A stretch of 64,000 nt of DNA from assembly GCA_945868085.1 (NCBI GenBank), contig CAMBKF010000004.1, forward strand, positions 30,679-94,678. Direction: 5' to 3'. Under the pieces are notes generated by a model, which had not been told where the DNA came from, made no database searches, and saw nothing but the letters and a program-made list of their open reading frames with translations. This DNA is from an uncultured Oscillibacter sp. Lineage in GTDB: Bacteria; Bacillota; Clostridia; Oscillospirales; Oscillospiraceae. Made by a program: the position numbers and the translations under genes. Below are positions 1 through 64,000 of the stretch, one piece after another. The number at the start of each line of letters is the position of its first letter. The stretch's first letter is position 1.

Positions 1-1
1 G

Positions 2-1066
2 GAGATCCGGGCCCTGGAGCCGGAGGCGGAGATCCGCGCCATCCCCGTGGCAGACGGCGGAGAGGGCACGGTGGATGCGTTTTTGGCCGCCCTGGGCGGG
101 GAAAAGGTCCCGGTTCCCTGCCGGGATCCCTATGGGCGGGCCATCACCGCCTGCTACGGTCTTCTGCCGGGGGACGGCACCGCCGTGGTGGAAATGGCTG
201 CGGCGGCGGGACTGCCCTTGGTGGGCGATGACCGCCGGGCGGCGGACACCACCACCTACGGCGTGGGGCAGCTGATGGCCCACGCCCTGGAGCGCGGCGC
301 AAAAAAGATCGTCCTGGGTCTGGGCGGCAGCGCCACCAACGACGGCGGCTGCGGCGCGGCTGCGGCCCTGGGCGTGGAATTTCTGGACGAGGCGGGCCGG
401 ACTTTTGTGCCCGTGGGCGGGACCCTGCACCGCATCGCCCGCATCCGCACGGACGGCCTTACGCCCCGGCTGCGGGAGGCGGAGGTCATCGCCATGTGCG
501 ACATCGACAACCCTCTGTGCGGAAAAAACGGCGCGGCGGCCGTATTCGGCCCCCAGAAGGGCGCGGACGCCCAGACCGTCCGCCTGCTGGATGACGGCCT
601 GCGCCACCTGGCGCAGGTCATCGAAAGAGACCTGGGCGGCGACCTGCTGGACCTGCCCGGCGGCGGCGCGGCCGGGGGCTTTGGCGCGGGAAGCGCCGCC
701 TTTTTCGGGGCGAAGCTGCAAATGGGCATTGAGACGGTGCTGGAGCTGGTGGATTTTGACCGATTGGCGGCAGACGCGGACCTGGTCATCACCGGCGAGG
801 GACGGCTGGACAGCCAGAGCCTCCGGGGCAAGGTGGTCATAGGCGTGGCGCGGCGGGCCCAAAAGCTGGGTGTGCCGGCGGCTGCGCTGGTGGGCAGCTG
901 TGAGCTGCCTGCCGAAGCGGCCTACGAGGCCGGCGTGAGCGGTATTTTCCCCATCCATCCGGAGCCGATGCCCCTGGCAGAGGCCATGGCACGCACCCGG
1001 GAGCACCTGGCGTTCACCGCCGGAAATATGCTGCGGTTTGCCGAAGCGGCGAGAAAAACGCGGTAA
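2..1066 (+). CDS. glycerate kinase (GlxK/GarK family), 5' end outside window
   Basis: Frame is open from base 2 (EIRALEPEAEIRAIPVADGGEGTVDAF...); VADGGEGT, GLGGSATNDGGCGAAAALG and ITGEGRLDSQS motifs typical of glycerate kinase type 1. Confidence 0.92.
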   Translation, partial: EIRALEPEAEIRAIPVADGGEGTVDAFLAALGGEKVPVPCRDPYGRAITACYGLLPGDGTAVVEMAAAAGLPLVGDDRRAADTTTYGVGQLMAHALERGAKKIVLGLGGSATNDGGCGAAAALGVEFLDEAGRTFVPVGGTLHRIARIRTDGLTPRLREAEVIAMCDIDNPLCGKNGAAAVFGPQKGADAQTVRLLDDGLRHLAQVIERDLGGDLLDLPGGGAAGGFGAGSAAFFGAKLQMGIETVLELVDFDRLAADADLVITGEGRLDSQSLRGKVVIGVARRAQKLGVPAAALVGSCELPAEAAYEAGVSGIFPIHPEPMPLAEAMARTREHLAFTAGNMLRFAEAARKTR

Positions 1067-1130
1067 GACTGTTGCCATTCCCATAAATTTCCTGTATACT
1101 GGTTGCAATCATAAAAAGGGGGAACAGCCT

Positions 1131-1976
1131 ATGCGTCCCGACGGTACCCGCGTGAAAAACCTGCCGCCCCTGGTGGCGGCCATTCCCTACATCATGCCCA
1201 AGCGGTATGACGCCTGGAACACCATTACGGAAAACATTGACGAGGAGGTCATCAAGGAGTTCATCCGCGACCAGCGGCGCCAGGGGGTGCGGCTCAACCA
1301 TATGAGCGTGATCATCTCCGCCTACTACAAGGCCTCCCTGGAGAATCCCAAGCTGAACTACTTTGTGATGAACCGGAAAATTTACAAGCGCAATCACTTC
1401 TGCGTGTCCTTCGTCATCATGAAAAAGCTGGCGGACGGCTCCCCCAGCGAGACCACACTGAAGGTCTATCTGGAGCCGGAGGACACGGTGTTCACCGTGA
1501 ACGAGAAGATCAAAAGCGCTATCGCCGCCAACGAGAAAACGGAGCAGAGCAACAGCACCGACCATTTCGCACGGTTCATGTTCTCTGTACCGGGGCTGCC
1601 CCGGTTCGTCATCGGACTGGCCTATTTCCTGGACAGGCACGGGCTGCTGCCCCGGAAGATCATTGAGCTCTCCCCCTTCCACACCAGCCTGTTTATCACC
1701 AACCTGGCCTCCATCAAGACCAGCTACATCCACCACCACTGCTACGAATTCGGCACCACCAGCGTGTTTGTGTGCATGGGCAAGCCCGTGCCCAACTACA
1801 TGGCCGGGGATCTGAGCCGGAAGATGATGCCCCTGGGCATCGTTATGGACGAGCGCATCTGCACCGGCTATGAATACGCCGCATTCTGCCACGATTTCCG
1901 GCGCATTCTCCGCAAGCCCCAGGTGCTGACGGCGCCCTTCAACGCCCCGGCGCAGGCAGCGGCCGTGCAGGAATAA
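1131..1976 (+). CDS. 2-oxoacid dehydrogenase E2-like acyltransferase-fold protein (probably non-catalytic)
   Basis: E2/CAT-like C-terminal pattern MPLGIVMDERICTGYEYAAFCHDF where the E2 DHRxxDG motif would be; no lipoyl domain; ATG at 1131 with upstream AAGGGGGAA preferred over ORF start 1038. Confidence 0.65.
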   Translation: MRPDGTRVKNLPPLVAAIPYIMPKRYDAWNTITENIDEEVIKEFIRDQRRQGVRLNHMSVIISAYYKASLENPKLNYFVMNRKIYKRNHFCVSFVIMKKLADGSPSETTLKVYLEPEDTVFTVNEKIKSAIAANEKTEQSNSTDHFARFMFSVPGLPRFVIGLAYFLDRHGLLPRKIIELSPFHTSLFITNLASIKTSYIHHHCYEFGTTSVFVCMGKPVPNYMAGDLSRKMMPLGIVMDERICTGYEYAAFCHDFRRILRKPQVLTAPFNAPAQAAAVQE

Positions 1977-1980
1977 CAGG

Positions 1981-2015
1981 AAAAAATCCGTACCCCGAGG
2001 GGTACGGATCTTTTA
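1981..2015. terminator. bidirectional hairpin terminator
   Basis: aaaaaaTCCGTACCCCgaGGGGTACGGAtctttt between convergent genes. Confidence 0.75.
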
Positions 2016-2381
2016 TTTTACCGCCAGCTGCGCCAGGGCCACTGCCCCCAGGCCCAAAAGGACGCTCAGGCCCACATACAGCCCGCCCAGGAAGAATTTG
2101 CCGGACTGGAACAGCTGCACGGATTCCTGGCAGAAGGTGGAAAACGTGGTGAATCCACCGCAGAGACCCACCCGGAGAAACAGCAGAAGCCGGGGATCCG
2201 CCGCGCCATGGCGGGCGGCCAGGGCACCGATCAGCCCCAGGCAGAAGGCACCCGCCACATTGATGCCCAAGGTGGCCAGGGGAAACCCGCTGCCGCTGCG
2301 CAGCGGCAGCAAGCCCAGCAGATAGCGGGCTACGGCCCCGGCGGCACCTCCCAGCCCAACGAACAGACAATTTACCAGCAT
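2013..2381 (-). CDS. crcB: CrcB/Fluc fluoride ion exporter
   Basis: GLGGAAGAVARYLLG..., TLGINVAGAFCLG, GLCGGFTTFSTFCQE signature; start at ATG 2381, since upstream in-frame ATGs lie inside the terminator/riboswitch. Confidence 0.93.
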   Translation of the reverse strand: MLVNCLFVGLGGAAGAVARYLLGLLPLRSGSGFPLATLGINVAGAFCLGLIGALAARHGAADPRLLLFLRVGLCGGFTTFSTFCQESVQLFQSGKFFLGGLYVGLSVLLGLGAVALAQLAVK

Positions 2382-2394
2382 GCCGCTCTCTCCT

Positions 2395-2443
2395 TTCCAA
2401 AAAAAATAGCTGATGCCCCTGCCCACGGCAGAAGTCATCAGCT
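2395..2443 (-). terminator. riboswitch expression-platform terminator
   Basis: Minus strand AGCTGATGactTCTGCCGTGGGCAGgggCATCAGCTATTTTTTTT; 5' arm overlaps the aptamer 3' segment. Confidence 0.8.
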
Positions 2444-2486
2444 TTTCAAGCGGTTCGGTTTCCCGGGGAGAACTTCATTCCCCTGT
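2427..2486 (-). ncRNA. fluoride riboswitch (crcB motif)
   Basis: Minus strand reads CAGGGGAATGAAGTTCTCCCCGGGAAACCGAACCGCTTGAAAAGCTGATGACTTCTGCC, matching the crcB-motif core directly upstream of crcB. Confidence 0.88.
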
Positions 2487-2669
2487 GCGGGCGGGGCCCG
2501 CAGCTACAGCGTTATTATACACCGATGTGGGAGATTTGGCAAGCGTAAAGCGCCGCGATGCGCGGTTCTGAGGACAGCGCCCCGGCAGAAGGCGCAATCA
2601 AACCAAATGATTTCCGTGACAAGTTTTACCCCAATCTGAAAGGTTGCGGAAACAAGAGAACAAAGTGGT

Positions 2670-3287
2670 TCAGCCGGAGAGACGGGCGGGCTCCGTCCAG
2701 GTGCCGTAACGGGCGGCCACGGCACCCTGCCGGTCAATGGCCACACCGGCACAGTACACATCCCCCGGGAGCCACTGGGCGCGCAGCAGGAACGGGCCCG
2801 TTACGGAAACGGTCTCCGTGCGGTCGCGGGCGGTGCCGTTGGCGCCGCGCTGGGTATAGGTCAGCTCGCAGCGGTCCAGGACGCCGCTGCGGTTATCGCA
2901 GGCGACGATGATGAGGCTCTTTTGGATCCCATCGCCGCCCTCGCCGGTCTGATAGATCTCAAACACGGCGCCATTGGCGCTGAGGGACGCCGCGCCCTTG
3001 GGACGGAGGTAGCTGCGGCCCAGCCTTTTCTGCCGGACAAGAAACGTCATGGATACCTCGCCGGTGGCGGTATTTTCCCAAATGGTATACAGATAGCCCT
3101 CCTCCTGCTGGGTGACGCGCAGGCGCACATCCTCCTGCCGGACGCCGGCGTACCGGGCGATGCCCTCCTCCGGGGCGCCGTGATACCAGCCGTGGAGCTG
3201 CAGAATATAGGCATACGCCAAGGCGGCCAGCAGGCAGACGCACAGGGAGGCGGCCAGGATGAGCAGGGTCTTCAATCGTGCGTTCAT
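2670..3287 (-). CDS. hypothetical membrane-anchored extracytoplasmic protein
   Basis: N-terminal TM (LKTLLILAASLCVCLLAALAYAYIL) then soluble domain; compact ORF in minus-strand gene run. Confidence 0.6.
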   Translation of the reverse strand: MNARLKTLLILAASLCVCLLAALAYAYILQLHGWYHGAPEEGIARYAGVRQEDVRLRVTQQEEGYLYTIWENTATGEVSMTFLVRQKRLGRSYLRPKGAASLSANGAVFEIYQTGEGGDGIQKSLIIVACDNRSGVLDRCELTYTQRGANGTARDRTETVSVTGPFLLRAQWLPGDVYCAGVAIDRQGAVAARYGTWTEPARLSG

Positions 3288-3338
3288 AGGGGGGGTCCTC
3301 CTTAGTTTTCTCTTTCGGATCAGGGGGCAAACGCGGGG

Positions 3339-3701
3339 CTACGGGCGCTTATACCGCCGGATGCTTTTATAAAGCCACGCGCCGCTGCAAGCGATCAGGA
3401 GGATCGCGGCCACCTGCTCCGCTATGGACGGGTCATCGGCGTGGGGCAGGTAGATCCCCCGGACGCTGAGGATCAAGAAAGCGGTATTCACAAGCAGGGC
3501 AAAGGCCGACACCAGCACGGCGCTCTTTTTCCCCGCAAAGCGGGCGAAATACAGGGATGTGACCGCGTTGGTGAACACACCGATCCCCACGCAGGAGACG
3601 GTAATGCTCCACAGGCTGCCCCAGAGGATCAGGACGGCCAGGAATACATAGGCCGCGGCGCAGAAGGACGCCGTGACGATCTCTTTCTTACTCAGCTGCA
3701 T
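3339..3701 (-). CDS. hypothetical four-TM small membrane protein
   Basis: 120 aa with repeated hydrophobic segments. Confidence 0.55.
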   Translation of the reverse strand: MQLSKKEIVTASFCAAAYVFLAVLILWGSLWSITVSCVGIGVFTNAVTSLYFARFAGKKSAVLVSAFALLVNTAFLILSVRGIYLPHADDPSIAEQVAAILLIACSGAWLYKSIRRYKRP

Positions 3702-3787
3702 GGCGGCACCTCCCTTTGGGCGCGCAGACTGTGGGGGCGGTTTCCTTTCTCTTTCATACGGAGCGCTCCTTTCTGAAAAAACAGGGG

Positions 3788-4246
3788 TCAGTGCCGGAAG
3801 CTGTTTTCGTAGATATCAATAAAGCGTGTGACAAACTCCGCCTGCTCCCGAGCCTCGGCCGTGCCGCTGGTGGGCGCCCAGCCGTTCATGGCGTAGGGAT
3901 AATAGGTATAGGGGGTGAGGGGCAGCATATGCAGCTCCTTTTGGATGAGCCAAATGCCTTGGCCATAATGCGCGCGCAGGGCCTGGAGGGCCTTGGCGGG
4001 GTTTTTGAACACGGCCCAGCCGTTTTCATCCGCGGCGATGGCAAAGGCGTCGCCCTTCTCCAGGAACTGCGCCGTGTCCACCTGGCCCCGGCAGTTGCTG
4101 CTGCCGACCACATACGCCTGGGCGGCGGGATACTTCACGGGACGCCAGGTGGCAAAAATCGCTGTCAGCAGCACCACGATGGCGGCCACAAGGGCCCATT
4201 TCCAATGTTTTTTCAGCGTTTTCATGGTAAATTCTCCTTTCTGCAT
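3788..4246 (-). CDS. hypothetical membrane-anchored protein
   Basis: N-terminal TM (KWALVAAIVVLLTAIFATW) with RBS-like ggagaa upstream. Confidence 0.5.
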   Translation of the reverse strand: MQKGEFTMKTLKKHWKWALVAAIVVLLTAIFATWRPVKYPAAQAYVVGSSNCRGQVDTAQFLEKGDAFAIAADENGWAVFKNPAKALQALRAHYGQGIWLIQKELHMLPLTPYTYYPYAMNGWAPTSGTAEAREQAEFVTRFIDIYENSFRH

Positions 4247-4294
4247 CGTGTGTTTGGGTGAACGGCGGGGCGTGGGCCCTACCGGAGCAAAGGC

Positions 4295-4501
4295 TTAGGG
4301 AGTGGTTTCGTTATTCTTGCGCTTCTTTTTGAAATAGGCGCGGAGCAGCTTGCCGTACTCGATGGCGGCCAGGAGAAGGAAAATGCCGATAAAAAAGTAT
4401 TCCATAAAAAACCAGGCGTAAAAATGATCCAGAATACGAGCGCATTGCAAGGCCGTGTAAATACCCGCGGCACAGAGGAGCAGCTTGTCGGCTAATCTCA
4501 T
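4295..4501 (-). CDS. small hypothetical membrane protein
   Basis: 68 aa, hydrophobic, basic C-terminus, ggag RBS upstream. Confidence 0.45.
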   Translation of the reverse strand: MRLADKLLLCAAGIYTALQCARILDHFYAWFFMEYFFIGIFLLLAAIEYGKLLRAYFKKKRKNNETTP

Positions 4502-4607
4502 AGGGATCTCCTTTCATGTAACAATAGGTGTGTATATTCATTCAGGGTGACGGGACGGCACGGCACGTCACCCAGCTGTACGGATGATGGGATCGGGGCG
4601 GAGTTTT

Positions 4608-5084
4608 TTATTTTTGGCAATTTTCTCCCGTATCATCGCGCCTTGCATCGCCGTGTTTTCCCAGTAAATACACAGCAAGGAAGCCAATGGACGCGCCTGC
4701 AAAGTTCAGGATCACATCGTCCACATCACAGGTGCCGATATGGAATACGTATTGGGTCAGTTCTATGAAAATGCTCAACAGCAAAGGGGCCCAAAGAAAC
4801 CGCTTATATGTTTTCATTTTTTCGGCAGCAAGCGGGAGCAGCACCCCTAAGGGCACAAGCATCAATAGGTTCAGCACATTATACCTGAGCATATGCCGCA
4901 CCGATGCCGCGTCCCCTACTGTGCCCTCTTTCACCACATCCCCGATCATGGTGCGAAACGGCACAAAATTCGCGCCGTAGTTATAGCTGGGCGTTCGGTA
5001 ATTGCCAATCGTATACCACAGCAGTATAAGCAGGTATAGGATCAGTGCAAGGATCAGGACGATTTTTTTCATTTTCTTTGCCAT
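4608..5084 (-). CDS. VanZ-like family protein
   Basis: NFVPFRT, NVLNLLMLVPLGVLLPL, DVDDVILNFAGASIG motifs. Confidence 0.85.
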   Translation of the reverse strand: MAKKMKKIVLILALILYLLILLWYTIGNYRTPSYNYGANFVPFRTMIGDVVKEGTVGDAASVRHMLRYNVLNLLMLVPLGVLLPLAAEKMKTYKRFLWAPLLLSIFIELTQYVFHIGTCDVDDVILNFAGASIGFLAVYLLGKHGDARRDDTGENCQK

Positions 5085-5192
5085 GGCGGTTGCTCCCTCT
5101 GTAAAATATAGACCGGGTCCGGACTTGACTGCGCGGGTCTGTATATATAACGGAGAAAGAGGTCGATTTTGGACACTAATTTTTGAAATTTT

Positions 5193-5912
5193 TTATTTTG
5201 TAGAATTTGACGAAATTATGCCCTTGGCTATGTGCAACATTTCCTGCTCCGATATATTTCCTTCTATAATAAATACTACAGCCGCATTCTCATCAACCCA
5301 AACCAATGACGAACTCCCACTGATCTCGTCCGGTAGATAAAATTTGCCCTGATTGCCATTTATATCATGAATTGTCGGTTCCTCAGTACTGTGTTGTGTG
5401 ATAGTCATAGCTGAATCTTTCATGAAATTGCAGTTAATGTAAAACACCTGTCCTGTTTCTGCGTTTTCATAATAGTAATAGTCAAAACCAAATTCATCGG
5501 AATGGTCTCTATCAACAAGGGTAGAGCCATCTGGTATCCAGGTAGGCTCATATCCGCTGAATACCCCCTCTATATTGCCGCCGTCCAAATGATGCACGAT
5601 TATCTTATCAACGACTTCCTTGGTCCACTGGAACAGCTTTTCACGGGCGTGGACATCCACGCTCAGCCAGGTCGCAGCACTGAGGAACACCACCAGGAAC
5701 ACCACGGCCACGCGCTGCCACATGCGTTGGGCTGCCGCTCTGCGGCGGCGTTTTTGGAGGAGGACGTCTATTTTCTTCAGGAACAGCTCCGAAAACGCAT
5801 GTTGGCAGGACGACGGGGCGGGGAGGGACGAGAGCAGAGACTCCGCCGTCTGCGTCGCCGCGGCCTGCAGCGCCGCGTCATCAAAATACGGTTGCTTTCC
5901 CATGGGGTTCAT
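5193..5912 (-). CDS. anti-sigma factor-like membrane protein (DUF4367-like C-terminus)
   Basis: Overlaps upstream sigma gene; single central TM; GYEPTWIPDGSTLVDRD...YYYENAETGQVFYI domain; start reassigned to ATG 5912. Confidence 0.7.
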   Translation of the reverse strand: MNPMGKQPYFDDAALQAAATQTAESLLSSLPAPSSCQHAFSELFLKKIDVLLQKRRRRAAAQRMWQRVAVVFLVVFLSAATWLSVDVHAREKLFQWTKEVVDKIIVHHLDGGNIEGVFSGYEPTWIPDGSTLVDRDHSDEFGFDYYYYENAETGQVFYINCNFMKDSAMTITQHSTEEPTIHDINGNQGKFYLPDEISGSSSLVWVDENAAVVFIIEGNISEQEMLHIAKGIISSNSTK

Positions 5913-6420
5913 CCTCCTGTTCCAGTTTTTTGCGCAGAGCCGCCTTGGCCCGGGTGAGCAGCTTCTGCACCGCGCCGGGCTTTCTGCCCAGCATGGGGGC
6001 CATCTCCCGGACGGTATAGCCGTGGTAATACCGCAGGAGCAGCACCTCCCGATAGGCAGCCGGCAGCCGGGACATGGCATCCGCCAGGCCGCCATCCCCC
6101 GGGAGGGGCAGCTCCACGCCATAGGTGCGCTCCTCAAACGCCTCTGGACTGAGCCGGGAACGGCTGCGGAGTATGTCGATGGCTTTGCGCTCTGTTATGA
6201 TAACGACGTAGGAACGGGTTTTTGGACACCTGACTTCAGAAATTTTTTTCAAATTTTCTATTATGGACACAAATGCCTGGTGGACCGCGTCCTCCGCGTC
6301 CGCCTCGCCGGGCAAAATGCGCCGGGCTACATAGAACATCAGCCCCCGGTAGAGGGTGTAGAGCTGCTCGAATTTATCCTTGTCCGAGGGGGATGGGAGC
6401 ATCTGCAGATAGATCATCAC
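5881..6420 (-). CDS. ECF-type RNA polymerase sigma factor
   Basis: sigma2 (ADAEDAVHQAFVSIIENL) and sigma4 (LPAAYREVLLLRYYHGYTVREMAPMLGRKPGAVQKLLTRAKAALRKKL). Confidence 0.9.
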   Translation of the reverse strand: MMIYLQMLPSPSDKDKFEQLYTLYRGLMFYVARRILPGEADAEDAVHQAFVSIIENLKKISEVRCPKTRSYVVIITERKAIDILRSRSRLSPEAFEERTYGVELPLPGDGGLADAMSRLPAAYREVLLLRYYHGYTVREMAPMLGRKPGAVQKLLTRAKAALRKKLEQEDEPHGKATVF

Positions 6421-6539
6421 GAAATATCACCGCCTGTGTGGCTCAGTATACCATAAGCGGCAGGGGGTGGAAACAGTTTTCCGGCATCTGTAACCGATTT
6501 GTATATTTTTTACGCGCAGAAGCGGGAATTTTGTCATTT

Positions 6540-7000
6540 TTGCATAATTTATGCAGCAAAAAACCGCCCCGGTGGGGGCGGTATGGGGCAGGGATATTAC
6601 GGATTGCCACACCAGTGACGTCGGTCACTGGCTCGCAATGACAGGGGTTTGCGGGGAGTGCGGAGCACGGCGGCACACATGGGTGCCGCCCTACAGGGTA
6701 TTCTGTAGGGCGGGGGTGCGCAAACGGGCGGGGTAGAACCCCGCCCCTACGGGGAGCATGGGGACTTGTGCAAGCCCGGCTCGGGCCGTCGGGGACGCCG
6801 GCCCCTACGGCTGGAAACAAGGAGTGCAGTGCAAGCGGGCCGATGTGGGGAGCGAACTGAGCGCCGCCAGTGGCGGATACAGCGAAGTGAGCGAGTGGCC
6901 GCGGTCAAAATTTCCAGCGTCCGCCGTAAGGCAGCGTAGAAATTTTGGGCACCGCAACAGGGCCATCGGCCCCTATGGGGAGAGTGAAAATGCAGCCTGG
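6540..7000. repeat. intergenic mosaic of palindromic repeats
   Basis: ATTGCcacaCCAGTGACgtcgGTCACTGGctcGCAAT; GCGGCAcacatggGTGCCGC; GGGCGGGGTagaACCCCGCCC; AAAATTTC...GAAATTTT; no convincing CDS. Confidence 0.6.
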
Positions 7001-7004
7001 CGGG

Positions 7005-7454
7005 TCAGGGGGTTTGGCTGCGCCAATACTTCAGCTTGGGCAGCTTTTCGTTCATATAGGCGCGCATCTGGTCCGGGGTGCAGGCATCCCCGGTAAAGTG
7101 CTCCACGCAGAAATCCACCAGGTCCTCCATGCGGGTATAGGTGAATTTGCCGTCCGCGTAGCACCACTTGCAGTAATCCTCGTTGAACGTGCCGTCCTTT
7201 TCCCGGCTGGTGGTGCCATCCTCCAGCGGCATCCCGCAGCACTGGCAGACCAGCGTCTGCGGCGCGCCCAGAAGCGTATTGATGGACACGTCAAACAGGG
7301 TGGACAGCAGCTTCAGGGTGTCTATCCCCGGGACGGTGTCGCCGGTCTCCCATCGGGACACGGCCTGGCGGGTGACATGGACCTTCTCGGCCAGCTCCTC
7401 CTGGGAAAGCCCCGCCTTGCTGCGGAGGGTATGGATGATCTCTTGGGTCGTCAT
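7005..7454 (-). CDS. XRE-family HTH regulator with C-terminal putative zinc-ribbon domain
   Basis: IIHTLRSKAGLSQEELAEKVHVTRQAVSRWETGDTVPGIDTLKLLSTLF HTH; CQCCGMPL...CKWCYADG cysteine pairs; start at ATG 7454. Confidence 0.85.
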   Translation of the reverse strand: MTTQEIIHTLRSKAGLSQEELAEKVHVTRQAVSRWETGDTVPGIDTLKLLSTLFDVSINTLLGAPQTLVCQCCGMPLEDGTTSREKDGTFNEDYCKWCYADGKFTYTRMEDLVDFCVEHFTGDACTPDQMRAYMNEKLPKLKYWRSQTP

Positions 7455-7529
7455 AATTTCAGCCCCTTTCTTTTTGTCCATTTTACCACACGGCGCGCCC
7501 CGGGGCAAGCAACCCGCTGTTGCGGAGCG

Positions 7530-7572
7530 GAAAGAAAGCGGCACACACCTCGGGGGTGTGTGCCGCCTTGGG
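7530..7572 (-). terminator. hairpin downstream of mgtC-like genes
   Basis: GCGGCACACACCtcggGGGTGTGTGCCGC with A-run (T-run on minus strand). Confidence 0.6.
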
Positions 7573-7593
7573 CGGATAGGGCCGGGAAAACCC

Positions 7594-8289
7594 TCAGATC
7601 TCCTCCACATTCAGGACGCCCTCTGTGGCGCAGATGTCGGAGAGGATCGTCCCGGCGCTGTTTTTCCGGTTCAGACGCAGGGTGAAAAGCGCGCAGGCCG
7701 CGGCGTTTCCCTCCCGGTCCGGCTGGTGGGTGATCTCCATGCCGGAGACCTTCACCTGCTTCTCCCGGTAAAGCTGCAGGACACGGTCCAGGGCATGGCG
7801 GTCCGTATACTCCACAAAGAGATTGATCTCCGGGGCGTTGGCCATGATATGGTACTCCAGCTTGGAAAACAGAAGCTCCGCCAGCAGGATCAGGACCGTG
7901 GTCAGCAGGGCGCCCTCATAAAAGCCCGCGCCGATGGCCAGGCCCACGATGGCCACCGTCCACAGGCCCGCCGCCGTGGTCAGGCCCTTGACCCGCTGGC
8001 GGCGGGTGACGATGATGGTACCGGCGCCGATGAAGCCCATGCCGGCCACGACACCCGCCCCCAGGCGGGTGGTATCCAGGTAGTAATGCATGTAGACCAG
8101 CCAGTATTCGCTGATCAGGGTGGTCATGGCGCCGCCCAGGCAAATGAGGATATGGGTGCGGAAACCGGCGCTGCGGCGCTTGAATTCCCGCTCCAGGCCC
8201 ACGATGCCGCCGCACAGCGTGCTCAGCACCAGGCGAAGGGCTATGGAGGCCAGCGTGATCTCCCGCAGCCCGTCAAATAAAGTCAGCAT
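7594..8289 (-). CDS. MgtC/SapB family membrane protein (copy 1)
   Basis: CGGIVGLEREFKRRSAGFRTHILICLGGAMTTLIS; GMGFIGAGTIIV..VKGLTTAAGLW. Confidence 0.92.
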   Translation of the reverse strand: MLTLFDGLREITLASIALRLVLSTLCGGIVGLEREFKRRSAGFRTHILICLGGAMTTLISEYWLVYMHYYLDTTRLGAGVVAGMGFIGAGTIIVTRRQRVKGLTTAAGLWTVAIVGLAIGAGFYEGALLTTVLILLAELLFSKLEYHIMANAPEINLFVEYTDRHALDRVLQLYREKQVKVSGMEITHQPDREGNAAACALFTLRLNRKNSAGTILSDICATEGVLNVEEI

Positions 8290-8308
8290 ATGGTTCTCCC
8301 TCCCTCTG

Positions 8309-9034
8309 TCAAATCTCGTCGATCATGGTCACGCCCGTGACCTCGGACAGCGCCGCCAGGATCTGCGGGTGGGGCTGATGGGGCCGGAGCCGCACACTGA
8401 GCACCGCGCTGGGATAGCGGCGGTCCTCCCCGTTGGCCCGGTCGATCTCCACGCTGTAGACCTGGACGCCCAGGGCCTTGACCTGGCCCAGGAGCTCCCC
8501 CATGCTCTCCAGTGAGCGGAGCTCAATATAGATATTCATGTTGCGGGCGTTCTCGACGAGATAGGCCTCCACCGCCGGCAGGAAGTGGATGCAGAAGAAC
8601 ATCAGCGCAAAGGCGATGACCACGCACTCATAAAAGCCCGCGCCGATGGCGATGCCCATACAGGCGGACGCCCAGAGGCCGGCGGCAGTGGTGAGGCCCT
8701 TGACCTCCTTGCGGCCGGTGACGATGATGGTACCGGCGGCCAGGAAGCCGATGCCGCTGAAGACCTTCTCACCGAAGCGGCTCATGTCGATCTGCCGGGC
8801 GCTCAGGGACGCGTATTCCAGCCACACCGTGTTCATCATGACGTGCAGGTATTGGCTCAGGACGCTGGTCATGGCCGCGCCCAGGCACACGAGCATATAG
8901 GTGCGAAAGCCCGCCGCCCGGCGCTTGCGCCCGCGCTCCAGACCGATGAGGCCGCCGAACAGCATGGCCAGCAGCAGCCGCAGCAGCAGCGACAGGGGCG
9001 TAAGCGCCCGCAGGGGATCCAAAGCAGAAATCAT
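8309..9034 (-). CDS. MgtC/SapB family membrane protein (copy 2)
   Basis: FGGLIGLERGRKRRAAGFRTYMLVCLGAAMTSVLS; GIGFLAAGTIIVTGRKEVKGLTTAAGLW; start ATG 9034. Confidence 0.92.
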   Translation of the reverse strand: MISALDPLRALTPLSLLLRLLLAMLFGGLIGLERGRKRRAAGFRTYMLVCLGAAMTSVLSQYLHVMMNTVWLEYASLSARQIDMSRFGEKVFSGIGFLAAGTIIVTGRKEVKGLTTAAGLWASACMGIAIGAGFYECVVIAFALMFFCIHFLPAVEAYLVENARNMNIYIELRSLESMGELLGQVKALGVQVYSVEIDRANGEDRRYPSAVLSVRLRPHQPHPQILAALSEVTGVTMIDEI

Positions 9035-9079
9035 AGGGGTACCTCCCTCCTTCTGAAAGCAAATGGCGAATGGGTAAAA

Positions 9080-9117
9080 CGGAAGGAAGCCGGAACGCAC
9101 TGCTTCCCGGCTTCCTT
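9080..9117 (-). terminator. hairpin downstream of phosphohexomutase gene
   Basis: GGAAGCCGGaacgcactgcttCCCGGCTTCC. Confidence 0.5.
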
Positions 9118-9145
9118 ATACTGCGTATGGGGAAATGCTGCGGAG

Positions 9146-10684
9146 TTAATAGTGAGCGAGACCCTTTTCAACATATCGGTCCGCAATGGCGATGATGACA
9201 TCGTTCATCTTCTTGCAGAGCGCGGGATCGGAGGCAACGACCTCCCAACGGGTCATGGCATCCTCCGACCGGGAAATGCGCTGGGCCACCTGGCACCACT
9301 CCTGGGGGAACCGGGTATCGGCGGTGAAGACGGTGGGGAGGTTGAAGCGCATGACGGCAGCGTCCAGGTCGGAGCCGTCGGCCATCTCCTTGATGACCGT
9401 GGCTCCCCGGGCGCGCATTTCGTTTTCTACGTCGGCGATGATGTGGACCATCTCGTCATACACGTTGAAATACAGGGGCCACTCCCGGTAGCGGTAGATG
9501 CCCTTTTGCAGCTCGTAGATCCGCCGGTAGCCCTGGGGATTCTCCTTGAGCGCTCTGGCGGTGAGCAGGGCGAAGAACAGGGAGTTCTCCGTGGCGGCAA
9601 AGCCCTTGGACAGGTCCTCCGGGTCGAAGGGGAAGTTCATGTAATAGTGGGAGGACTCCTCCTCGGACACGATGTAGCCCTCCTGCTGGTACTCCCGGAG
9701 CTTTTCCTTGATGAAGGAATGGCCGTTGCGGATGATGTGCTGCTCGATGCCCGCCCGGGAGATCTCGATCAGCGCCAGGGGGATGGCCTTGACGTCCACA
9801 AACGCCTTGAAGGGATAGTTCTCGCCGAAATAGGGCTTGAAGATCTCCTTGATATAGGGGATCAGCAGGGAGATATTCAGGCCGGGGATCACCTGCTGCC
9901 CATCGGGGTACATGAGGTCCATCCGGTCGCCGTCGCCATCGAAGCAGTAGCCGATGTCATAGCTGCCTTCGGCCACCTTCTTGCGGGCGGGGGCAATGGA
10001 CGGCTCCTCCACGGGGTTGGGGTTGCCGTAGGGGAAGAACCCATCGGGAACCACATGGCTGAGGGTATACGTCGCGCCGGCACGATCCATGGCCAGGGCA
10101 AAGTCCGCGCCGGAGGAGCCGGCCAGGAACTCGCCGAAAACGCGCATTCCACGCAGGTCGCCGGGCTTGACCCCCGCAAGGCGCATGGAGTAGTCCACAT
10201 AGTCGCTCTGATACTGGGCCACATGGACTCCCGCAGGTGTGCCGGCGGGATAGGGCGCATCGGCCACATAGTTCTTGCGGACCTGCTCCAGGCCGCCGTC
10301 GGGGCCGCAGCCCATGGCAATGGGCGTCACGTCCGGGCCCACCAGCTTGAAGCCGATATAGTCGCTGGGGTTGTGGCTGGCGGTGATCATCATACCGCCG
10401 CCGTCCCGATCGCGCATGCAGGAGTAATAGAACTGACAGGTGGAGATCTGGACGGGGTTAAAGAACACCTCCAGGCCGTAGCGGGGGAAGATCTCCACCG
10501 CCATATCCAGAAGCTTTGCGCCGTAGAGCCGGGCATCCCGGGCAATATAGATGCGGCTGACCCGGACGGAATCCCTGTAATAGAGGGCGATTGCTTTGAG
10601 CAAGCGTTCCGAATCCGCGTCGGACAGGCGCTCGTGCCGGGTGCGGATGTCATACAGCTTGAACATATCGAGGTTAGAAGTCAT
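9146..10684 (-). CDS. phosphomannomutase/phosphoglucomutase superfamily protein
   Basis: MMITASHNPSDYIGFKL phosphoserine loop, CFDGDGDRMD metal loop, EEESSHYY sugar loop. Confidence 0.88.
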   Translation of the reverse strand: MTSNLDMFKLYDIRTRHERLSDADSERLLKAIALYYRDSVRVSRIYIARDARLYGAKLLDMAVEIFPRYGLEVFFNPVQISTCQFYYSCMRDRDGGGMMITASHNPSDYIGFKLVGPDVTPIAMGCGPDGGLEQVRKNYVADAPYPAGTPAGVHVAQYQSDYVDYSMRLAGVKPGDLRGMRVFGEFLAGSSGADFALAMDRAGATYTLSHVVPDGFFPYGNPNPVEEPSIAPARKKVAEGSYDIGYCFDGDGDRMDLMYPDGQQVIPGLNISLLIPYIKEIFKPYFGENYPFKAFVDVKAIPLALIEISRAGIEQHIIRNGHSFIKEKLREYQQEGYIVSEEESSHYYMNFPFDPEDLSKGFAATENSLFFALLTARALKENPQGYRRIYELQKGIYRYREWPLYFNVYDEMVHIIADVENEMRARGATVIKEMADGSDLDAAVMRFNLPTVFTADTRFPQEWCQVAQRISRSEDAMTRWEVVASDPALCKKMNDVIIAIADRYVEKGLAHY

Positions 10685-10697
10685 GGTGCATATCTCC

Positions 10698-11432
10698 TTA
10701 CAGTGTATATTCCGTCAGTATCCCGGGCAAATGGGCGGCGGGGAAAAGGGAGCGGGCCTCGCTGAGCAGGGCCTGCTTGGCGGCGGTGCCCCGGGGCAGG
10801 TGGCACAGGTACAGCTGCCCTGCCCCCAGGGCGGCGGCAAGACGCCCGGCGTCCGCGGCGCTGGAATGGCCCTTCTGAATGAGCGTCTGCTCATTGCTCT
10901 CCAGGCCGGAGGCCTCATGGATGAGGACCTGCGCACCGGACATGAACTCCGGTGCGGCGGGAATGGGGCGGCTGTCGCCGGTGTAGACGAGCTTGCGGCC
11001 GCCCTCCTCCACGATCACGCCCACGGAGATGGGGGTGTGATCGGTCTTGAAGGTCTGAAAGTGCATCCCGCCCACGGTGAATTGCTCCTCGTGGGAGAGG
11101 ACAATAGCAAATATATTTTTCTTGCTGCGGATGCTGAACAGGTCGATCATGCCGTTGACAAACGGATCCAGGCCCGCCGGCAGGTAAATGGTCAGGGGCC
11201 GGGTGCGCCCCGTGAGCCAGAGCTGATGCAGCAGGGACGGCAGGGCGTAGATATGGTCGATATGCTCATGGGTGAGGAGGACTGCGTCGATATCCGCGTC
11301 CACAACGCTGGAGATATTGCAGGCCAGGTCGATGCAGAGGCTCCCGGCGCCATCGGTGAACAGGATCGAGGTGTTGCCGCAGTCGGCATCCTGGCAGGAG
11401 CCATTGGCACCCAAAAATTTAAACTTTAGCAT
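10698..11432 (-). CDS. MBL-fold metallo-hydrolase (RNase Z/phosphodiesterase-like)
   Basis: LTHEHIDHIYALPSLLHQL HxHxDH motif; KLVYTGDSRP; LIHEASG. Confidence 0.88.
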   Translation of the reverse strand: MLKFKFLGANGSCQDADCGNTSILFTDGAGSLCIDLACNISSVVDADIDAVLLTHEHIDHIYALPSLLHQLWLTGRTRPLTIYLPAGLDPFVNGMIDLFSIRSKKNIFAIVLSHEEQFTVGGMHFQTFKTDHTPISVGVIVEEGGRKLVYTGDSRPIPAAPEFMSGAQVLIHEASGLESNEQTLIQKGHSSAADAGRLAAALGAGQLYLCHLPRGTAAKQALLSEARSLFPAAHLPGILTEYTL

Positions 11433-12945
11433 TTTCCGTCTTCTTTCTCTTGATCACAGTGGAAACGACAATGACTACGGACAGGGCAATGAACAGCCAG
11501 CAGATGGGAGAGGTATAGAACCGGGAGAGGGTGCCGGCACCCAGCTTCATGCCGCGGCGGAACTGCTCTTCAAACATGCCGCCCAGGATCAGGCCCAGGA
11601 CGATAGGTGCGATGGGGTACTCATTCTTCTTGGCAATATAACCCACCAGGCCCATGAACAGGGCTGTGCCCACATAGTAGATGCCCTTGGACACGGAGGA
11701 GCCTGCCAGCGCATAGGGGCCCACAAAGGACAGCACCAGCACGATGGGCATCAGGACCCGCTGGGAGATCAGCAGGATCTTGGGATACAACCGCACGCCG
11801 GCCAGCTGGAACACGGCCATGAACACATTGGCCACGCACAGCGTGATGAACAGAGAATACACCAGGGGCATATTCTGGGAGAACAGAGAATAGCCGGGGG
11901 TAACGCCGTTGATCATCAGCGCGCCGATCAGCACGGCCGTGGCAGAGTCGCCCGGGATACCGAGGCTCAGAGCCGGGATCAGGGCGCCGCCGGTGACGGC
12001 GTTATTGGCTACCTCCGGGGCGAACACACCCTCCAGGCAGCCAGTGCCGGGCTGGTCAAACTTCTTCTTATTGCGGCTGCAGATGCCGGTGGCGGCATTG
12101 CGGGCCATGAACACAGCGATAGACGCACCGGTACCGGGGATAGCGCCGATGAGCGTACCGATGCCCAGAGAGGAGAGAATGATCTGCCACATGGAGGCAA
12201 CTTTCTTAAACGGAGGAAAGACTTTACCGATATTGGTACAAACATTGGTGTTTTGTTTTTTTCGAAGGTTAGCAAGCTCGGAGAAAACCTGGCTGACGCC
12301 ATAGAGGCCGATGAGGGTGGAGGTCATGTCAAAGCCGTTGGCAAGGGGCGTCTTGCGGAAGATCTCCACAAAGGGAATGCGCAGGGTGCCGGACATGGGG
12401 TCAGGGCCCACAAAGGCAAACACAAAGCCCAGGGCGCCCATGAGCAGGCCCTTGAGAATGCTCTTGCCGGAGACGGCGGCGATGATCACGATGCCCACCA
12501 GGGCCAGGGTGCATTTTTCGGCGGGGCCGAAGGCGAGAGTCATCTTGGCGATGAGGGGGCTGAAGAAGATCAGGAAAATCTCGGAACCCAGGCCGCCGAT
12601 GAGAGAGGCGATCACGGCGCCGCCCAGGGCCTGGCCGGCCAGGCCCTTCTTGGTCATGAGCTGGCCGTCTTCCACAGTGGCGATGGCGTTGGGGTTACCG
12701 GGAATGCCCAGCAGGATGGCGGGGATGGAGGCGCCGGACACGGCGCCGCAGTAGACCGACAGCAGCAGGCCGATGCCGGTGGCGGTATCCAGCTGATAGG
12801 AAATGGGGATGACCAGGGCGATGCCCATGGTGGCCGTGAGGCCGGGCAGCGCGCCGAGGATAATGCCGAGCACAGAACCGAAGGCGCACCACGCAAAGGT
12901 CGCCAGGTGCGCAACCAGGCCCAGGCCTAAAAGAAAATCACTCAT
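11419..12945 (-). CDS. tctA: tripartite tricarboxylate transporter large permease (TctA family)
   Basis: GALPGLTATMGIALVIPISYQ, SIPAILLGIPGNPNAIATVEDG, LGIPGDSATAVLIGALMING. Confidence 0.93.
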   Translation of the reverse strand: MSDFLLGLGLVAHLATFAWCAFGSVLGIILGALPGLTATMGIALVIPISYQLDTATGIGLLLSVYCGAVSGASIPAILLGIPGNPNAIATVEDGQLMTKKGLAGQALGGAVIASLIGGLGSEIFLIFFSPLIAKMTLAFGPAEKCTLALVGIVIIAAVSGKSILKGLLMGALGFVFAFVGPDPMSGTLRIPFVEIFRKTPLANGFDMTSTLIGLYGVSQVFSELANLRKKQNTNVCTNIGKVFPPFKKVASMWQIILSSLGIGTLIGAIPGTGASIAVFMARNAATGICSRNKKKFDQPGTGCLEGVFAPEVANNAVTGGALIPALSLGIPGDSATAVLIGALMINGVTPGYSLFSQNMPLVYSLFITLCVANVFMAVFQLAGVRLYPKILLISQRVLMPIVLVLSFVGPYALAGSSVSKGIYYVGTALFMGLVGYIAKKNEYPIAPIVLGLILGGMFEEQFRRGMKLGAGTLSRFYTSPICWLFIALSVVIVVSTVIKRKKTENAKV

Positions 12946-12955
12946 ATTGTCCTCC

Positions 12956-13663
12956 TTAGTAATTCAAAAGGCCGGGGGCCAGATTCACGTTGAAAAACTG
13001 CTTGAAGATCACATACAGGGCAAGCACCACCGCAAAGGTGATGAGCGCGGATTTGGACAGGCGCTCGCAGCCCTTATTCTTCAGCGCCTTGCAGACGGTC
13101 GCGGCAAAGAGGATCGTCAGGGCGGCGATCAGCACCAGAGAGATGACGCCGTTGAACACGGTGGAGCCGAAGACCCCAGGCAGGGAGCCGACACGGGCCA
13201 GGCGCAGCAGCAGCTTGGTGATATAGCGCATGAGCAGGTAGGCGCCCGCTGTTACGGCCGTGGTGCCGATACAGCCCAAAACGCCCTGCTTCCAGCTGCG
13301 GGGAGAATCAATGGTAGTGTATATGTATTCCAGCAGGAAAAGAAGCACGACGGACATAAGAACAAAGCCGACGGGCTTGAGCAAAAACAGATATACAAGG
13401 GAAAGGCCCAGGGTGATAAGGAACAGGATCACGGTGCCCTTTTCCTCATGCTTTCCATCAGGGCGCTCTTTGATCGTGATATAGAGGAAACCGGCAAACA
13501 TGAAGACGGCCATGATCGTGGGCAGGATCTTTCCGCCGGGGTCGCCGCCCACGGCATCGGCCGCCAGGACAGTGTCCTCACTCATGCGGACATAGAGCAG
13601 ATAAAGCGCTGAAAGGACGGTCATTACCGCGGGAAAGGGCTTTATTCTTAATTTCATAGTCAT
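12956..13663 (-). CDS. tctB: tripartite tricarboxylate transporter small permease (TctB family)
   Basis: Small membrane protein between tctA and tctC; TctB-like TM pattern. Confidence 0.8.
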   Translation of the reverse strand: MTMKLRIKPFPAVMTVLSALYLLYVRMSEDTVLAADAVGGDPGGKILPTIMAVFMFAGFLYITIKERPDGKHEEKGTVILFLITLGLSLVYLFLLKPVGFVLMSVVLLFLLEYIYTTIDSPRSWKQGVLGCIGTTAVTAGAYLLMRYITKLLLRLARVGSLPGVFGSTVFNGVISLVLIAALTILFAATVCKALKNKGCERLSKSALITFAVVLALYVIFKQFFNVNLAPGLLNY

Positions 13664-13699
13664 ATACCTCGTGCTAATGTGATAGTGGGTCTGCGAAAA

Positions 13700-13731
13700 G
13701 GCTACCGGTCGATGTGCATCGACCGGTAGCC
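13700..13731 (-). terminator. intercistronic hairpin between tctC and tctB
   Basis: GGCTACCGGTCGATGtgCATCGACCGGTAGCC, 15-bp perfect arms, no strong T-run. Confidence 0.55.
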
Positions 13732-13747
13732 GATCCTGTCTTATGGC

Positions 13748-14755
13748 TTACTTAGCGTACTCGCCGGCAGCAAGACCAGTGGCCTGGATGATGGGCTTCA
13801 TGGTCTCGATCATATCGGAATTGAACTTTTCGAAATCGCCAAGCTTGGAGAACTGGGGCAGCAAACCATTTTCATTGAGGAAGCTCTGGAACTTGTCGGA
13901 ATTAAAGGCAGCCTCGACGGTATCCGCCAGCCACTGCTCCATCTCGGCAGGAGCGCCCTTGGTGCAGCAGATGCCTCTGAAGCAGCCGCCGGGCACGTTC
14001 AGATCGCCGTAGCCGGCCTCGGCCAGGGTGGGAACGGACTTGAACTCATCCAGCACGGAGTGATCCTGGCCCAGGAACACCAGGGGCTTGAGGCCGTCGG
14101 CATTGGCAAGGACCTCGGACTGGGAGAACACGCCGATGTCGCAGTGACCGCCCAGGACGGCGGGGATCAGCTCGGAGCTGCCGTTGAAGGCAACCACGTT
14201 GAAGGCATTGTCGCAGGCAATGTTCATACCGTAAGCGACCACGCCGGTGGTGGCGGTGGCGCCGGCGTTACCCAGAGTGACGGAGCCGGGATTGGCCTTG
14301 GCGGCCTTGATGACATCGTCCAGGGAGTTGTAGGGGGAGTCAGACTTCACAGCCAGCATGAAGGGCTCCAGGGACAGGCCCGCGATGAAGTCCAGGCCCT
14401 TATAACCGTCGGTATAGCCGGTCATGGTGCCGCAGACAACGTAAGTGCCGTACATGAGCAGGGTGTAGCCGTCCGCCTCGGCATCGATGACCTGGTTGGT
14501 GCCGATACCGGTGGAACCGCCGGTGACGTTCTCAACAATGATGTTCTGGAAGCCGGAAACTTCCTTCATGGCCTCCACCAGCTGACGGGCCTGGGTATCC
14601 GTGCCGCCGCCGGCGCCCTGGGGAACGATCAGGGTGATGGTCTTTTCGGGGTCGGGCGCAAAGTCTTTGCTGGTGCCGCCCTGCTCCTTCTGTCCGCAGG
14701 CACAGAGAGCGAGGACCATGCACAGGGAGAGAACGATCGCTAGAATCTTTTTCAT
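13748..14755 (-). CDS. tctC: tripartite tricarboxylate transporter substrate-binding lipoprotein (TctC/Bug family)
   Basis: Lipobox LALCACG; TITLIVPQGAGGGTDTQARQL; ENVTGGSTGIGTNQV. Confidence 0.92.
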   Translation of the reverse strand: MKKILAIVLSLCMVLALCACGQKEQGGTSKDFAPDPEKTITLIVPQGAGGGTDTQARQLVEAMKEVSGFQNIIVENVTGGSTGIGTNQVIDAEADGYTLLMYGTYVVCGTMTGYTDGYKGLDFIAGLSLEPFMLAVKSDSPYNSLDDVIKAAKANPGSVTLGNAGATATTGVVAYGMNIACDNAFNVVAFNGSSELIPAVLGGHCDIGVFSQSEVLANADGLKPLVFLGQDHSVLDEFKSVPTLAEAGYGDLNVPGGCFRGICCTKGAPAEMEQWLADTVEAAFNSDKFQSFLNENGLLPQFSKLGDFEKFNSDMIETMKPIIQATGLAAGEYAK

Positions 14756-14842
14756 CTGTTTTTCCTCCATAATATTGATTTGTGTATCTATAAAACCCAG
14801 CCCACGGGGGAGCGGATCTTATACAAAGGGAAAGGGGCGGGA

Positions 14843-15904
14843 TCAGATGCTCAGATCCCACTGGCCCACGCCGCCGGTGTAATTCTCCACATTCTGGCGG
14901 AAGGCAATGCGCGACTCAATGAACAGGCGGTCCTGGGGGGGCAGCCACCCATCGAGCACGTGGCGGCACAGGAGCTTGGTGGCCTGATAGCCCTGCTGAT
15001 GGGGGTCCTGATAGATCAGCGCCTGGCACCAGCCCTCCTGCACCATCTGCGCCGTCTTGTCGCAGACGTCGTAGCCGACGACGGTGAGGGAGCGGCAGTC
15101 CATCCGCTTCAGGGCCTCCACAGTGCCGATGGTGGTGGAAAGGCCCGTGCAGAAGATGCCCCGCAGGTCCGGCGCCTGGGTCAGCAGATTCTGAATATTG
15201 CGCTCGGTAAGCTCAGGGTCCAGCTTGCAGTCGGGTGAGGAATAGATGGTCACGTCGGGATAGTTGTCGCGCACCACCTGGCAGAAGCCGTCAAACCGCT
15301 CGAAAAAGGGCATGGTGTGGTTGAAATTGCCCAGCACGGCAATGCCGCCGCTGCCGCCGATGAGCGTACCCAGCACATCGCCGGCCATGCGGCCGGACTG
15401 ATAGGAGTTGCACCCCACATAGAACAGGCGCTTGCTGTTGGGCAGGTCATTATTAAAGGTGACCACGGGAACGCCCTTTTCGACGAATGCGTTGATATAC
15501 TCGGCGCAGCCGGAGCCCAGGGGGTTGATGGCGATGCCGGCATAGCGGGAAATGTCCAAGCTCCCCAGCAGGTCCAGCTCCGACGAGGGGGTCATGGCAT
15601 CAAAGAAAAGCTGCTCGATCTCGATGCCCGCGGAGGCCATTTTCCGGGCCGCCTTGTCGATCCCGTGGGCGATGCAGCTGTAAAACTCCTCGGGCTTGCG
15701 GGGATAGATCACCGCGATGCGGCGTTTGCCGCCCGACCGGGATGCGGAGACCTTGCGCTGATAGCCCAGCTGCTCAGCAGTTTCGAGGATCAGCCGCTTT
15801 GTCTCGGGATTGATCTCCGCACGATCGTTCAGGGCCCGGTCCACCGTACCGATGGAGGTGCCGCAGGCCTCGGCGATCATAGTCATAGTAACACGTTTGC
15901 GCAT
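14843..15904 (-). CDS. LacI-family transcriptional regulator
   Basis: N-terminal HTH VTMTMIAEACGTSIGTVDRALNDRAEINPETKRLILETAEQLGYQ plus periplasmic-binding-like domain. Confidence 0.92.
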   Translation of the reverse strand: MRKRVTMTMIAEACGTSIGTVDRALNDRAEINPETKRLILETAEQLGYQRKVSASRSGGKRRIAVIYPRKPEEFYSCIAHGIDKAARKMASAGIEIEQLFFDAMTPSSELDLLGSLDISRYAGIAINPLGSGCAEYINAFVEKGVPVVTFNNDLPNSKRLFYVGCNSYQSGRMAGDVLGTLIGGSGGIAVLGNFNHTMPFFERFDGFCQVVRDNYPDVTIYSSPDCKLDPELTERNIQNLLTQAPDLRGIFCTGLSTTIGTVEALKRMDCRSLTVVGYDVCDKTAQMVQEGWCQALIYQDPHQQGYQATKLLCRHVLDGWLPPQDRLFIESRIAFRQNVENYTGGVGQWDLSI

Positions 15905-16050
15905 AGCCGCCCTCCGTTAATTTCCGTGTGTTTTGTTGCGTTCTTGATGGGTTTATTATAACCACTCCCTCGGCGTTTGTCTACATTTTTTTGAAAAAAT
16001 GGCAAAAAATTTTCATTTAGACATTTTGAACAGAAAAAATAGGAACCATC

Positions 16051-16079
16051 TTGACAGGCGGCACAAATGAAAGTAAAAT
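16051..16079 (+). promoter_or_regulatory. sigma-A-like promoter of the hexuronate operon
   Basis: TTGACA - 17 bp - TAAAAT upstream of uxaC. Confidence 0.65.
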
Positions 16080-16120
16080 GAACTGGAAATAGGCGTGGAA
16101 AGTTTCATCTGCACTTCACG

Positions 16121-16140
16121 TAAATTTAACGTTAATTAAC
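16121..16140. promoter_or_regulatory. candidate LacI-type operator
   Basis: TTAACGTTAA perfect palindrome (16126-16135) with central CG, between promoter and uxaC; related GTTAAT also near the lacI-like start. Confidence 0.4.
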
Positions 16141-16196
16141 GGATCCCGTGTGAAAGGCAAATGCGCTCTTCCCCCCAAATCTGCCGGAGGCGAATT

Positions 16197-17630
16197 ATGA
16201 AAAAGTTCAACGACAGCGAGTTTCTGCTCGGTTCAGGCACAGCCAGAACGCTCTATCACAGCTTTGCGGAAAACGCTCCGATCATCGACTACCACTGCCA
16301 CATCGACCCCAAGGAGATCTATGAGGACAAGCGCTACCCCAACATTGCGCAGCTTTGGCTCGGCGTGGGCGGTTCCAATTTTGGCGACCATTATAAATGG
16401 AGACTGATGCGCTCGTTCGGCGTGGAGGAAAAATACATCACCGGCACCGAACCCGACGAGCTCCGCTTCCAGAAATGGGTGGAGTGTCTGGAGCGGGCGG
16501 TGGGCAGCCCCCTGTACCACTGGAGCCACCTGGAGCTGAAGAAATACTTTGGCTTCGAGGGAGACCTGAACAGCGAAAACGCCGCCGAGGTCTATCGCAT
16601 TTGCAATGAAAAGCTGGCCCAGGGCGGCCTTTCGGTGCGTGAAATTATCAGAATGAGCGGGGTGAAGCTCATCTGCACCACCGACGACCCCGCCGATTCC
16701 CTCCAGTGGCACCGGCTGCTCCGGGAGGACGAGAGCTTCGACGTGCAGGTGCTGCCCGCCATGCGGCCCGACAAAGCAAAGAACATCGAAAAAGACACCT
16801 TTATTCCCTATCTTGCGCAGCTTGGCGCAGCCAGCGGCGTCTCCATCGACAGCTTTGCGGCCCTGAAGGAGGCCCTGATCCGCCGGATGGACTATTTTGC
16901 CTACCTGGGCTGCCGGGTATCCGACCACGCCCTGGAGTACATTTCCTGCGCGCCGGCCAGTGAGGAGGAGATCGAGGACATTTTTGCCCGCCGCCTGCGG
17001 GGCGAGGTCCCCAGCGCCCAGGAGTGTGAAAAATACCACTGCGCGTTCCTGCTCTTCTTGGGCCGGGAGTACAGCCGGCGCGGATGGGTCATGCAGCTGC
17101 ATTACGGGGCGAAGCGGGATGTGAACTCCCGGATGTTCTACGCCCACGGCGCCGACACCGGCTATGACTGCATCGGCTCCGGCGCACCCATGGCCCAGCT
17201 GGCCGATTTCCTTGACCTGCTGGAGCGCACCGGCCAGCTGCCGAAGACCATCCTCTACTCCCTGAACCCCACCGACAACGCGGCCATCGACTCCATCATC
17301 GGCTGCTTCCAGAATTCCGATGCCTGCTCGAAGCTGCAGCACGGCGCCGCCTGGTGGTTCAACGACCACATTGACGGGATGACCGCGCAGATGAAGTCCC
17401 TGGCAAACCTGGGGAACCTGGCGAGCTTTGTGGGGATGCTGACGGATTCGCGCAGCTTCCTCTCCTACACCCGGCACGACTACTTCCGCCGGCTGCTGTG
17501 CAACATGCTGGGCGACTGGGTGGAGCGCGGCCTCTATCCCGCCCGGATGGCGACTCTGGGCAGCATCGTGAAGGACATCAGCTACAACAACGCCGTGCGG
17601 TACTTCGACTTTGACCTGAAGGAGATATGA
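16197..17630 (+). CDS. uxaC: glucuronate/galacturonate isomerase
   Basis: IIDYHCHIDPKEIYEDKRY, LWLGVGGSNFGDHYKWRLMRSFG; ATG 16197. Confidence 0.94.
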   Translation: MKKFNDSEFLLGSGTARTLYHSFAENAPIIDYHCHIDPKEIYEDKRYPNIAQLWLGVGGSNFGDHYKWRLMRSFGVEEKYITGTEPDELRFQKWVECLERAVGSPLYHWSHLELKKYFGFEGDLNSENAAEVYRICNEKLAQGGLSVREIIRMSGVKLICTTDDPADSLQWHRLLREDESFDVQVLPAMRPDKAKNIEKDTFIPYLAQLGAASGVSIDSFAALKEALIRRMDYFAYLGCRVSDHALEYISCAPASEEEIEDIFARRLRGEVPSAQECEKYHCAFLLFLGREYSRRGWVMQLHYGAKRDVNSRMFYAHGADTGYDCIGSGAPMAQLADFLDLLERTGQLPKTILYSLNPTDNAAIDSIIGCFQNSDACSKLQHGAAWWFNDHIDGMTAQMKSLANLGNLASFVGMLTDSRSFLSYTRHDYFRRLLCNMLGDWVERGLYPARMATLGSIVKDISYNNAVRYFDFDLKEI

Positions 17631-17686
17631 CGGCACGGCCTTCTCCGGTGCGGCGCGCCGGGGAGGGCAGAAAACGGGGGATCAAA

Positions 17687-19171
17687 TTGGAACGATTGAA
17701 TTATCAGACATTGCAGGCGCTGGACTACCGGGGCTACCTGCTCCGCCAGGCGCCCGAGCGGGTGCTCCAGTTTGGCGAGGGCGGCTTCCTGCGGGCTTTC
17801 GCGGATCACTTTATTGACATCATGAACGAAAAATGCGGCTTTGACGGGAAGATCCTCGTGTCGCAGCCCCGAGGCGGGCACCCGGAGGTCACGGAGCGTT
17901 TTGCCGCGCAGGATGGGCTATACACCCTGGTGCTGCGGGGGCGCGAAAACGGGCAGAAAAAGAGCATCACCCGGGTGATCTCCAGCATCTCCCGCTGCCT
18001 GGACCCCCAAAGCGACTGGGAGGCCCTCCTGGACGCCGCGGCCAATCCGGCCCTGCGGTTCATCCTCTCCAACACCACGGAGGCGGGCATCGTCTTTGAC
18101 CCCTCCTGCCGGATGCAGGACGCTCCGCCGGCCTCTTACCCGGCCAAGCTGGCCGCCTTTCTCCTGCGGCGCTACCAGCTGGGCCTGCCCGGATTCTGGA
18201 TCCTGCCGTGCGAGCTGAACGACGACAACGGCGGCCTGCTCTGCCGCTGCCTGGAGCAGTATTTCGATTTCTGGCAGCTGGGGGCGGATTTCCGCCACTG
18301 GTTCGCCCGGGAAAACCACATCTGCTCCACGCTGGTGGACCGGATCGTCACCGGCTATCCCCGGGGGGAGGCGCAGGAGCTCTGCCGCGGCTTCGGCTAT
18401 GAGGACGAGCTCATGGACGCCGGGGAGGTGTTCGCCTTTTGGGTCATCGAGGCGCCCCAGACGCTGCAGGAGGAACTGCCGTTTGAAAAAGCGGGCCTGC
18501 CCATCCTCATTACGGACGACCACCGGCCCTACAAGCAGCGCAAGGTGCGCATCCTGAACGGCGCGCACACGACCATGGCCCTGGGCGCGTATCTCGCGGG
18601 CAAGGACATCGTCCGCGCCTGCATGGAGGATGAGGTCATCCACAGCTTTATGAACCGGGCCATCTACGACGAGATCATCCCGACGCTGGACCTGCCCGCC
18701 CAGGAGCTCACCGGCTTTGCCGCCGCCGTGAGCGAGCGCTTCAACAACCCCTACATTGACCATTCCCTGCTGGCCATCGCCCTCAACTCCACCGCCAAGT
18801 GGCAGGCAAGAGTGCTGCCCAGCGTGCGTGAATACCAGCGCCGCGCCGGAAAGCTGCCGGCCTGCCTGGTCATGTCCTTTGCCCTGTACGCCGCCTTCTA
18901 TCACAACGCAAAGGAGCGGGGCGAGGGATGTCTCGTCGGGTACAGGGGCGCAGACCGCTATGAGGTCCGGGACGAGGCGTGGTGCCTGGACTTTTTCTAC
19001 GATCACCGAAATGACAGCGCCCCGGAGCTGATCCACGCGCTGGTACACAATGAGCGCATGTGGGGCGAAAGCCTTGCGCAGCTGGAGGGATTTGAAGACG
19101 CCGCCGCCCGGGCCCTGGCCGACATAGAGGAAAAGGGCGCTTACGAAGCCATGAGGGAGTGTCTGAAATGA
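17687..19171 (+). CDS. uxaB: tagaturonate reductase / altronate oxidoreductase
   Basis: VLQFGEGGFLRAFADHFIDIMNE; KVRILNGAHTTMALGAYLAG; TTG start 17687 after GGGGGA (alternative ATG 17627). Confidence 0.9.
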   Translation: MERLNYQTLQALDYRGYLLRQAPERVLQFGEGGFLRAFADHFIDIMNEKCGFDGKILVSQPRGGHPEVTERFAAQDGLYTLVLRGRENGQKKSITRVISSISRCLDPQSDWEALLDAAANPALRFILSNTTEAGIVFDPSCRMQDAPPASYPAKLAAFLLRRYQLGLPGFWILPCELNDDNGGLLCRCLEQYFDFWQLGADFRHWFARENHICSTLVDRIVTGYPRGEAQELCRGFGYEDELMDAGEVFAFWVIEAPQTLQEELPFEKAGLPILITDDHRPYKQRKVRILNGAHTTMALGAYLAGKDIVRACMEDEVIHSFMNRAIYDEIIPTLDLPAQELTGFAAAVSERFNNPYIDHSLLAIALNSTAKWQARVLPSVREYQRRAGKLPACLVMSFALYAAFYHNAKERGEGCLVGYRGADRYEVRDEAWCLDFFYDHRNDSAPELIHALVHNERMWGESLAQLEGFEDAAARALADIEEKGAYEAMRECLK

Positions 19172-20622
19172 AGCTGATACAGATCGATCCCCAGGACAAT
19201 GTGGCCGTTGCCGTGGAGGCTCTGGCCCCGGGCGAGGAGGGCGCCGCCCAGGCGATCCCGGCGGGGCACAAAATGGCCCTGTGCGACATTCCCGAAAACG
19301 GGAGGATCATTAAATACGGCTGCACCATCGGCCGGGCCAGCGTTCCCATCCGGGCCGGCCAATGGGTACACACCCACAACGTCACCACCTGTCTCACTGA
19401 GCAAAGCGAGGCCCGCTATGGCCACGTGGTCTATCCGCTGCCGCAGGTGCAGGCGCGGACCTTTGAAGGGTATCTGCGGCCCGATGGCCGCGCCGGCATC
19501 CGCAATGAGCTGTGGATCCTGCCCACGGTCGGGTGCGTCAACGGCATCGCCGAGCAGCTGGCCGGGAGCAATCAGCACCTGGTGGGCGGCAGCGTGGAGG
19601 GGCTATACGCCTTCACCCACCCCTTTGGATGCAGCCAGACCGGCGACGACCACGCCCAGACCCGGCGGCTGCTGGCCGCGCTGGCGCGGCATCCCAACGC
19701 CGGCGGCGTGCTGGTGCTGGGCCTGGGATGTGAAAATCTGACCATGGAGCAGTTCAAGGCGGAGCTGGGCAGCTGGGATGACCGGCGCATCAAGTTCCTG
19801 GTCTGCCAGGAGGCAGAGGACGAGCTGGCCGCCGGAAGCGCGCTGCTGCGCGAACTGGCGGACTATGCCGCCTCCTTTACCCGGCAGACTCTGCCGGCGG
19901 CGAAGCTGGTGGCCGGCATGAAGTGCGGCGGCTCGGACGGGCTGTCCGGCATCACGGCGAACCCGGCCGTGGGGCGGTTTTCCGACCGGCTGGTGGCCAT
20001 GGGCGGCAGCACGGTGCTCACGGAGGTGCCGGAGATGTTCGGCGCGGAGCCGATCCTGTTCGGCAAATGCGCCGACGAGGCGGTCTATAAAAAAGCGGCC
20101 GCCATGATCGACGGCTTCAAGCATTACTTCACTGTCCACGGGCAGGCCGTATATGAAAACCCCAGCCCGGGCAACAAGGCCGGTGGCATCACCACCCTGG
20201 AGGACAAGTCCTGCGGCTGCGTGCAGAAGGGCGGCCACGCGCAGATCGTGGACGTGCTGCCCTATACCGGCAGCGTATCCAGACCCGGGGTGAATCTCCT
20301 CTGCGGGCCGGGCAACGACCTGGTCAGCGCCACGGCCCTGGCCGCCGCCGGCGCCCAGCTCATCCTCTTTACGACCGGCCGCGGCACGCCCTTCGGCGCC
20401 CCGGTGCCTACCATCAAGATCTCCAGCAACACGCCGCTCTTTGAGAAAAAGCGGAACTGGATCGATTTTGACGCCGGCACCGCCGTGAGTGGCGAGAACC
20501 TGGACAGCATCGGCGACCGGCTGCTGGACGCGGTGCTGGCGGTGGCCTCCGGCAGGCAGACCCGGGCCGAGGAGCACGGGTGCCGTGGCATTGCCATCTT
20601 CAAGGGCGGAGTCGTGCTGTAA
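19168..20622 (+). CDS. uxaA: altronate dehydratase
   Basis: N-terminal SAF-like domain plus GYLRPDGRAGIRNELWILPTVGCVN, GMKCGGSDGLSGITANPAVG, TTGRGTPFGAPVPTIKISSNT. Confidence 0.93.
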   Translation: MKLIQIDPQDNVAVAVEALAPGEEGAAQAIPAGHKMALCDIPENGRIIKYGCTIGRASVPIRAGQWVHTHNVTTCLTEQSEARYGHVVYPLPQVQARTFEGYLRPDGRAGIRNELWILPTVGCVNGIAEQLAGSNQHLVGGSVEGLYAFTHPFGCSQTGDDHAQTRRLLAALARHPNAGGVLVLGLGCENLTMEQFKAELGSWDDRRIKFLVCQEAEDELAAGSALLRELADYAASFTRQTLPAAKLVAGMKCGGSDGLSGITANPAVGRFSDRLVAMGGSTVLTEVPEMFGAEPILFGKCADEAVYKKAAAMIDGFKHYFTVHGQAVYENPSPGNKAGGITTLEDKSCGCVQKGGHAQIVDVLPYTGSVSRPGVNLLCGPGNDLVSATALAAAGAQLILFTTGRGTPFGAPVPTIKISSNTPLFEKKRNWIDFDAGTAVSGENLDSIGDRLLDAVLAVASGRQTRAEEHGCRGIAIFKGGVVL

Positions 20623-20658
20623 CGGCATACGGATATTTCAGACAAGGAAGGTACAAAA

Positions 20659-21687
20659 ATGAAACGGATCATTACATTCGGTGAGATCATGATGCGCCTG
20701 AATCCGGAGGGCTACCTCCGCTTTGTGCAGGCAGACAGATTTGAGGCATCCTACGCCGGGGGTGAGGCCAACGTGGCCGTCTCCTTGGCCAACTACGGCA
20801 TGGACGCCGCCTTTGTCAGCAAGGTCCCCGCCCACGAGATCGGCCAGTGCGCCGTCAACGAGCTGCGCCGCTACGGGGTGGACACCTCCCTGATGCTGCG
20901 GGGCGGTGCGCGGCTGGGCATTTATTTCTGCGAAAAGGGCGCCTCCCAGCGCCCCAGCAAGGTTATTTATGACCGCGCAGGCTCCTCCATCGCAACGGCC
21001 GAGGCATCGGAGTTCGACTGGGACAAGATCTTCGCCGGCGCCGACTGGTTCCACTGGACCGGCATCACCCCGGCCCTGGGCGGCCAGCTGCCCGAGGCCT
21101 GTCTGGCCGCCTGCAAGGCCGCCAGGGAAAAGGGCCTGACCGTTTCCTGCGACCTGAACTACCGCAAAAAGCTCTGGACGCGCCAGGAGGCCGGCGAATG
21201 CATGGCCAGGCTCCTGCCCTATGTGGACGTGTGCATCGCCAACGAGGAGGACGCCAAGGACGTGTTCGGTATCGAGGCGAAGAACACCGACATCGACTCC
21301 GGCAAGCTGGACCGGGAGGGCTACATCAGCGTGGCGCAGCAGCTGGCCGCGCGTTTCGGCTGCAAAAAGGTGGCCATCACCCTGCGCGGCTCCCTCTCGG
21401 CATCGGACAACGACTGGGCCGGCATGCTCTACGACGCCGCCACGGACAAAGCGGTATTCTCCAAGACCTACCGCATGCACATCGTGGACCGCGTGGGCGG
21501 CGGCGACAGCTTCGGCGGCGGGCTGATCTACTCCCTGCTGGCCGGGAAGGACGACCAGCAGGCCATCGACTTCGCGGTGGCGGCCTCCTGCCTCAAGCAC
21601 GCCGTGGAGCACGACTTCAACCACATGAGCGCCGCCGAAGTCGAAGCCCTTGCCGCAGGCAACGGCTCCGGCCGCGTGCAGCGCTGA
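20659..21687 (+). CDS. kdgK: 2-keto-3-deoxygluconate kinase (PfkB family)
   Basis: GEIMMRLNPEGYLRFVQADRFEASYAGGEANVAVSLA; DRVGGGDSFGGGLIYSLL; operon context. Confidence 0.9.
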   Translation: MKRIITFGEIMMRLNPEGYLRFVQADRFEASYAGGEANVAVSLANYGMDAAFVSKVPAHEIGQCAVNELRRYGVDTSLMLRGGARLGIYFCEKGASQRPSKVIYDRAGSSIATAEASEFDWDKIFAGADWFHWTGITPALGGQLPEACLAACKAAREKGLTVSCDLNYRKKLWTRQEAGECMARLLPYVDVCIANEEDAKDVFGIEAKNTDIDSGKLDREGYISVAQQLAARFGCKKVAITLRGSLSASDNDWAGMLYDAATDKAVFSKTYRMHIVDRVGGGDSFGGGLIYSLLAGKDDQQAIDFAVAASCLKHAVEHDFNHMSAAEVEALAAGNGSGRVQR

Positions 21688-21701
21688 GGAGGGAATGCAG
21701 A

Positions 21702-22331
21702 ATGACAGCATTAGACAGACTTCATAAAGCCGCCGTGGTACCAGTGGTTGTACTGGACGACGCGGCGGACGCGGTACCCACCGCCAAAGCCCTGCTGGCA
21801 GGCGGCGTGGACGTGATGGAGATCACCTTCCGCACGGCGGCGGCTGCCGAGTCCATCGAGGCGGTGGCCAGGGAGTGCCCCGAGATGTTCGTGGGCGCCG
21901 GCACGGTCATTACCCTGGATCAGTGCAGGGACGCCGTGGCCCGGGGCGCGAAATTCATCGTGTCCCCCGGCTTTAACAAGGAGGTCGTCACCTGGTGCAT
22001 CGCCCACGACATCGGGGTGACCCCCGGCTGCGTGACGCCCACCGAGATCATGGAGGCCATGGCCTGCGGGCTCAAGGTCGTGAAGTTCTTCCCCGCCAAC
22101 GTCTACGGCGGACTGACGGCCATGAAGGCCCTCTCCGGCCCCTTCGGCGGCGTGAAGTTCATCCCCACCGGCGGGGTGAATGAAAAGAACCTGGGCGAGT
22201 ACCTCTCCGTCCCATTCATCCACGCCGTGGGCGGCAGCTGGCTGTGCGCCAAGGCGGATATCGCCGCGCACAATTTTGAGAAGATCACCGCCCTGTGCCG
22301 GGAGGCCCGGCAGATCGCCGGCCGCTCCTGA
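21702..22331 (+). CDS. eda: KDPG/KHG aldolase
   Basis: GGVDVMEITFRT, VGAGTVITLDQ, KFIVSPGFN, KFFPANVYGG; ATG 21702 (reading frame of ORF 21198-22331). Confidence 0.93.
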   Translation: MTALDRLHKAAVVPVVVLDDAADAVPTAKALLAGGVDVMEITFRTAAAAESIEAVARECPEMFVGAGTVITLDQCRDAVARGAKFIVSPGFNKEVVTWCIAHDIGVTPGCVTPTEIMEAMACGLKVVKFFPANVYGGLTAMKALSGPFGGVKFIPTGGVNEKNLGEYLSVPFIHAVGGSWLCAKADIAAHNFEKITALCREARQIAGRS

Positions 22332-22350
22332 GTCGGAAATTTATAGGCAG

Positions 22351-22396
22351 AAAGGCCGCCGCAGTCCCCCGTTCGGGACTGCGGCGGCCTTTTTTG
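22351..22396 (+). terminator. Rho-independent terminator
   Basis: AAAGGCCGCCGCAGTCCCccgttcGGGACTGCGGCGGCCTTTTTT. Confidence 0.92.
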
Positions 22397-22544
22397 CATC
22401 ACCGGGCAGGCAAGCGCGGCAAATACTAACCACTGGTTAATGGAAATGCGAAACGTCCCGCCGTACAATATTTATAATGCAGGGCTTTTTCACCACCGAC
22501 GAAAGGGCAAAGCAGCAGGAATCTGAAAGCAAGGGGATGTTTTT

Positions 22545-23297
22545 ATGAAATACGGAAAAATTCTGACAGCGCTTATGCTGGCCCTGGCCATGTGCCTGGG
22601 ACTGACCGCCTGCGGCGGCGGCAATAACGACGTCGACAACAACGACAACACCGATCCCATCCAGACGGCCCCGCCCGTCATCGAGGGCGCCGCCTATGAC
22701 AGCGCCGCCGATGCCTCCGCCTACGACGAGTATTACGGCCTTTGGGAGGGCGCAAGCGGCGCCGAATGCGACACCCTGGAGGTCAGCGCCACGGAAGGCG
22801 GCATGTACTTCACCTTCTACAAGGCCGGCGAGATCGCAGCCAGCGGCAGCGCCCAGGTCATTGAGGAATACGGCAAGCTGTACTTCTTCAACGAGCACGA
22901 CGGCTGCGCCTATCTGGCCCAGGGCAGCGCCACCGAGCTGGCCATCGAGTCTCTGGGCACCTACGCCATCAGCAGCTCCGGCAGCAAGAGCGCAGACGAA
23001 GCCTTCGCCGACATCGCCGATGTGTGGTACCTGGACGGCGAGAAGGACGGCCTCAGCTGTATTGTCATCCTCTCTGACGGCCAGTGGGGCCTGGGTGAGC
23101 GCACCGAGGCCGGAGAGGACTTTACCACCGTGGACCGCGGCCAGCTGGAGCAGGACCCCAATGATGCGGACCAGTATTACGCCCACTCCAGCGACTTTGA
23201 GGGCGTCACCTACGACATGCGCACCACCGCCGAGAAGGACACCTTCTGGTGGGGCGGCGAAAACGACACCTACCTGCGCCAGGCCAACAGCCAGTAA
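22545..23297 (+). CDS. hypothetical lipoprotein
   Basis: Signal peptide and lipobox LGLTAC. Confidence 0.7.
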   Translation: MKYGKILTALMLALAMCLGLTACGGGNNDVDNNDNTDPIQTAPPVIEGAAYDSAADASAYDEYYGLWEGASGAECDTLEVSATEGGMYFTFYKAGEIAASGSAQVIEEYGKLYFFNEHDGCAYLAQGSATELAIESLGTYAISSSGSKSADEAFADIADVWYLDGEKDGLSCIVILSDGQWGLGERTEAGEDFTTVDRGQLEQDPNDADQYYAHSSDFEGVTYDMRTTAEKDTFWWGGENDTYLRQANSQ

Positions 23298-23309
23298 GCG
23301 AGGGGCGGC

Positions 23310-23753
23310 ATGAAAATGGGAAAACGCCTTATGGCGCTGCTGCTGGGGCTATTGGTGAGCCTGAGCGCCGCCGCCTGCGCCCGGCAGCCCCAGGAGGAGG
23401 TGCCCGGCGAGGACTGGCGCACCCGGGGGACCGTCCAGGGCAGCGGCATCATTACCCGCAGCGGTGAGGACACCCCGGTGCTGGTATGTGTTCACCAGGA
23501 CGGAGCCAGCTTTTACTATGACACCCGGGAGCAGACCTCCTACGGCGGCGTGGACTATCCCGACATCTTCCCGGGCAACGCGCAGGAATCGTTCCAATAC
23601 ATCGACTTTGCCGACCGGAACGGGGACGGCTGCAGCGATGTATCCATGCTTTTTGAGGGCGACATACTGATGGTATGGTACTGGGACAGCGCCCAAGGGA
23701 CGTTTGTGTTCCAGCCGGAGGAATCCCAGGTCCCGGAAAATCCGCAGCCATGA
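23310..23753 (+). CDS. hypothetical lipoprotein with Ca-loop-like DRNGDGCSDV segment
   Basis: Lipobox SAAAC; FADRNGDGCSDV. Confidence 0.65.
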   Translation: MKMGKRLMALLLGLLVSLSAAACARQPQEEVPGEDWRTRGTVQGSGIITRSGEDTPVLVCVHQDGASFYYDTREQTSYGGVDYPDIFPGNAQESFQYIDFADRNGDGCSDVSMLFEGDILMVWYWDSAQGTFVFQPEESQVPENPQP

Positions 23754-23773
23754 CACCGCGGAGGAAAACAGAT

Positions 23774-23813
23774 AAAATACCCCTCTGCCTGCGCACAGGC
23801 AGAGGGGTATTTT
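23774..23813. terminator. bidirectional terminator
   Basis: AAAATACCCCTCTGCCTGcgcaCAGGCAGAGGGGTATTTT between convergent genes. Confidence 0.9.
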
Positions 23814-23837
23814 GCTGTATAGTCCGGCCAGGGGCCG

Positions 23838-24953
23838 TTATAGAATCACCAGCTTATGGCCGCATTTTTTCTGCAGGACCTCGGCCACGTCCTGGCTGAG
23901 CGCATCCAGGGGCGCCCCGTTAAGGGAGTGGATCTCCAGCCGGCAGGCCCGCTTCCCTGTGCAGAGGCCGGTTATCAGGTCCATAAAGGCCTCCGCTATG
24001 CGCACCATGGGCACGGAAGCAGGCGCCTGAGCGGGCAGGATGGGCTGGAAATAGGCCAGGTCCGAGAGCTGCTGCTCCGTCAGGTAGTCGCTCCAGGTGA
24101 TCTTGCCGCTTTGGCAAAGCGCCTTCAGCACCTGGGACATCCAGCCGCCGGGGAGAGAGGGAATGGTGCAGACCTCCAGGCGCAGCACCCGTTCCTCCGC
24201 GTCCTTGGTTTTCTGCAGATGGAACTGCCTGCTCAGCTCCTGCAGCTCCGGAGAGGGCTCGGCTCCCACATCCCGCACCAGGCGGCTGTAGAACGTCTGA
24301 TAATACTGCGCGGCATCCCGCCAGGCGCTCCGCCGGATCAGGATCTCCAGGCGGATCCGGGCAATGTCCTCGTTATAAGGGTCAATCTCCTCGCAGGCGG
24401 ACATGAACTGCAGGCAGTCGTCATCCAGCGCGTTTTCATAGGTCAGCCGGATCAGCCGGTGGTAGACCACCAGCTTCCGGTTTTCCAGATAGTACCGGCG
24501 CTGGATGATATACTCCAGGAAATTTTCACAGTTATGCAGGCTGCAATTTTCAAAGAAGTCGCCCCGGAACAGGGACAGCAGACGCTTCAGCTCCGCGATG
24601 GAGTCCATGGCCTCCAGCTGGGCCTGCTCGATCTCGGATATATCGCACAGGAAGCTGAAGCTGGGATTGACCCGGATGAGGTCCTTGGACACCAGCAGGA
24701 ACGACTCGCCATCCGCCTGCACGAGGGTCTTCTTGATCTGCCAGAGATTGAAGCGCAGGTTGTATTTGGCGGCGTCATCGCTGCTCTCGCTCCAAAGAAA
24801 GCTGATGATGTCGCTGCGGCGCATCTGCCGGGTCTCCTTCATCAGGACCAGGGCGATGATGGCCGCCGCCTTGCCGCTGAGCTGGTCACTGACATCCAGG
24901 CCGTCCAGCAGGAAGCGGGGTCCACCCATAAATGTAATATACAACATACTCAT
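23838..24953 (-). CDS. BTAD-domain (SARP-like) transcriptional regulator
   Basis: N-terminal winged-helix-like region, then TPR/BTAD pattern (YYLENRKLVVYHRLIRLTYENALDDDCLQFMSACEEIDPYNEDIARIRLEILIRRSAWRDAAQYYQTFYSRLVRDVGAEPSPEL). Confidence 0.8.
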   Translation of the reverse strand: MSMLYITFMGGPRFLLDGLDVSDQLSGKAAAIIALVLMKETRQMRRSDIISFLWSESSDDAAKYNLRFNLWQIKKTLVQADGESFLLVSKDLIRVNPSFSFLCDISEIEQAQLEAMDSIAELKRLLSLFRGDFFENCSLHNCENFLEYIIQRRYYLENRKLVVYHRLIRLTYENALDDDCLQFMSACEEIDPYNEDIARIRLEILIRRSAWRDAAQYYQTFYSRLVRDVGAEPSPELQELSRQFHLQKTKDAEERVLRLEVCTIPSLPGGWMSQVLKALCQSGKITWSDYLTEQQLSDLAYFQPILPAQAPASVPMVRIAEAFMDLITGLCTGKRACRLEIHSLNGAPLDALSQDVAEVLQKKCGHKLVIL

Positions 24954-26494
24954 GCATTCCGGTCAAATACGACCCGTCCGTCTTTGATGGTCATATCCAC
25001 TTGAACGTCCTTCAGCTGCCGGGGATCCATCTGCGTTATATCCCGGTCCAGGATCACAATGTCGGCGTCCTTCCCCTCCCGGAGGCTCCCCTTTTTCTTT
25101 TCCAGGAACAGGGCATAGGCTCCGTGGCTGGTGTACATCTCCAGCGCCTCCTGCAGCGTTACGCCGTTGGCGGCAACGGGATGATTGACCGCATAGTGGA
25201 TGCCCTGGAAGGGATCGGGGCTGGTGATGGGCGGGTCCGAGCCGCCGCAGACGGTAATGCCGCTGTCGATGATCCGGCGGAAGCGGTTGGTGGTGCCGTA
25301 GTGGGTGCCCAGGCGCTGCTGGTACATGCCGCCGGGATAGCCCCACAGCCCCTCATAGGCGGGCTGCATGCACAAAATGACGCCCAGGCGGGCGGCCCGC
25401 TGCATCTGCGCGGGGGTGATGAGCTCCGCATGCTCGATGCGGTGGCGCATGGCGCCCACGTCATAATGATCCGCGGCGGCCTCCAGGGCCTGGAGCACCG
25501 CCTCGATGGCGGCGTCGCCGATGGCGTCAAAGCCGATCTGCAGGTCGTGTCGGCAGCACTCCATGGTAAACTGCGTCAGCGCGTCCTGGGTCATGTAGAT
25601 CCACCCCTTGCGGTGGGGGGCATCGGCATATTCAAAGGACAGGGCCGCCGTCCGGCCGCCCATGGTGCCGTCGATATACAGGGCGCCGCCGATGCGCTTG
25701 AGGCCGTGCTGCAGGGCGCGCTTATACTCCGTGGTCTGATAAAACAGCTCTATAGTCAGAGGATAGCGGTCCTTATAGCGCACCAAAAATTCGCTGGTGC
25801 GCAGGGGGCTCTGCTCCGCCTGGGCGCCCCGGCACTCCATGGCGGCCACGGTGGTCAGGCCATAGGAAAAGGCCATGTCCACCACCCGGGAGGCAGCGGT
25901 ATCGAAATCATCGTAGGAATAGGCGTCCAGCACGTTACTCTCCAGCCGGTTTTCCGCCTGGTTGGTAAAGACCCCCGTGGGGATGCCGCTGTCATCCGTA
26001 TGGATGCCCGGCAGAGTGAAGGGGATCTTGTAGTACAGGATGCCCACGGTATTGAGGATGATGGTGTGATAGTCCAGGGAGAAGATCAGCACCGGCTTAT
26101 CGGCACAGTAGCGGTCCAGGACCTTGCGGTCCGGAAGGGTCTTTTCCTCCAGGCGGCTGCTGTCCAGCCGATAGGCGGTGATGACGCTGCGGTTGGCCGC
26201 CTCCCGCCGGAGAATCTGCCCGATCTCGTCATAATTGCGCACATGGGACAGGTCCACATACCCGTACTCCAGGCCAATACGTACCACCTGAAAGTGGTTG
26301 TCAATAAACCCCGGCAACACCGTCCGGCCCTTGGCGTCAATGGTCTGCACGGTGCCGGAGATATACTCCGGGTCGCACTTCCCCACGCCCAGGCGGGCGA
26401 TCTTGCCGCCCTGGGTCAAAAGCCAGTCGGCCCGCAGATCCCCGTCCATGCAGAGGATCTTTCCGTTTTTGATGAGAAGATCTCGTTGATCCAT
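24950..26494 (-). CDS. amidohydrolase family protein (YtcJ-like)
   Basis: GRTVLPGFIDNHFQVVRIG; IGFDAIGDAAIEAVLQALE; HRIEHAELI; CGGSDPPITSPDPFQGIHYAV. Confidence 0.88.
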   Translation of the reverse strand: MDQRDLLIKNGKILCMDGDLRADWLLTQGGKIARLGVGKCDPEYISGTVQTIDAKGRTVLPGFIDNHFQVVRIGLEYGYVDLSHVRNYDEIGQILRREAANRSVITAYRLDSSRLEEKTLPDRKVLDRYCADKPVLIFSLDYHTIILNTVGILYYKIPFTLPGIHTDDSGIPTGVFTNQAENRLESNVLDAYSYDDFDTAASRVVDMAFSYGLTTVAAMECRGAQAEQSPLRTSEFLVRYKDRYPLTIELFYQTTEYKRALQHGLKRIGGALYIDGTMGGRTAALSFEYADAPHRKGWIYMTQDALTQFTMECCRHDLQIGFDAIGDAAIEAVLQALEAAADHYDVGAMRHRIEHAELITPAQMQRAARLGVILCMQPAYEGLWGYPGGMYQQRLGTHYGTTNRFRRIIDSGITVCGGSDPPITSPDPFQGIHYAVNHPVAANGVTLQEALEMYTSHGAYALFLEKKKGSLREGKDADIVILDRDITQMDPRQLKDVQVDMTIKDGRVVFDRNA

Positions 26495-26566
26495 TGCATT
26501 CGCTCCCATCTTGCAGTGTTCTTTATAGACCGAAGTATAGCAGACTCAGCCCGGAAAAGGAAGCCT

Positions 26567-27577
26567 TTATTCCGCCGAGGCGATGAAGGCGGCCATGGGC
26601 GCCAGGAAATCCGCATCCGTCAGCTCCGCCGCCAGGTCATAGCACAGAGAGCGGCCGTTGTCACTGTTGGTGATGACCACCAGGCCGTCCCCCGTCTGCT
26701 GGTCCCACAGGGCCAGGGACTTGAAGCCGTCATTATCGCCCCAGTGCCACCGGACGGAAGGCTGGTTCCGTACGAGGCCCACGCCCAGGCCCCAGGCGAT
26801 GCTGTCATCCGCCGCATTCTGCGCAGCGGTCATCTGCCCATAGGTCTCCTCCGTCAGGCCGCCCCGGGTGCGGAGCAGGGCGGAGACAAACCGGGCGTAA
26901 TCCGCCGCGTTGGAGTACAGGGACCAGGCAGCATTGGGCTCCGGGGCGTTGCCGGTGAGGTCCACGCAGTCCCGCACGCGGCAGGGGCTGCCCTGGGCGT
27001 TAAAGCCCGGGGAAATGACGCGGCCCACCTCCGGCGTCCAGAGGACGGCGGAGCGGCGCATCTGAAAGGGCGTGAAAATATGGGCAGCGAACAGCTCCGG
27101 GAGGGACTGCCCCGTAATCTTTTCCGCCAAATGCTGCAGCAGGTAATAGCCCTGGCCGGAATAGCTGTAGGCCGTGCCCGGGGCGAAAAGCATGGGCATA
27201 GGGCGGCTGTGCCAGTCCGGCAGGCCGGAGCCGTGGCTGAGGATGTGGCGGGGGGTAATCTTCGTGAAATTCGGGTCATGGGACCAGGGCTCGCCCCCCA
27301 GGCGGCCGGGCACCGGCTCATCCAGGGCCAGCAGGCCCTCATCCGCCAATTGCAGGGCCAGCACGGCAAACAGGGGCTTTGTCAGGGACGCGCACTCAAA
27401 GAGGGTGTCCTCTGTCACCGGGGCGGCACCGGCCGTACCGCTGACGATGGAAAAGGTTATCTCGCCCCCCTGCAGCAGGGCCATGCTGCACCCGGGCACG
27501 CCCCGGCGGGCCATCCGGCGGGAAAGCTCCTCCGGGTCCCCGCAGAAGCACTTTGCTTTTTCCTTTATAATTTGCAT
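26567..27577 (-). CDS. serine hydrolase, beta-lactamase/class C family
   Basis: FECASLTKPLFAVL (SxxK); YSYSGQGYYLLQHLAEKITGQ (YxN-like YSG); HWGDNDGFKS. Confidence 0.88.
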   Translation of the reverse strand: MQIIKEKAKCFCGDPEELSRRMARRGVPGCSMALLQGGEITFSIVSGTAGAAPVTEDTLFECASLTKPLFAVLALQLADEGLLALDEPVPGRLGGEPWSHDPNFTKITPRHILSHGSGLPDWHSRPMPMLFAPGTAYSYSGQGYYLLQHLAEKITGQSLPELFAAHIFTPFQMRRSAVLWTPEVGRVISPGFNAQGSPCRVRDCVDLTGNAPEPNAAWSLYSNAADYARFVSALLRTRGGLTEETYGQMTAAQNAADDSIAWGLGVGLVRNQPSVRWHWGDNDGFKSLALWDQQTGDGLVVITNSDNGRSLCYDLAAELTDADFLAPMAAFIASAE

Positions 27578-27587
27578 AGGATCCCCC

Positions 27588-28292
27588 TCACATTTTTTTC
27601 ACAGGATAGCCCGCATAGGACACGGCGGCTTCGGCCAGGATCTGCGTGGGGTCCGCCACGGGATAGGGCAGGTCGCACTGGGCGAACACAATGGGCAGCT
27701 CCGTGCAGCCCAGGACGAAGCGCTCTGCCCCCCGGGCCGTCATGTCATCCAGGGTGCGGCGCAGAGCCGGCACGTCGATGGCATCTATGCTCCCGGCCTT
27801 GACCCCATCATAAATGGCGGACATGACCCGGCGCTGGCCGGGGGCATCGGGCTTGATGACCCGGATGCCCCGACCGGTGAGGAGCTTTTCATAGATGCCG
27901 GTCTGAATGGTGCCGTCCGTCGCCAGAAGGCCCACGGCCCGGACGCCCTCCCGCTCCAGGCGGTCCGCCGTCAGGCGCAGCATGTGCAGCACCGGCAGGC
28001 GGGTCTGCAGGCAGAGGTCGTCGTAAAACCAGTGGGCCGTGTTGCAGGGCATGACCAGGACGTCGGCCCCGGCAGCCTCCAGGGCGTGGGCCGAACGAGC
28101 CAGCTGGGGCACCGGGTCCTCACCGCCGCCGAGAATGGCCGCCGTGCGGTCGGGAATATCCGTGTTGCAGTCCACAATAACGTGGGGAAAGTCCTGGTCC
28201 CGGGCGGCGTCGGTGGCGCGGATGATCTTTTCAAACAGGTCCGCCGTGGCCAGAGGGCCCATGCCGCCGATGATACCGATAATCTTTTTCAC
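27588..28292 (-). CDS. aspartate/glutamate racemase family protein
   Basis: IGIIGGMGPLATADLFEKI; VMPCNTAHWFYDDL; FVLGCTELPIVF. Confidence 0.92.
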   Translation of the reverse strand: MKKIIGIIGGMGPLATADLFEKIIRATDAARDQDFPHVIVDCNTDIPDRTAAILGGGEDPVPQLARSAHALEAAGADVLVMPCNTAHWFYDDLCLQTRLPVLHMLRLTADRLEREGVRAVGLLATDGTIQTGIYEKLLTGRGIRVIKPDAPGQRRVMSAIYDGVKAGSIDAIDVPALRRTLDDMTARGAERFVLGCTELPIVFAQCDLPYPVADPTQILAEAAVSYAGYPVKKM

Positions 28293-28306
28293 AGCCGGTC
28301 CCCTTC

Positions 28307-29353
28307 TTACTTTTCGGATTTTTTCTCGGGCATGTAGAGGTCGGCCAGGCTCTTATAGTGGCTGCCGGCCCGACCCGTGACGGCATTGGCATGGAGCATG
28401 GAGCTGATGATGGCCTCGTCCACGCTCTCGATGGCGGCCCGGAATACCTCGTCAATATCCTCCTCGTACACCAGGCGGATGGATTCCAGCCGGTCGCTGC
28501 TGTAATGGGCCAGCTTGTTGCCGGTGGTGAAGGCCAGGGCAATTTCACCGCTGCCGTTGCCGGAGATGCCGCCGGTGCGGGCAATGCCGGACTGGGCGCG
28601 TTTTGCCACACGCTCCAGCTGCCGGGCAGACAGGGGCACATCCGTAGCGATGACGACGATGATGCTGCCCTTATCCTTTTGCTCGGCCTCCTGCCAGAAC
28701 AGCCGCTCGCCCACGGGGTCTCCCGCGACCCGGAGGTCCCGGAGAGTGCCGAAATTGGTCATGACCAGGGCGCCGACGGTATAGGTCTCGCCATAGAGTC
28801 GGCACAGCCGGGAGGCAGAACCGATGCCGCCCTTGAGGGAATAGCACACCATGCCCGCGCCGGCACCCACATCGCCCTCGGCAAAGGTCTCCGCCGCCGC
28901 GTCCAGAGCCGCACGGGCGTGCTCCTTGGTGACGTGCAGGCCCCGGATGTCGCTGAGCCGGGCGTCATTGCACTCCATGACCAGGGAATTGACGGTGCCG
29001 GCGTCCAGCCCGATGTCGTCGTTCCGCTCCAGCATGTACTCTACCAAAGCCGTGGCGACCGTGCCCACGGACAGGGTATTGGTCAGCAGGATGGGAGTCT
29101 CCAGGGTACCCAGTTCCTGCACCTGGACCAGGCCGATGCTCTTGCCGAAGCCGTTTATCACATGGGCACCGGCCAGGCACTTCTCGTGAAATACATCACC
29201 CGGATGGGGGATGATGGCAGTGACGCCGGTGTGTACCTCGCCGTCGTGGAGCGTCACATGGCCCACACGCACCCCCGGCACATCCGTGATCAGGTTGCGG
29301 GGCCCATGCTCCATGTAACCAAACTTCAGACCGTATTTGCTCTCTACGCCCAT
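28307..29353 (-). CDS. P1 family peptidase (DmpA/BapA-like)
   Basis: NLITDVPGVRVGHVTL; ASRLCRLYGETYTVGALVMTNFG; ARTGGISGNGSGEIALAFTTGN around the autocleavage-type Gly-Ser site. Confidence 0.9.
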   Translation of the reverse strand: MGVESKYGLKFGYMEHGPRNLITDVPGVRVGHVTLHDGEVHTGVTAIIPHPGDVFHEKCLAGAHVINGFGKSIGLVQVQELGTLETPILLTNTLSVGTVATALVEYMLERNDDIGLDAGTVNSLVMECNDARLSDIRGLHVTKEHARAALDAAAETFAEGDVGAGAGMVCYSLKGGIGSASRLCRLYGETYTVGALVMTNFGTLRDLRVAGDPVGERLFWQEAEQKDKGSIIVVIATDVPLSARQLERVAKRAQSGIARTGGISGNGSGEIALAFTTGNKLAHYSSDRLESIRLVYEEDIDEVFRAAIESVDEAIISSMLHANAVTGRAGSHYKSLADLYMPEKKSEK

Positions 29354-29486
29354 AATCGTATTCCTCCATGTTTGCCCGGGGCCACTGTGCTCCGGGCGAT
29401 ATTTGTGTGAAAAAAGGGCCGCCCGCTCAGGCTCGCGTAAGCGGACGCGCTGAAACGAGCGGCCTATATGTGTGATGTTTCGCGCT

Positions 29487-31109
29487 TCAGCGCTGATAGA
29501 CGACCTGGCCGCCCACGATGGTCATGACGGGCAGGATGTCCTTGATCTCCATAGGATCCACGGTGAAGATGTCCCGGTCCAGCAGGACCATGTCCGCGTA
29601 GTAGCCGGGCTTCAGGCGGCCCTTGACGTCCTCCTGGAACTCCGCATAGGCACTCTCCATAGTGTAGGCATCGATAGCCGTTTCCACATCCACGCACTCG
29701 CCGGGATAGAATCCGCCGGCAGGCCGGCCCTGCTTATCCTTGCGGGTGACCGCCATGTAGATATTGGGGAAGGGATTGCAGTCCTCCACAGGGCAGTCGG
29801 TGCCATAGGACAGGTGGACACCCATGCGCAGAAGGGTGCCGAAGGCGTAGGAAGTAGAAGCCAACTCCTTGCCGCAGAGCTTTTCCACGATGTTCATATC
29901 GTAGTCCAGGAAAATGGGCTGGGCAAACACCAGAATATCGTCCCTGGCGATGCGCTCCAGCAGGGCGCGGTCGGTGATCTGGCAGTGGACAACGGCGTGA
30001 CGGAGCTTATTCTTTCCGTCCACAAAGGCCCGCTCGTAGCACGCCACGGTGCGGCGCACGGCCTCGTCGCCGATGCAGTGGGTGACCACCTGCAAATTGT
30101 GCTCCCTGGCCAGCTGGCAGTAGCGGTCCATATCCGCCTCGGTGATCCACTCCAGACCGTGGTTACCCGGATCATCCACATAGCCATGGGACATGAGTCC
30201 CGTGCGGGCGCCCAGGCTGCCGTCCTTGAACAGCTTCAGAGGACCCAGCGTGAGCCAGGAGCCCTTCTTATACTCGCCCACGGCGTACTCGCCCCGGGTC
30301 AGGTAGTCCTCGAAATCCGCCAGGCTGTTGAAGCAGACCTGGTGGCGATAGCGGACCTTGCCCTCGCCGCTATTATAGATCTCATGCAGCAGCCGGAAGG
30401 CGGCGGGAGTATCCAGGAAGGTAGTGCCCACGTCGTTGCTCTGGACGCTGGTAAGGCCGTGGGAGACCGCATAGTCCATGGCGTCCAGCATGAAGGCATG
30501 GCGCTCGTCCATGGTGAAGTCCGGGATCAGGCGCTTGGCGATGTTGCAGCCGTTGCCGGTAAAGATGCCGGTGGGGATGCCGTTTTCATCGGTGAGGCAG
30601 TCCTGGCCCTTGCACTCATGGATCTCGCCGCTTTCCTGCAGCATCTCGATGAGCTTGGTATTGGTGGAGACGATATGGCCGCAGACACGCTCCAGGACGA
30701 TGGGATATTCGGTGCTGATCTTATCCAGGTCGTGCCGGTCGGGCAGGCGGTCGCTGTCCGTGAAATAGTCCTGGTTCCAGCCGATGGCGTGCAGGCCGTT
30801 TTTCACATGCCCGGGATGCCCGGCGGCGAACTTGCGGCAGACGTCGATCATCTCCTCAATGGATCTTACGTCGGCGATCTGGGCCTGGTTCAGCGTCTCG
30901 CTGAACTGGGCAAAGTGCAGGTGGGAGTCGTTGAGGCCGGGGATCATGGTGCGGCCGCCGCAGTCCACGCGGGTAGTGCCCGCGGGCGCGTCAGATAGCA
31001 GCTGCTCGCTGCTGCCCACCTGTCGGATGATGCCGTCCTCTACCAAAACAGCTTGCTCATAATGACCTTTTTCCACATAGACCTTGGCATTATAGTAGAG
31101 CTCAGCCAT
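29487..31109 (-). CDS. amidohydrolase family protein (YtcJ-like), second paralog
   Basis: GRTMIPGLNDSHLHFAQFSE; VVTHCIGDEAVRRTVACYE; HAVVHCQITD; YGTDCPVEDCNPFPNIYMAVTR. Confidence 0.9.
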   Translation of the reverse strand: MAELYYNAKVYVEKGHYEQAVLVEDGIIRQVGSSEQLLSDAPAGTTRVDCGGRTMIPGLNDSHLHFAQFSETLNQAQIADVRSIEEMIDVCRKFAAGHPGHVKNGLHAIGWNQDYFTDSDRLPDRHDLDKISTEYPIVLERVCGHIVSTNTKLIEMLQESGEIHECKGQDCLTDENGIPTGIFTGNGCNIAKRLIPDFTMDERHAFMLDAMDYAVSHGLTSVQSNDVGTTFLDTPAAFRLLHEIYNSGEGKVRYRHQVCFNSLADFEDYLTRGEYAVGEYKKGSWLTLGPLKLFKDGSLGARTGLMSHGYVDDPGNHGLEWITEADMDRYCQLAREHNLQVVTHCIGDEAVRRTVACYERAFVDGKNKLRHAVVHCQITDRALLERIARDDILVFAQPIFLDYDMNIVEKLCGKELASTSYAFGTLLRMGVHLSYGTDCPVEDCNPFPNIYMAVTRKDKQGRPAGGFYPGECVDVETAIDAYTMESAYAEFQEDVKGRLKPGYYADMVLLDRDIFTVDPMEIKDILPVMTIVGGQVVYQR

Positions 31110-32499
31110 TGTTTTCCTCCTTATTTTCCTTCTTCAGCTTTCGGTCAAAGATCCAGTAAACAATCGCGCCGAGGGCAGGCACGCTGAAACCGATGGAGCC
31201 CAGGATGGGATTCTCAATGGCGGAGTTGACAAACAGGGCCACGAACACGATGGCGGTGAAGATGATGGACACGGGATAGAGCCACACCTTGTAGGGGCGC
31301 TCGATGTTGGGGAACTTCTTGCGCAGGATGGGCACAGCCAGGACGATGAGGACGTTGAAGAGCATGTTGCTCAGCACCACCATGTCGGTCAGCTGGCTGA
31401 GGTTGCGCACCAGCACCAGAACGATGGAGATGACGGCCTGGACGATGATGGCCACATAGGGGGTCTTCTGCTTATTCAGCTTGGTAAAGCTCTGGAAGAA
31501 GTGGCCTTCCTTGGCCATGGCATAGTACATTCTGGGCTGGGCCAGGATCAGGCCGTTGAGGCTGCCGAACATGGCCAGGACCATACCCACGGTGACGATG
31601 ACAGCGCCTGCGCTGCCCAGCAGCTTCTTGGCAACGGCGGTACCCAAATACAGGTCGCCGGCACCGATCATGGAGACGATCTCCTCGTGGGGCAGGACCT
31701 TCATGATGGCGAAGTTAAAGAGCGTGTAGAGGATCGTCACGCCGCCAATACCGATGATAAGGGCCAGGGGCAGATTTTTGCGGGGGTTGCGCATTTCTTC
31801 TGCCACGGTGTTCAGATTGGTCCAGCCCTCATAGGCCCACAGGGAGGCCACAACGGCCAGGGCGATCATGCTGAAAACACTGGTGTTGTTCTCGGCGGCA
31901 TAGGTGCCGGCGGAAGCAAAGGACAGGTCGGGGGAAACGTGGCCGATAAACAGGGCGGCCAGCAGGATGATGGCCACGGGCACCAGCTTTGCCACCATGG
32001 AGATGTTCTGCACCACGGAAGCCAGCTTCACGCCCACCAGGTTATAGGCGGTGATGCCGATGATGAGCACGATGGCGGCGGCCTTGCAGCCAAAGTCGCT
32101 GATGTTCAGGATAGGCTGGAACACGCCCATCAGCGCCAGGGCCAGGGCGGCCACGGAGCCGGGGCCTGCAATGAGCCAATCCACAAAGCCGCACATAAAG
32201 CCCACGATGGGGTGATAAGCCTCATTCAGATAGACGATACGGCCGCCGGACTGGGGCATAGCCGCGCCCATTTCCGCGTAGGCCAGGCCGCCAAACAGGG
32301 AGATGACGCCGCCGATGATCCAGCACAGCAGCGCCAGGCCGCTGTTCATGCCCACGCGCTCCAGGACGTAGGCGCCCAGGTAGAAGATACCGGAGCCAAT
32401 CATGATACCAGCAATAATGCTAACACCACCAAAGGCACCTATTTCTCGCTTGAGTTCTGTTTTTTCTGTTGTCAAATCGTTGATAGTTTCTTTTTTCAT
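31102..32499 (-). CDS. APC-family amino acid permease (LAT-like)
   Basis: GGVSIIAGIMIGSGIFYLGAYVLERVGMNSGLALLCWIIGGVISLFGGLAYAEMGAAMPQSGG. Confidence 0.92.
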   Translation of the reverse strand: MKKETINDLTTEKTELKREIGAFGGVSIIAGIMIGSGIFYLGAYVLERVGMNSGLALLCWIIGGVISLFGGLAYAEMGAAMPQSGGRIVYLNEAYHPIVGFMCGFVDWLIAGPGSVAALALALMGVFQPILNISDFGCKAAAIVLIIGITAYNLVGVKLASVVQNISMVAKLVPVAIILLAALFIGHVSPDLSFASAGTYAAENNTSVFSMIALAVVASLWAYEGWTNLNTVAEEMRNPRKNLPLALIIGIGGVTILYTLFNFAIMKVLPHEEIVSMIGAGDLYLGTAVAKKLLGSAGAVIVTVGMVLAMFGSLNGLILAQPRMYYAMAKEGHFFQSFTKLNKQKTPYVAIIVQAVISIVLVLVRNLSQLTDMVVLSNMLFNVLIVLAVPILRKKFPNIERPYKVWLYPVSIIFTAIVFVALFVNSAIENPILGSIGFSVPALGAIVYWIFDRKLKKENKEENNG

Positions 32500-32691
32500 G
32501 GGATGCGCCTCCTTTTCTAGCTATAAAAATAGCCTGTATGTAAACTTATTGTAAAAAAAGCATGTGCAAGGAGGTGTTTATCTGAAATTTTTGTTTATTT
32601 TCCCATATAAACGGTTTTTTAAACCTGAGTAAAGCATAGCAGACTCCCGGCAAACTTTCAATTATAAAGTTTGCAGGGGAGCCGTCGGCAT

Positions 32692-32745
32692 TTGCGTAAA
32701 CAGCGCGTTTTGCGCAGATCTGCGCAAAACGCGCTGTTTACGCAA
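32692..32745. repeat. 54-bp perfect loop-less palindrome
   Basis: TTGCGTAAACAGCGCGTTTTGCGCAGA|TCTGCGCAAAACGCGCTGTTTACGCAA, exact reverse-complement halves. Confidence 0.97.
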
Positions 32746-32892
32746 GATTCGGAAGAAGCGGTCTTTTTCATACTGGTTTTTTATATGGATTTTTGTTAAA
32801 ATGGTATGATACCATCGGTTGGCAAGGGCAGACATGGATTCGCCCTTATCAATCGATGGCAGGATTAATAAAAAACACAGACAGGAGGCACT

Positions 32893-34950
32893 ATGCGGAA
32901 TATCTGGATGGTTTTTAAGACCGACGTCAAAACGTTGAGCAAATGCTTTTTTGCCTGCGCAGTGGTGGTAGGCATTGTGCTGCTGCCCAGCCTGTATGCG
33001 TGGCTGAACATTTACTCCAACTGGGATCCCTACGGCAACACCGGTGGGATCTCCATCGCCGTGGCATCCCTGGACCAGGGCTATACCGACGAGGACGGCG
33101 TATACACCAACAAGGGCGACGACGTGGTAGCGGACCTGCGGGAGGCCACCAGCATCAACTGGGTGGTGGCGGACAGCGAGGAAGCGGCCCGCCAGGGCGT
33201 GTATGCCGGGGATTACTACGCCGCAGTAGTCATTGACAAAGACTTCACCTATAAGATGTTCCACATGCTGACGGAATGGACCGGCAAGCCCGCCATCACC
33301 TACTACGAAAACGCCAAGAAGAACGCCGTGGCCACCAAGATCACCGATACCGCAGTGGAGAGTCTGAAGCGTACCATTAATGAGAACTATCTGGAGGTGG
33401 TCATTGGCCGGACCATGACTCAAGCCAACCTGCTGGCCGCCGACCTGACGGAGGATGATCCCGAGGCGGCGGTGAAGGGCCTGTTCTACCAGGCCAAGGA
33501 TCTGCTGGCGGGCTGCCAGGCCACCATGGACGCCTTTGAAGCGGCAGGCCAGGGCGGCGCGGCAGATTATGACTCAGGCAAGCTGGCGCAGGCCATCGAG
33601 GACATCAACAGCAATCTGCCTGATGCCAGCAAATTACAGCAGACCGCGGCAGAGCTTGACCGGATGATCTATACGGCGCTGCAAAAGGCGCAGCGGGCTC
33701 TAGATCAGTTCCAGCAGGCCGCAGCCGATGAAAACGGCCTGCTGGAGGCCCGCAAGGCCATTGAAGAAGCCGCTGCCGCTATGGGCCAGCTGGGTGACCG
33801 GCTGACAGCCTGGGCGGACCGGCTGGAGCAGCATCTGGTGGGTCATGCGGCCGCCAAACTGACCCGGGACATTGCCGCCAAATGCTATGAACTCCAGAAC
33901 CGTCTGGCGGCGCTGCCCGACCAAACGGATCTTCAGACCGCCATCGGCGACTGCAAAAATATCATCGCCGCCATGGGCAATATGGCCGGGAAGCTGACGC
34001 CCACCGCCGACGAGCTGCGCCAGGAGCTGGAGAACGTTATGGGGCAGGTCTCCCGCACTATGGAGGGCGTGAAGGGGCTGGGCGATGATGCCCGTGCCGT
34101 CCGCGACGCCCTGGCCGACACAGCGCTGGCCATGGACGAGACCATCGCGCTGCTGCGCCCCGCCGCCGACAGGCTGGCCCAGTCGGTGTCAGAGACCATT
34201 GACAAGCTGCAGGGGCTGACATCCGACGAATATATGAATGTCCTGCTGAATATTCTCGGCGGCGACCCGGAGGAATACGGCCGGTATTTCTCCCAGATGG
34301 TGCAGACCACCGTGACCCCCATCTACCCCATCGAAAACTACGGCTCAGCCATGGCCCCCTTCTATACGGTGCTGGCCATCTGGGTGGGCGGCGTGATACT
34401 GGTGTCCATCATCAAGCCCCACGCCCGGCCGGACGGCCTTATTGCCCCCAAGCCCCGAGAGCTGTATTTCGGCCGGTACATCCTGTTCTTCCTGCTGAGC
34501 CAGATCCAGGCGGCGATCATTATCACCGGCGACCTGCTCCTGCTGAAGATCCAATGCCTGCATCCGGGGCTCCTGTATCTGGCCGGCTCACTGACGGCCC
34601 TGACCTTCAGCCTGCTGATCTACTCGCTGGTTCTCTCCTTCGGTGATGTGGGCAAGGCCATTGTGGTAGTGGTCATGGTACTGCAGATCGCAGGCTCCTC
34701 CGGCACATTCCCCATTGAGCTGCTGCCGCAGGTCTATCAGAAAATCTATCGTTTCTTCCCCTTCCCCTACGCCATCGACGCCATGCGCGAGTGCATCTGC
34801 GGCCTGTATGGCGGCTACTACGCAGAACAGCTGGCGTACCTGCTGCTGTTTGCCGCCGCCGCGCTGATCATCGGTCTCCTGATACGGCGGCCCTTCATGG
34901 GACTGAATCACTTTGTGGAAGATAAGCTGGAAGAAACAGAACTGCTTTAA
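32893..34950 (+). CDS. YhgE/Pip family membrane protein (copy 1)
   Basis: PSLYAWLNIYSNWDPYGNTGGISIAVASLDQGY; coiled-coil centre; C-terminal ABC-2-like membrane domain. Confidence 0.9.
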   Translation: MRNIWMVFKTDVKTLSKCFFACAVVVGIVLLPSLYAWLNIYSNWDPYGNTGGISIAVASLDQGYTDEDGVYTNKGDDVVADLREATSINWVVADSEEAARQGVYAGDYYAAVVIDKDFTYKMFHMLTEWTGKPAITYYENAKKNAVATKITDTAVESLKRTINENYLEVVIGRTMTQANLLAADLTEDDPEAAVKGLFYQAKDLLAGCQATMDAFEAAGQGGAADYDSGKLAQAIEDINSNLPDASKLQQTAAELDRMIYTALQKAQRALDQFQQAAADENGLLEARKAIEEAAAAMGQLGDRLTAWADRLEQHLVGHAAAKLTRDIAAKCYELQNRLAALPDQTDLQTAIGDCKNIIAAMGNMAGKLTPTADELRQELENVMGQVSRTMEGVKGLGDDARAVRDALADTALAMDETIALLRPAADRLAQSVSETIDKLQGLTSDEYMNVLLNILGGDPEEYGRYFSQMVQTTVTPIYPIENYGSAMAPFYTVLAIWVGGVILVSIIKPHARPDGLIAPKPRELYFGRYILFFLLSQIQAAIIITGDLLLLKIQCLHPGLLYLAGSLTALTFSLLIYSLVLSFGDVGKAIVVVVMVLQIAGSSGTFPIELLPQVYQKIYRFFPFPYAIDAMRECICGLYGGYYAEQLAYLLLFAAAALIIGLLIRRPFMGLNHFVEDKLEETELL

Positions 34951-34966
34951 GGAGGTGGCCGGATTT

Positions 34967-35599
34967 ATGACAACAGAAGAGAAATACCATCAGCTGTACG
35001 ACCGGCTGCTGGAGGAAGTAGCAACCTTGCACCAGAGCAATCAGCGCCGCATCCGTGTGGGCATGCGCGCTTTAGTAGTCGTGACGCTGGGCTTGATGCT
35101 GCTGATGTTTCTGGCAGAGGGCAACAAGGTGTTCACGCTGATCCTGTGGATCCTGTCCATGTTTGCTCTGGCAGCGTATCTCATCTGCGTGGAATATATG
35201 GACTATGAACTGCAAAAGAAGCTGCGGGACATCACCCAGGAGGAACAGACCACCCTGGGCCAGCTGGTCGCCCTGCCCCAGCTAAGCCGCACCACCCTTC
35301 TGCCCCAGCTGCTGAAGCGGAAGGGCGATGCATTGGCCGAAGACGCCGCGCAGGAGCCCGGGACGCCCCCCGCCGAAAGCAATAGCTGCGCCGTCACTCC
35401 GCCCATGCCGGAGCAGAACGCTCAGCCTGCGGCGGATGAGCCGGTATCCGCTCCATTGAACATGGATACTATTCTCCAATCCGATCCCCAAAAGATCGCC
35501 GCCGATCTGGCGCAGCTGGCTCAGGCGCTGCAGGCTCTGTCATCCGACCTGGCACAGCAGACGCCGCAGAAGCCTTCCCGGAAGGAGGTGGAGCAGTGA
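34967..35599 (+). CDS. hypothetical two-TM protein between two YhgE/Pip genes
   Basis: VGMRALVVVTLGLMLLMFLAEGNKVFTLILWILSMFALAAYLICVEYMDYELQKKL; GGAGG RBS; stop overlaps next start. Confidence 0.75.
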   Translation: MTTEEKYHQLYDRLLEEVATLHQSNQRRIRVGMRALVVVTLGLMLLMFLAEGNKVFTLILWILSMFALAAYLICVEYMDYELQKKLRDITQEEQTTLGQLVALPQLSRTTLLPQLLKRKGDALAEDAAQEPGTPPAESNSCAVTPPMPEQNAQPAADEPVSAPLNMDTILQSDPQKIAADLAQLAQALQALSSDLAQQTPQKPSRKEVEQ

Positions 35600-37674
35600 T
35601 CAAGCGCATATGGAGCATTTTTCGGGCCGACTGGCAGCGGTTAACTGCCAGCGTGGTGGCCGTGGTGGTCATGCTGGGCCTGTGTCTGGTGCCGTGCCTG
35701 TACGCATGGTTCAACATCCTCTCCAACTGGGACCCCTACGGCCCCGCCTCCACCGGCAACATCAAGGTGGCCGTGGCCAGCGAGGACGAGGGCTGCGAGA
35801 TCCTGGGCCTGCACCTGAACATCGGCCAGCTGGTAATGGAAGGGCTTCAGTCCAACGACCAGATGGGCTGGGTCTTCCTGGAGGATCAGCAGACGGCGTT
35901 GGACGGCGTATATGCCGGTGACTACTATGCGGCTTTGGTGGTGCCGGAGGACTTCACCAGCGACTTCGTCAGCCTGCTGGACGGCGAACTGGAGCACCCT
36001 AAGATCCAGTATTTTGAAAACGAAAAGAAGAATGCCATCGCCCCCAAGATCACCGGCAAGGCAAAAACTGCCGTGCAGGAGCAGATCAACAATACCATTA
36101 TTGAAAAGGTGGCCGGGGCGCTGACCACCGCCGGCTCCGTATTCCGGGCCATGGGGCTGGACGGCGAGGACATTGCCAACGGTCTCATTGCGAAACTGCA
36201 GGATGCCCAATACCAGATGGATCAGCTCAACCAAACATTGGCTTCGCTGGATACCGTCATGAACAATGCCGATAGCCTGTTAACGGCTGCGGCCATCACC
36301 GTGGATGACGTCAACGGCGTGCTGGTGGATGCCGCCCACACCGCCGGCGGCACCATCGGCACCGGCTCGGATATTTCCGGCAGCGCCTCCGGCGATGCCA
36401 TAGCGGTGCTGGATGCCATTGATAAAAGCCTTGCGGATCTGGAGAATAAGCTGCGCCGGTGGGGCACCGCCGAAGATCCCACCCTTTTGCAGCAGCAGAT
36501 CATTCGCCAGATCGATGATGTGACAGCCCGTCTGCAGAAGCTGAAGGACAAAGTGCCTGCCCTGGCGGACAGGATCGACGCAGCCGATGAAAAGCTGGCC
36601 GCGCTGCGGGACAGCGTGACCAGCGGGGACGAGCTTGGCATTAAGGAACAGCTGCTGGATCAGTCGGCGCAGGTCCGGCAGATCATCCGGGCGGCAGCCC
36701 TGCAATGCAATCAGGACGTCAACGATTTCATTCACGATAAAAACGACAAGGCGCTGGCCGCACTGCGTTCTGTGCAGGAGCTTCTGCAAAGCGGCGCCGG
36801 GAAGCTGGGCAGTCTGTCCGGTACGCTGGACGGCTACGCCGCCGCCATGGAGCAGTCGCAGTCCACCCTGGCGGCAGCTGCCACACTGGCCGGCACCGTG
36901 TCCGGCTATCTGGCGGACATGGAGGCGAATGTGCGCCGCATCACTGACAGCGCCGCCTTCCGGGAGTTCATGAGCATGCTGGAAAACAACCCCGATGGCA
37001 TTACCGACTATTTGGCCTCGCCCGTACAGCTGAACACCGAGATCGCCTATGAGATCGGCGATTATGGCTCCGCCATGTCTCCCTACTACATTATGCTGGC
37101 GCTGTTCGTCGGCTCGCTGCTGGCGGCGGTGATGATCAAAGTACCGGTGACCCAGCCGCAGTTTTCGGGTTATCGGGCTGTGGAGCGGTACTTCGGCCGC
37201 TTCGCGCTGTTTTTCCTTGTGGGAATGGCGCAGGCACTGGTGACTGCCTTCGGCTGCCTGTATTTCGTGGGCATACAGTGTGTGGAGCCGGCCCGCTTTG
37301 TGCTGGCCTGCTGCCTCTGCTCGCTGAACTTCGCCATGATGAACTTCGGCCTGGTCTATGCGCTGGACAATGTGGGCATGGCGGCCGCCGTCATCATCAT
37401 GGTGATCCAGGTGGCCGGTTCCGGCGGCTCCTATCCCATCCACGTGCTGCCCATGCTGTTTCAGAAGCTGTATTTCCTCATGCCGTTCCACTACGGCATG
37501 GATATGATCCGCGAGACCATCGGCGGCATGTATGGCCATACTTATCGCAATTGTGCCCTGATTTTGCTGGGCATGTGCGTGTTCTTCACCATATTCGGCC
37601 TGCTGGTGTACTATCCGGCCCGAAAGCTGAACGCCGCCATTGCCAAGAGCAAGGAGCGCTCCGGCATTATGTAA
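35596..37674 (+). CDS. YhgE/Pip family membrane protein (copy 2)
   Basis: PCLYAWFNILSNWDPYGPASTGNIKVAVASEDEGCEI; same layout as copy 1. Confidence 0.9.
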   Translation: MIKRIWSIFRADWQRLTASVVAVVVMLGLCLVPCLYAWFNILSNWDPYGPASTGNIKVAVASEDEGCEILGLHLNIGQLVMEGLQSNDQMGWVFLEDQQTALDGVYAGDYYAALVVPEDFTSDFVSLLDGELEHPKIQYFENEKKNAIAPKITGKAKTAVQEQINNTIIEKVAGALTTAGSVFRAMGLDGEDIANGLIAKLQDAQYQMDQLNQTLASLDTVMNNADSLLTAAAITVDDVNGVLVDAAHTAGGTIGTGSDISGSASGDAIAVLDAIDKSLADLENKLRRWGTAEDPTLLQQQIIRQIDDVTARLQKLKDKVPALADRIDAADEKLAALRDSVTSGDELGIKEQLLDQSAQVRQIIRAAALQCNQDVNDFIHDKNDKALAALRSVQELLQSGAGKLGSLSGTLDGYAAAMEQSQSTLAAAATLAGTVSGYLADMEANVRRITDSAAFREFMSMLENNPDGITDYLASPVQLNTEIAYEIGDYGSAMSPYYIMLALFVGSLLAAVMIKVPVTQPQFSGYRAVERYFGRFALFFLVGMAQALVTAFGCLYFVGIQCVEPARFVLACCLCSLNFAMMNFGLVYALDNVGMAAAVIIMVIQVAGSGGSYPIHVLPMLFQKLYFLMPFHYGMDMIRETIGGMYGHTYRNCALILLGMCVFFTIFGLLVYYPARKLNAAIAKSKERSGIM

Positions 37675-37716
37675 CGGCCGGCAGCCCCTCCCAACATAAG
37701 CCACCGGTTTCCGCTT

Positions 37717-37756
37717 TAAAAATGCGCACCTGCTGAATCAGCAGGTGCGCATTTTT
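37717..37756. terminator. bidirectional terminator
   Basis: aAAAATGCGCACCTGCTGaatCAGCAGGTGCGCATTTTT. Confidence 0.9.
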
Positions 37757-37770
37757 GCCGTTTTGTGATT

Positions 37771-38664
37771 TTACAGCTCGATCTCGCCTTGCACCAGGGT
37801 AACGGCCGGGCCGCCCACCTTGACAAAAGGCTGGCCATCCCTCAGGGTGACCTGAGCGGAGATCATGGACGGGCGCCCCATTTTCTCGCCCTGTACCACG
37901 GTATACACCTTGTCCGCCCGGACAAGGCCATGCTGATACAGGTAATAGACCAGTGCGCCGTTGGAGGTGCCGGTGGCGGCTTCCTCATCGATGTCATACA
38001 GGGGGGCGAAGTTTCTGGCGTGGATTATGCCGTCGGCGGTGTTGACGGTAAAAGCGTGAACACCCACCACATTGTACTTGCGGGACAGCTCCGTCAGCGC
38101 CGGGAAGTCGGGGGCGATCTGCTCCAAGGCGGCCTCGTCGGCCACGGGCATCATGATGTCCGTCAGCCCGGTGGATACCTTCTGCGGCAGGAGCGTCAGC
38201 TCTGCCTTTTCCGCCACAGCGCCCTGGCCATGGGCGTTGAGGCCCATGATCCGGTACAGCTCCTCCAGCTGCGCCGGCGTATCCAGGCACTCGAAGGCCT
38301 GAGGCTTTGCCATATCCATGAGGATGGCGTCCTTGCCCACTACGATCTCCAGGGTGCCGGAGAGGGTCTCGTCGATGTATGTGCCGCCCTCGGACACCAG
38401 GCCAAAGGCGCGCAAGGCGTGGAAGCTGCCAATGGTGGCGTGGCCGCACAGTTCCACCTCCGCCGCGGGGGTGAAATAACGGATCTGAAAGCGCTTCCCG
38501 CCCAGGGGCTTAATGAACGCAGTCTCGGAGTAGCGCAGCTCCGCCGCCGTTTTTCGCATGGTCTCGTCGGCGGGGAAATCCGCCCCCTCCGGCAGCAGCA
38601 CAACGCCCGCGGGGTTGCCGCCGAATGCCTGCGTGGTGAATGCGTCTACGATTTGAAACTTCAT
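37771..38664 (-). CDS. PhzF family isomerase
   Basis: FQIVDAFTTQAFGGNPAGVVLLPEG; SETAFI; RYFTPAAEVELCGHATIGSFHAL. Confidence 0.93.
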   Translation of the reverse strand: MKFQIVDAFTTQAFGGNPAGVVLLPEGADFPADETMRKTAAELRYSETAFIKPLGGKRFQIRYFTPAAEVELCGHATIGSFHALRAFGLVSEGGTYIDETLSGTLEIVVGKDAILMDMAKPQAFECLDTPAQLEELYRIMGLNAHGQGAVAEKAELTLLPQKVSTGLTDIMMPVADEAALEQIAPDFPALTELSRKYNVVGVHAFTVNTADGIIHARNFAPLYDIDEEAATGTSNGALVYYLYQHGLVRADKVYTVVQGEKMGRPSMISAQVTLRDGQPFVKVGGPAVTLVQGEIEL

Positions 38665-38911
38665 CGCTTATTCTCCCTTCAGAAACTCGAACCATGTGCC
38701 AAGGCCCTGTGCCTCCGCTGTTTCATGCACCTTTACGGCAGTCACATTGCCCCAAATGGCCATCCCGATGGTGTCGAAAATGGGGCTCTTCTGCTGCCCA
38801 CAGGTACTATTATAATACGCAGGCGATGCAAAAGCAACGGCATTCGTGGGGCCATAAGCGGCAGATAGAGCCGCACCATAAGCCGGTATGAGAGTAAGTG
38901 CAGCGTTTTTA

Positions 38912-39748
38912 TCACGCCTCCGCTCCCGGTTTCAGCGGGCCGTAGAAGTAGCTGGCTGTCGCGCCGCCGTCGACGAGGAAGGTGGAGCCGCTGATAAAGG
39001 CACCCTTGTCGCTCATGAGGAGTTCTGCCACATTGGCCACCTCGTCCGCCGTGCCGGGGCGGCCTGCGGGGCATTTGGCAAACATGTTCTTATAGAAATC
39101 TCCCCGAGGTCCATTGAACTCGTCCAGTGCCAGGGGTGTGACGATGATACCGGGGGCAATGTCATTGAGCCGCGCGCCCCGTTTGCCCCACTCCACCGCC
39201 TGGGCCATGACCCGCCTTTCGTTGCAGCGCTTGGCCATCTGGTAGGCATGGAGCGTATCCCGGATGTTCTCCGGCTGCAGGAAGTCCAGCGCCAGGAGTT
39301 CTTCCGTGGGAGTGGTTGCCAGCAGCAGATCCTGCTCTGCCGTCAGGGCAGGCATACGCCAGCCGGACTGGCTGGAGATGGTGACACCCACGCCGCCCTC
39401 GGCAATGACCTTACCCACCTCCTCCAGCAGCACCGCCGTGCCGTAGAGGTCCACCTTCAAAATTGCCTCAACGGGCGCCTGACTGGGAGAAACGCCTGCG
39501 GCGTTCACCAGCATCTGGATGGGACCGCACTTCTGCCCCTCGGCGATCAATGCCCGGATAGATTCCCGGCTGGAAAGGTCCATTTCCATGGGCACCACAT
39601 CAAAGCCTGCCTCGTTCATGGTTTTGGCAATGGCCTGGGCGTTTTCCATCTTCTTGTCGCCCACAACGATTTTCATGCCCGCACCCATTCGGCGGGCAAT
39701 GGCCATGCCAATTTGCCCGGCGCCGGCCCAAAGCATCACATTTTTCAT
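38912..39748 (-). CDS. SDR family oxidoreductase
   Basis: WAGAGQIGMAIARRMGAGMKIVVGDKKMENAQ; SGSTFLVDGGATASY. Confidence 0.88.
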   Translation of the reverse strand: MKNVMLWAGAGQIGMAIARRMGAGMKIVVGDKKMENAQAIAKTMNEAGFDVVPMEMDLSSRESIRALIAEGQKCGPIQMLVNAAGVSPSQAPVEAILKVDLYGTAVLLEEVGKVIAEGGVGVTISSQSGWRMPALTAEQDLLLATTPTEELLALDFLQPENIRDTLHAYQMAKRCNERRVMAQAVEWGKRGARLNDIAPGIIVTPLALDEFNGPRGDFYKNMFAKCPAGRPGTADEVANVAELLMSDKGAFISGSTFLVDGGATASYFYGPLKPGAEA

Positions 39749-40299
39749 ATCTCGTCCTCCTTGAATCGTTCTTTATCCAGCATCTTAATGACTTTGGCGG
39801 GATTGCCCACCGCTACGGCGTAGTCCGGCACATCCTTGGTCACAACGGAAGCCGCACCCACCACGGCGTGGCGTCCCGCCCGCACACCGGGCAGCACCGT
39901 TGCACCCGCGCCGACCCACGCATAGTCACCGATCTCCACCGGCTTGCAGGTCAGCACGTCCAGATCATAGGGATCATGATTGTTGGAGATCAGCTGGACG
40001 TTGGCGGCAATGCGGGCATGATCGCCGATGGTGATGCCGCCCCGGGCCATGGCCAGCAGGTTAGAATTGACGAAAACACCTTTGCCGATCTTCATCATCT
40101 CCAGTGCCGCGCCGCTCAGCGGCGGCGCAATGGTGCTGCCCTCGCCCAGGTTGTCGCCCAGCAGCTCTCGGAGCAGGGCGTTGTATTCCTCCGAAAACGG
40201 CAGCGTGTGGTTTAGCCGGAACAGCAGCTGCGCCGAGCGCTGCCGCTGAACGCTGTGCGGGACGGTACGCAGGTCTACCCGAATCTCCTCACAGTTCAT
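39745..40299 (-). CDS. sugar O-acetyltransferase (maltose/galactoside acetyltransferase-like)
   Basis: Left-handed beta-helix hexapeptides; IGDHARIAANVQLISNNHDPYD; VGAGATVLPGVRAGRHAVVGAASVVTKDVPDYAVAVGNPAKVIK; ATG 40299. Confidence 0.88.
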   Translation of the reverse strand: MNCEEIRVDLRTVPHSVQRQRSAQLLFRLNHTLPFSEEYNALLRELLGDNLGEGSTIAPPLSGAALEMMKIGKGVFVNSNLLAMARGGITIGDHARIAANVQLISNNHDPYDLDVLTCKPVEIGDYAWVGAGATVLPGVRAGRHAVVGAASVVTKDVPDYAVAVGNPAKVIKMLDKERFKEDEI

Positions 40300-40813
40300 T
40301 TTTCCGAACCTCCCCGACCCATTTTTCCAGCGCGGTCTTTGCCCCGTCCACGCTGCTGCCGTGGATGGCAAGGCCCCCGGTAACGACCGCGCCCGGCGCG
40401 GCCTGCCGAATGTCCTGCACCGTTCCGGAAAGCCCGCTGCCCTCGTGGGTGCAGAAGGGGTGGATGGTCTTGCCGGTGAGATCGTAATGCTCCAGAAATG
40501 TATAGACCGCCATGGGCATGGTGCCGCAGTAGTTGGGATAGCCCAGGTAGATCTCGTCATAGGCGTCCAGCGATCCCGGCAGATCCCGCACAGCCGGGCG
40601 GGCATTTCCCTGCCAATCCGCCTTGGCCTGCTCCACACAGGTCCGGTAATCATCGGAATAGGGCTGCGCCTGCCGGATCCGATACAGCTTGCCGCCGGTC
40701 AGGCCGGCCAGCATCTCAGCCGCCTTCTCGGTGTTGCCCACGGAAACGCGGCGGTATGCACCGCCAAAATAGTTCTCTCCCGCACGGGAGTAAAATGCAA
40801 TTAAAATCGCCAT
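40289..40813 (-). CDS. flavodoxin-like protein
   Basis: MAILIAFYSRAGENYFGG; DEIYLGYPNYCGTMPMAVYTFLEHYDLTGKTIHPFCTHEGSGL; ATG 40813. Confidence 0.88.
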   Translation of the reverse strand: MAILIAFYSRAGENYFGGAYRRVSVGNTEKAAEMLAGLTGGKLYRIRQAQPYSDDYRTCVEQAKADWQGNARPAVRDLPGSLDAYDEIYLGYPNYCGTMPMAVYTFLEHYDLTGKTIHPFCTHEGSGLSGTVQDIRQAAPGAVVTGGLAIHGSSVDGAKTALEKWVGEVRKNEL

Positions 40814-40865
40814 GGTCGTTCTCCTTTTTGCATTATGGATGGTTCTGCCGCGGCCGGGTTGGGCC

Positions 40866-41753
40866 TCACCAGCCTTTTTTCTCCTTGGTGCAGTCGTGAT
40901 TTTTCTTTCGCTCCTCCACCATTTTGCCAAACCATTCTACCATAGCCGGATCATAGTGGGAGAAAAACGCGCTCGTTTTCGTATCCAGGGCGGCGATTCT
41001 CTCCATATCGTTTTCCGAGAGCGTGAAGTCGAATACATTCAGATTTTCCTGCATCCGCTCCATGTGAGTGGATTTCGGGATGACCACCACCCCCCGCTGC
41101 AGGTGCCAGCGGAGAATGACCTGTGCCGCACTCTTGCCGTACTTTGCGCCGATCTCATGCAGCACGGGGTTTTGGAACATACCGCCCCGGCCCTCGCCGA
41201 AGGGCGCCCACGCCTCGATCTGGACGCCGTATTTGTCCATCCATTTCTTGGCCTCCGCCTGCTGGTTGAAGGGATGGGTCTCCACCTGATTGACCATGGG
41301 CCGAATGCGGGCAAAGGAGCAGATATCCACCAGCCGGTCGGGATAAAAATTGGAAACGCCGATGGCGCGAATGCTGCCGGCTTCATACAACTCCTCCAGC
41401 GCCCGCCATGCGCCGTAATAATCGGAAAACGGCTGGTGCAGCAGGCACAGGTCGAGGTAATCGGTGCGGAGCTTTTGCATGGACTCCAGCACAGACTTCT
41501 TGGCTTCCTCGTAGCCATAATGCTCCACCCAGACCTTTGTAGTCAGAAAAATGTCCTTGCGGTCGAGGCCCGATTTTTCGATGGCCGCACCCACCTGCTC
41601 CTCGTTGAAGTAGCTCTGCGCCGTATCGATGGCCCGGTAGCCGACGTTCAGCGCATCCAGCACGCAGCGCTCGCACTCGTCCTGTGTGACCTGATAGACG
41701 CCATAGCCGAGCTGCGGCATTTTTACGCCATTTCGTAACGTGACATATTCCAT
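40866..41753 (-). CDS. aldo/keto reductase
   Basis: MPQLGYGVYQV; GYRAIDTAQSYFNEEQVG; TTKVWVEHYGYE; DLCLLHQPF; IGVSNF. Confidence 0.94.
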   Translation of the reverse strand: MEYVTLRNGVKMPQLGYGVYQVTQDECERCVLDALNVGYRAIDTAQSYFNEEQVGAAIEKSGLDRKDIFLTTKVWVEHYGYEEAKKSVLESMQKLRTDYLDLCLLHQPFSDYYGAWRALEELYEAGSIRAIGVSNFYPDRLVDICSFARIRPMVNQVETHPFNQQAEAKKWMDKYGVQIEAWAPFGEGRGGMFQNPVLHEIGAKYGKSAAQVILRWHLQRGVVVIPKSTHMERMQENLNVFDFTLSENDMERIAALDTKTSAFFSHYDPAMVEWFGKMVEERKKNHDCTKEKKGW

Positions 41754-41795
41754 AGCAAAAGCCTCCTGTTGATTTGAATTTTATTCTGTGCTATT

Positions 41796-41826
41796 ATGGT
41801 AGCACCCGGTAGTTGCTACCGGTCAA
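41796..41826 (-). promoter_or_regulatory. MerR-type operator/promoter for the aldo-keto reductase operon
   Basis: Minus strand TTGACC-GGTAGCAACTACCGGGTGC-TACCAT: 19-bp spacer containing most of a GGTAGCA/TGCTACC dyad. Confidence 0.65.
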
Positions 41827-41858
41827 GAGCTTTTTTTCAAAAACAGGAGGATTTTTTT

Positions 41859-42260
41859 ATGTACTCCATGAAAGAGGCCTGTGTCCTCACCCATATGACC
41901 TATGAAAATCTGAAATTCTACTGCAACGAGGGACTGGTGCCAAATGTGAAGCGGGACAGCCGGAACTATCGGGTCTTTGACGAGCATGATATCAAGTGGC
42001 TCCAAAGCTTGAACTGCCTGAAAAACTGCGGCATGAGCATTGCGGAGATGAAGGAATATCTGGCCCTTTGCCTGCAGGGCGAGAGCACAATTCCGGCGCG
42101 CAAAATCATCCTCGCGGCCAAAAAAGAGGCCCTGCTCCAGTCTATCGCGCAGCTGCAGGATGCCATCGCCTACATTGACTGGAAGCAGGGGTTCTATGAT
42201 GATATATTGTCCGGAAAAACGAAATATTACAGCAATCTGATACCGGAGTCGATGGAATAG
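41859..42260 (+). CDS. MerR-family transcriptional regulator
   Basis: YSMKEACVLTHMTYENLKFYCNEGLVPNVKRDSRNYRVFDEHDIKWLQSLNCLKNCGMSIAEMKEYL; ATG 41859 after GGAGG. Confidence 0.92.
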   Translation: MYSMKEACVLTHMTYENLKFYCNEGLVPNVKRDSRNYRVFDEHDIKWLQSLNCLKNCGMSIAEMKEYLALCLQGESTIPARKIILAAKKEALLQSIAQLQDAIAYIDWKQGFYDDILSGKTKYYSNLIPESME

Positions 42261-42370
42261 TGCTTCGGGGATAGCTGCCCATTCATGTCGGTTTAGTGTA
42301 CGCCACCCACCAAGGCGCCCCACACGCGCGATGCCGGATCTGCCGGCAGCTCGTGCAAGCCTTGATAGCA

Positions 42371-42410
42371 GGCCGGGGCATCCGCTCATGCGGATGTCCC
42401 GGCCCTTTTT
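42371..42410 (+). terminator. Rho-independent terminator
   Basis: GGCCGGGGCATCCGCtcatGCGGATGTCCCGGCCCTTTTT. Confidence 0.85.
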
Positions 42411-42431
42411 CATCTCACGGGCGTCTTTCTT

Positions 42432-43607
42432 TTATGGGCGGTTTTGTGCCGTCGGTCGTATCTTTTCCACAATGACGCACAGCAGCACCGTCAGCAGCAT
42501 ATCCGGCAGGGTGTAGCCCACAGGGGTATCCACGCTCATCAGCAGCCGGTAGGCGATGAAGCCCACGAGCCAGATCACCAGGTTCCGGCTGTCCGCCGCC
42601 ACGGCAAAGCGATCCCGCTTCAGCAGGAAGTGATCCGCGATCTGCACGGCGATCATGGGGGCAAACACGGAGCCGATCAGGTACAGGAAGTTGGTAATAT
42701 CGTCCATGGGGAAAATGATCGCCCCGGCCACGCCGATCACCGTCACGGCAATGGCAGTATTTTTCCCGTTGATCTTGCCGGACAGGGACTCGGCGGAGAT
42801 GCCGGCCGACCAGGCGTCCAGAAACGTGGTGGTGACGGTGGAGAACACCAGAATCACCAGCGCGGCGATGCCCAGGCCTGCCTTCACCATGATGGCGGCG
42901 ATGTCGTACTCCCCGGTGAAGATGGCCGCGCCCATGCCGATGACATACATCCAGCAGGACACCAGGCCATAGGTCACCACGCTGGCTACCGTGGCCCGGA
43001 CAGGCTTCTCCGCCTCGCGGGTATAGTCACTGATGAGCGGCAGCCAGGACAGGGGCATGGCCACCGCCAGCTCCACCGCCGCGCCGAAGGTCAGGCCTTC
43101 GCCGCTGGGGGCCGCCATGGTGTTGCCGGAGAAGAAGATCACCTTGCACAGCACCAGCGTCAGCACAAACAGCGCCGCCATGGTCACCTTGTTGATCCAG
43201 CCCAGGTCGGTGATGCCCACTACGATCCACAGCACGATCAGCCCGCCGATCACCAGGCACCACACCCAGCGGCCCACATTGAAGATGCCGCCGATGGCCA
43301 GCGCACCGTCATAGATCATGATGGCGGTCCAGCCCACCAGCTGCAAAACATTCAGCAGGGCAAACAGCAGGCCGCCCTTCTGCCCGAAGCTCATCTTCAC
43401 CGTCTCCATGGCACTGCGGCCGGTGCGGCCGCCGATCAGGCCCGCCAGCAGCATCATGGCGCAGCCGATGATGTGCCCGATAACGATGGCCAGCAGGCCC
43501 TTGCCCATGCCCAAAGGTGCGAAAGCCGTACCTGTCAGGATCTCTGCCAGGGATACGCCTGCCCCGAACCAGATCAGGGCGTTCTGAAAGGTCGATGTCT
43601 TTTTCAT
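42432..43607 (-). CDS. cytX: cytosine permease-family HMP transporter (CytX-like)
   Basis: NCS1-like TM pattern (WFGAGVSLAEILTGTAFAPLGMGKGLLAIVIGHIIGCAMMLLAG); stop overlaps thiD start in thiamin operon. Confidence 0.85.
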   Translation of the reverse strand: MKKTSTFQNALIWFGAGVSLAEILTGTAFAPLGMGKGLLAIVIGHIIGCAMMLLAGLIGGRTGRSAMETVKMSFGQKGGLLFALLNVLQLVGWTAIMIYDGALAIGGIFNVGRWVWCLVIGGLIVLWIVVGITDLGWINKVTMAALFVLTLVLCKVIFFSGNTMAAPSGEGLTFGAAVELAVAMPLSWLPLISDYTREAEKPVRATVASVVTYGLVSCWMYVIGMGAAIFTGEYDIAAIMVKAGLGIAALVILVFSTVTTTFLDAWSAGISAESLSGKINGKNTAIAVTVIGVAGAIIFPMDDITNFLYLIGSVFAPMIAVQIADHFLLKRDRFAVAADSRNLVIWLVGFIAYRLLMSVDTPVGYTLPDMLLTVLLCVIVEKIRPTAQNRP

Positions 43608-44401
43608 TCTACGAACTCTCCTTTCAGCGCAAACATGTGGTCCATGGGGCCGGAGCCCTTGCCCAGATCCAGCATAGCCGCCAGCGCGCCGGAGATGTAG
43701 GCCTTGGCCCGCTCCACCGCCGTGTCCAGATCATATCCCTTGGCAAGATTGGCGGCGATGGCGCTGGAGAGGGTGCAGCCGGTGCCATGGGTGTTGGGAT
43801 TGTCGATGCGCCTGCCCCGGAACCATTTCCCGCCGCCGTTGCGCCACAGCAGGTCGTCGGCGTCGTTGATCTGGTGGCCGCCCTTGCACAGCACGGCGCA
43901 GCCGTACTTGTCATGGATGATCCGGGCGGCGGTCTCCATGCCGGCGGCATCGGTGATGGTCACGCCGGACAGGATCTCCGCCTCGGGAATGTTGGGAGTC
44001 AGCACTTCCGCCAGGGGCAGAAGCTTTTCCGTCAGGGCCGACACGGCGTCGTCCTGCAGGAGCTTTGCCCCGGAGGTGGCCACCATCACGGGATCCACCA
44101 CGATGTGCTTTGCGCCGTACCCGCGGAGCTTGTCCGCGATGACGGCGATCAGCGCCGCGGAGGAGACCATGCCGATCTTCACCGCGTCGGGGAAAATGTC
44201 CGTAAAGACCGCGTCCAGCTGCTCCCCCAGAAAGTGGGGCGTGGACTCCAGAATGTCTGTGACGCCGGTGGTGTTCTGGGCCGTCAGGGCCGTGACCGCA
44301 CAGGTGGCGAATACGCCGTTGGCAGTCATGGTCTTGATGTCAGCCTGAATACCGGCGCCTCCGCTGGAATCACTTCCAGCAATGGTCAATGCTGTTCTCA
44401 T
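43604..44401 (-). CDS. thiD: hydroxymethylpyrimidine/phosphomethylpyrimidine kinase
   Basis: MRTALTIAGSDSSGGAGIQADIKTM; THGTGCTLSSAIAANLAKG. Confidence 0.95.
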   Translation of the reverse strand: MRTALTIAGSDSSGGAGIQADIKTMTANGVFATCAVTALTAQNTTGVTDILESTPHFLGEQLDAVFTDIFPDAVKIGMVSSAALIAVIADKLRGYGAKHIVVDPVMVATSGAKLLQDDAVSALTEKLLPLAEVLTPNIPEAEILSGVTITDAAGMETAARIIHDKYGCAVLCKGGHQINDADDLLWRNGGGKWFRGRRIDNPNTHGTGCTLSSAIAANLAKGYDLDTAVERAKAYISGALAAMLDLGKGSGPMDHMFALKGEFVE

Positions 44402-44503
44402 AATATTTGTCCTTTCTTTTTACAGCACAGTTTTTTAGCGCGATGCAAGGTGGTGCCCCCAATGCACCGCGTGAACACGGGGAAATCCCCGTTCGTTCCT
44501 GAT

Positions 44504-45163
44504 TCAATTGTCCAGTCTCTCCCAGGCGGCAGGGAATTCCGCCAGCGATGTGAGATAGACCTCCGCCGCATCCCGCAGGCCGGCTTGGTCCGACTCGCCG
44601 TTGGCGTCGTACAGACCCGCCGTGCGGTAGCCCGCCGCCTTGGCGGTACGCAGAGCATAGAGGGAATCCTCGCATACCAGCGTCTCTGCCGGAGCGGTAT
44701 GCAGCGCATCCGCCGCCAGATGGTAGATGTCCGGCTGATGCTTGCTCTTTCCCAGCTCGCCGGTGGTAAAAATAGCAGAAAGATAGCCCAGCAGGCCCAG
44801 CCGCTCCAGTGCCCGGGTCACATGGGTGCGCGGGCTGGAGGTGGCCGCCGCCATGGGGATGCCCCGGCTCTGCAGAAAGGCCAGTGTCTCCCCTGCTCCC
44901 GCCTTGGCGGGGACCTCATCATAATAGAAGTCCCGCAGCATAGTCTGAATTCCGCTTAAAATTTCCGTCTCGCTCAGCGGCAGCGGATAGTGGGCCTTCA
45001 GATAGGCGGCGCCCTGCTCCATGCTCATGGAAAACAGGATGGTGTTCAGCCCCGGCTCCGGCACAAGGCCCTGGCCGCGGAGATAGCGGGCTCCCAGATC
45101 ATTCCAGATGGCCATGGAGTCCAGCAGCACGCCGTCCAGGTCAAATATAACGCCGCGGATCAT
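44504..45163 (-). CDS. HAD-superfamily phosphatase (beta-PGM-like)
   Basis: GVIFDLDGVLLDSMAIW; AAATSSPRTHVTRALE; KHQPDIY; VCEDSLYALRTAKAAGY. Confidence 0.92.
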   Translation of the reverse strand: MIRGVIFDLDGVLLDSMAIWNDLGARYLRGQGLVPEPGLNTILFSMSMEQGAAYLKAHYPLPLSETEILSGIQTMLRDFYYDEVPAKAGAGETLAFLQSRGIPMAAATSSPRTHVTRALERLGLLGYLSAIFTTGELGKSKHQPDIYHLAADALHTAPAETLVCEDSLYALRTAKAAGYRTAGLYDANGESDQAGLRDAAEVYLTSLAEFPAAWERLDN

Positions 45164-45801
45164 GCTTTCAGCATCTCCTCTGTGGCTGCTTTCAGTTCCT
45201 GTGAGGCGGCCCGGATATCCGCCGCGCCGTAGATAGCGCTGATGACCGCCACGCCGCAGATACCGCTGCCCGCCAGGCGGGCCACATTGTCGCGGCTGAT
45301 GCCGCCGATGGCCACCACGGGAATGGACACAGCCTGGCAGATGGCCTTCAGCGTATCGTAGGACACGTCATCGGCGTCGGCCTTGGAACCGGTGGGAAAC
45401 ACCGCACCCACGCCCAGATAGTCCGCGCCGTGCTTCTCCGCCAGCAGCGCCTGCTCCACCGTCTGAGCGGAGACACCGATGATCTTGTCCGGCCCCAGCT
45501 TGGCCCGGACGTCCAGGGCTTCCATGTCACTCTGCCCCACGTGGACGCCGTCGGCGTTCATGGCCAGGGCAATGTCTACATTGTCGTTGACAATGAAGGG
45601 CACATGGTACGCCCGACACAGGGCCTGCAGCTCTTTAGCCTCCTGCAGAAAGGCGGGTTCTTCCAGCGTTTTTTCCCGCAGCTGCAGCATGGTCACGCCG
45701 CCCTCCAGGCTCTCCCGCACCACGTCTGTCAGGGTGCGGCCGTTGAGCCAATACCGGTCTGTCACCGCATACAGCAGCAGGTCCTTTTCAGCGCACTTCA
45801 T
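45160..45801 (-). CDS. thiE: thiamine phosphate synthase
   Basis: YAVTDRYWLNGRTLTDVVRESLEGGVTMLQLREKTLEE; VNDNVDIALAMNADGVHVGQSDM. Confidence 0.95.
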   Translation of the reverse strand: MKCAEKDLLLYAVTDRYWLNGRTLTDVVRESLEGGVTMLQLREKTLEEPAFLQEAKELQALCRAYHVPFIVNDNVDIALAMNADGVHVGQSDMEALDVRAKLGPDKIIGVSAQTVEQALLAEKHGADYLGVGAVFPTGSKADADDVSYDTLKAICQAVSIPVVAIGGISRDNVARLAGSGICGVAVISAIYGAADIRAASQELKAATEEMLKA

Positions 45802-46609
45802 ATTTGGCTCCCTTCTCCAGCACCGCACCGTCCATGTGGTAAATGGCGTCGATGATGCGGTTGCGGTAGGTGGAGTTGCCGTCGCTCTCCGTCATGTGGC
45901 TCCAGCCGATCTCACCGGCCAGACCCATGGCGCACACGGCGGCCGCGGCGGCCGTCAGCCTGTCGTCGGGGTTGGCCACCAGGAAGGCGGTCATCATGCC
46001 GGACAGCTGACAGCCGGTGCCGGTGACCTTCCCCATCTCCGCCCGGCCGTTGCGGATCACATAGCAGCGCTCGCCGTCGCTGACCAGGTCGATAGCCCCG
46101 GTCACCGCCACAATGGCCCGACTCTTTTGGGCAAAATCCTTCACAAATGCCACCGCCGCATCCAGATTGGACTCCGTCACCGCGTCGGCCACATCAGCGT
46201 CCACGCCCTTGGTAGTGCCGCTGCCCAGAGCCAGCGTCTTGATCTCGGAGATGTTGCCCCGGATCACGGTAAAAGGCAGAGCCTTCATCAGTTCCACGGC
46301 GGTATTGGTGCGCAGAGCGGAGGCACCGGCCCCCACAGGATCCAGCAGCAGCACATGACCCAATTCTGCCGCCTTTTTTCCGGCCCGGAACATCCCCTGG
46401 ATGCTGCGCTGGTTCAGGGTGCCGATGTTGATGTTCAGTCCGCCGCAGATGGTGGTGATGTCCTCCACGTCCTCCGGCTCGTCAGACATAATGGGACTGC
46501 CGCCGCAGGCCAGCAGAATGTTGGCCACATCGTTGACAGTGACATAGTTGGTGATGTTGTGTACCAGCGGCACAGTTCTGCGCACGTTGTCCAGACAGGT
46601 TCCCAGCAT
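45788..46609 (-). CDS. thiM: hydroxyethylthiazole kinase
   Basis: PLVHNITNYVTVNDVANILLACGGSPIMSDEPEDVEDI; VTGTGCQLSGMMTAFL; ATG 46609. Confidence 0.95.
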   Translation of the reverse strand: MLGTCLDNVRRTVPLVHNITNYVTVNDVANILLACGGSPIMSDEPEDVEDITTICGGLNINIGTLNQRSIQGMFRAGKKAAELGHVLLLDPVGAGASALRTNTAVELMKALPFTVIRGNISEIKTLALGSGTTKGVDADVADAVTESNLDAAVAFVKDFAQKSRAIVAVTGAIDLVSDGERCYVIRNGRAEMGKVTGTGCQLSGMMTAFLVANPDDRLTAAAAAVCAMGLAGEIGWSHMTESDGNSTYRNRIIDAIYHMDGAVLEKGAKYEVR

Positions 46610-46626
46610 AAAAACACTCCTTTTGC

Positions 46627-46675
46627 ATGCAAAAATGCGGATATGCCAATGAAAGCATATCCGCATTACGTATTT
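46627..46675 (-). terminator. terminator downstream of TPP aptamer (expression platform)
   Basis: Minus strand AATGCGGATATGCtttcattgGCATATCCGCATTTTT. Confidence 0.8.
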
Positions 46676-46690
46676 CACGCGCCGCGACGG

Positions 46691-46790
46691 TATGTCCCTA
46701 CGTTGGCATTATCCAAATCAGGTTGAAGGGTCTGGGCGATACAGCCCACTCTCAGCCCGCTCCGGCGAGCTCCCCTTTTTACGGGGTTAT
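46691..46790 (-). ncRNA. TPP riboswitch (THI element)
   Basis: Minus strand GGGGAGCTC...GGGCTGAGAGTGGG...GACCCTTCAACCTGATTTGGATAATGCCAACGTAGGGACA. Confidence 0.95.
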
Positions 46791-47098
46791 GATACCACTG
46801 ATCATCAGCTTTTTCAAGCTTTTTTTCATTGCTTATTCCACAAATATAAAATGCAGATTCGTCATAGAGTCAAGTCTATTTCGCCGCAGATGCACCCACC
46901 TCGGCCACATAGGGGCGCAATAAGCAGCTCAAAATCCGCATCACAGTAAGTCAAAAAGTGTGTTTCAGCTAGGATCGAAGCATTATCGCTCGGAGATTGC
47001 ACAGCTTTATAGCACAAGAGATGCGGCCGACCTAAACAAAGAAGATCGGACGGTATATCCGTCCGATCTTCTTTGTCCCTTTCTGCGCATTTCCGCGT

Positions 47099-47142
47099 GT
47101 GGGTCAGGGTGTGGGGCAACCTTGACCCACACCCTGACCCAC
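47099..47142. repeat. GTGGGTCA inverted-repeat cluster outside the left att
   Basis: GTGGGTCAGGGTGTGGGGCAAccTTGACCCACACCCTGACCCAC (one mismatch between arms). Confidence 0.85.
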
Positions 47143-47187
47143 AGATTAAATCCACCAGAAAGTAAAGAAAAAGTCCTGTTTTCTCTC

Positions 47188-47248
47188 GAAAACAGGACTT
47201 TTTGGAGCTGCTGGGCGGATTCGAACCGCCGACCTCATCCTTACCAAG
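47188..47248. repeat. left direct repeat: duplicated 3' part of tRNA-Thr plus downstream sequence
   Basis: gaaaacaggactttttggagctgctgggcggattcgaaccgccgacctcatccttaccaag, identical over 61 bp to 63936-63996. Confidence 0.93.
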
Positions 47249-47352
47249 TGATAAAAAGCCCTCCGGCCGTTGGTATATAAGGCTTTGCGGGCGTTTTTAC
47301 CGCAAAAAGGATGAGGTCGAAAACGCTTTGCTCCATGTGTTCCGTCCGCTCG

Positions 47353-47470
47353 TTTCCCCGTGTGGGTCAGGGTGTGGGTCAGCGCCGCAAAGAGCATCGG
47401 TGTGGGTCAACTTTTGGCGGGGCGAAAATCGTTCCATTTTGCGCTGCTGTAGACAATAAAAGGGTACCTT
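47353..47470. repeat. att-arm module copy L
   Basis: 118-bp block aligning without gaps to 57864-57981 (92/118 identical by hand count); contains GTGTGGGTCA direct repeats and TTTTGCGCTGCTGTAGACAATAAAAG. Confidence 0.8.
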
Positions 47471-47732
47471 GCTAAAAGTATAGAGCCACCGGGCGGAGAA
47501 AGGCTCTCCCGCCAGACGGCTCTTTATTTTCGCAGTCGTTTCCCGTATGGGTCAAAATGTGGGTCAAGCGGAAACCTCTGCGTCAAACTGATTGGTAGCA
47601 TCATAAACGAACGGTCGAAACTGCACGATCCTTACCTCTTAAATAGTATACCATAGTTTTTGCAAAATTTGAAGCAGAAAATTGGAATCAGTGTCGTCAC
47701 TTTTTATTCCAATATCGCACCGCTGCAAACAA

Positions 47733-47795
47733 AAAATAAAACCCCCGGGGTCTCTTGTCATGCAAGAGGCCCCGGGGGTGCTGTTTTATTTTGCC
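47733..47795 (-). terminator. terminator downstream of the giant surface protein gene
   Basis: ACCCCCGGGGTCTCTTGtcatgCAAGAGGCCCCGGGGGT with T-run on minus strand. Confidence 0.85.
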
Positions 47796-47816
47796 GCTTA
47801 GTTTTTTCTTTTTGAC

Positions 47817-50800
47817 TTACGCCTCCCGCTCCTTACGCTTCAGGACGAAGGCTGCGGCGAGAATCGTCACGGGCAGGGCGATGACCCAAACCAGCACGCC
47901 GGTATCGCCGGTGGCGGGGGTATTGCTGCCGCCGGTCTGAATGGTCACATCGCTCATGTCATAGAGCCGGGTCTGGGTGTTTGCGAAGCGGTAGTAGGCC
48001 GCCAGGGCGTAGTAGCCCTGCTCGGTGGCCATGCCGTCCAGGTCGCCGTTAGCGGTGTGGCGGAAGCCGCCGCCGGTTACATAGAAGCCCGCCAGCGCAT
48101 CCAGGACGGTGAGGCCGTTCTTGATGAACCGGCTGTCGGTGGTAGGATCAATACCCAGGGCCGTCAGGGCCACGATGACCTGATCGCAGGATTCGCTGTT
48201 CACGGTGCCCCAGCTGCCAAAGCCTCCGTCATTGCGCTGCAGGGCGGAAAGGGCCTCCAGAGCCTTATCCACAGCAGCCTTCACGGTCTCGTTGGTTTTA
48301 TAGTAGGGAGCCAGAGACTGAATGGCCATTGCGGTCATGTCAGGATCTGCGTCGTTGCCGCTGAGGGTCCAGCCGCCGCCCGGAAGCTGTGCGTCCAGAA
48401 TTGCCTGGATCAGCTTCTCACGGGTCACATCACCGGAGGTCGGATAGTTGTGGCTGTCCAGAGCGATGAGCGCCCAGATGGGGCCGTTGATGCCCTGCTT
48501 CTGCACATAGGCCATGTTATCCAGACCCTTCAGCAGGTTGTGGCCGCCCACATTGGTGACATCCTTGCCGATAGAGGTGAGGGCCAGGATCACCCGGGCG
48601 TTGTCGGTAACTTTGGCCCGGTGCAGGCGCTCATTGGCGTCAGCCTTGGCCTTCACATACTCCACCACATTGTCATAGTACCCGGCGGGCACGGGGCGGC
48701 CGCTGCGGGCCAGGCCAATGACCATCCACTCGCCGCCGATGGAGTTCACCGTGGGGGTGCCCAGAGTACCCATGAAGTCGCCGGTGGTCTTGTAGAGTTC
48801 GTCCAGCTTCTCGGTCAAAACTGCCTTTCTGAGGGCAGCCAGCTTGGCGACGGCAGATTGCAGCTTGTCAGCGTTGCTCACCTGCGCCTGCTGCTCGGGG
48901 GTCAGGGCGTCGAAAGCGGCCTGGGCGGTGAGGACGGCCTCGCCCCTCTCCAGGGTAACCTCACCGATGGCGTCGATCTTGGCCTCAGCGTCCTTGATAG
49001 GTGCCTCCAGGATTCTCTTCATCTCGGCAAACACGGCCTCGGCCTTCTCCACCTCTGCGATGGTGAGGCAGTCCTTCTGCTCTGTCGTCAGGGCGACGAA
49101 CCTCTTTTCGGCGGCGGCCACTGCCTGGCTGTCGGCCACGGACAGCTTATCGGCCTCCGGCAGGTCGGAAATCTGAGCCTTGAGAGTGTCCACGGAGCGG
49201 AAGCTCGCAATGGCCTGCTCCAGCTTCTCCAGCTTGGCGAGGTTGCTCACCTTGGACTGCTCGGCCTTGCTGAGGATGCCGTAGGCAGCCCGGGCGGCGG
49301 AAACGGCGTTCTCGGCGGCGGAATAGTTCTCGTACTTCACGGCGGCAGGCAGGTCGTCGATGAGCCCAACGACATAGTCCGCACCGGTGTCGGCGCTGAC
49401 GACATGCAGGACATACCACGTGCCGTCGTTGTTCTGCTTGTTGCCTGCCTGATTGTTCATAGTCAGCCAGTTCTTCGCGCCGCAGCCCAAATAGATGGTG
49501 TCGCCCACCTTGACGGGGATCGTCTCCGTGCGCTTGAAGAAGCTGCTGCCCTCAGATCTGTCCGTGACCTTCTCATTCAAAAACGTCTTGACCTGGAAGT
49601 TCTTGTTGCTGGCGGTGGGCGTCAACTTGACGGATGCAGACTCTCCGTTGATGATCAAGGTGTAATCATACTGTCCACCAGCCTCGCCGGGGGTAAAGTT
49701 CGGGGTCAGCATCGCCCCGTCCACGGTCAGGGCCTTAACGGTGGTGTCGGAATTGCCCCAGGTGCCGCCCAAGTCCGCACCGTAGCCGCTGGACGTGAAC
49801 ATGATACGGATCACATCGCCGCTTGTCAGCTTGCCGTTCTTCACCGTGAACGCACCGAAGCCCTCGTTGACGAACCAATCGTTCAGCGTGCCCATCCAGC
49901 CGGCGCTCTTGTTGCCGTCGAACTCGCCGAGGCCGTTGATGGAGGAGATGTAGTTGCTCTCTGCGCCCACCACCGTGGCGTTCTTGGTTTTCAGCGCAGC
50001 GACCACACAGGACATCATGGTGCTGTCGGCGGACAGATCGACCCATGTATCCACCAGCGTGCCGTCCCAAGGTGCTCCGGCCTTCTTGGAATAGGTGGTG
50101 TTCTCCACAATGACCTGCACCTTGCCGTAGTTGGCGGCGGCTTTCTTCATCGCCACCACAGCGGACTGATAGGCGCTCTCCACCGCAGTGACAGAGGCGG
50201 CGGCGTTGATGTTCTTCACGCCCTCGTCATAGGCGGCCTTCGCCTTGTCGCCCAGGCTGTTATACAGCGTTTGCAGGCGGGAGAGAGCAGCAGTCCTGGC
50301 GGCGGCCACAGTCTCCTCGCTGTCGGCGGTCATGGCCTGATACTCCGTCTTGGAGACCATCTTCACCTTGAACGTGATGGTGCTGCCATCGACCACATCA
50401 CCGGGGATAACATACTCCGCTAGATAGTAGCCGTCATACGCCGTCTTCATGTCGTCGGGCGTGACCAGTGTCTGCGGCTCCATCAGGTTCCACGTCGTGC
50501 CGCCGTCCACCGACCACACGGGCCAGTATTTCTCGTCTGTGGTGTCCAGATAATAGCGGATGAACGCGTGGTCGCCCGCCTTGGCGCTGCCGGGCATACT
50601 GCCGGTAAGCTTCGCCCACACGGGGTTGGGAACAGTGCCGTCCACATTGGGCGTCACCACCCATTTGATATTGGGATATCCGTAATAAGGGTTGCCGCCG
50701 CCGTCCTTTTTGGGCAACTGGTTTTCGTCAACGTCGACCTCCAGCGTCACCTTTGCCGGGGTCTTTAAGCTGTCGGCATCGATCTCCGCCACCGCGGCCA

Positions 50801-52850
50801 GGCGCTTGGTCTCGTTGGCGGACAGCAGCTTCTTCTGATAGCTGTTCAGCCCGCCGTACACCGTCTGAATGTCCTCCACCAGCGTCTTATAGTTGGCGTT
50901 CAGGTCGTTCAGGTCGTCGGGCAGATAGGACAGGTTCTGCCGCAGCCCGGCGATGACCGCCGCGTGGTCGATGGCCGCCTTGCCCAGCTCCTTCAAGAGG
51001 GTGAAGTCCGCGTCATAGGTCTCCATCAGGGCCGTCAGGTCGGTGGCCTTCAGCAAATTGGCCGTCAGGGTCTCGTACTGAGCCTTGAGCGCGGCGTAGC
51101 CCTCCGCCGTGAAGTCATAGTAGTGGAAGCTGTCGAAATACGCCTTGGCCTCGGCGGCCTTTTCGGCGCGGTACTGCTTCAGCAGCGCGGCGGGATTGTC
51201 CGCCTCGGTCACGTGGATCAGGGCGTAGTCGCCGCCGTACAGGGAGTAATACTCGCCGATGGTGGTGCTGCCGTAGATATCCACGCGGGTGTAGTCATCC
51301 GGCGTCACGTTGAACATGGCCACGGTGTACCAGCCGGGCTTGGTGAACACGTATTGCAGACTGCCGTCCGCGCCGGTAACGGCGGTGGTCTTATGGGTGG
51401 GCTGGGACAGGGCCTCCGTCTCGGACGGGTCGCTGATGAACAGGGTGATGCCTGCGGCGCTCTTGCCGCTGCCCAGGTTGGTGGTGTTAGCCCCCGTCAC
51501 GGTGGCGGAGAACTTCGCCTTGTCGCCCACCTTGGCGCTGCCGGGAGCGGTCATGTCGATCAGAGCCACGCTGCTTTGATAGTGCTCCTCGCTGGCGTTC
51601 AGCAGGTTCCATGCCGAGCTGTCAAGTCCGCTGGAATCCTCCTTGTTAAACAGGGGCTGGGCGACACGCACCATTTTCACGCTGTCGCCGTTGTGCAACT
51701 GCACGTTGCGCCAGCCGTTATCGGCGCTCTGACTCTCACGGGAAGACCAGTAATACAGCCCCGCGCAGCTGCCGTTGACGTACACCATAAACCGCGGGTT
51801 GGTATCGCCGGTATTGGCGTAACTGTAACCAGGCAGACTGGTATCGTCGTGGGCGTCCAGCGTGATATTGGCCGCGTTATACGCGCCCAGCAGGTTTGCG
51901 CTGCCCGCTGCCAGCGTCAGGCTGCTGTTGGTATACAGGCTCGTGCCGCCGAAGCCGGGATACAGGGCGGAGAAGTTGTTGATGTAGGTAAAGGAAACCG
52001 TCACGTCCGTGCCGCTGGTCAGCTGGCGATAGGCGTTTTTCAGCGCCGTCATGTGCTGGCTGAAGCTAGTCAGCACAGCGTAGTCCTCGGTGGTGCCGCC
52101 CACGATGCGGTAAGCCATGTCAGTCTTTAGGACGGCGTAGGCGTCGGTATAGGCCGTCCAGCTGTCCGCCGTATAGTCGCTCTCCTTCAGCTTGGCGGGG
52201 TCGTACTGCTGCAGCAGGGCTTCGGCCTCCGGCTTGGCCGCCATGTACTTGTTATAGGCGGCGGCATAGGCTTCTTTGTTCACCAGCTTGTGGGCATCCG
52301 TCGCCGCGGCCAGCTTGTCCACGTTCTCCTGCTGGTCGGCGGCAATGTTGGCCGTGGTGGGTTTGCCGTTTTCATACAGCTTGTCCAGCAGCGCCTGACC
52401 ATCCTTTACCGCCTTGGCGTAGGGCTGCCAGGACAGGGAGGTGCAGTTATCGGCGCTGGGCTTTTCCCAAAGCGTGTTTTCAGGCCAGCCCTCTTCTAAG
52501 CTGTTGCTAAGATTCCACCGCCAGTCGGTGTTCAACGCCTCATACAGCGCCGTGGCGTTGACCCGGCTGGTGGGGATCAGGTTGGCGATAGCGGCAGGAT
52601 ATGCAGCATTGAATTCGGCCAATGCCTCGTCAACCTTTGTCTGTGTCACATCTTCATTATCATAGACAGCCTGCGCTTTCTTTACAATGGTAGATAGTTC
52701 ATTCCAGAAGCCCGTTTCGCTGGTTGCTTTTCCATTCCAGCAATCATTTTCGGTATAATAGCCCGTGGTGGGAACGCTGTCAAGGGCTGCTTTCAGCGCA
52801 CTTTTGTCGATTGTCTGACCGGCAGTGCTAAGGTTGGCGTCATAGTTCCC
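47817..52850 (-). pseudogene. 5'-truncated giant surface protein: FIVAR-like repeats, DUF4430-like domain, alpha/alpha toroid, TPATGD sorting-like tail
   Basis: ORF runs to 52979, but the first ~40 codons are antisense to the RHH gene and contain no convincing signal peptide; C-terminus SNTPATGDTGVLVWVIALPVTILAAAFVLKRKEREA. Confidence 0.72.
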
Positions 52851-52905
52851 ATGGTAACAGGCTTTGCAGGATTTTCGGCGTGCCTTATGACGATTTGGAG
52901 GAATT

Positions 52906-53319
52906 ATGAGTGAAAACAAAGATAGATTGAATTTCCGGATGAAGCCGGAAACGGCGGAAAAGTTAGAGCACTGGTACAAGGCCGACCACTGCCGCAGTAG
53001 GAATGAGTTCGTGGAAAAGGCCGTGAACTACTACGCGGATGCGCTGGCGGCGGAGAACAGCACCACGCTGCCGGTGGCGATACAGACCGCCATCGACGGG
53101 CGGCTGAAGCTGCTGGAGGATCGCATGGCGTCCATCCTCTACAAGCAGACGGTTGAGATGGACATGGCAATCTCCATTCTGCTGCAAAGTGTCAATGTGG
53201 ACGAGTCCGTGCTGCGTCAGGAGCGTGCCAAGAGCGTCGCGGCGGTCAAGCACACCAATGGTCGTCTGCGCATGGAGCAAAAGCTCCGTGAGTTGGAGAA
53301 CGCGGAATGGCAAGGCTGA
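52906..53319 (+). CDS. ribbon-helix-helix (CopG-like) relaxosome accessory protein
   Basis: DRLNFRMKPETAEKLEHWYKADHCRSRNEFVEKAVNYYADALAAE; overlaps relaxase start. Confidence 0.8.
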   Translation: MSENKDRLNFRMKPETAEKLEHWYKADHCRSRNEFVEKAVNYYADALAAENSTTLPVAIQTAIDGRLKLLEDRMASILYKQTVEMDMAISILLQSVNVDESVLRQERAKSVAAVKHTNGRLRMEQKLRELENAEWQG

Positions 53320-55265
53320 TCGTCAAGAGCCCCTATATCAAGTGTGGCGGCGGGCAGAATGCAAGCGGGTATCTGAACTACATTGCCACCCGTGAGCGGG
53401 TAGAGATCGTGCCGGATGACCGTCCGCCTACACGCAAGCAGGAGCAGCTCATTCAAAAGCTGGTGAAAGATTTCCCCAACACGAAAGAACTTCTGGAGTA
53501 CAATGACTACACAAACGCCCCCACCAAAGCCAACGCATCGTCTTTCATCACGCTGACGCTGGAGCAGAACTGGAGCCGCGTGCAGTCTACCGAAGGCTAC
53601 GCTAAGTACATCGCCACCCGTCCCAGAGCCGAGCGGCTGGGCAGTCACGGCTTGTTTGGTGACGCGGATCATGTGTCGCTGGACACGGCCATGGACGAAC
53701 TGAGCCATTACACCGGCAATGTGTGGACGCACATTATATCCCTAAAGCGGGAAGATGCCATGCGGCTTGGCTATGACCATGCGGCAGCATGGCGGACGCT
53801 TCTGCGGGCGCACCGCAACGACATCGCCGCCGCTATGAACATTGACCCGAGGGACTTCCGCTGGTACGCGGCCTTCCATAATGAGGGCAATCATCCCCAT
53901 GTCCACATGATGGCGTGGTCGGCGAAGCCAGGGCAAGCGTACTTGGATAGGAATGGTATCAAAGAAATCAAATCAGTGCTGACCAACGAAATCTTTCAGC
54001 AAGAACTGCTGCATCTCTACGAGGAGAAAAGTGTCTCCCGTGACGAGTTGGTACATCAGACTCGGCAGGCTATGTTAGAGTTGGCGCAGCGTATGCGGGA
54101 TGGTCTCTGCATCTGCCCGACTGCGGAGCAAAAGCTCTGGGAGCTGTCACAGAAGCTGGATGACGTGCAGGGGAAGAAAGTGTATGGCTACCTGCCAAAG
54201 TCACTGAAGCAGTTGACGGATGATACGGTGGATGCCATGGCGAAGCTGCCCACGGTCAACAAGTGCTATCAAAAGTGGTGGGAGCTGCAATGTCAGCTCA
54301 ATGATTACTACTCGGAACAGCAGCGGCAGCGTCCGCCGCTGTCACAGCAAAAGGAGTTTCGGCAAATCAAGAATGCGGTCATCCGTGAGGCAGAGCATAT
54401 TCGCCAGGGCCGTATGTCCTTCGAGGACGCAGCCTTGGCGCAGGAGGACGAGCCGGTGGATGACCGCAGTATGTCTTATGACTGCTGGGAGCTGCGGAAA
54501 ATCATTGCTGACGAAAACATACCACTGGAGGAACGGGACCATGCTGCTGCGGAGCTGGAGCAAATCGCCTGTCAAGGCGACCCCCACGCCCAATACCTTA
54601 TGGGACTGCTGTTCCGTGATGGTGGATTGCTGGTGCCAGATGCAGAGCAGGCAAAACACTGGCTGGACGGGTCGGCACAAGAATTGCCTGACGCGCAGTA
54701 TGCCTTGGGGAAGCTGTACCTCTCGGACAATCCTGATATACACAATTCCGCGAAAGGTCTCTTCTGGCTGCAACAGGCGGCGGACAGCGGGCACGAGTAC
54801 GCCGCCTACCGTTTAGGCAAGGAGTATCTTACCGGAGAAAATATTTCAAAGGACACCACACGCTCAGCAGCGTACTTGAGACAGGCAGCAAAGCAAGCCA
54901 ACCCCTACGCGCAGTATCTGTTGGGAAAGCTATACCTCATGGGTGAGGGCGTTCCAAAAGATAAGGACGCCGCACAATATTGGTTTTCCGTGGCGGAGCG
55001 GAACAGCCACGCCTACGCCGGATATTTCCTTGACCGCATGGAGCGGCAGGAGGATTTGCCGCCGCCCAACATTCTGCTGTCCGCCACGCGGCTGCTGCAC
55101 CACATGGGCAATATCTTCAGAGACAACGCACCGCGTCCTGCAGCGCCCACAGGCGTTCAGATTGACCACAAGCGCCTGCAGCGCCTGCGGGAAAAGAAGA
55201 TGGCCCTGGGACACAAGTGGAATGACCATGAGGATGAGCAGAGCCACAACATGAGAGGGTTATAA
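53307..55265 (+). CDS. MobP-type (MobP3-like) relaxase with C-terminal Sel1-like repeats
   Basis: ASGYLNYIATRERVEIV N-terminus; FHNEGNHPHVHMMAWSA (HxH relaxase motif III); Sel1 repeats ALGKLYL...A..WLQQAADSGHEYAAYRLGKEYLTGE. Confidence 0.87.
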   Translation: MARLIVKSPYIKCGGGQNASGYLNYIATRERVEIVPDDRPPTRKQEQLIQKLVKDFPNTKELLEYNDYTNAPTKANASSFITLTLEQNWSRVQSTEGYAKYIATRPRAERLGSHGLFGDADHVSLDTAMDELSHYTGNVWTHIISLKREDAMRLGYDHAAAWRTLLRAHRNDIAAAMNIDPRDFRWYAAFHNEGNHPHVHMMAWSAKPGQAYLDRNGIKEIKSVLTNEIFQQELLHLYEEKSVSRDELVHQTRQAMLELAQRMRDGLCICPTAEQKLWELSQKLDDVQGKKVYGYLPKSLKQLTDDTVDAMAKLPTVNKCYQKWWELQCQLNDYYSEQQRQRPPLSQQKEFRQIKNAVIREAEHIRQGRMSFEDAALAQEDEPVDDRSMSYDCWELRKIIADENIPLEERDHAAAELEQIACQGDPHAQYLMGLLFRDGGLLVPDAEQAKHWLDGSAQELPDAQYALGKLYLSDNPDIHNSAKGLFWLQQAADSGHEYAAYRLGKEYLTGENISKDTTRSAAYLRQAAKQANPYAQYLLGKLYLMGEGVPKDKDAAQYWFSVAERNSHAYAGYFLDRMERQEDLPPPNILLSATRLLHHMGNIFRDNAPRPAAPTGVQIDHKRLQRLREKKMALGHKWNDHEDEQSHNMRGL

Positions 55266-55274
55266 CAGTCCATA

Positions 55275-55300
55275 TTCTGCGCTGCTGTAGACAATAAAAG
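55275..55300 (+). repeat. copy B of the TTTTGCGCTGCTGTAGACAATAAAAG motif
   Basis: ttctgcgctgctgtagacaataaaag, one mismatch to copy A. Confidence 0.85.
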
Positions 55301-55380
55301 AGCCTTTCAAAAAAGTAGTAGCTATTTGGGCAGCTTTGTGGTATGTATGTTTGCTAATAAAAAGCAAAGGAGCTGATTCA

Positions 55381-56535
55381 ATGGCCAAGAAACGCGCCAA
55401 CGGCGAGGGCAACATCCGCAAGCGCAAAGACGGCCGGTGGGAGGGCCGCTACACCGCTGGCTACAACCCCGAAACCGGCAAGCGCATCATCAAAAATGTC
55501 CTGGGCAAGACCCAGGCGGAGTGCAAGGCGAAGCTGGCCGCCGCCATGGAGGCCAGCAAGGGCGTCGATGTCAGCCGCGCAGATGAGTATACCGTGGCCA
55601 CATGGCTGCGGAGCTGGTACGACATCTACGCCAAGCCCAATGTGCGGGTGGCCACGGCTGACCGCTACCGCCTGATGATTGAGCAGTACGCCATTCCCCG
55701 CATCGGCAGCATTAAGCTCACAAAGCTGACTGCCCACGACCTGCAAAAGCTCTACAAGGAGCTGATGGAGAGCGGTCGCACCAACCGCAAAAGCGGGCAC
55801 GGCAATCCGGGTCTCAGCAGCACCACCGTCCGCAGCCTGCACTTGATGCTCCACAACGCATTGAACCGTGCCGTAAAAGAGCGCTTGATCCTCTGCAATC
55901 CCACCGGGGACTGCATCGCACCGAAGGTGCAGAAATTTGAAATGCAGATCCTCCAACCGGAACACATCAAAACTTACCTTGACGCCGCAGAGAAACGGGG
56001 ACTGCTGCCCATGTTTTATCTGGAACTGGTCAGCGGACTGCGCAAGGGTGAACTGACCGCCCTCCTGTGGAGTGACCTCGACATCACGGACAAAACCATC
56101 TCCGTCAGCAAGCAGTACGTCAAGAACCCCAATGGGGAGTTGACACTCTCGCGCCCCAAAACGGAGACATCGGTCAGAAAGGTCAGTATTCCACAGGAGG
56201 CTGTTGACCTGCTGGTTGCCGAACACAAGAAGCATCCCGACAACCCATATATGTTCCCATCGCCCGTCACAGGGGAGATGTATTACCCCGATTCCATTGT
56301 GAACCTGCATAAGAAAATTCTGAAAGACGCTGGACTGCCGCACATACGCTTTCACGACCTCAGACATACCTTCGCAACGCTGGCACTGCAAAACGGTGTG
56401 GATGTAAAAACCGTCAGCAGTATGCTGGGGCGCTACGATGCGGGGTTCACTCTCCGTACCTACACCCACGCCACCCGCCAGAAGCAGGACGAGGCCGCCC
56501 AGACCATGGGTAGCTTCATGGAACAGGTGATGTGA
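55381..56535 (+). CDS. int: tyrosine-type site-specific integrase
   Basis: GNIRKRKDGRWEGRYTAGYNPETGK N-terminal arm-binding domain; VSGLRKGEL, FHDLRHTFATLALQNG, TYTHAT; ATG 55381 after aaaggag. Confidence 0.95.
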   Translation: MAKKRANGEGNIRKRKDGRWEGRYTAGYNPETGKRIIKNVLGKTQAECKAKLAAAMEASKGVDVSRADEYTVATWLRSWYDIYAKPNVRVATADRYRLMIEQYAIPRIGSIKLTKLTAHDLQKLYKELMESGRTNRKSGHGNPGLSSTTVRSLHLMLHNALNRAVKERLILCNPTGDCIAPKVQKFEMQILQPEHIKTYLDAAEKRGLLPMFYLELVSGLRKGELTALLWSDLDITDKTISVSKQYVKNPNGELTLSRPKTETSVRKVSIPQEAVDLLVAEHKKHPDNPYMFPSPVTGEMYYPDSIVNLHKKILKDAGLPHIRFHDLRHTFATLALQNGVDVKTVSSMLGRYDAGFTLRTYTHATRQKQDEAAQTMGSFMEQVM

Positions 56536-56560
56536 GCTGATCAAACTGCACCACAATAAC

Positions 56561-56599
56561 AAACTAGAGCTCCTGCCCATGGGGCAGGAGCTCTAGTTT
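56561..56599. terminator. bidirectional terminator
   Basis: AAACTAGAGCTCCTGCCCatgGGGCAGGAGCTCTAGTTT, 18-bp perfect arms. Confidence 0.9.
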
Positions 56600-56606
56600 A
56601 CTCATT

Positions 56607-57710
56607 TCACCGCATCCAGAGTGTCATGGCTACCAACAGGACGCCTAGAAAACCGAAGCTGATGGCGGAGAACAGCACCATGAACCGCCCCGTCTGCCCC
56701 TTGACGTGCTTTGTGTATTCCCGGAAAGTGATCAGACTGGCCAGTGACGCCACCAGCGTCCCCGCGCCGCCGATATTCACGCCCACCAGCAGTCCTCGAT
56801 AGTCGTCGGTGAACCGGCTCAGCAGGATGGCTGCCGGTACGTTGCTGATGACCTGACTGGTCAGTGCCGCCACCGGCATGGCCCCGTGGGTGAGCAGCTT
56901 CCGGAACAGCTCACGCACCGGCTCAATCCGCGCCATGTTGCCCGAAAAGGTGAAAAACGCCGCAAACGTCACCAGCAGTCCCCAGTCCACGCCCAGCAGC
57001 GCACGGCGATCCAGCACCAGCAGAGCCATCACGACAACGAGCAGTCCCAGCCAGTAGGGGATTCCCCGCAGCACCATAGCCACCGCCACGCAGAACAGTA
57101 CGCCGTATACCGCAGTACGACGCTTGTCCGGCAGTGTCTCCTGCTGGGGGACAGTCAGCCCTTCACGGGGCAGAAACAGACAGCACAGCAGGATCAGCGC
57201 CGTGGACAGCAGGAACGGCGGCAGCATAATGGACAGGAATTCCCCGTTAGGGATGTTGTAGTGGTTGAACAGATACAGGTTCTGGGGATTGCCGAAGGGC
57301 GTCAGCATACCGCCCAGGTTGGCGGCGCAGTTCTGCAGAATGAACGTCAGCGCCGTCCATTTCGTCTGGCCGGTGCGCTCCAGCACAAACCAGCTGAGGG
57401 GCAGGAACGTCAGCAGTGCCGTGTCGTTGGTCAGCAGCATGGAGCCCACCAGCGTGATACCTACCAGCGCCGTCACCGCGCCGCGGGTGGTGTGGAACAC
57501 CTGCACCAGCCTCTGCGCCAGCAGAGGAAACAGTCCCACGCGGCGCAGCGCACCCACCACCGCCAGCACGCATAGCAGGCAGGATAGCGTTTTCACATCG
57601 TAGTAGCCAAGATAGGCCGCGTCAGGCGGCACGAACACCGCCGTCACCGCCGCAGCCAGCACCGCAATCACCGGCATGGCGTTGGCCTTACACCATCGTA
57701 ACAGCTTCAT
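56607..57710 (-). CDS. ArsB/NhaD/SLC13-superfamily anion permease
   Basis: ITLVGSMLLTNDTALLTFLPLSWFVLER; NLGGMLTPFGNPQNLYLF; SQVISNVPAAILLSRF. Confidence 0.85.
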   Translation of the reverse strand: MKLLRWCKANAMPVIAVLAAAVTAVFVPPDAAYLGYYDVKTLSCLLCVLAVVGALRRVGLFPLLAQRLVQVFHTTRGAVTALVGITLVGSMLLTNDTALLTFLPLSWFVLERTGQTKWTALTFILQNCAANLGGMLTPFGNPQNLYLFNHYNIPNGEFLSIMLPPFLLSTALILLCCLFLPREGLTVPQQETLPDKRRTAVYGVLFCVAVAMVLRGIPYWLGLLVVVMALLVLDRRALLGVDWGLLVTFAAFFTFSGNMARIEPVRELFRKLLTHGAMPVAALTSQVISNVPAAILLSRFTDDYRGLLVGVNIGGAGTLVASLASLITFREYTKHVKGQTGRFMVLFSAISFGFLGVLLVAMTLWMR

Positions 57711-57863
57711 AAATACCTCGCACAGCCTCGTAAGAGGCAGAAAGAATCAACGGCAGGTACTGTAGCATATCCTGCCGCAAAATACAAGAACGCGGCGAAA
57801 CAAAGAAAAGGCTTTTCAGAATAACGGCTTTTCCGTCCGCTCATCTTTTGCCCTTTCCGAGCA

Positions 57864-57981
57864 TTTCCCCGTGTGGGTCACGGTGTGGGTCAGAGCCACC
57901 GGCATCGTCGGTGTGGGTCAGCTTGCGATGGTGTGAGAATCGTTATGTTTTGCACTGCTGGAAACAATAAAAGAACACCTT
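57864..57981. repeat. att-arm module copy C
   Basis: Ungapped match to 47353-47470 with the same GTGTGGGTCA spacing and motif copy C (57948-57973). Confidence 0.8.
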
Positions 57982-58297
57982 GGAAACAGCATCAAACTCT
58001 TGCAACTCATATGTATCCACAACTTTGACCAAAATACGATGCAATTCCTTCACAGAGACTTTCCTTTGATAATAAGTGTACCATAAATGCAGGCAGTTCA
58101 CAAGTTTTTACGCTGCTCATATTTTGCGCTACAGTAAACAAAGAAAAAGTGTTGTCTCTGTCAGACGCGCAGCTATGTACTGACTTCTTCTCCAACAAAA
58201 TATTTACATTTTCTTTCTACAGAAAAATGCCAGGAAGCCGCCTGTCTCAATGAGACGGACGGCTTTTTGGCAAAGAATCAGTAAGAAGAGAGCAATG

Positions 58298-59602
58298 TCA
58301 ATCGTGCGGCATCTTTGCAGTCTTTCCTCTTCCAAAGCAGAGGTAGTACCCAGATGCTGCGGCATAGACCACGACCACCCATTTCAGAGCGGACAGGTTC
58401 GCGACCAATACGCAGATGAACAGCAGTACCACAAGCACCATGGCGATACCCGGCACCACAGGATGCGGTATCTCAAAGGGGCGCTCCAATGTCGGCTCCT
58501 GCCGGTACAGGCGGATATTGGACAGGATGACCAGCGCATACATGATGAGCGCCGCAAACACGGAGATCGTCACCATTAGCGCAGTTTTTCCGGTCAGGCA
58601 CAGGCAAAGCGCCAGCGCTGACGGGATCAGCAGTCCAAAGGTCGGTGCACCATGACAGTTCAGCCGCGCGAACAGCTTCGGCAGATAGCCCACGCGTCCC
58701 ATGGCATACGCCTGACGGGAGAACGCCATCACGATAGAAGAGAAGGACGCGACCATGGCAAAGAGCGCAATCGCGGCAATTACCTTCGGAAGAACAGAGC
58801 CTTCACCCAGCGCCAACTCAAGAGAGCGGGCCAGCGGATAGTCCACTTTGGCGATCTCGTGGTAGTCGGCAATGCCTGCGGGCAGCAGCAGGTCTATGAG
58901 CGCCGTGATAAACAGCGTAACCAGCGCGGGAACATAGCCCCGCAGGATGCCGGTTTTGGGGTCTTCCATCTCCTCAGACTGCATAATGGGGCCATCTACC
59001 GCGAAGTAGAACCACATGGCAAAGGGAACGGCTGCGGCCACGCCGGATAATCCCGCCGCAGGCGGTTCGTCCAGCATCAAGCGCTCCGGCTGAAAGTGCG
59101 GCAGCGCTACCACCGCAAACAGCACCAGTCCCGCCAGTGCCGCAATGGTGGCGATCAGTTCAAACCGGGAGGATGATTTCGCGCCCAGCAGATTCAGCGC
59201 CACAAACAGGCAGAAGAACACCACAGTGGCGGTCATGGCGGGGATCGTCGGGACGAGGTAATGCAGCAGTTGGCCGGTGGTGATCGCCACCGCGCAGGGC
59301 GCGACAATGTACGCCACCAGCACGGAAAAGCCCGCAATAAATCCCGCAAAGCCACCCATGGAGCGGCGGGCGTACTCAGACGCACCACCTGCGCTGGGGC
59401 TGCTGATCGCTAACTCCATATAACAGGCCATGAAGCAGACATACATCGCCGTTACCGGCAGAAACGCCAGCAGGAAGGAGCCGGGGCCGCCGGTCTCAAA
59501 GCCATAGCTGAAGCCGTAGTAGTTGCCGGAGCAGACCGCCCCTACCGCCAGCGCCCACAGGTGCCGGGGCTTTAGGACTTTTTGCAGCTTACTCTCCAGC
59601 AT
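58298..59602 (-). CDS. APC-superfamily permease, ethanolamine-permease-like
   Basis: LKPRHLWALAVGAVCSGNYYGFSYGFETGGPGSFLLAFLPVTAMYVCFMACYMELAISSPSAGGASEYARRSMGGFAGFIAG; start 59602 or 59626. Confidence 0.82.
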   Translation of the reverse strand: MLESKLQKVLKPRHLWALAVGAVCSGNYYGFSYGFETGGPGSFLLAFLPVTAMYVCFMACYMELAISSPSAGGASEYARRSMGGFAGFIAGFSVLVAYIVAPCAVAITTGQLLHYLVPTIPAMTATVVFFCLFVALNLLGAKSSSRFELIATIAALAGLVLFAVVALPHFQPERLMLDEPPAAGLSGVAAAVPFAMWFYFAVDGPIMQSEEMEDPKTGILRGYVPALVTLFITALIDLLLPAGIADYHEIAKVDYPLARSLELALGEGSVLPKVIAAIALFAMVASFSSIVMAFSRQAYAMGRVGYLPKLFARLNCHGAPTFGLLIPSALALCLCLTGKTALMVTISVFAALIMYALVILSNIRLYRQEPTLERPFEIPHPVVPGIAMVLVVLLFICVLVANLSALKWVVVVYAAASGYYLCFGRGKTAKMPHD

Positions 59603-60752
59603 AGGCTTTTTGGAACAGTTCTTCAAACGCCTCCACGGTCATTTCGCGGGGATTGCTGGGGGTGGAGACATTGGCCATAGCCGCCACAGACAGGGCGTGG
59701 AAGTCCTCCGGCTTGATCTCCGGATGCTCGCGCATAGGCTTGATGCCCACATCGGTGCACAGCTGGCGCAGACCGTCCACACAGGCGGCAGCGGCTTCTT
59801 CCGCAGTCTTGCCGGTGACATCAAGTCCCATAGCCTCGGCCACATCGGCGTATTTCTTGGTGTTGGCGGGCAGATTGTAGGCGGTCACAGTGGGCAGCAG
59901 GATAGCGTTGGCCACGCCGTGGGGCAGGTCGTAACGGCCACCCAGGGCTTCTGCCATGCAGTGAACGGCGGCCACATCAGAGTAGCCGAAGGCGATACCG
60001 GCGATAGTGCTGCCCAGCATCATGCCGGTGCAGGCGTCCAGAGAACGGTTATTCACCGCATTGCGGAGATTCTTGGAGATAAGCTTGATGGCGTAAAGCG
60101 CATAGGCGTCCGTGTGGGGAACGGCCAGCTTGCAGGTGTAGGCTTCCACCGCGTGGGTCATGGCGTCGATACCGGTGGCGGCCATGATGTGGGGCGGCAG
60201 ACCCATCAGCATGGTGGGGTCAACCAGCGCTATTTTCGGCGCGGCCTTGGCGTCGAAGATGTTCAGCTTCACATGGGTCTCGGAATCTGTCACCACGGCG
60301 AAAGGCGTTACCTCACTGCCGGTGCCGGCGGTGGTGGGAATAGCGATCAGCGGTGTGATGGGACGCAGCAGCTTGTCCGCGCCGCACCAATCCTGCACCT
60401 TGCCGCCGTGGGTCAGCAGCGTGCCGATAGCCTTGGCGGTGTCCATGGAGCTGCCGCCGCCTACTGCCACCAAGCAATCGATGCCTGCGGCCCTGGCGGT
60501 CTCATAGCCCTCGACACAGTGATAATCTCTGGGGTTGGGAACGATCTTATCGTAATAAGTATAGGGAATGTCGGCGTCTCGCAGACTGGTCTCTACATCA
60601 CGGGTCAGACCGGCACGGATGACACCCTGATCGGCCACGATCATCACATGAGTAGCGCCCAGAGATTTGGCGCACACACCGGCTTCCTTGACAGCGCCCA
60701 CACCGAAACGAATGGTGGTGGGGAGTGAAAACGTATATTGCAGCATATTCAT
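59589..60752 (-). CDS. iron-containing alcohol dehydrogenase
   Basis: VAVGGGSSMDTAKAIG; IPTTAGTGSEVTPFAVVTD; GIDAMTHAVEAYTC; LGGRYDLPHGVANAILLP. Confidence 0.94.
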   Translation of the reverse strand: MNMLQYTFSLPTTIRFGVGAVKEAGVCAKSLGATHVMIVADQGVIRAGLTRDVETSLRDADIPYTYYDKIVPNPRDYHCVEGYETARAAGIDCLVAVGGGSSMDTAKAIGTLLTHGGKVQDWCGADKLLRPITPLIAIPTTAGTGSEVTPFAVVTDSETHVKLNIFDAKAAPKIALVDPTMLMGLPPHIMAATGIDAMTHAVEAYTCKLAVPHTDAYALYAIKLISKNLRNAVNNRSLDACTGMMLGSTIAGIAFGYSDVAAVHCMAEALGGRYDLPHGVANAILLPTVTAYNLPANTKKYADVAEAMGLDVTGKTAEEAAAACVDGLRQLCTDVGIKPMREHPEIKPEDFHALSVAAMANVSTPSNPREMTVEAFEELFQKAYAGE

Positions 60753-60828
60753 ATCCTCCTATGGAACGAGGCAGGGACAGGCATCGTCCCTGCCTCACTT
60801 GTTATGATACGATTGGTTGGATTTCCGC

Positions 60829-62127
60829 TCAGCGGTTGCGGGCCAGCTCGGCCACGGTGTTCAGCACACGGTCGATGTCGCTCTCGGTGCAGTAGGGAGC
60901 CATGCCCAGACGGATCAGGCCGCCGCTCTCAGCAAGGCCCAGCGCAGCCACGGCTTCCACGGCGTAGAAGTCGCCATGCCAGGAGTTGATGCCCTTGCTG
61001 CCAAACACCTCCGTGACCTGTTCGGGTGCGTAGCCCTCCATGGTAAAGGAAACGGTGGGGGTGCGGGGCTGACCCTCAGCGGGGCCGTAGACCGTCACAC
61101 CGGGGATAGCCCGCAGGCCCATACGCAGCTTCTTGGCCAGCTCCATCTCGTGGGTGTCCATGGCCAGCACACCGGCCACGATGTTTCTGCGGCGACCGGT
61201 CAGGCCCTTCAGCTCATCCTCGAAGTACTCAGCGTACTTTTCGCCCTCGGCGGCGATGAAATTCACGGCGGCGGTGATGCCTGCCAGCGTCTCGTACTGA
61301 GGCGTACCCATGTGGAAGCGGCGCCCGCCCTCGGCGATATCGTCACACATGGTGTTGTTGAAATCCAGAGAGGCGATGTATTCCTTCTTCAGATAGATGA
61401 CGCCGCTGTGAGGGCCAAACCACTTGTAGGGGCTGCACAGCAGAGCGTCGGTGCCGATGGCCTTCACATCCACGGGACGGTGGGCGGAGTAGTGAACGGC
61501 GTCCACCACAGTAAACGCGCCGTGCTCGTGCGCCAGATCGATGAACTTCTTCACGTCGGTGATGGTCCCCAGGGCGTTGGAGGCCCAGTTCACGGCAACG
61601 ACCTTCGTCTTGTCGGACAGCTTGGACTTGAAGTCCTCAAAGTCCAGCTGCTGGGTGACAGGATCCAGCCGCACGGTCTTGACCACGCAGCCCAGGCGCT
61701 TCAGGGACATCCAGGGAGCGCTGTTGCAGCGGTGGTCGATCTCGGTGATGATCAGCTCGTCGCCGGGCTTAAAGGTCTTGGACAGGTTCAAGGCCAGATT
61801 GTAGCTGTTCTGCGTGGAGGCCATGCTGAAGCCTACCTCCTGCACCTCGCAGCCCAGGAAGTCCGCTACGGCGGCGCGGGCCGTTTCCTCGGTATAGCGG
61901 GCCATGGTGCTGGCACGGAAGTTGCCGTCCTCATTGGCGTTGTCGTTGACCATATAGCCCACCATGGCGTCCAGCACCAGCTGGGGGATCTGCGTACCGC
62001 CGGGGCCATCCAGATAAGCAATGGGTGCGCCGGCGATCTCCAGCTTGCAGGCCGGGAACTGTGCGCGGATCGCGTCTACGTCGTACTTGAAACCGTTTTT
62101 CATGATATTGTCCACCTTTCTATGCAC
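60829..62127 (-). CDS. class V aminotransferase-fold PLP enzyme (cysteine desulfurase-like)
   Basis: IAYLDGPGGTQIPQLVLDAM; VDAVHYSAHRPVDVKAIGTDALLCSPYKWFGPHSG (PLP Lys); RLGMAPYCTESDIDRVL. Confidence 0.9.
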   Translation of the reverse strand: MHRKVDNIMKNGFKYDVDAIRAQFPACKLEIAGAPIAYLDGPGGTQIPQLVLDAMVGYMVNDNANEDGNFRASTMARYTEETARAAVADFLGCEVQEVGFSMASTQNSYNLALNLSKTFKPGDELIITEIDHRCNSAPWMSLKRLGCVVKTVRLDPVTQQLDFEDFKSKLSDKTKVVAVNWASNALGTITDVKKFIDLAHEHGAFTVVDAVHYSAHRPVDVKAIGTDALLCSPYKWFGPHSGVIYLKKEYIASLDFNNTMCDDIAEGGRRFHMGTPQYETLAGITAAVNFIAAEGEKYAEYFEDELKGLTGRRRNIVAGVLAMDTHEMELAKKLRMGLRAIPGVTVYGPAEGQPRTPTVSFTMEGYAPEQVTEVFGSKGINSWHGDFYAVEAVAALGLAESGGLIRLGMAPYCTESDIDRVLNTVAELARNR

Positions 62128-62332
62128 AAATTATTTGCTTTTGCCTTTGTACCTTAAGTGTATCACTCTATGCTCAATATCTTCAATGACACGAAATCCA
62201 AAAAGGTCGTTCCCAAATTGTAGTTTTTACAACTCTGCCTGCCTTTGTAAATTCTTATGCCTGAAAATATTGCGCTAAAGTCTGAAAGTGGATATAATAA
62301 AAACAATATAATTAGAAACGGAGGGATCGCTT

Positions 62333-63571
62333 GTGGTTTTGCTGCGGGATATACTATCGGCCCCGTTATTCTCCAACTTTCGGATCGTGTCAGGCTTCAA
62401 CGGCATCAATACGCCTGTCACGCAGGTAGGCTTTTTCGAGTGGGAGTCCGGCGCGGATATTGAAAGAAACTTTGAAAAAGGCGAGTTTATTATCACCACA
62501 TTGACGGCGATGAAGGACGATCCCAGCCGTGCGGAAATGTGTCTCCGGACACTAATTCGCCATCAGGTATCCGCCATCGCCATTAAGGATATCTATTATA
62601 AAGAGATTTCCGCGCAGCTAAAGGAGTTTTCAAACACATGGAATGTGCCGATCCTGTTTTTCAGTGACACATTTATTGACAATATTATTTTCCACATAAA
62701 AACGGCGCTTCTAAAAGAAGACTCCGCCATGCAGGAGCGGATCGTGAAAAGCCTTCTGACCGATCCTGCTCCTGCACCCGAACAATGTGAGGAGTACGCC
62801 CGCAAGCTGAACCCGTTTTTTGAGAAGCAGCTCCTGTTCTGCGCCTATATCTCTGTCAGTGATCTGACATCTGCCACACCTGTAAGAAAACCGCTGCGCT
62901 TTGATACTTACGGGAATTTTGAAACGCGAGGCGCACAGGCTTGGCAGCAGAGCTCCGGTAAAGATTCCCTGCCGCCGCTGAAATATTCTATTCTTCCTTA
63001 CCGGCAGGGCGCCTTTCATATCTGTACCACAACGGACATAACTGCGTTTGAGCACGACTTCCCTTTGAAATTCGTCAAGAGCTTTTTCCCGGATTTTGGC
63101 AGCGACTACCGCATCGGCTTCTGCACAGAACCGGGAACACTGGCCGACCTTGCACGATCCATGAAAAAGGCGTTCTTCGCCAATATCACGTGCACGATCG
63201 ACGAAATATCTTCTCTGGATTTTTCCGAAACGGGTATGGATCAGCTTCTCTGCCCCGCTTGTTCCTGTAGTTGGAGCAAACAGTACTATCAAAAGCTTTT
63301 GGAAAAGCTTTCTGACGCCGGAGATAATTTGGGGGTGTTGATCTCCACCATGGTCACCTATACCAGATGCTGCGGAGATGTAGCGCTCACCTCGAAGCTG
63401 TCCTATCAACACGGCAACACCATACGCTACCGATTGCAAAAGATACGCAAAGCATGGGGAATCAATGACGCGTTGAGCTTCGATGCCCAGATGGTCATGT
63501 TCTGCCGGCTGCACCATATCTATCAATTGCTGGAAGAGACACAATTGCTGGAAGAGACAATGCCCTCGTAA
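62333..63571 (+). CDS. PucR-family transcriptional regulator
   Basis: N-terminal PucR-like sensor (ADIERNFEKGEFIITTLTAMKDD) and C-terminal HTH (TSKLSYQHGNTIRYRLQKIRKAWGI); GTG start. Confidence 0.85.
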   Translation: MVLLRDILSAPLFSNFRIVSGFNGINTPVTQVGFFEWESGADIERNFEKGEFIITTLTAMKDDPSRAEMCLRTLIRHQVSAIAIKDIYYKEISAQLKEFSNTWNVPILFFSDTFIDNIIFHIKTALLKEDSAMQERIVKSLLTDPAPAPEQCEEYARKLNPFFEKQLLFCAYISVSDLTSATPVRKPLRFDTYGNFETRGAQAWQQSSGKDSLPPLKYSILPYRQGAFHICTTTDITAFEHDFPLKFVKSFFPDFGSDYRIGFCTEPGTLADLARSMKKAFFANITCTIDEISSLDFSETGMDQLLCPACSCSWSKQYYQKLLEKLSDAGDNLGVLISTMVTYTRCCGDVALTSKLSYQHGNTIRYRLQKIRKAWGINDALSFDAQMVMFCRLHHIYQLLEETQLLEETMPS

Positions 63572-63582
63572 TGCTTTCAACG

Positions 63583-63622
63583 AAAAAGTTCCCTGGTTCA
63601 AATTTTGAACCAAGGAACTTTT
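63583..63622 (+). terminator. Rho-independent terminator
   Basis: AAAAGTTCCcTGGTTCAAaattTTGAACCAaGGAACTTTT. Confidence 0.85.
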
Positions 63623-63650
63623 CGTTACATGACAAGTCCGCAAATAAAGC

Positions 63651-63764
63651 ATGCCGGGCCACTACGATGCCGGATTCACACTCCGCACCTACACCCACGC
63701 CACCCGCCAGAAGCAGGACGAAGCCGCCCAGACCATGGGTAGCTTCATGGCACAGGTGATGTAA
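63651..63764 (+). pseudogene. 3' remnant of a second tyrosine integrase
   Basis: MPGHYDAGFTLRTYTHATRQKQDEAAQTMGSFMAQVM matches the C-terminus of the intact integrase (LGRYDAGFTLRTYTHATRQKQDEAAQTMGSFMEQVM). Confidence 0.92.
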
Positions 63765-63846
63765 ACGCCGAAAATGATAAAAACACCGGAGAGGCAACCG
63801 AACTTCCTCTCCGGTGCTCTTTCGCTCTTTCCGCATATTTCCGCGT

Positions 63847-63890
63847 GTGGGTCAGGGTGTGGGTCAAAGTTGACCCACACCCTGACCCAC
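63847..63890. repeat. perfect GTGGGTCA inverted repeat at the right att
   Basis: GTGGGTCAGGGTGTGGGTCAAagTTGACCCACACCCTGACCCAC, 21-bp perfect arms. Confidence 0.9.
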
Positions 63891-63950
63891 AGATTAAATT
63901 GGTCAAAAAGCAAAGAAAAAGTCCTATTTTCGATAGAAAACAGGACTTTT

Positions 63951-64000
63951 TGGAGCTGCTGGGCGGATTCGAACCGCCGACCTCATCCTTACCAAGGATG
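63951..64000 (-). tRNA. tRNA-Thr(GGT), 5' part outside window
   Basis: Minus strand CATCC-TTGGTAA-GGATG anticodon arm, GGCGGTTCGAATCCGCC T-arm, CAGCAGCTCCA 3' end with encoded CCA. Confidence 0.9.

Follow-up and report, generated by a model that had tools for sequence, protein, structure and literature searches.

In the AmiC/AmiR system of amidase regulation, AmiC has a periplasmic-binding-protein fold and AmiR is an antiterminator. For a YtcJ-family bile salt hydrolase, seven residues were identified at which each Ala mutation abolishes activity (PMC13081902). SARP repeats are spaced 11 or 22 bp apart (PMC10936776); published SARP promoters place their 3' repeat 8 bp away from the -10 element. 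Here we describe a locus of a gut bacterium, contained in a stretch of 64,000 nucleotides (the window), in which two YtcJ-type proteins (AH1 and AH2) are encoded together with a SARP-type (BTAD) regulator, a permease, and three further enzymes. Our leading reading, to which we assign a probability of about 45%, is that the locus is a regulated operon for importing and hydrolyzing amide-bonded amino-acid compounds, with AH2 most likely being a ligand-binding controller of the BTAD activator.

Results

Seven co-oriented ORFs were confirmed on the minus strand at positions 23838 to 32499 (Table 1), and the flanking genes at both ends lie on the plus strand. The 5'-to-3' order is APC permease, AH1, S58 peptidase, racemase, S12 hydrolase, AH2, and BTAD regulator. 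The earlier note had reported seven minus-strand genes with overlaps at 31102-31109 and 24950-24953; coordinates and strand were confirmed, and the overlaps were verified as 8 bp (APC/AH1) and 4 bp (AH2/BTAD). Its gene names (DmpA-type peptidase, racemase, class C hydrolase, two YtcJ proteins, APC permease, and BTAD regulator) agree with the Pfam families (AA_permease_2, two Amidohydro_3, Peptidase_S58, Asp_Glu_race, Beta-lactamase, and BTAD). The AH1-S58 gap (133 bp) is the widest within the operon and contains a strong hairpin, and a strong hairpin also occurs at the same place in one relative, G018, there without a T run. This hairpin could divide the transcript, such that the seven genes are not necessarily on one mRNA.

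Table 1. Features of the locus, by position in the window
Feature	Positions	Strand	Basis or remark
Intrinsic terminator-like hairpin	23774..23813	-	18 pairs, T-rich tail; 3' end of operon
BTAD (SARP-type) regulator, P0001	23838..24953	-	PF03704, 41 bits
AH2, YtcJ-fold protein, P0002	24950..26509	-	Amidohydro_3, 266 bits
Class C (S12) serine hydrolase, P0003	26567..27577	-	Pfam Beta-lactamase, 157 bits
Asp/Glu-type amino acid racemase, P0004	27588..28292	-	TIGR00035, 239.4 bits (cut-off, 93.1); GTG start
Peptidase family S58 (DmpA/BapA type) aminopeptidase, P0005	28307..29353	-	PF03576, 399.9 bits (cut-off, 23.9)
AH1-S58 intergenic hairpin	29420..29447	-	T6 tail; terminator- or attenuator-like
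AH1, YtcJ-type amidohydrolase, P0006	29487..31109	-	Amidohydro_3, 284 bits
Permease of the APC superfamily, probable L-type amino acid transporter (LAT/xCT/BasC-like), P0007	31102..32499	-	AA_permease_2, 224 bits; 465 aa
Predicted operator	32576..32624	-	GTTTA 32624-32620 and 32612-32608 (12-bp period), then TAAAC 32597-32593 and 32580-32576; repeat comparison

The full seven-gene set in order was found in only one of approximately 100 relatives (G018; 72 to 93% identity). Since order and strand are identical there, the arrangement is not due to chance. The operon combines two units that each recur elsewhere: the APC permease, AH1, AH2, and the BTAD regulator make up one, and the S58 peptidase and the Asp/Glu-type racemase make up the other. 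Emergencia and Hornefia carry APC-AH1-AH2-BTAD in the same order with the middle block absent, and the window permease is 74% identical to that of Emergencia. S58 and racemase genes adjoin in 12 of 30 S58 loci, spanning four families. Both groupings recur, so that the genes are not always apart in other genomes, the finding that would have counted against the earlier note; the note had missed the rarity of the complete set and the composite build. The best NCBIfam model for the permease was the L-type model TIGR00911 (235 bits, under the curated cut-off of 701.8), and its nearest solved structures in the PDB were LAT1, xCT, and BasC.

The AH2 and BTAD genes are adjacent in 52 nonredundant loci across many Clostridia. 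A first scan of genome contigs with P0002 alone yielded no matches; 42 of the 52 loci came from a scan that used AH2 only and was blind to BTAD. Two of the 54 rows of the AH2 clade lie outside the 52 loci (L187 and L195, the latter truncated by the end of its contig). The divergences of AH2 and BTAD were correlated (r = 0.92, compared with ≤0.19 in 20 shuffles), a relationship between trees that is also expected from joint inheritance, and no AH2-BTAD gene fusion was seen. NhaC genes were present in 29 of the 52 loci, as were M20 genes (29/52).

The BTAD protein is composed of a winged helix, the BTAD domain, and a conserved C-terminal alpha/beta domain of ∼115 aa. Its AF2 model (pLDDT 94.5) matched AfsR (8K60/8HVR) and EmbR (2FEZ) in Foldseek over ∼260 alignment columns, with E values of 1.8e-9 to 9.6e-8; no match to a NOD/TPR or FHA effector domain was found in the protein. 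GTTTA direct repeats at 11 to 12 bp were present in 12 of 41 upstream regions of AH2-BTAD operons and in 5 of 309 controls (Fisher, 5.5e-9), and the G018 operon also has a GTTTA pair upstream; the exact pair is absent from most of the 41, and pairs at other spacings occurred at two loci at most. The 12-bp spacing in the window is near that of SARP sites, and binding of the BTAD protein to these repeats is predicted. A 54-bp upstream palindrome, considered as a shared operator, was dropped, as it is unique in the genome and missing from G018.

The metal site of AH1 is intact: H63, H65, K292, H344, H375, and D438, together with the carbonyl-polarizing H145, account for 7/7 of the residues essential in the bile salt hydrolase (PMC13081902). 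At the corresponding positions AH2 has H72, Q74, H148, A276, D328, H360, and D425, such that three of the seven are lost (H→Q, K→A, and H→D). The strand-5 His is missing from 32 of 52 BTAD-linked AH2 proteins but present in 21/21 unlinked relatives of the order. Since this site is degenerate and the gene is tied to that of BTAD, two features that the earlier note had missed, AH2 could lack hydrolase activity altogether. Lys loss alone was dropped as proof of inactivity, because unlinked relatives with Cys at that position keep all other ligands. All metal-binding His and Asp residues persist in eight of the 52, and unlinked relatives share the K→C change; the clade is therefore not uniformly dead, and some members are possibly enzymes.

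These last observations bear on a plain peptide/amide catabolic operon, in which both YtcJ proteins would be enzymes, the AH2 site would be altered (mononuclear or differently liganded), and BTAD would be a linked activator that makes no contact with AH2. The eight complete His/Asp sets, the several Cys-bearing non-BTAD relatives that keep all His, the four ligands that persist in window AH2 (H72, H148, H360, and D425), and its well-predicted fold (AF2 pLDDT 93.4; top PDB matches, 3IGH/3ICJ) are consistent with such an operon. We nonetheless consider it doubtful, given that the three residues lost are individually essential in the characterized enzyme, that AH2 is only 50% identical to its Emergencia and Hornefia counterparts whereas AH1 of the same operon is 72% identical, and that AH2 pairs near-obligately with one regulator family.

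The S58 peptidase has a predicted nucleophile, Ser268, in NG-S268-GE, which aligns with NN-S-GD of DmpA (1B65) and S-G-E of BapA (3N2W). The racemase has both catalytic Cys residues (C83 and C196). Of the three class C motifs (SxxK, YxN, and K/HxG), the predicted S12 hydrolase has SLTK at 64 and HWG at 278, with YSG at 139 replacing YxN, and its PDB matches are DD-peptidases, alkaline D-peptidase, and D-amino acid amidase. Some S58-racemase loci also carry an M55 D-aminopeptidase, a D-Ala-D-Ala ligase, or an S12 hydrolase, and on the basis of these neighbors, D-amino-acid handling is favored for the S58 block. A family 5 solute-binding protein gene is also found beside S58-racemase relatives. 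An operon specifically for the salvage of peptidoglycan D-amino-acid peptides would accord with all four neighbors, but we regard it as unlikely: the window operon has neither M55 nor ligase, the APC-AH1-AH2-BTAD core of Emergencia and Hornefia has neither S58 nor racemase, and the window racemase is an Asp/Glu-type enzyme.

AH2 could instead be a noncatalytic structural or allosteric partner of AH1 rather than of the regulator. The two are co-operonic in the window and in G018, 17 of 52 loci have another YtcJ gene immediately 5' of AH2, and PMC7053772 provides a superfamily precedent in the pseudo-dihydroorotase of aspartate transcarbamoylase. However, in most of the 52 loci the gene immediately 5' of AH2 is not a second amidohydrolase gene, yet BTAD is retained, and AH2 divergence follows BTAD; this partnership thus appears improbable. 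Metabolism of cysteate or taurine conjugates is highly improbable even though the racemase scores above the cut-off of the CuyB model NF052483 (243.5 versus 190) and YtcJ-family bile salt hydrolases exist (PMC13081902), since a control, the Pyrococcus aspartate racemase, also passes (250.9), such that the model fails to separate CuyB from aspartate racemases and the CuyB identity was dropped, no sulfo-lyase is among the seven genes, and AH1 has Cys (two before H145; aligned by eye) in place of the sulfonate-binding Ser194.

Discussion

The preferred reading is a regulated uptake-and-hydrolysis operon with AH2 as a controller of BTAD. Its substrates would be N-acyl amino acids or other compounds such as short peptides. 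Import would fall to the LAT-type permease; the AH1, S12, and S58 enzymes would cut amide bonds; and the racemase would invert an acidic amino acid, allowing its entry into catabolism. AH2 would bind an amide substrate or product and thereby control the BTAD protein, which is predicted to act at the GTTTA direct repeats 5' of the permease gene. The salvage of noncanonical amides or peptides proposed in the earlier note remains plausible for amide-bonded amino-acid compounds, be they D-, beta-, or N-acyl; the hydrolytic role given there to AH2 is the part now in question.

More tentatively, the 52 loci may represent a widespread, undescribed two-gene clostridial module in which an amidohydrolase-fold pseudoenzyme senses amide or peptide substrates and thereby sets the state of a SARP-type activator; this activator, which carries a dedicated C-terminal domain, would govern transporter-peptidase operons via 11- to 12-bp GTTTA repeats. 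Literature searches for an amidohydrolase pseudoenzyme as a sensor and for BTAD together with an amidohydrolase returned no relevant match. If such a module exists, SARP-type regulators outside actinomycetes gain an input in the form of an enzyme-derived sensor, dozens of clostridial transporter-peptidase operons (including those of amino-acid fermenters and gut commensals) become one regulon type, and a concrete operator and residue set are on offer for testing. The YtcJ annotation also covers proteins without a catalytic metal site and should be used with caution.

Compared with known systems, the S58 peptidase resembles the DmpA/BapA aminopeptidases (1B65 and 3N2W; closest solved relative, 2DRH) over its full length and in the position of the nucleophile Ser but is paired with an Asp/Glu-type racemase. 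AH1 shares fold and family (COG1574, PF07969) with YtcJ-like amidohydrolases, including the Bilophila metalloBSH, and keeps all metal-binding and catalytic positions, whereas AH2 departs from them in its metal site and in being paired with a regulator gene. The Pseudomonas ATCase pseudo-dihydroorotase is likewise an amidohydrolase-superfamily protein that is inactive yet required by its partner; that partner is an enzyme, while the candidate partner of AH2 is a transcription activator. The BTAD protein shares the predicted winged helix and BTAD fold of AfsR and EmbR, and the candidate operator upstream of the operon has direct repeats of 11 to 12 bp, close to the spacing of SARP sites; it differs in having a conserved alpha/beta C-terminal domain in place of NOD/TPR or FHA, in adjoining an amidohydrolase-fold gene, and in its clostridial setting rather than antibiotic regulation. 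The fold of AmiC and the antiterminator nature of AmiR set that pair apart from AH2 and BTAD, but as in the proposal made here, AmiC/AmiR regulation places an amide catabolic operon under a regulator that is controlled by a ligand-binding protein.

Operon structure

Seven minus-strand ORFs are present in the operon, in the order APC permease, AH1, S58 (DmpA/BapA-type peptidase), racemase (P0004), S12 (class C serine hydrolase), AH2 and BTAD, where AH1 and AH2 are two YtcJ-type amidohydrolase-fold proteins and BTAD is a SARP-type regulator. The ORF coordinates and the Pfam matches (AA_permease_2, Amidohydro_3 twice, Peptidase_S58, Asp_Glu_race, class C Beta-lactamase, and BTAD) bear out the earlier note's claim of seven co-oriented genes, and plus-strand genes lie on either side. 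Of the short gaps and overlaps also claimed, both overlaps were found; the gap between AH1 (29487) and S58 (29353) is 133 bp and not short. One of its hairpins is terminator-like with a T6 tail, and the relative's genome G018 has a strong hairpin without a T run at the equivalent position. Given this gap and hairpin, a single transcript for all seven genes is only likely.

Coordinates of features in the window (other clusters from ORF reading)
Feature	Coordinates	Description
Seven-gene operon	23838-32499	minus strand
Hairpin	23813-23774	18 pairs; end of the seven-gene unit
Overlap	24950-24953	
AH1-S58 gap	29354-29486	two hairpins
Overlap	31102-31109	
Palindrome	32692-32745	perfect, 54 bp, loopless with 27-bp arms; flanked by the permease gene and a divergent gene at 32893
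Apparent thiamine salvage cluster	42432-46678	ThiM-, ThiE-, and ThiD-like proteins and a permease
Relaxase-like protein with Sel1-type repeats, then integrase-like ORF	53307-56535	the two ORFs suggest a mobile element
Second APC permease cluster	58298-63571	iron-type alcohol dehydrogenase, PLP enzyme, divergent PucR-like regulator

Conservation of the gene set

The seven-gene set is rare; its parts are not. Among 99 relatives searched, only G018 carried the complete set in identical order (72 to 93% identity). The S58 gene was found in 3/32 genomes of the genus, and S58 relatives were found in 27/391 Clostridia genomes. Gene surroundings were read for 30 S58 loci, and in 12 of them a P0004-type racemase adjoins S58 (the window, G018, G030, G353, G206, G483, G326, G355, G272, G118, G152, and G457, the last in a gene order other than that of the remaining 11), spanning GTDB families f1, f46, f27, and f96. 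Neighbors across these loci include an M55 D-aminopeptidase, D-Ala-D-Ala ligase, S12 hydrolases, a GntR/aminotransferase protein, a family 5 solute-binding protein and, in G355, an Amidohydro_3 gene. The amide/peptide salvage role proposed earlier was partly supported. For D-amino-acid handling, the support comes from these neighbors in other genomes and not from the window. A CuyB label for the racemase was rejected, since Pyrococcus aspartate racemase passes the CuyB model too.

In Emergencia (74, 72.5, 50, and 40% identity to the window for permease, AH1, AH2, and BTAD, respectively) and Hornefia, these four genes occur in the window's order without the S58 block. The window operon is therefore a four-gene core with an S58-racemase-S12 set between AH1 and AH2.

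AH2 is paired with BTAD

Named genomes were scanned for AH2 alone, with an alignment of ten AH2 proteins (A3) as the query. A BTAD regulator lies directly downstream of AH2 on the same strand in 52 nonredundant loci (42 new); in most cases the distance is no more than 45 bp, and the two genes frequently overlap. BTAD-linked AH2 proteins fall in one 54-row clade with moderate support (SH-aLRT, 89). Of the two remaining rows, L195 ends at a contig end, and Proteocatella L187 has a BTAD gene upstream on the opposite strand, with no BTAD visible in the 363 bp left downstream. AH2 and BTAD pairwise identities correlate (r = 0.92, 36 loci; at most 0.19 in 20 shuffles), a value that joint inheritance alone would also give. 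Among the other neighbors, NhaC-type antiporters and M20 peptidases of the ArgE/DapE type are the commonest (29/52 loci each); a further YtcJ-type gene lies directly upstream of AH2 in 17/52, and AGCS or APC amino acid carriers occur at other loci. Anaerovirgula and Natronincola have two tandem AH2-like genes followed by BTAD. No description of the AH2-BTAD pairing was found in the literature searched, which is no proof that none exists.

Metal site of AH1 and AH2

In a YtcJ-family bile salt hydrolase of Bilophila, each Ala mutant of H110, H112, K373, H441, H474, D583, and H196 abolished activity (PMC13081902). A sequence alignment to 3ICJ, to which that study aligns its own enzyme, rather than a solved AH2 structure, placed these residues at H63, H65, K292, H344, H375, D438, and H145 in AH1 (7/7 kept) and at H72, Q74, A276, D328, H360, D425, and H148 in the window AH2 (3/7 lost). 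At the three lost sites, the G018 protein carries E, A, and D. The AH2 AlphaFold2 model is well formed (pLDDT, 93.4; closest, 3IGH/3ICJ). The strand-5 His is absent from 32 of the 52 BTAD-linked AH2 proteins (26 Tyr, 4 Asp, 2 Ser) and kept in 21/21 unlinked relatives from the order. The Lys change is common to unlinked proteins that otherwise look active and so is not in itself a mark of inactivity. Every His and Asp is kept in eight linked proteins. From the linkage and the residue loss, we infer that AH2 may be a sensor for BTAD; a plausible, if less likely, rival is that AH2 is an unusual enzyme. Two Emergencia loci (L226, 5367-6998; L237, 5362-6996) encode, upstream of AH2, a further YtcJ protein without the strand-5 His and the carbonyl-polarizing His.

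BTAD fold and upstream repeats

The predicted BTAD structure (pLDDT, 94.5) matches AfsR and EmbR over about 260 columns in Foldseek; the rest, a conserved alpha/beta domain at the C terminus (about 115 residues), had no counterpart among significant hits. GTTTA repeats at 12 bp were first suggested by eye in four upstream regions. In a count of any 5-mer across 41 operon upstreams, GTTTA at 11 bp ranked top by excess (7 loci versus 0.1 expected), with shuffled maxima over all words of 3 to 8 because A/T-rich words recur. Exact pairs at 11 to 12 bp occur in 12/41 operon upstreams versus 5/309 other upstreams from the same loci (Fisher P = 5.5e-9, somewhat flattering because the motif was partly spotted in the tested data beforehand); two locus pairs are alike beyond the repeats, so about ten of the 12 loci are independent. 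Nine pairs begin 119 to 139 bp before the first gene, and each other spacing occurs in at most two loci. The palindrome is unique in the genome and is not present upstream of the G018 operon.

Working model and comparison with known systems

The permease would import small amide-bonded amino-acid compounds, to be cleaved by AH1 and, in the window's lineage, by S58 and S12 as well; the racemase would racemize an acidic amino acid. The BTAD activator would control the operon, with AH2 supplying its input. SARP binding sites are direct repeats with 11- or 22-bp spacing (PMC10936776); the GTTTA pairs upstream of 12 of the 41 operons are spaced at 11 to 12 bp. Compared with the Bilophila hydrolase, AH1 keeps every essential residue, whereas the window AH2 lacks three.
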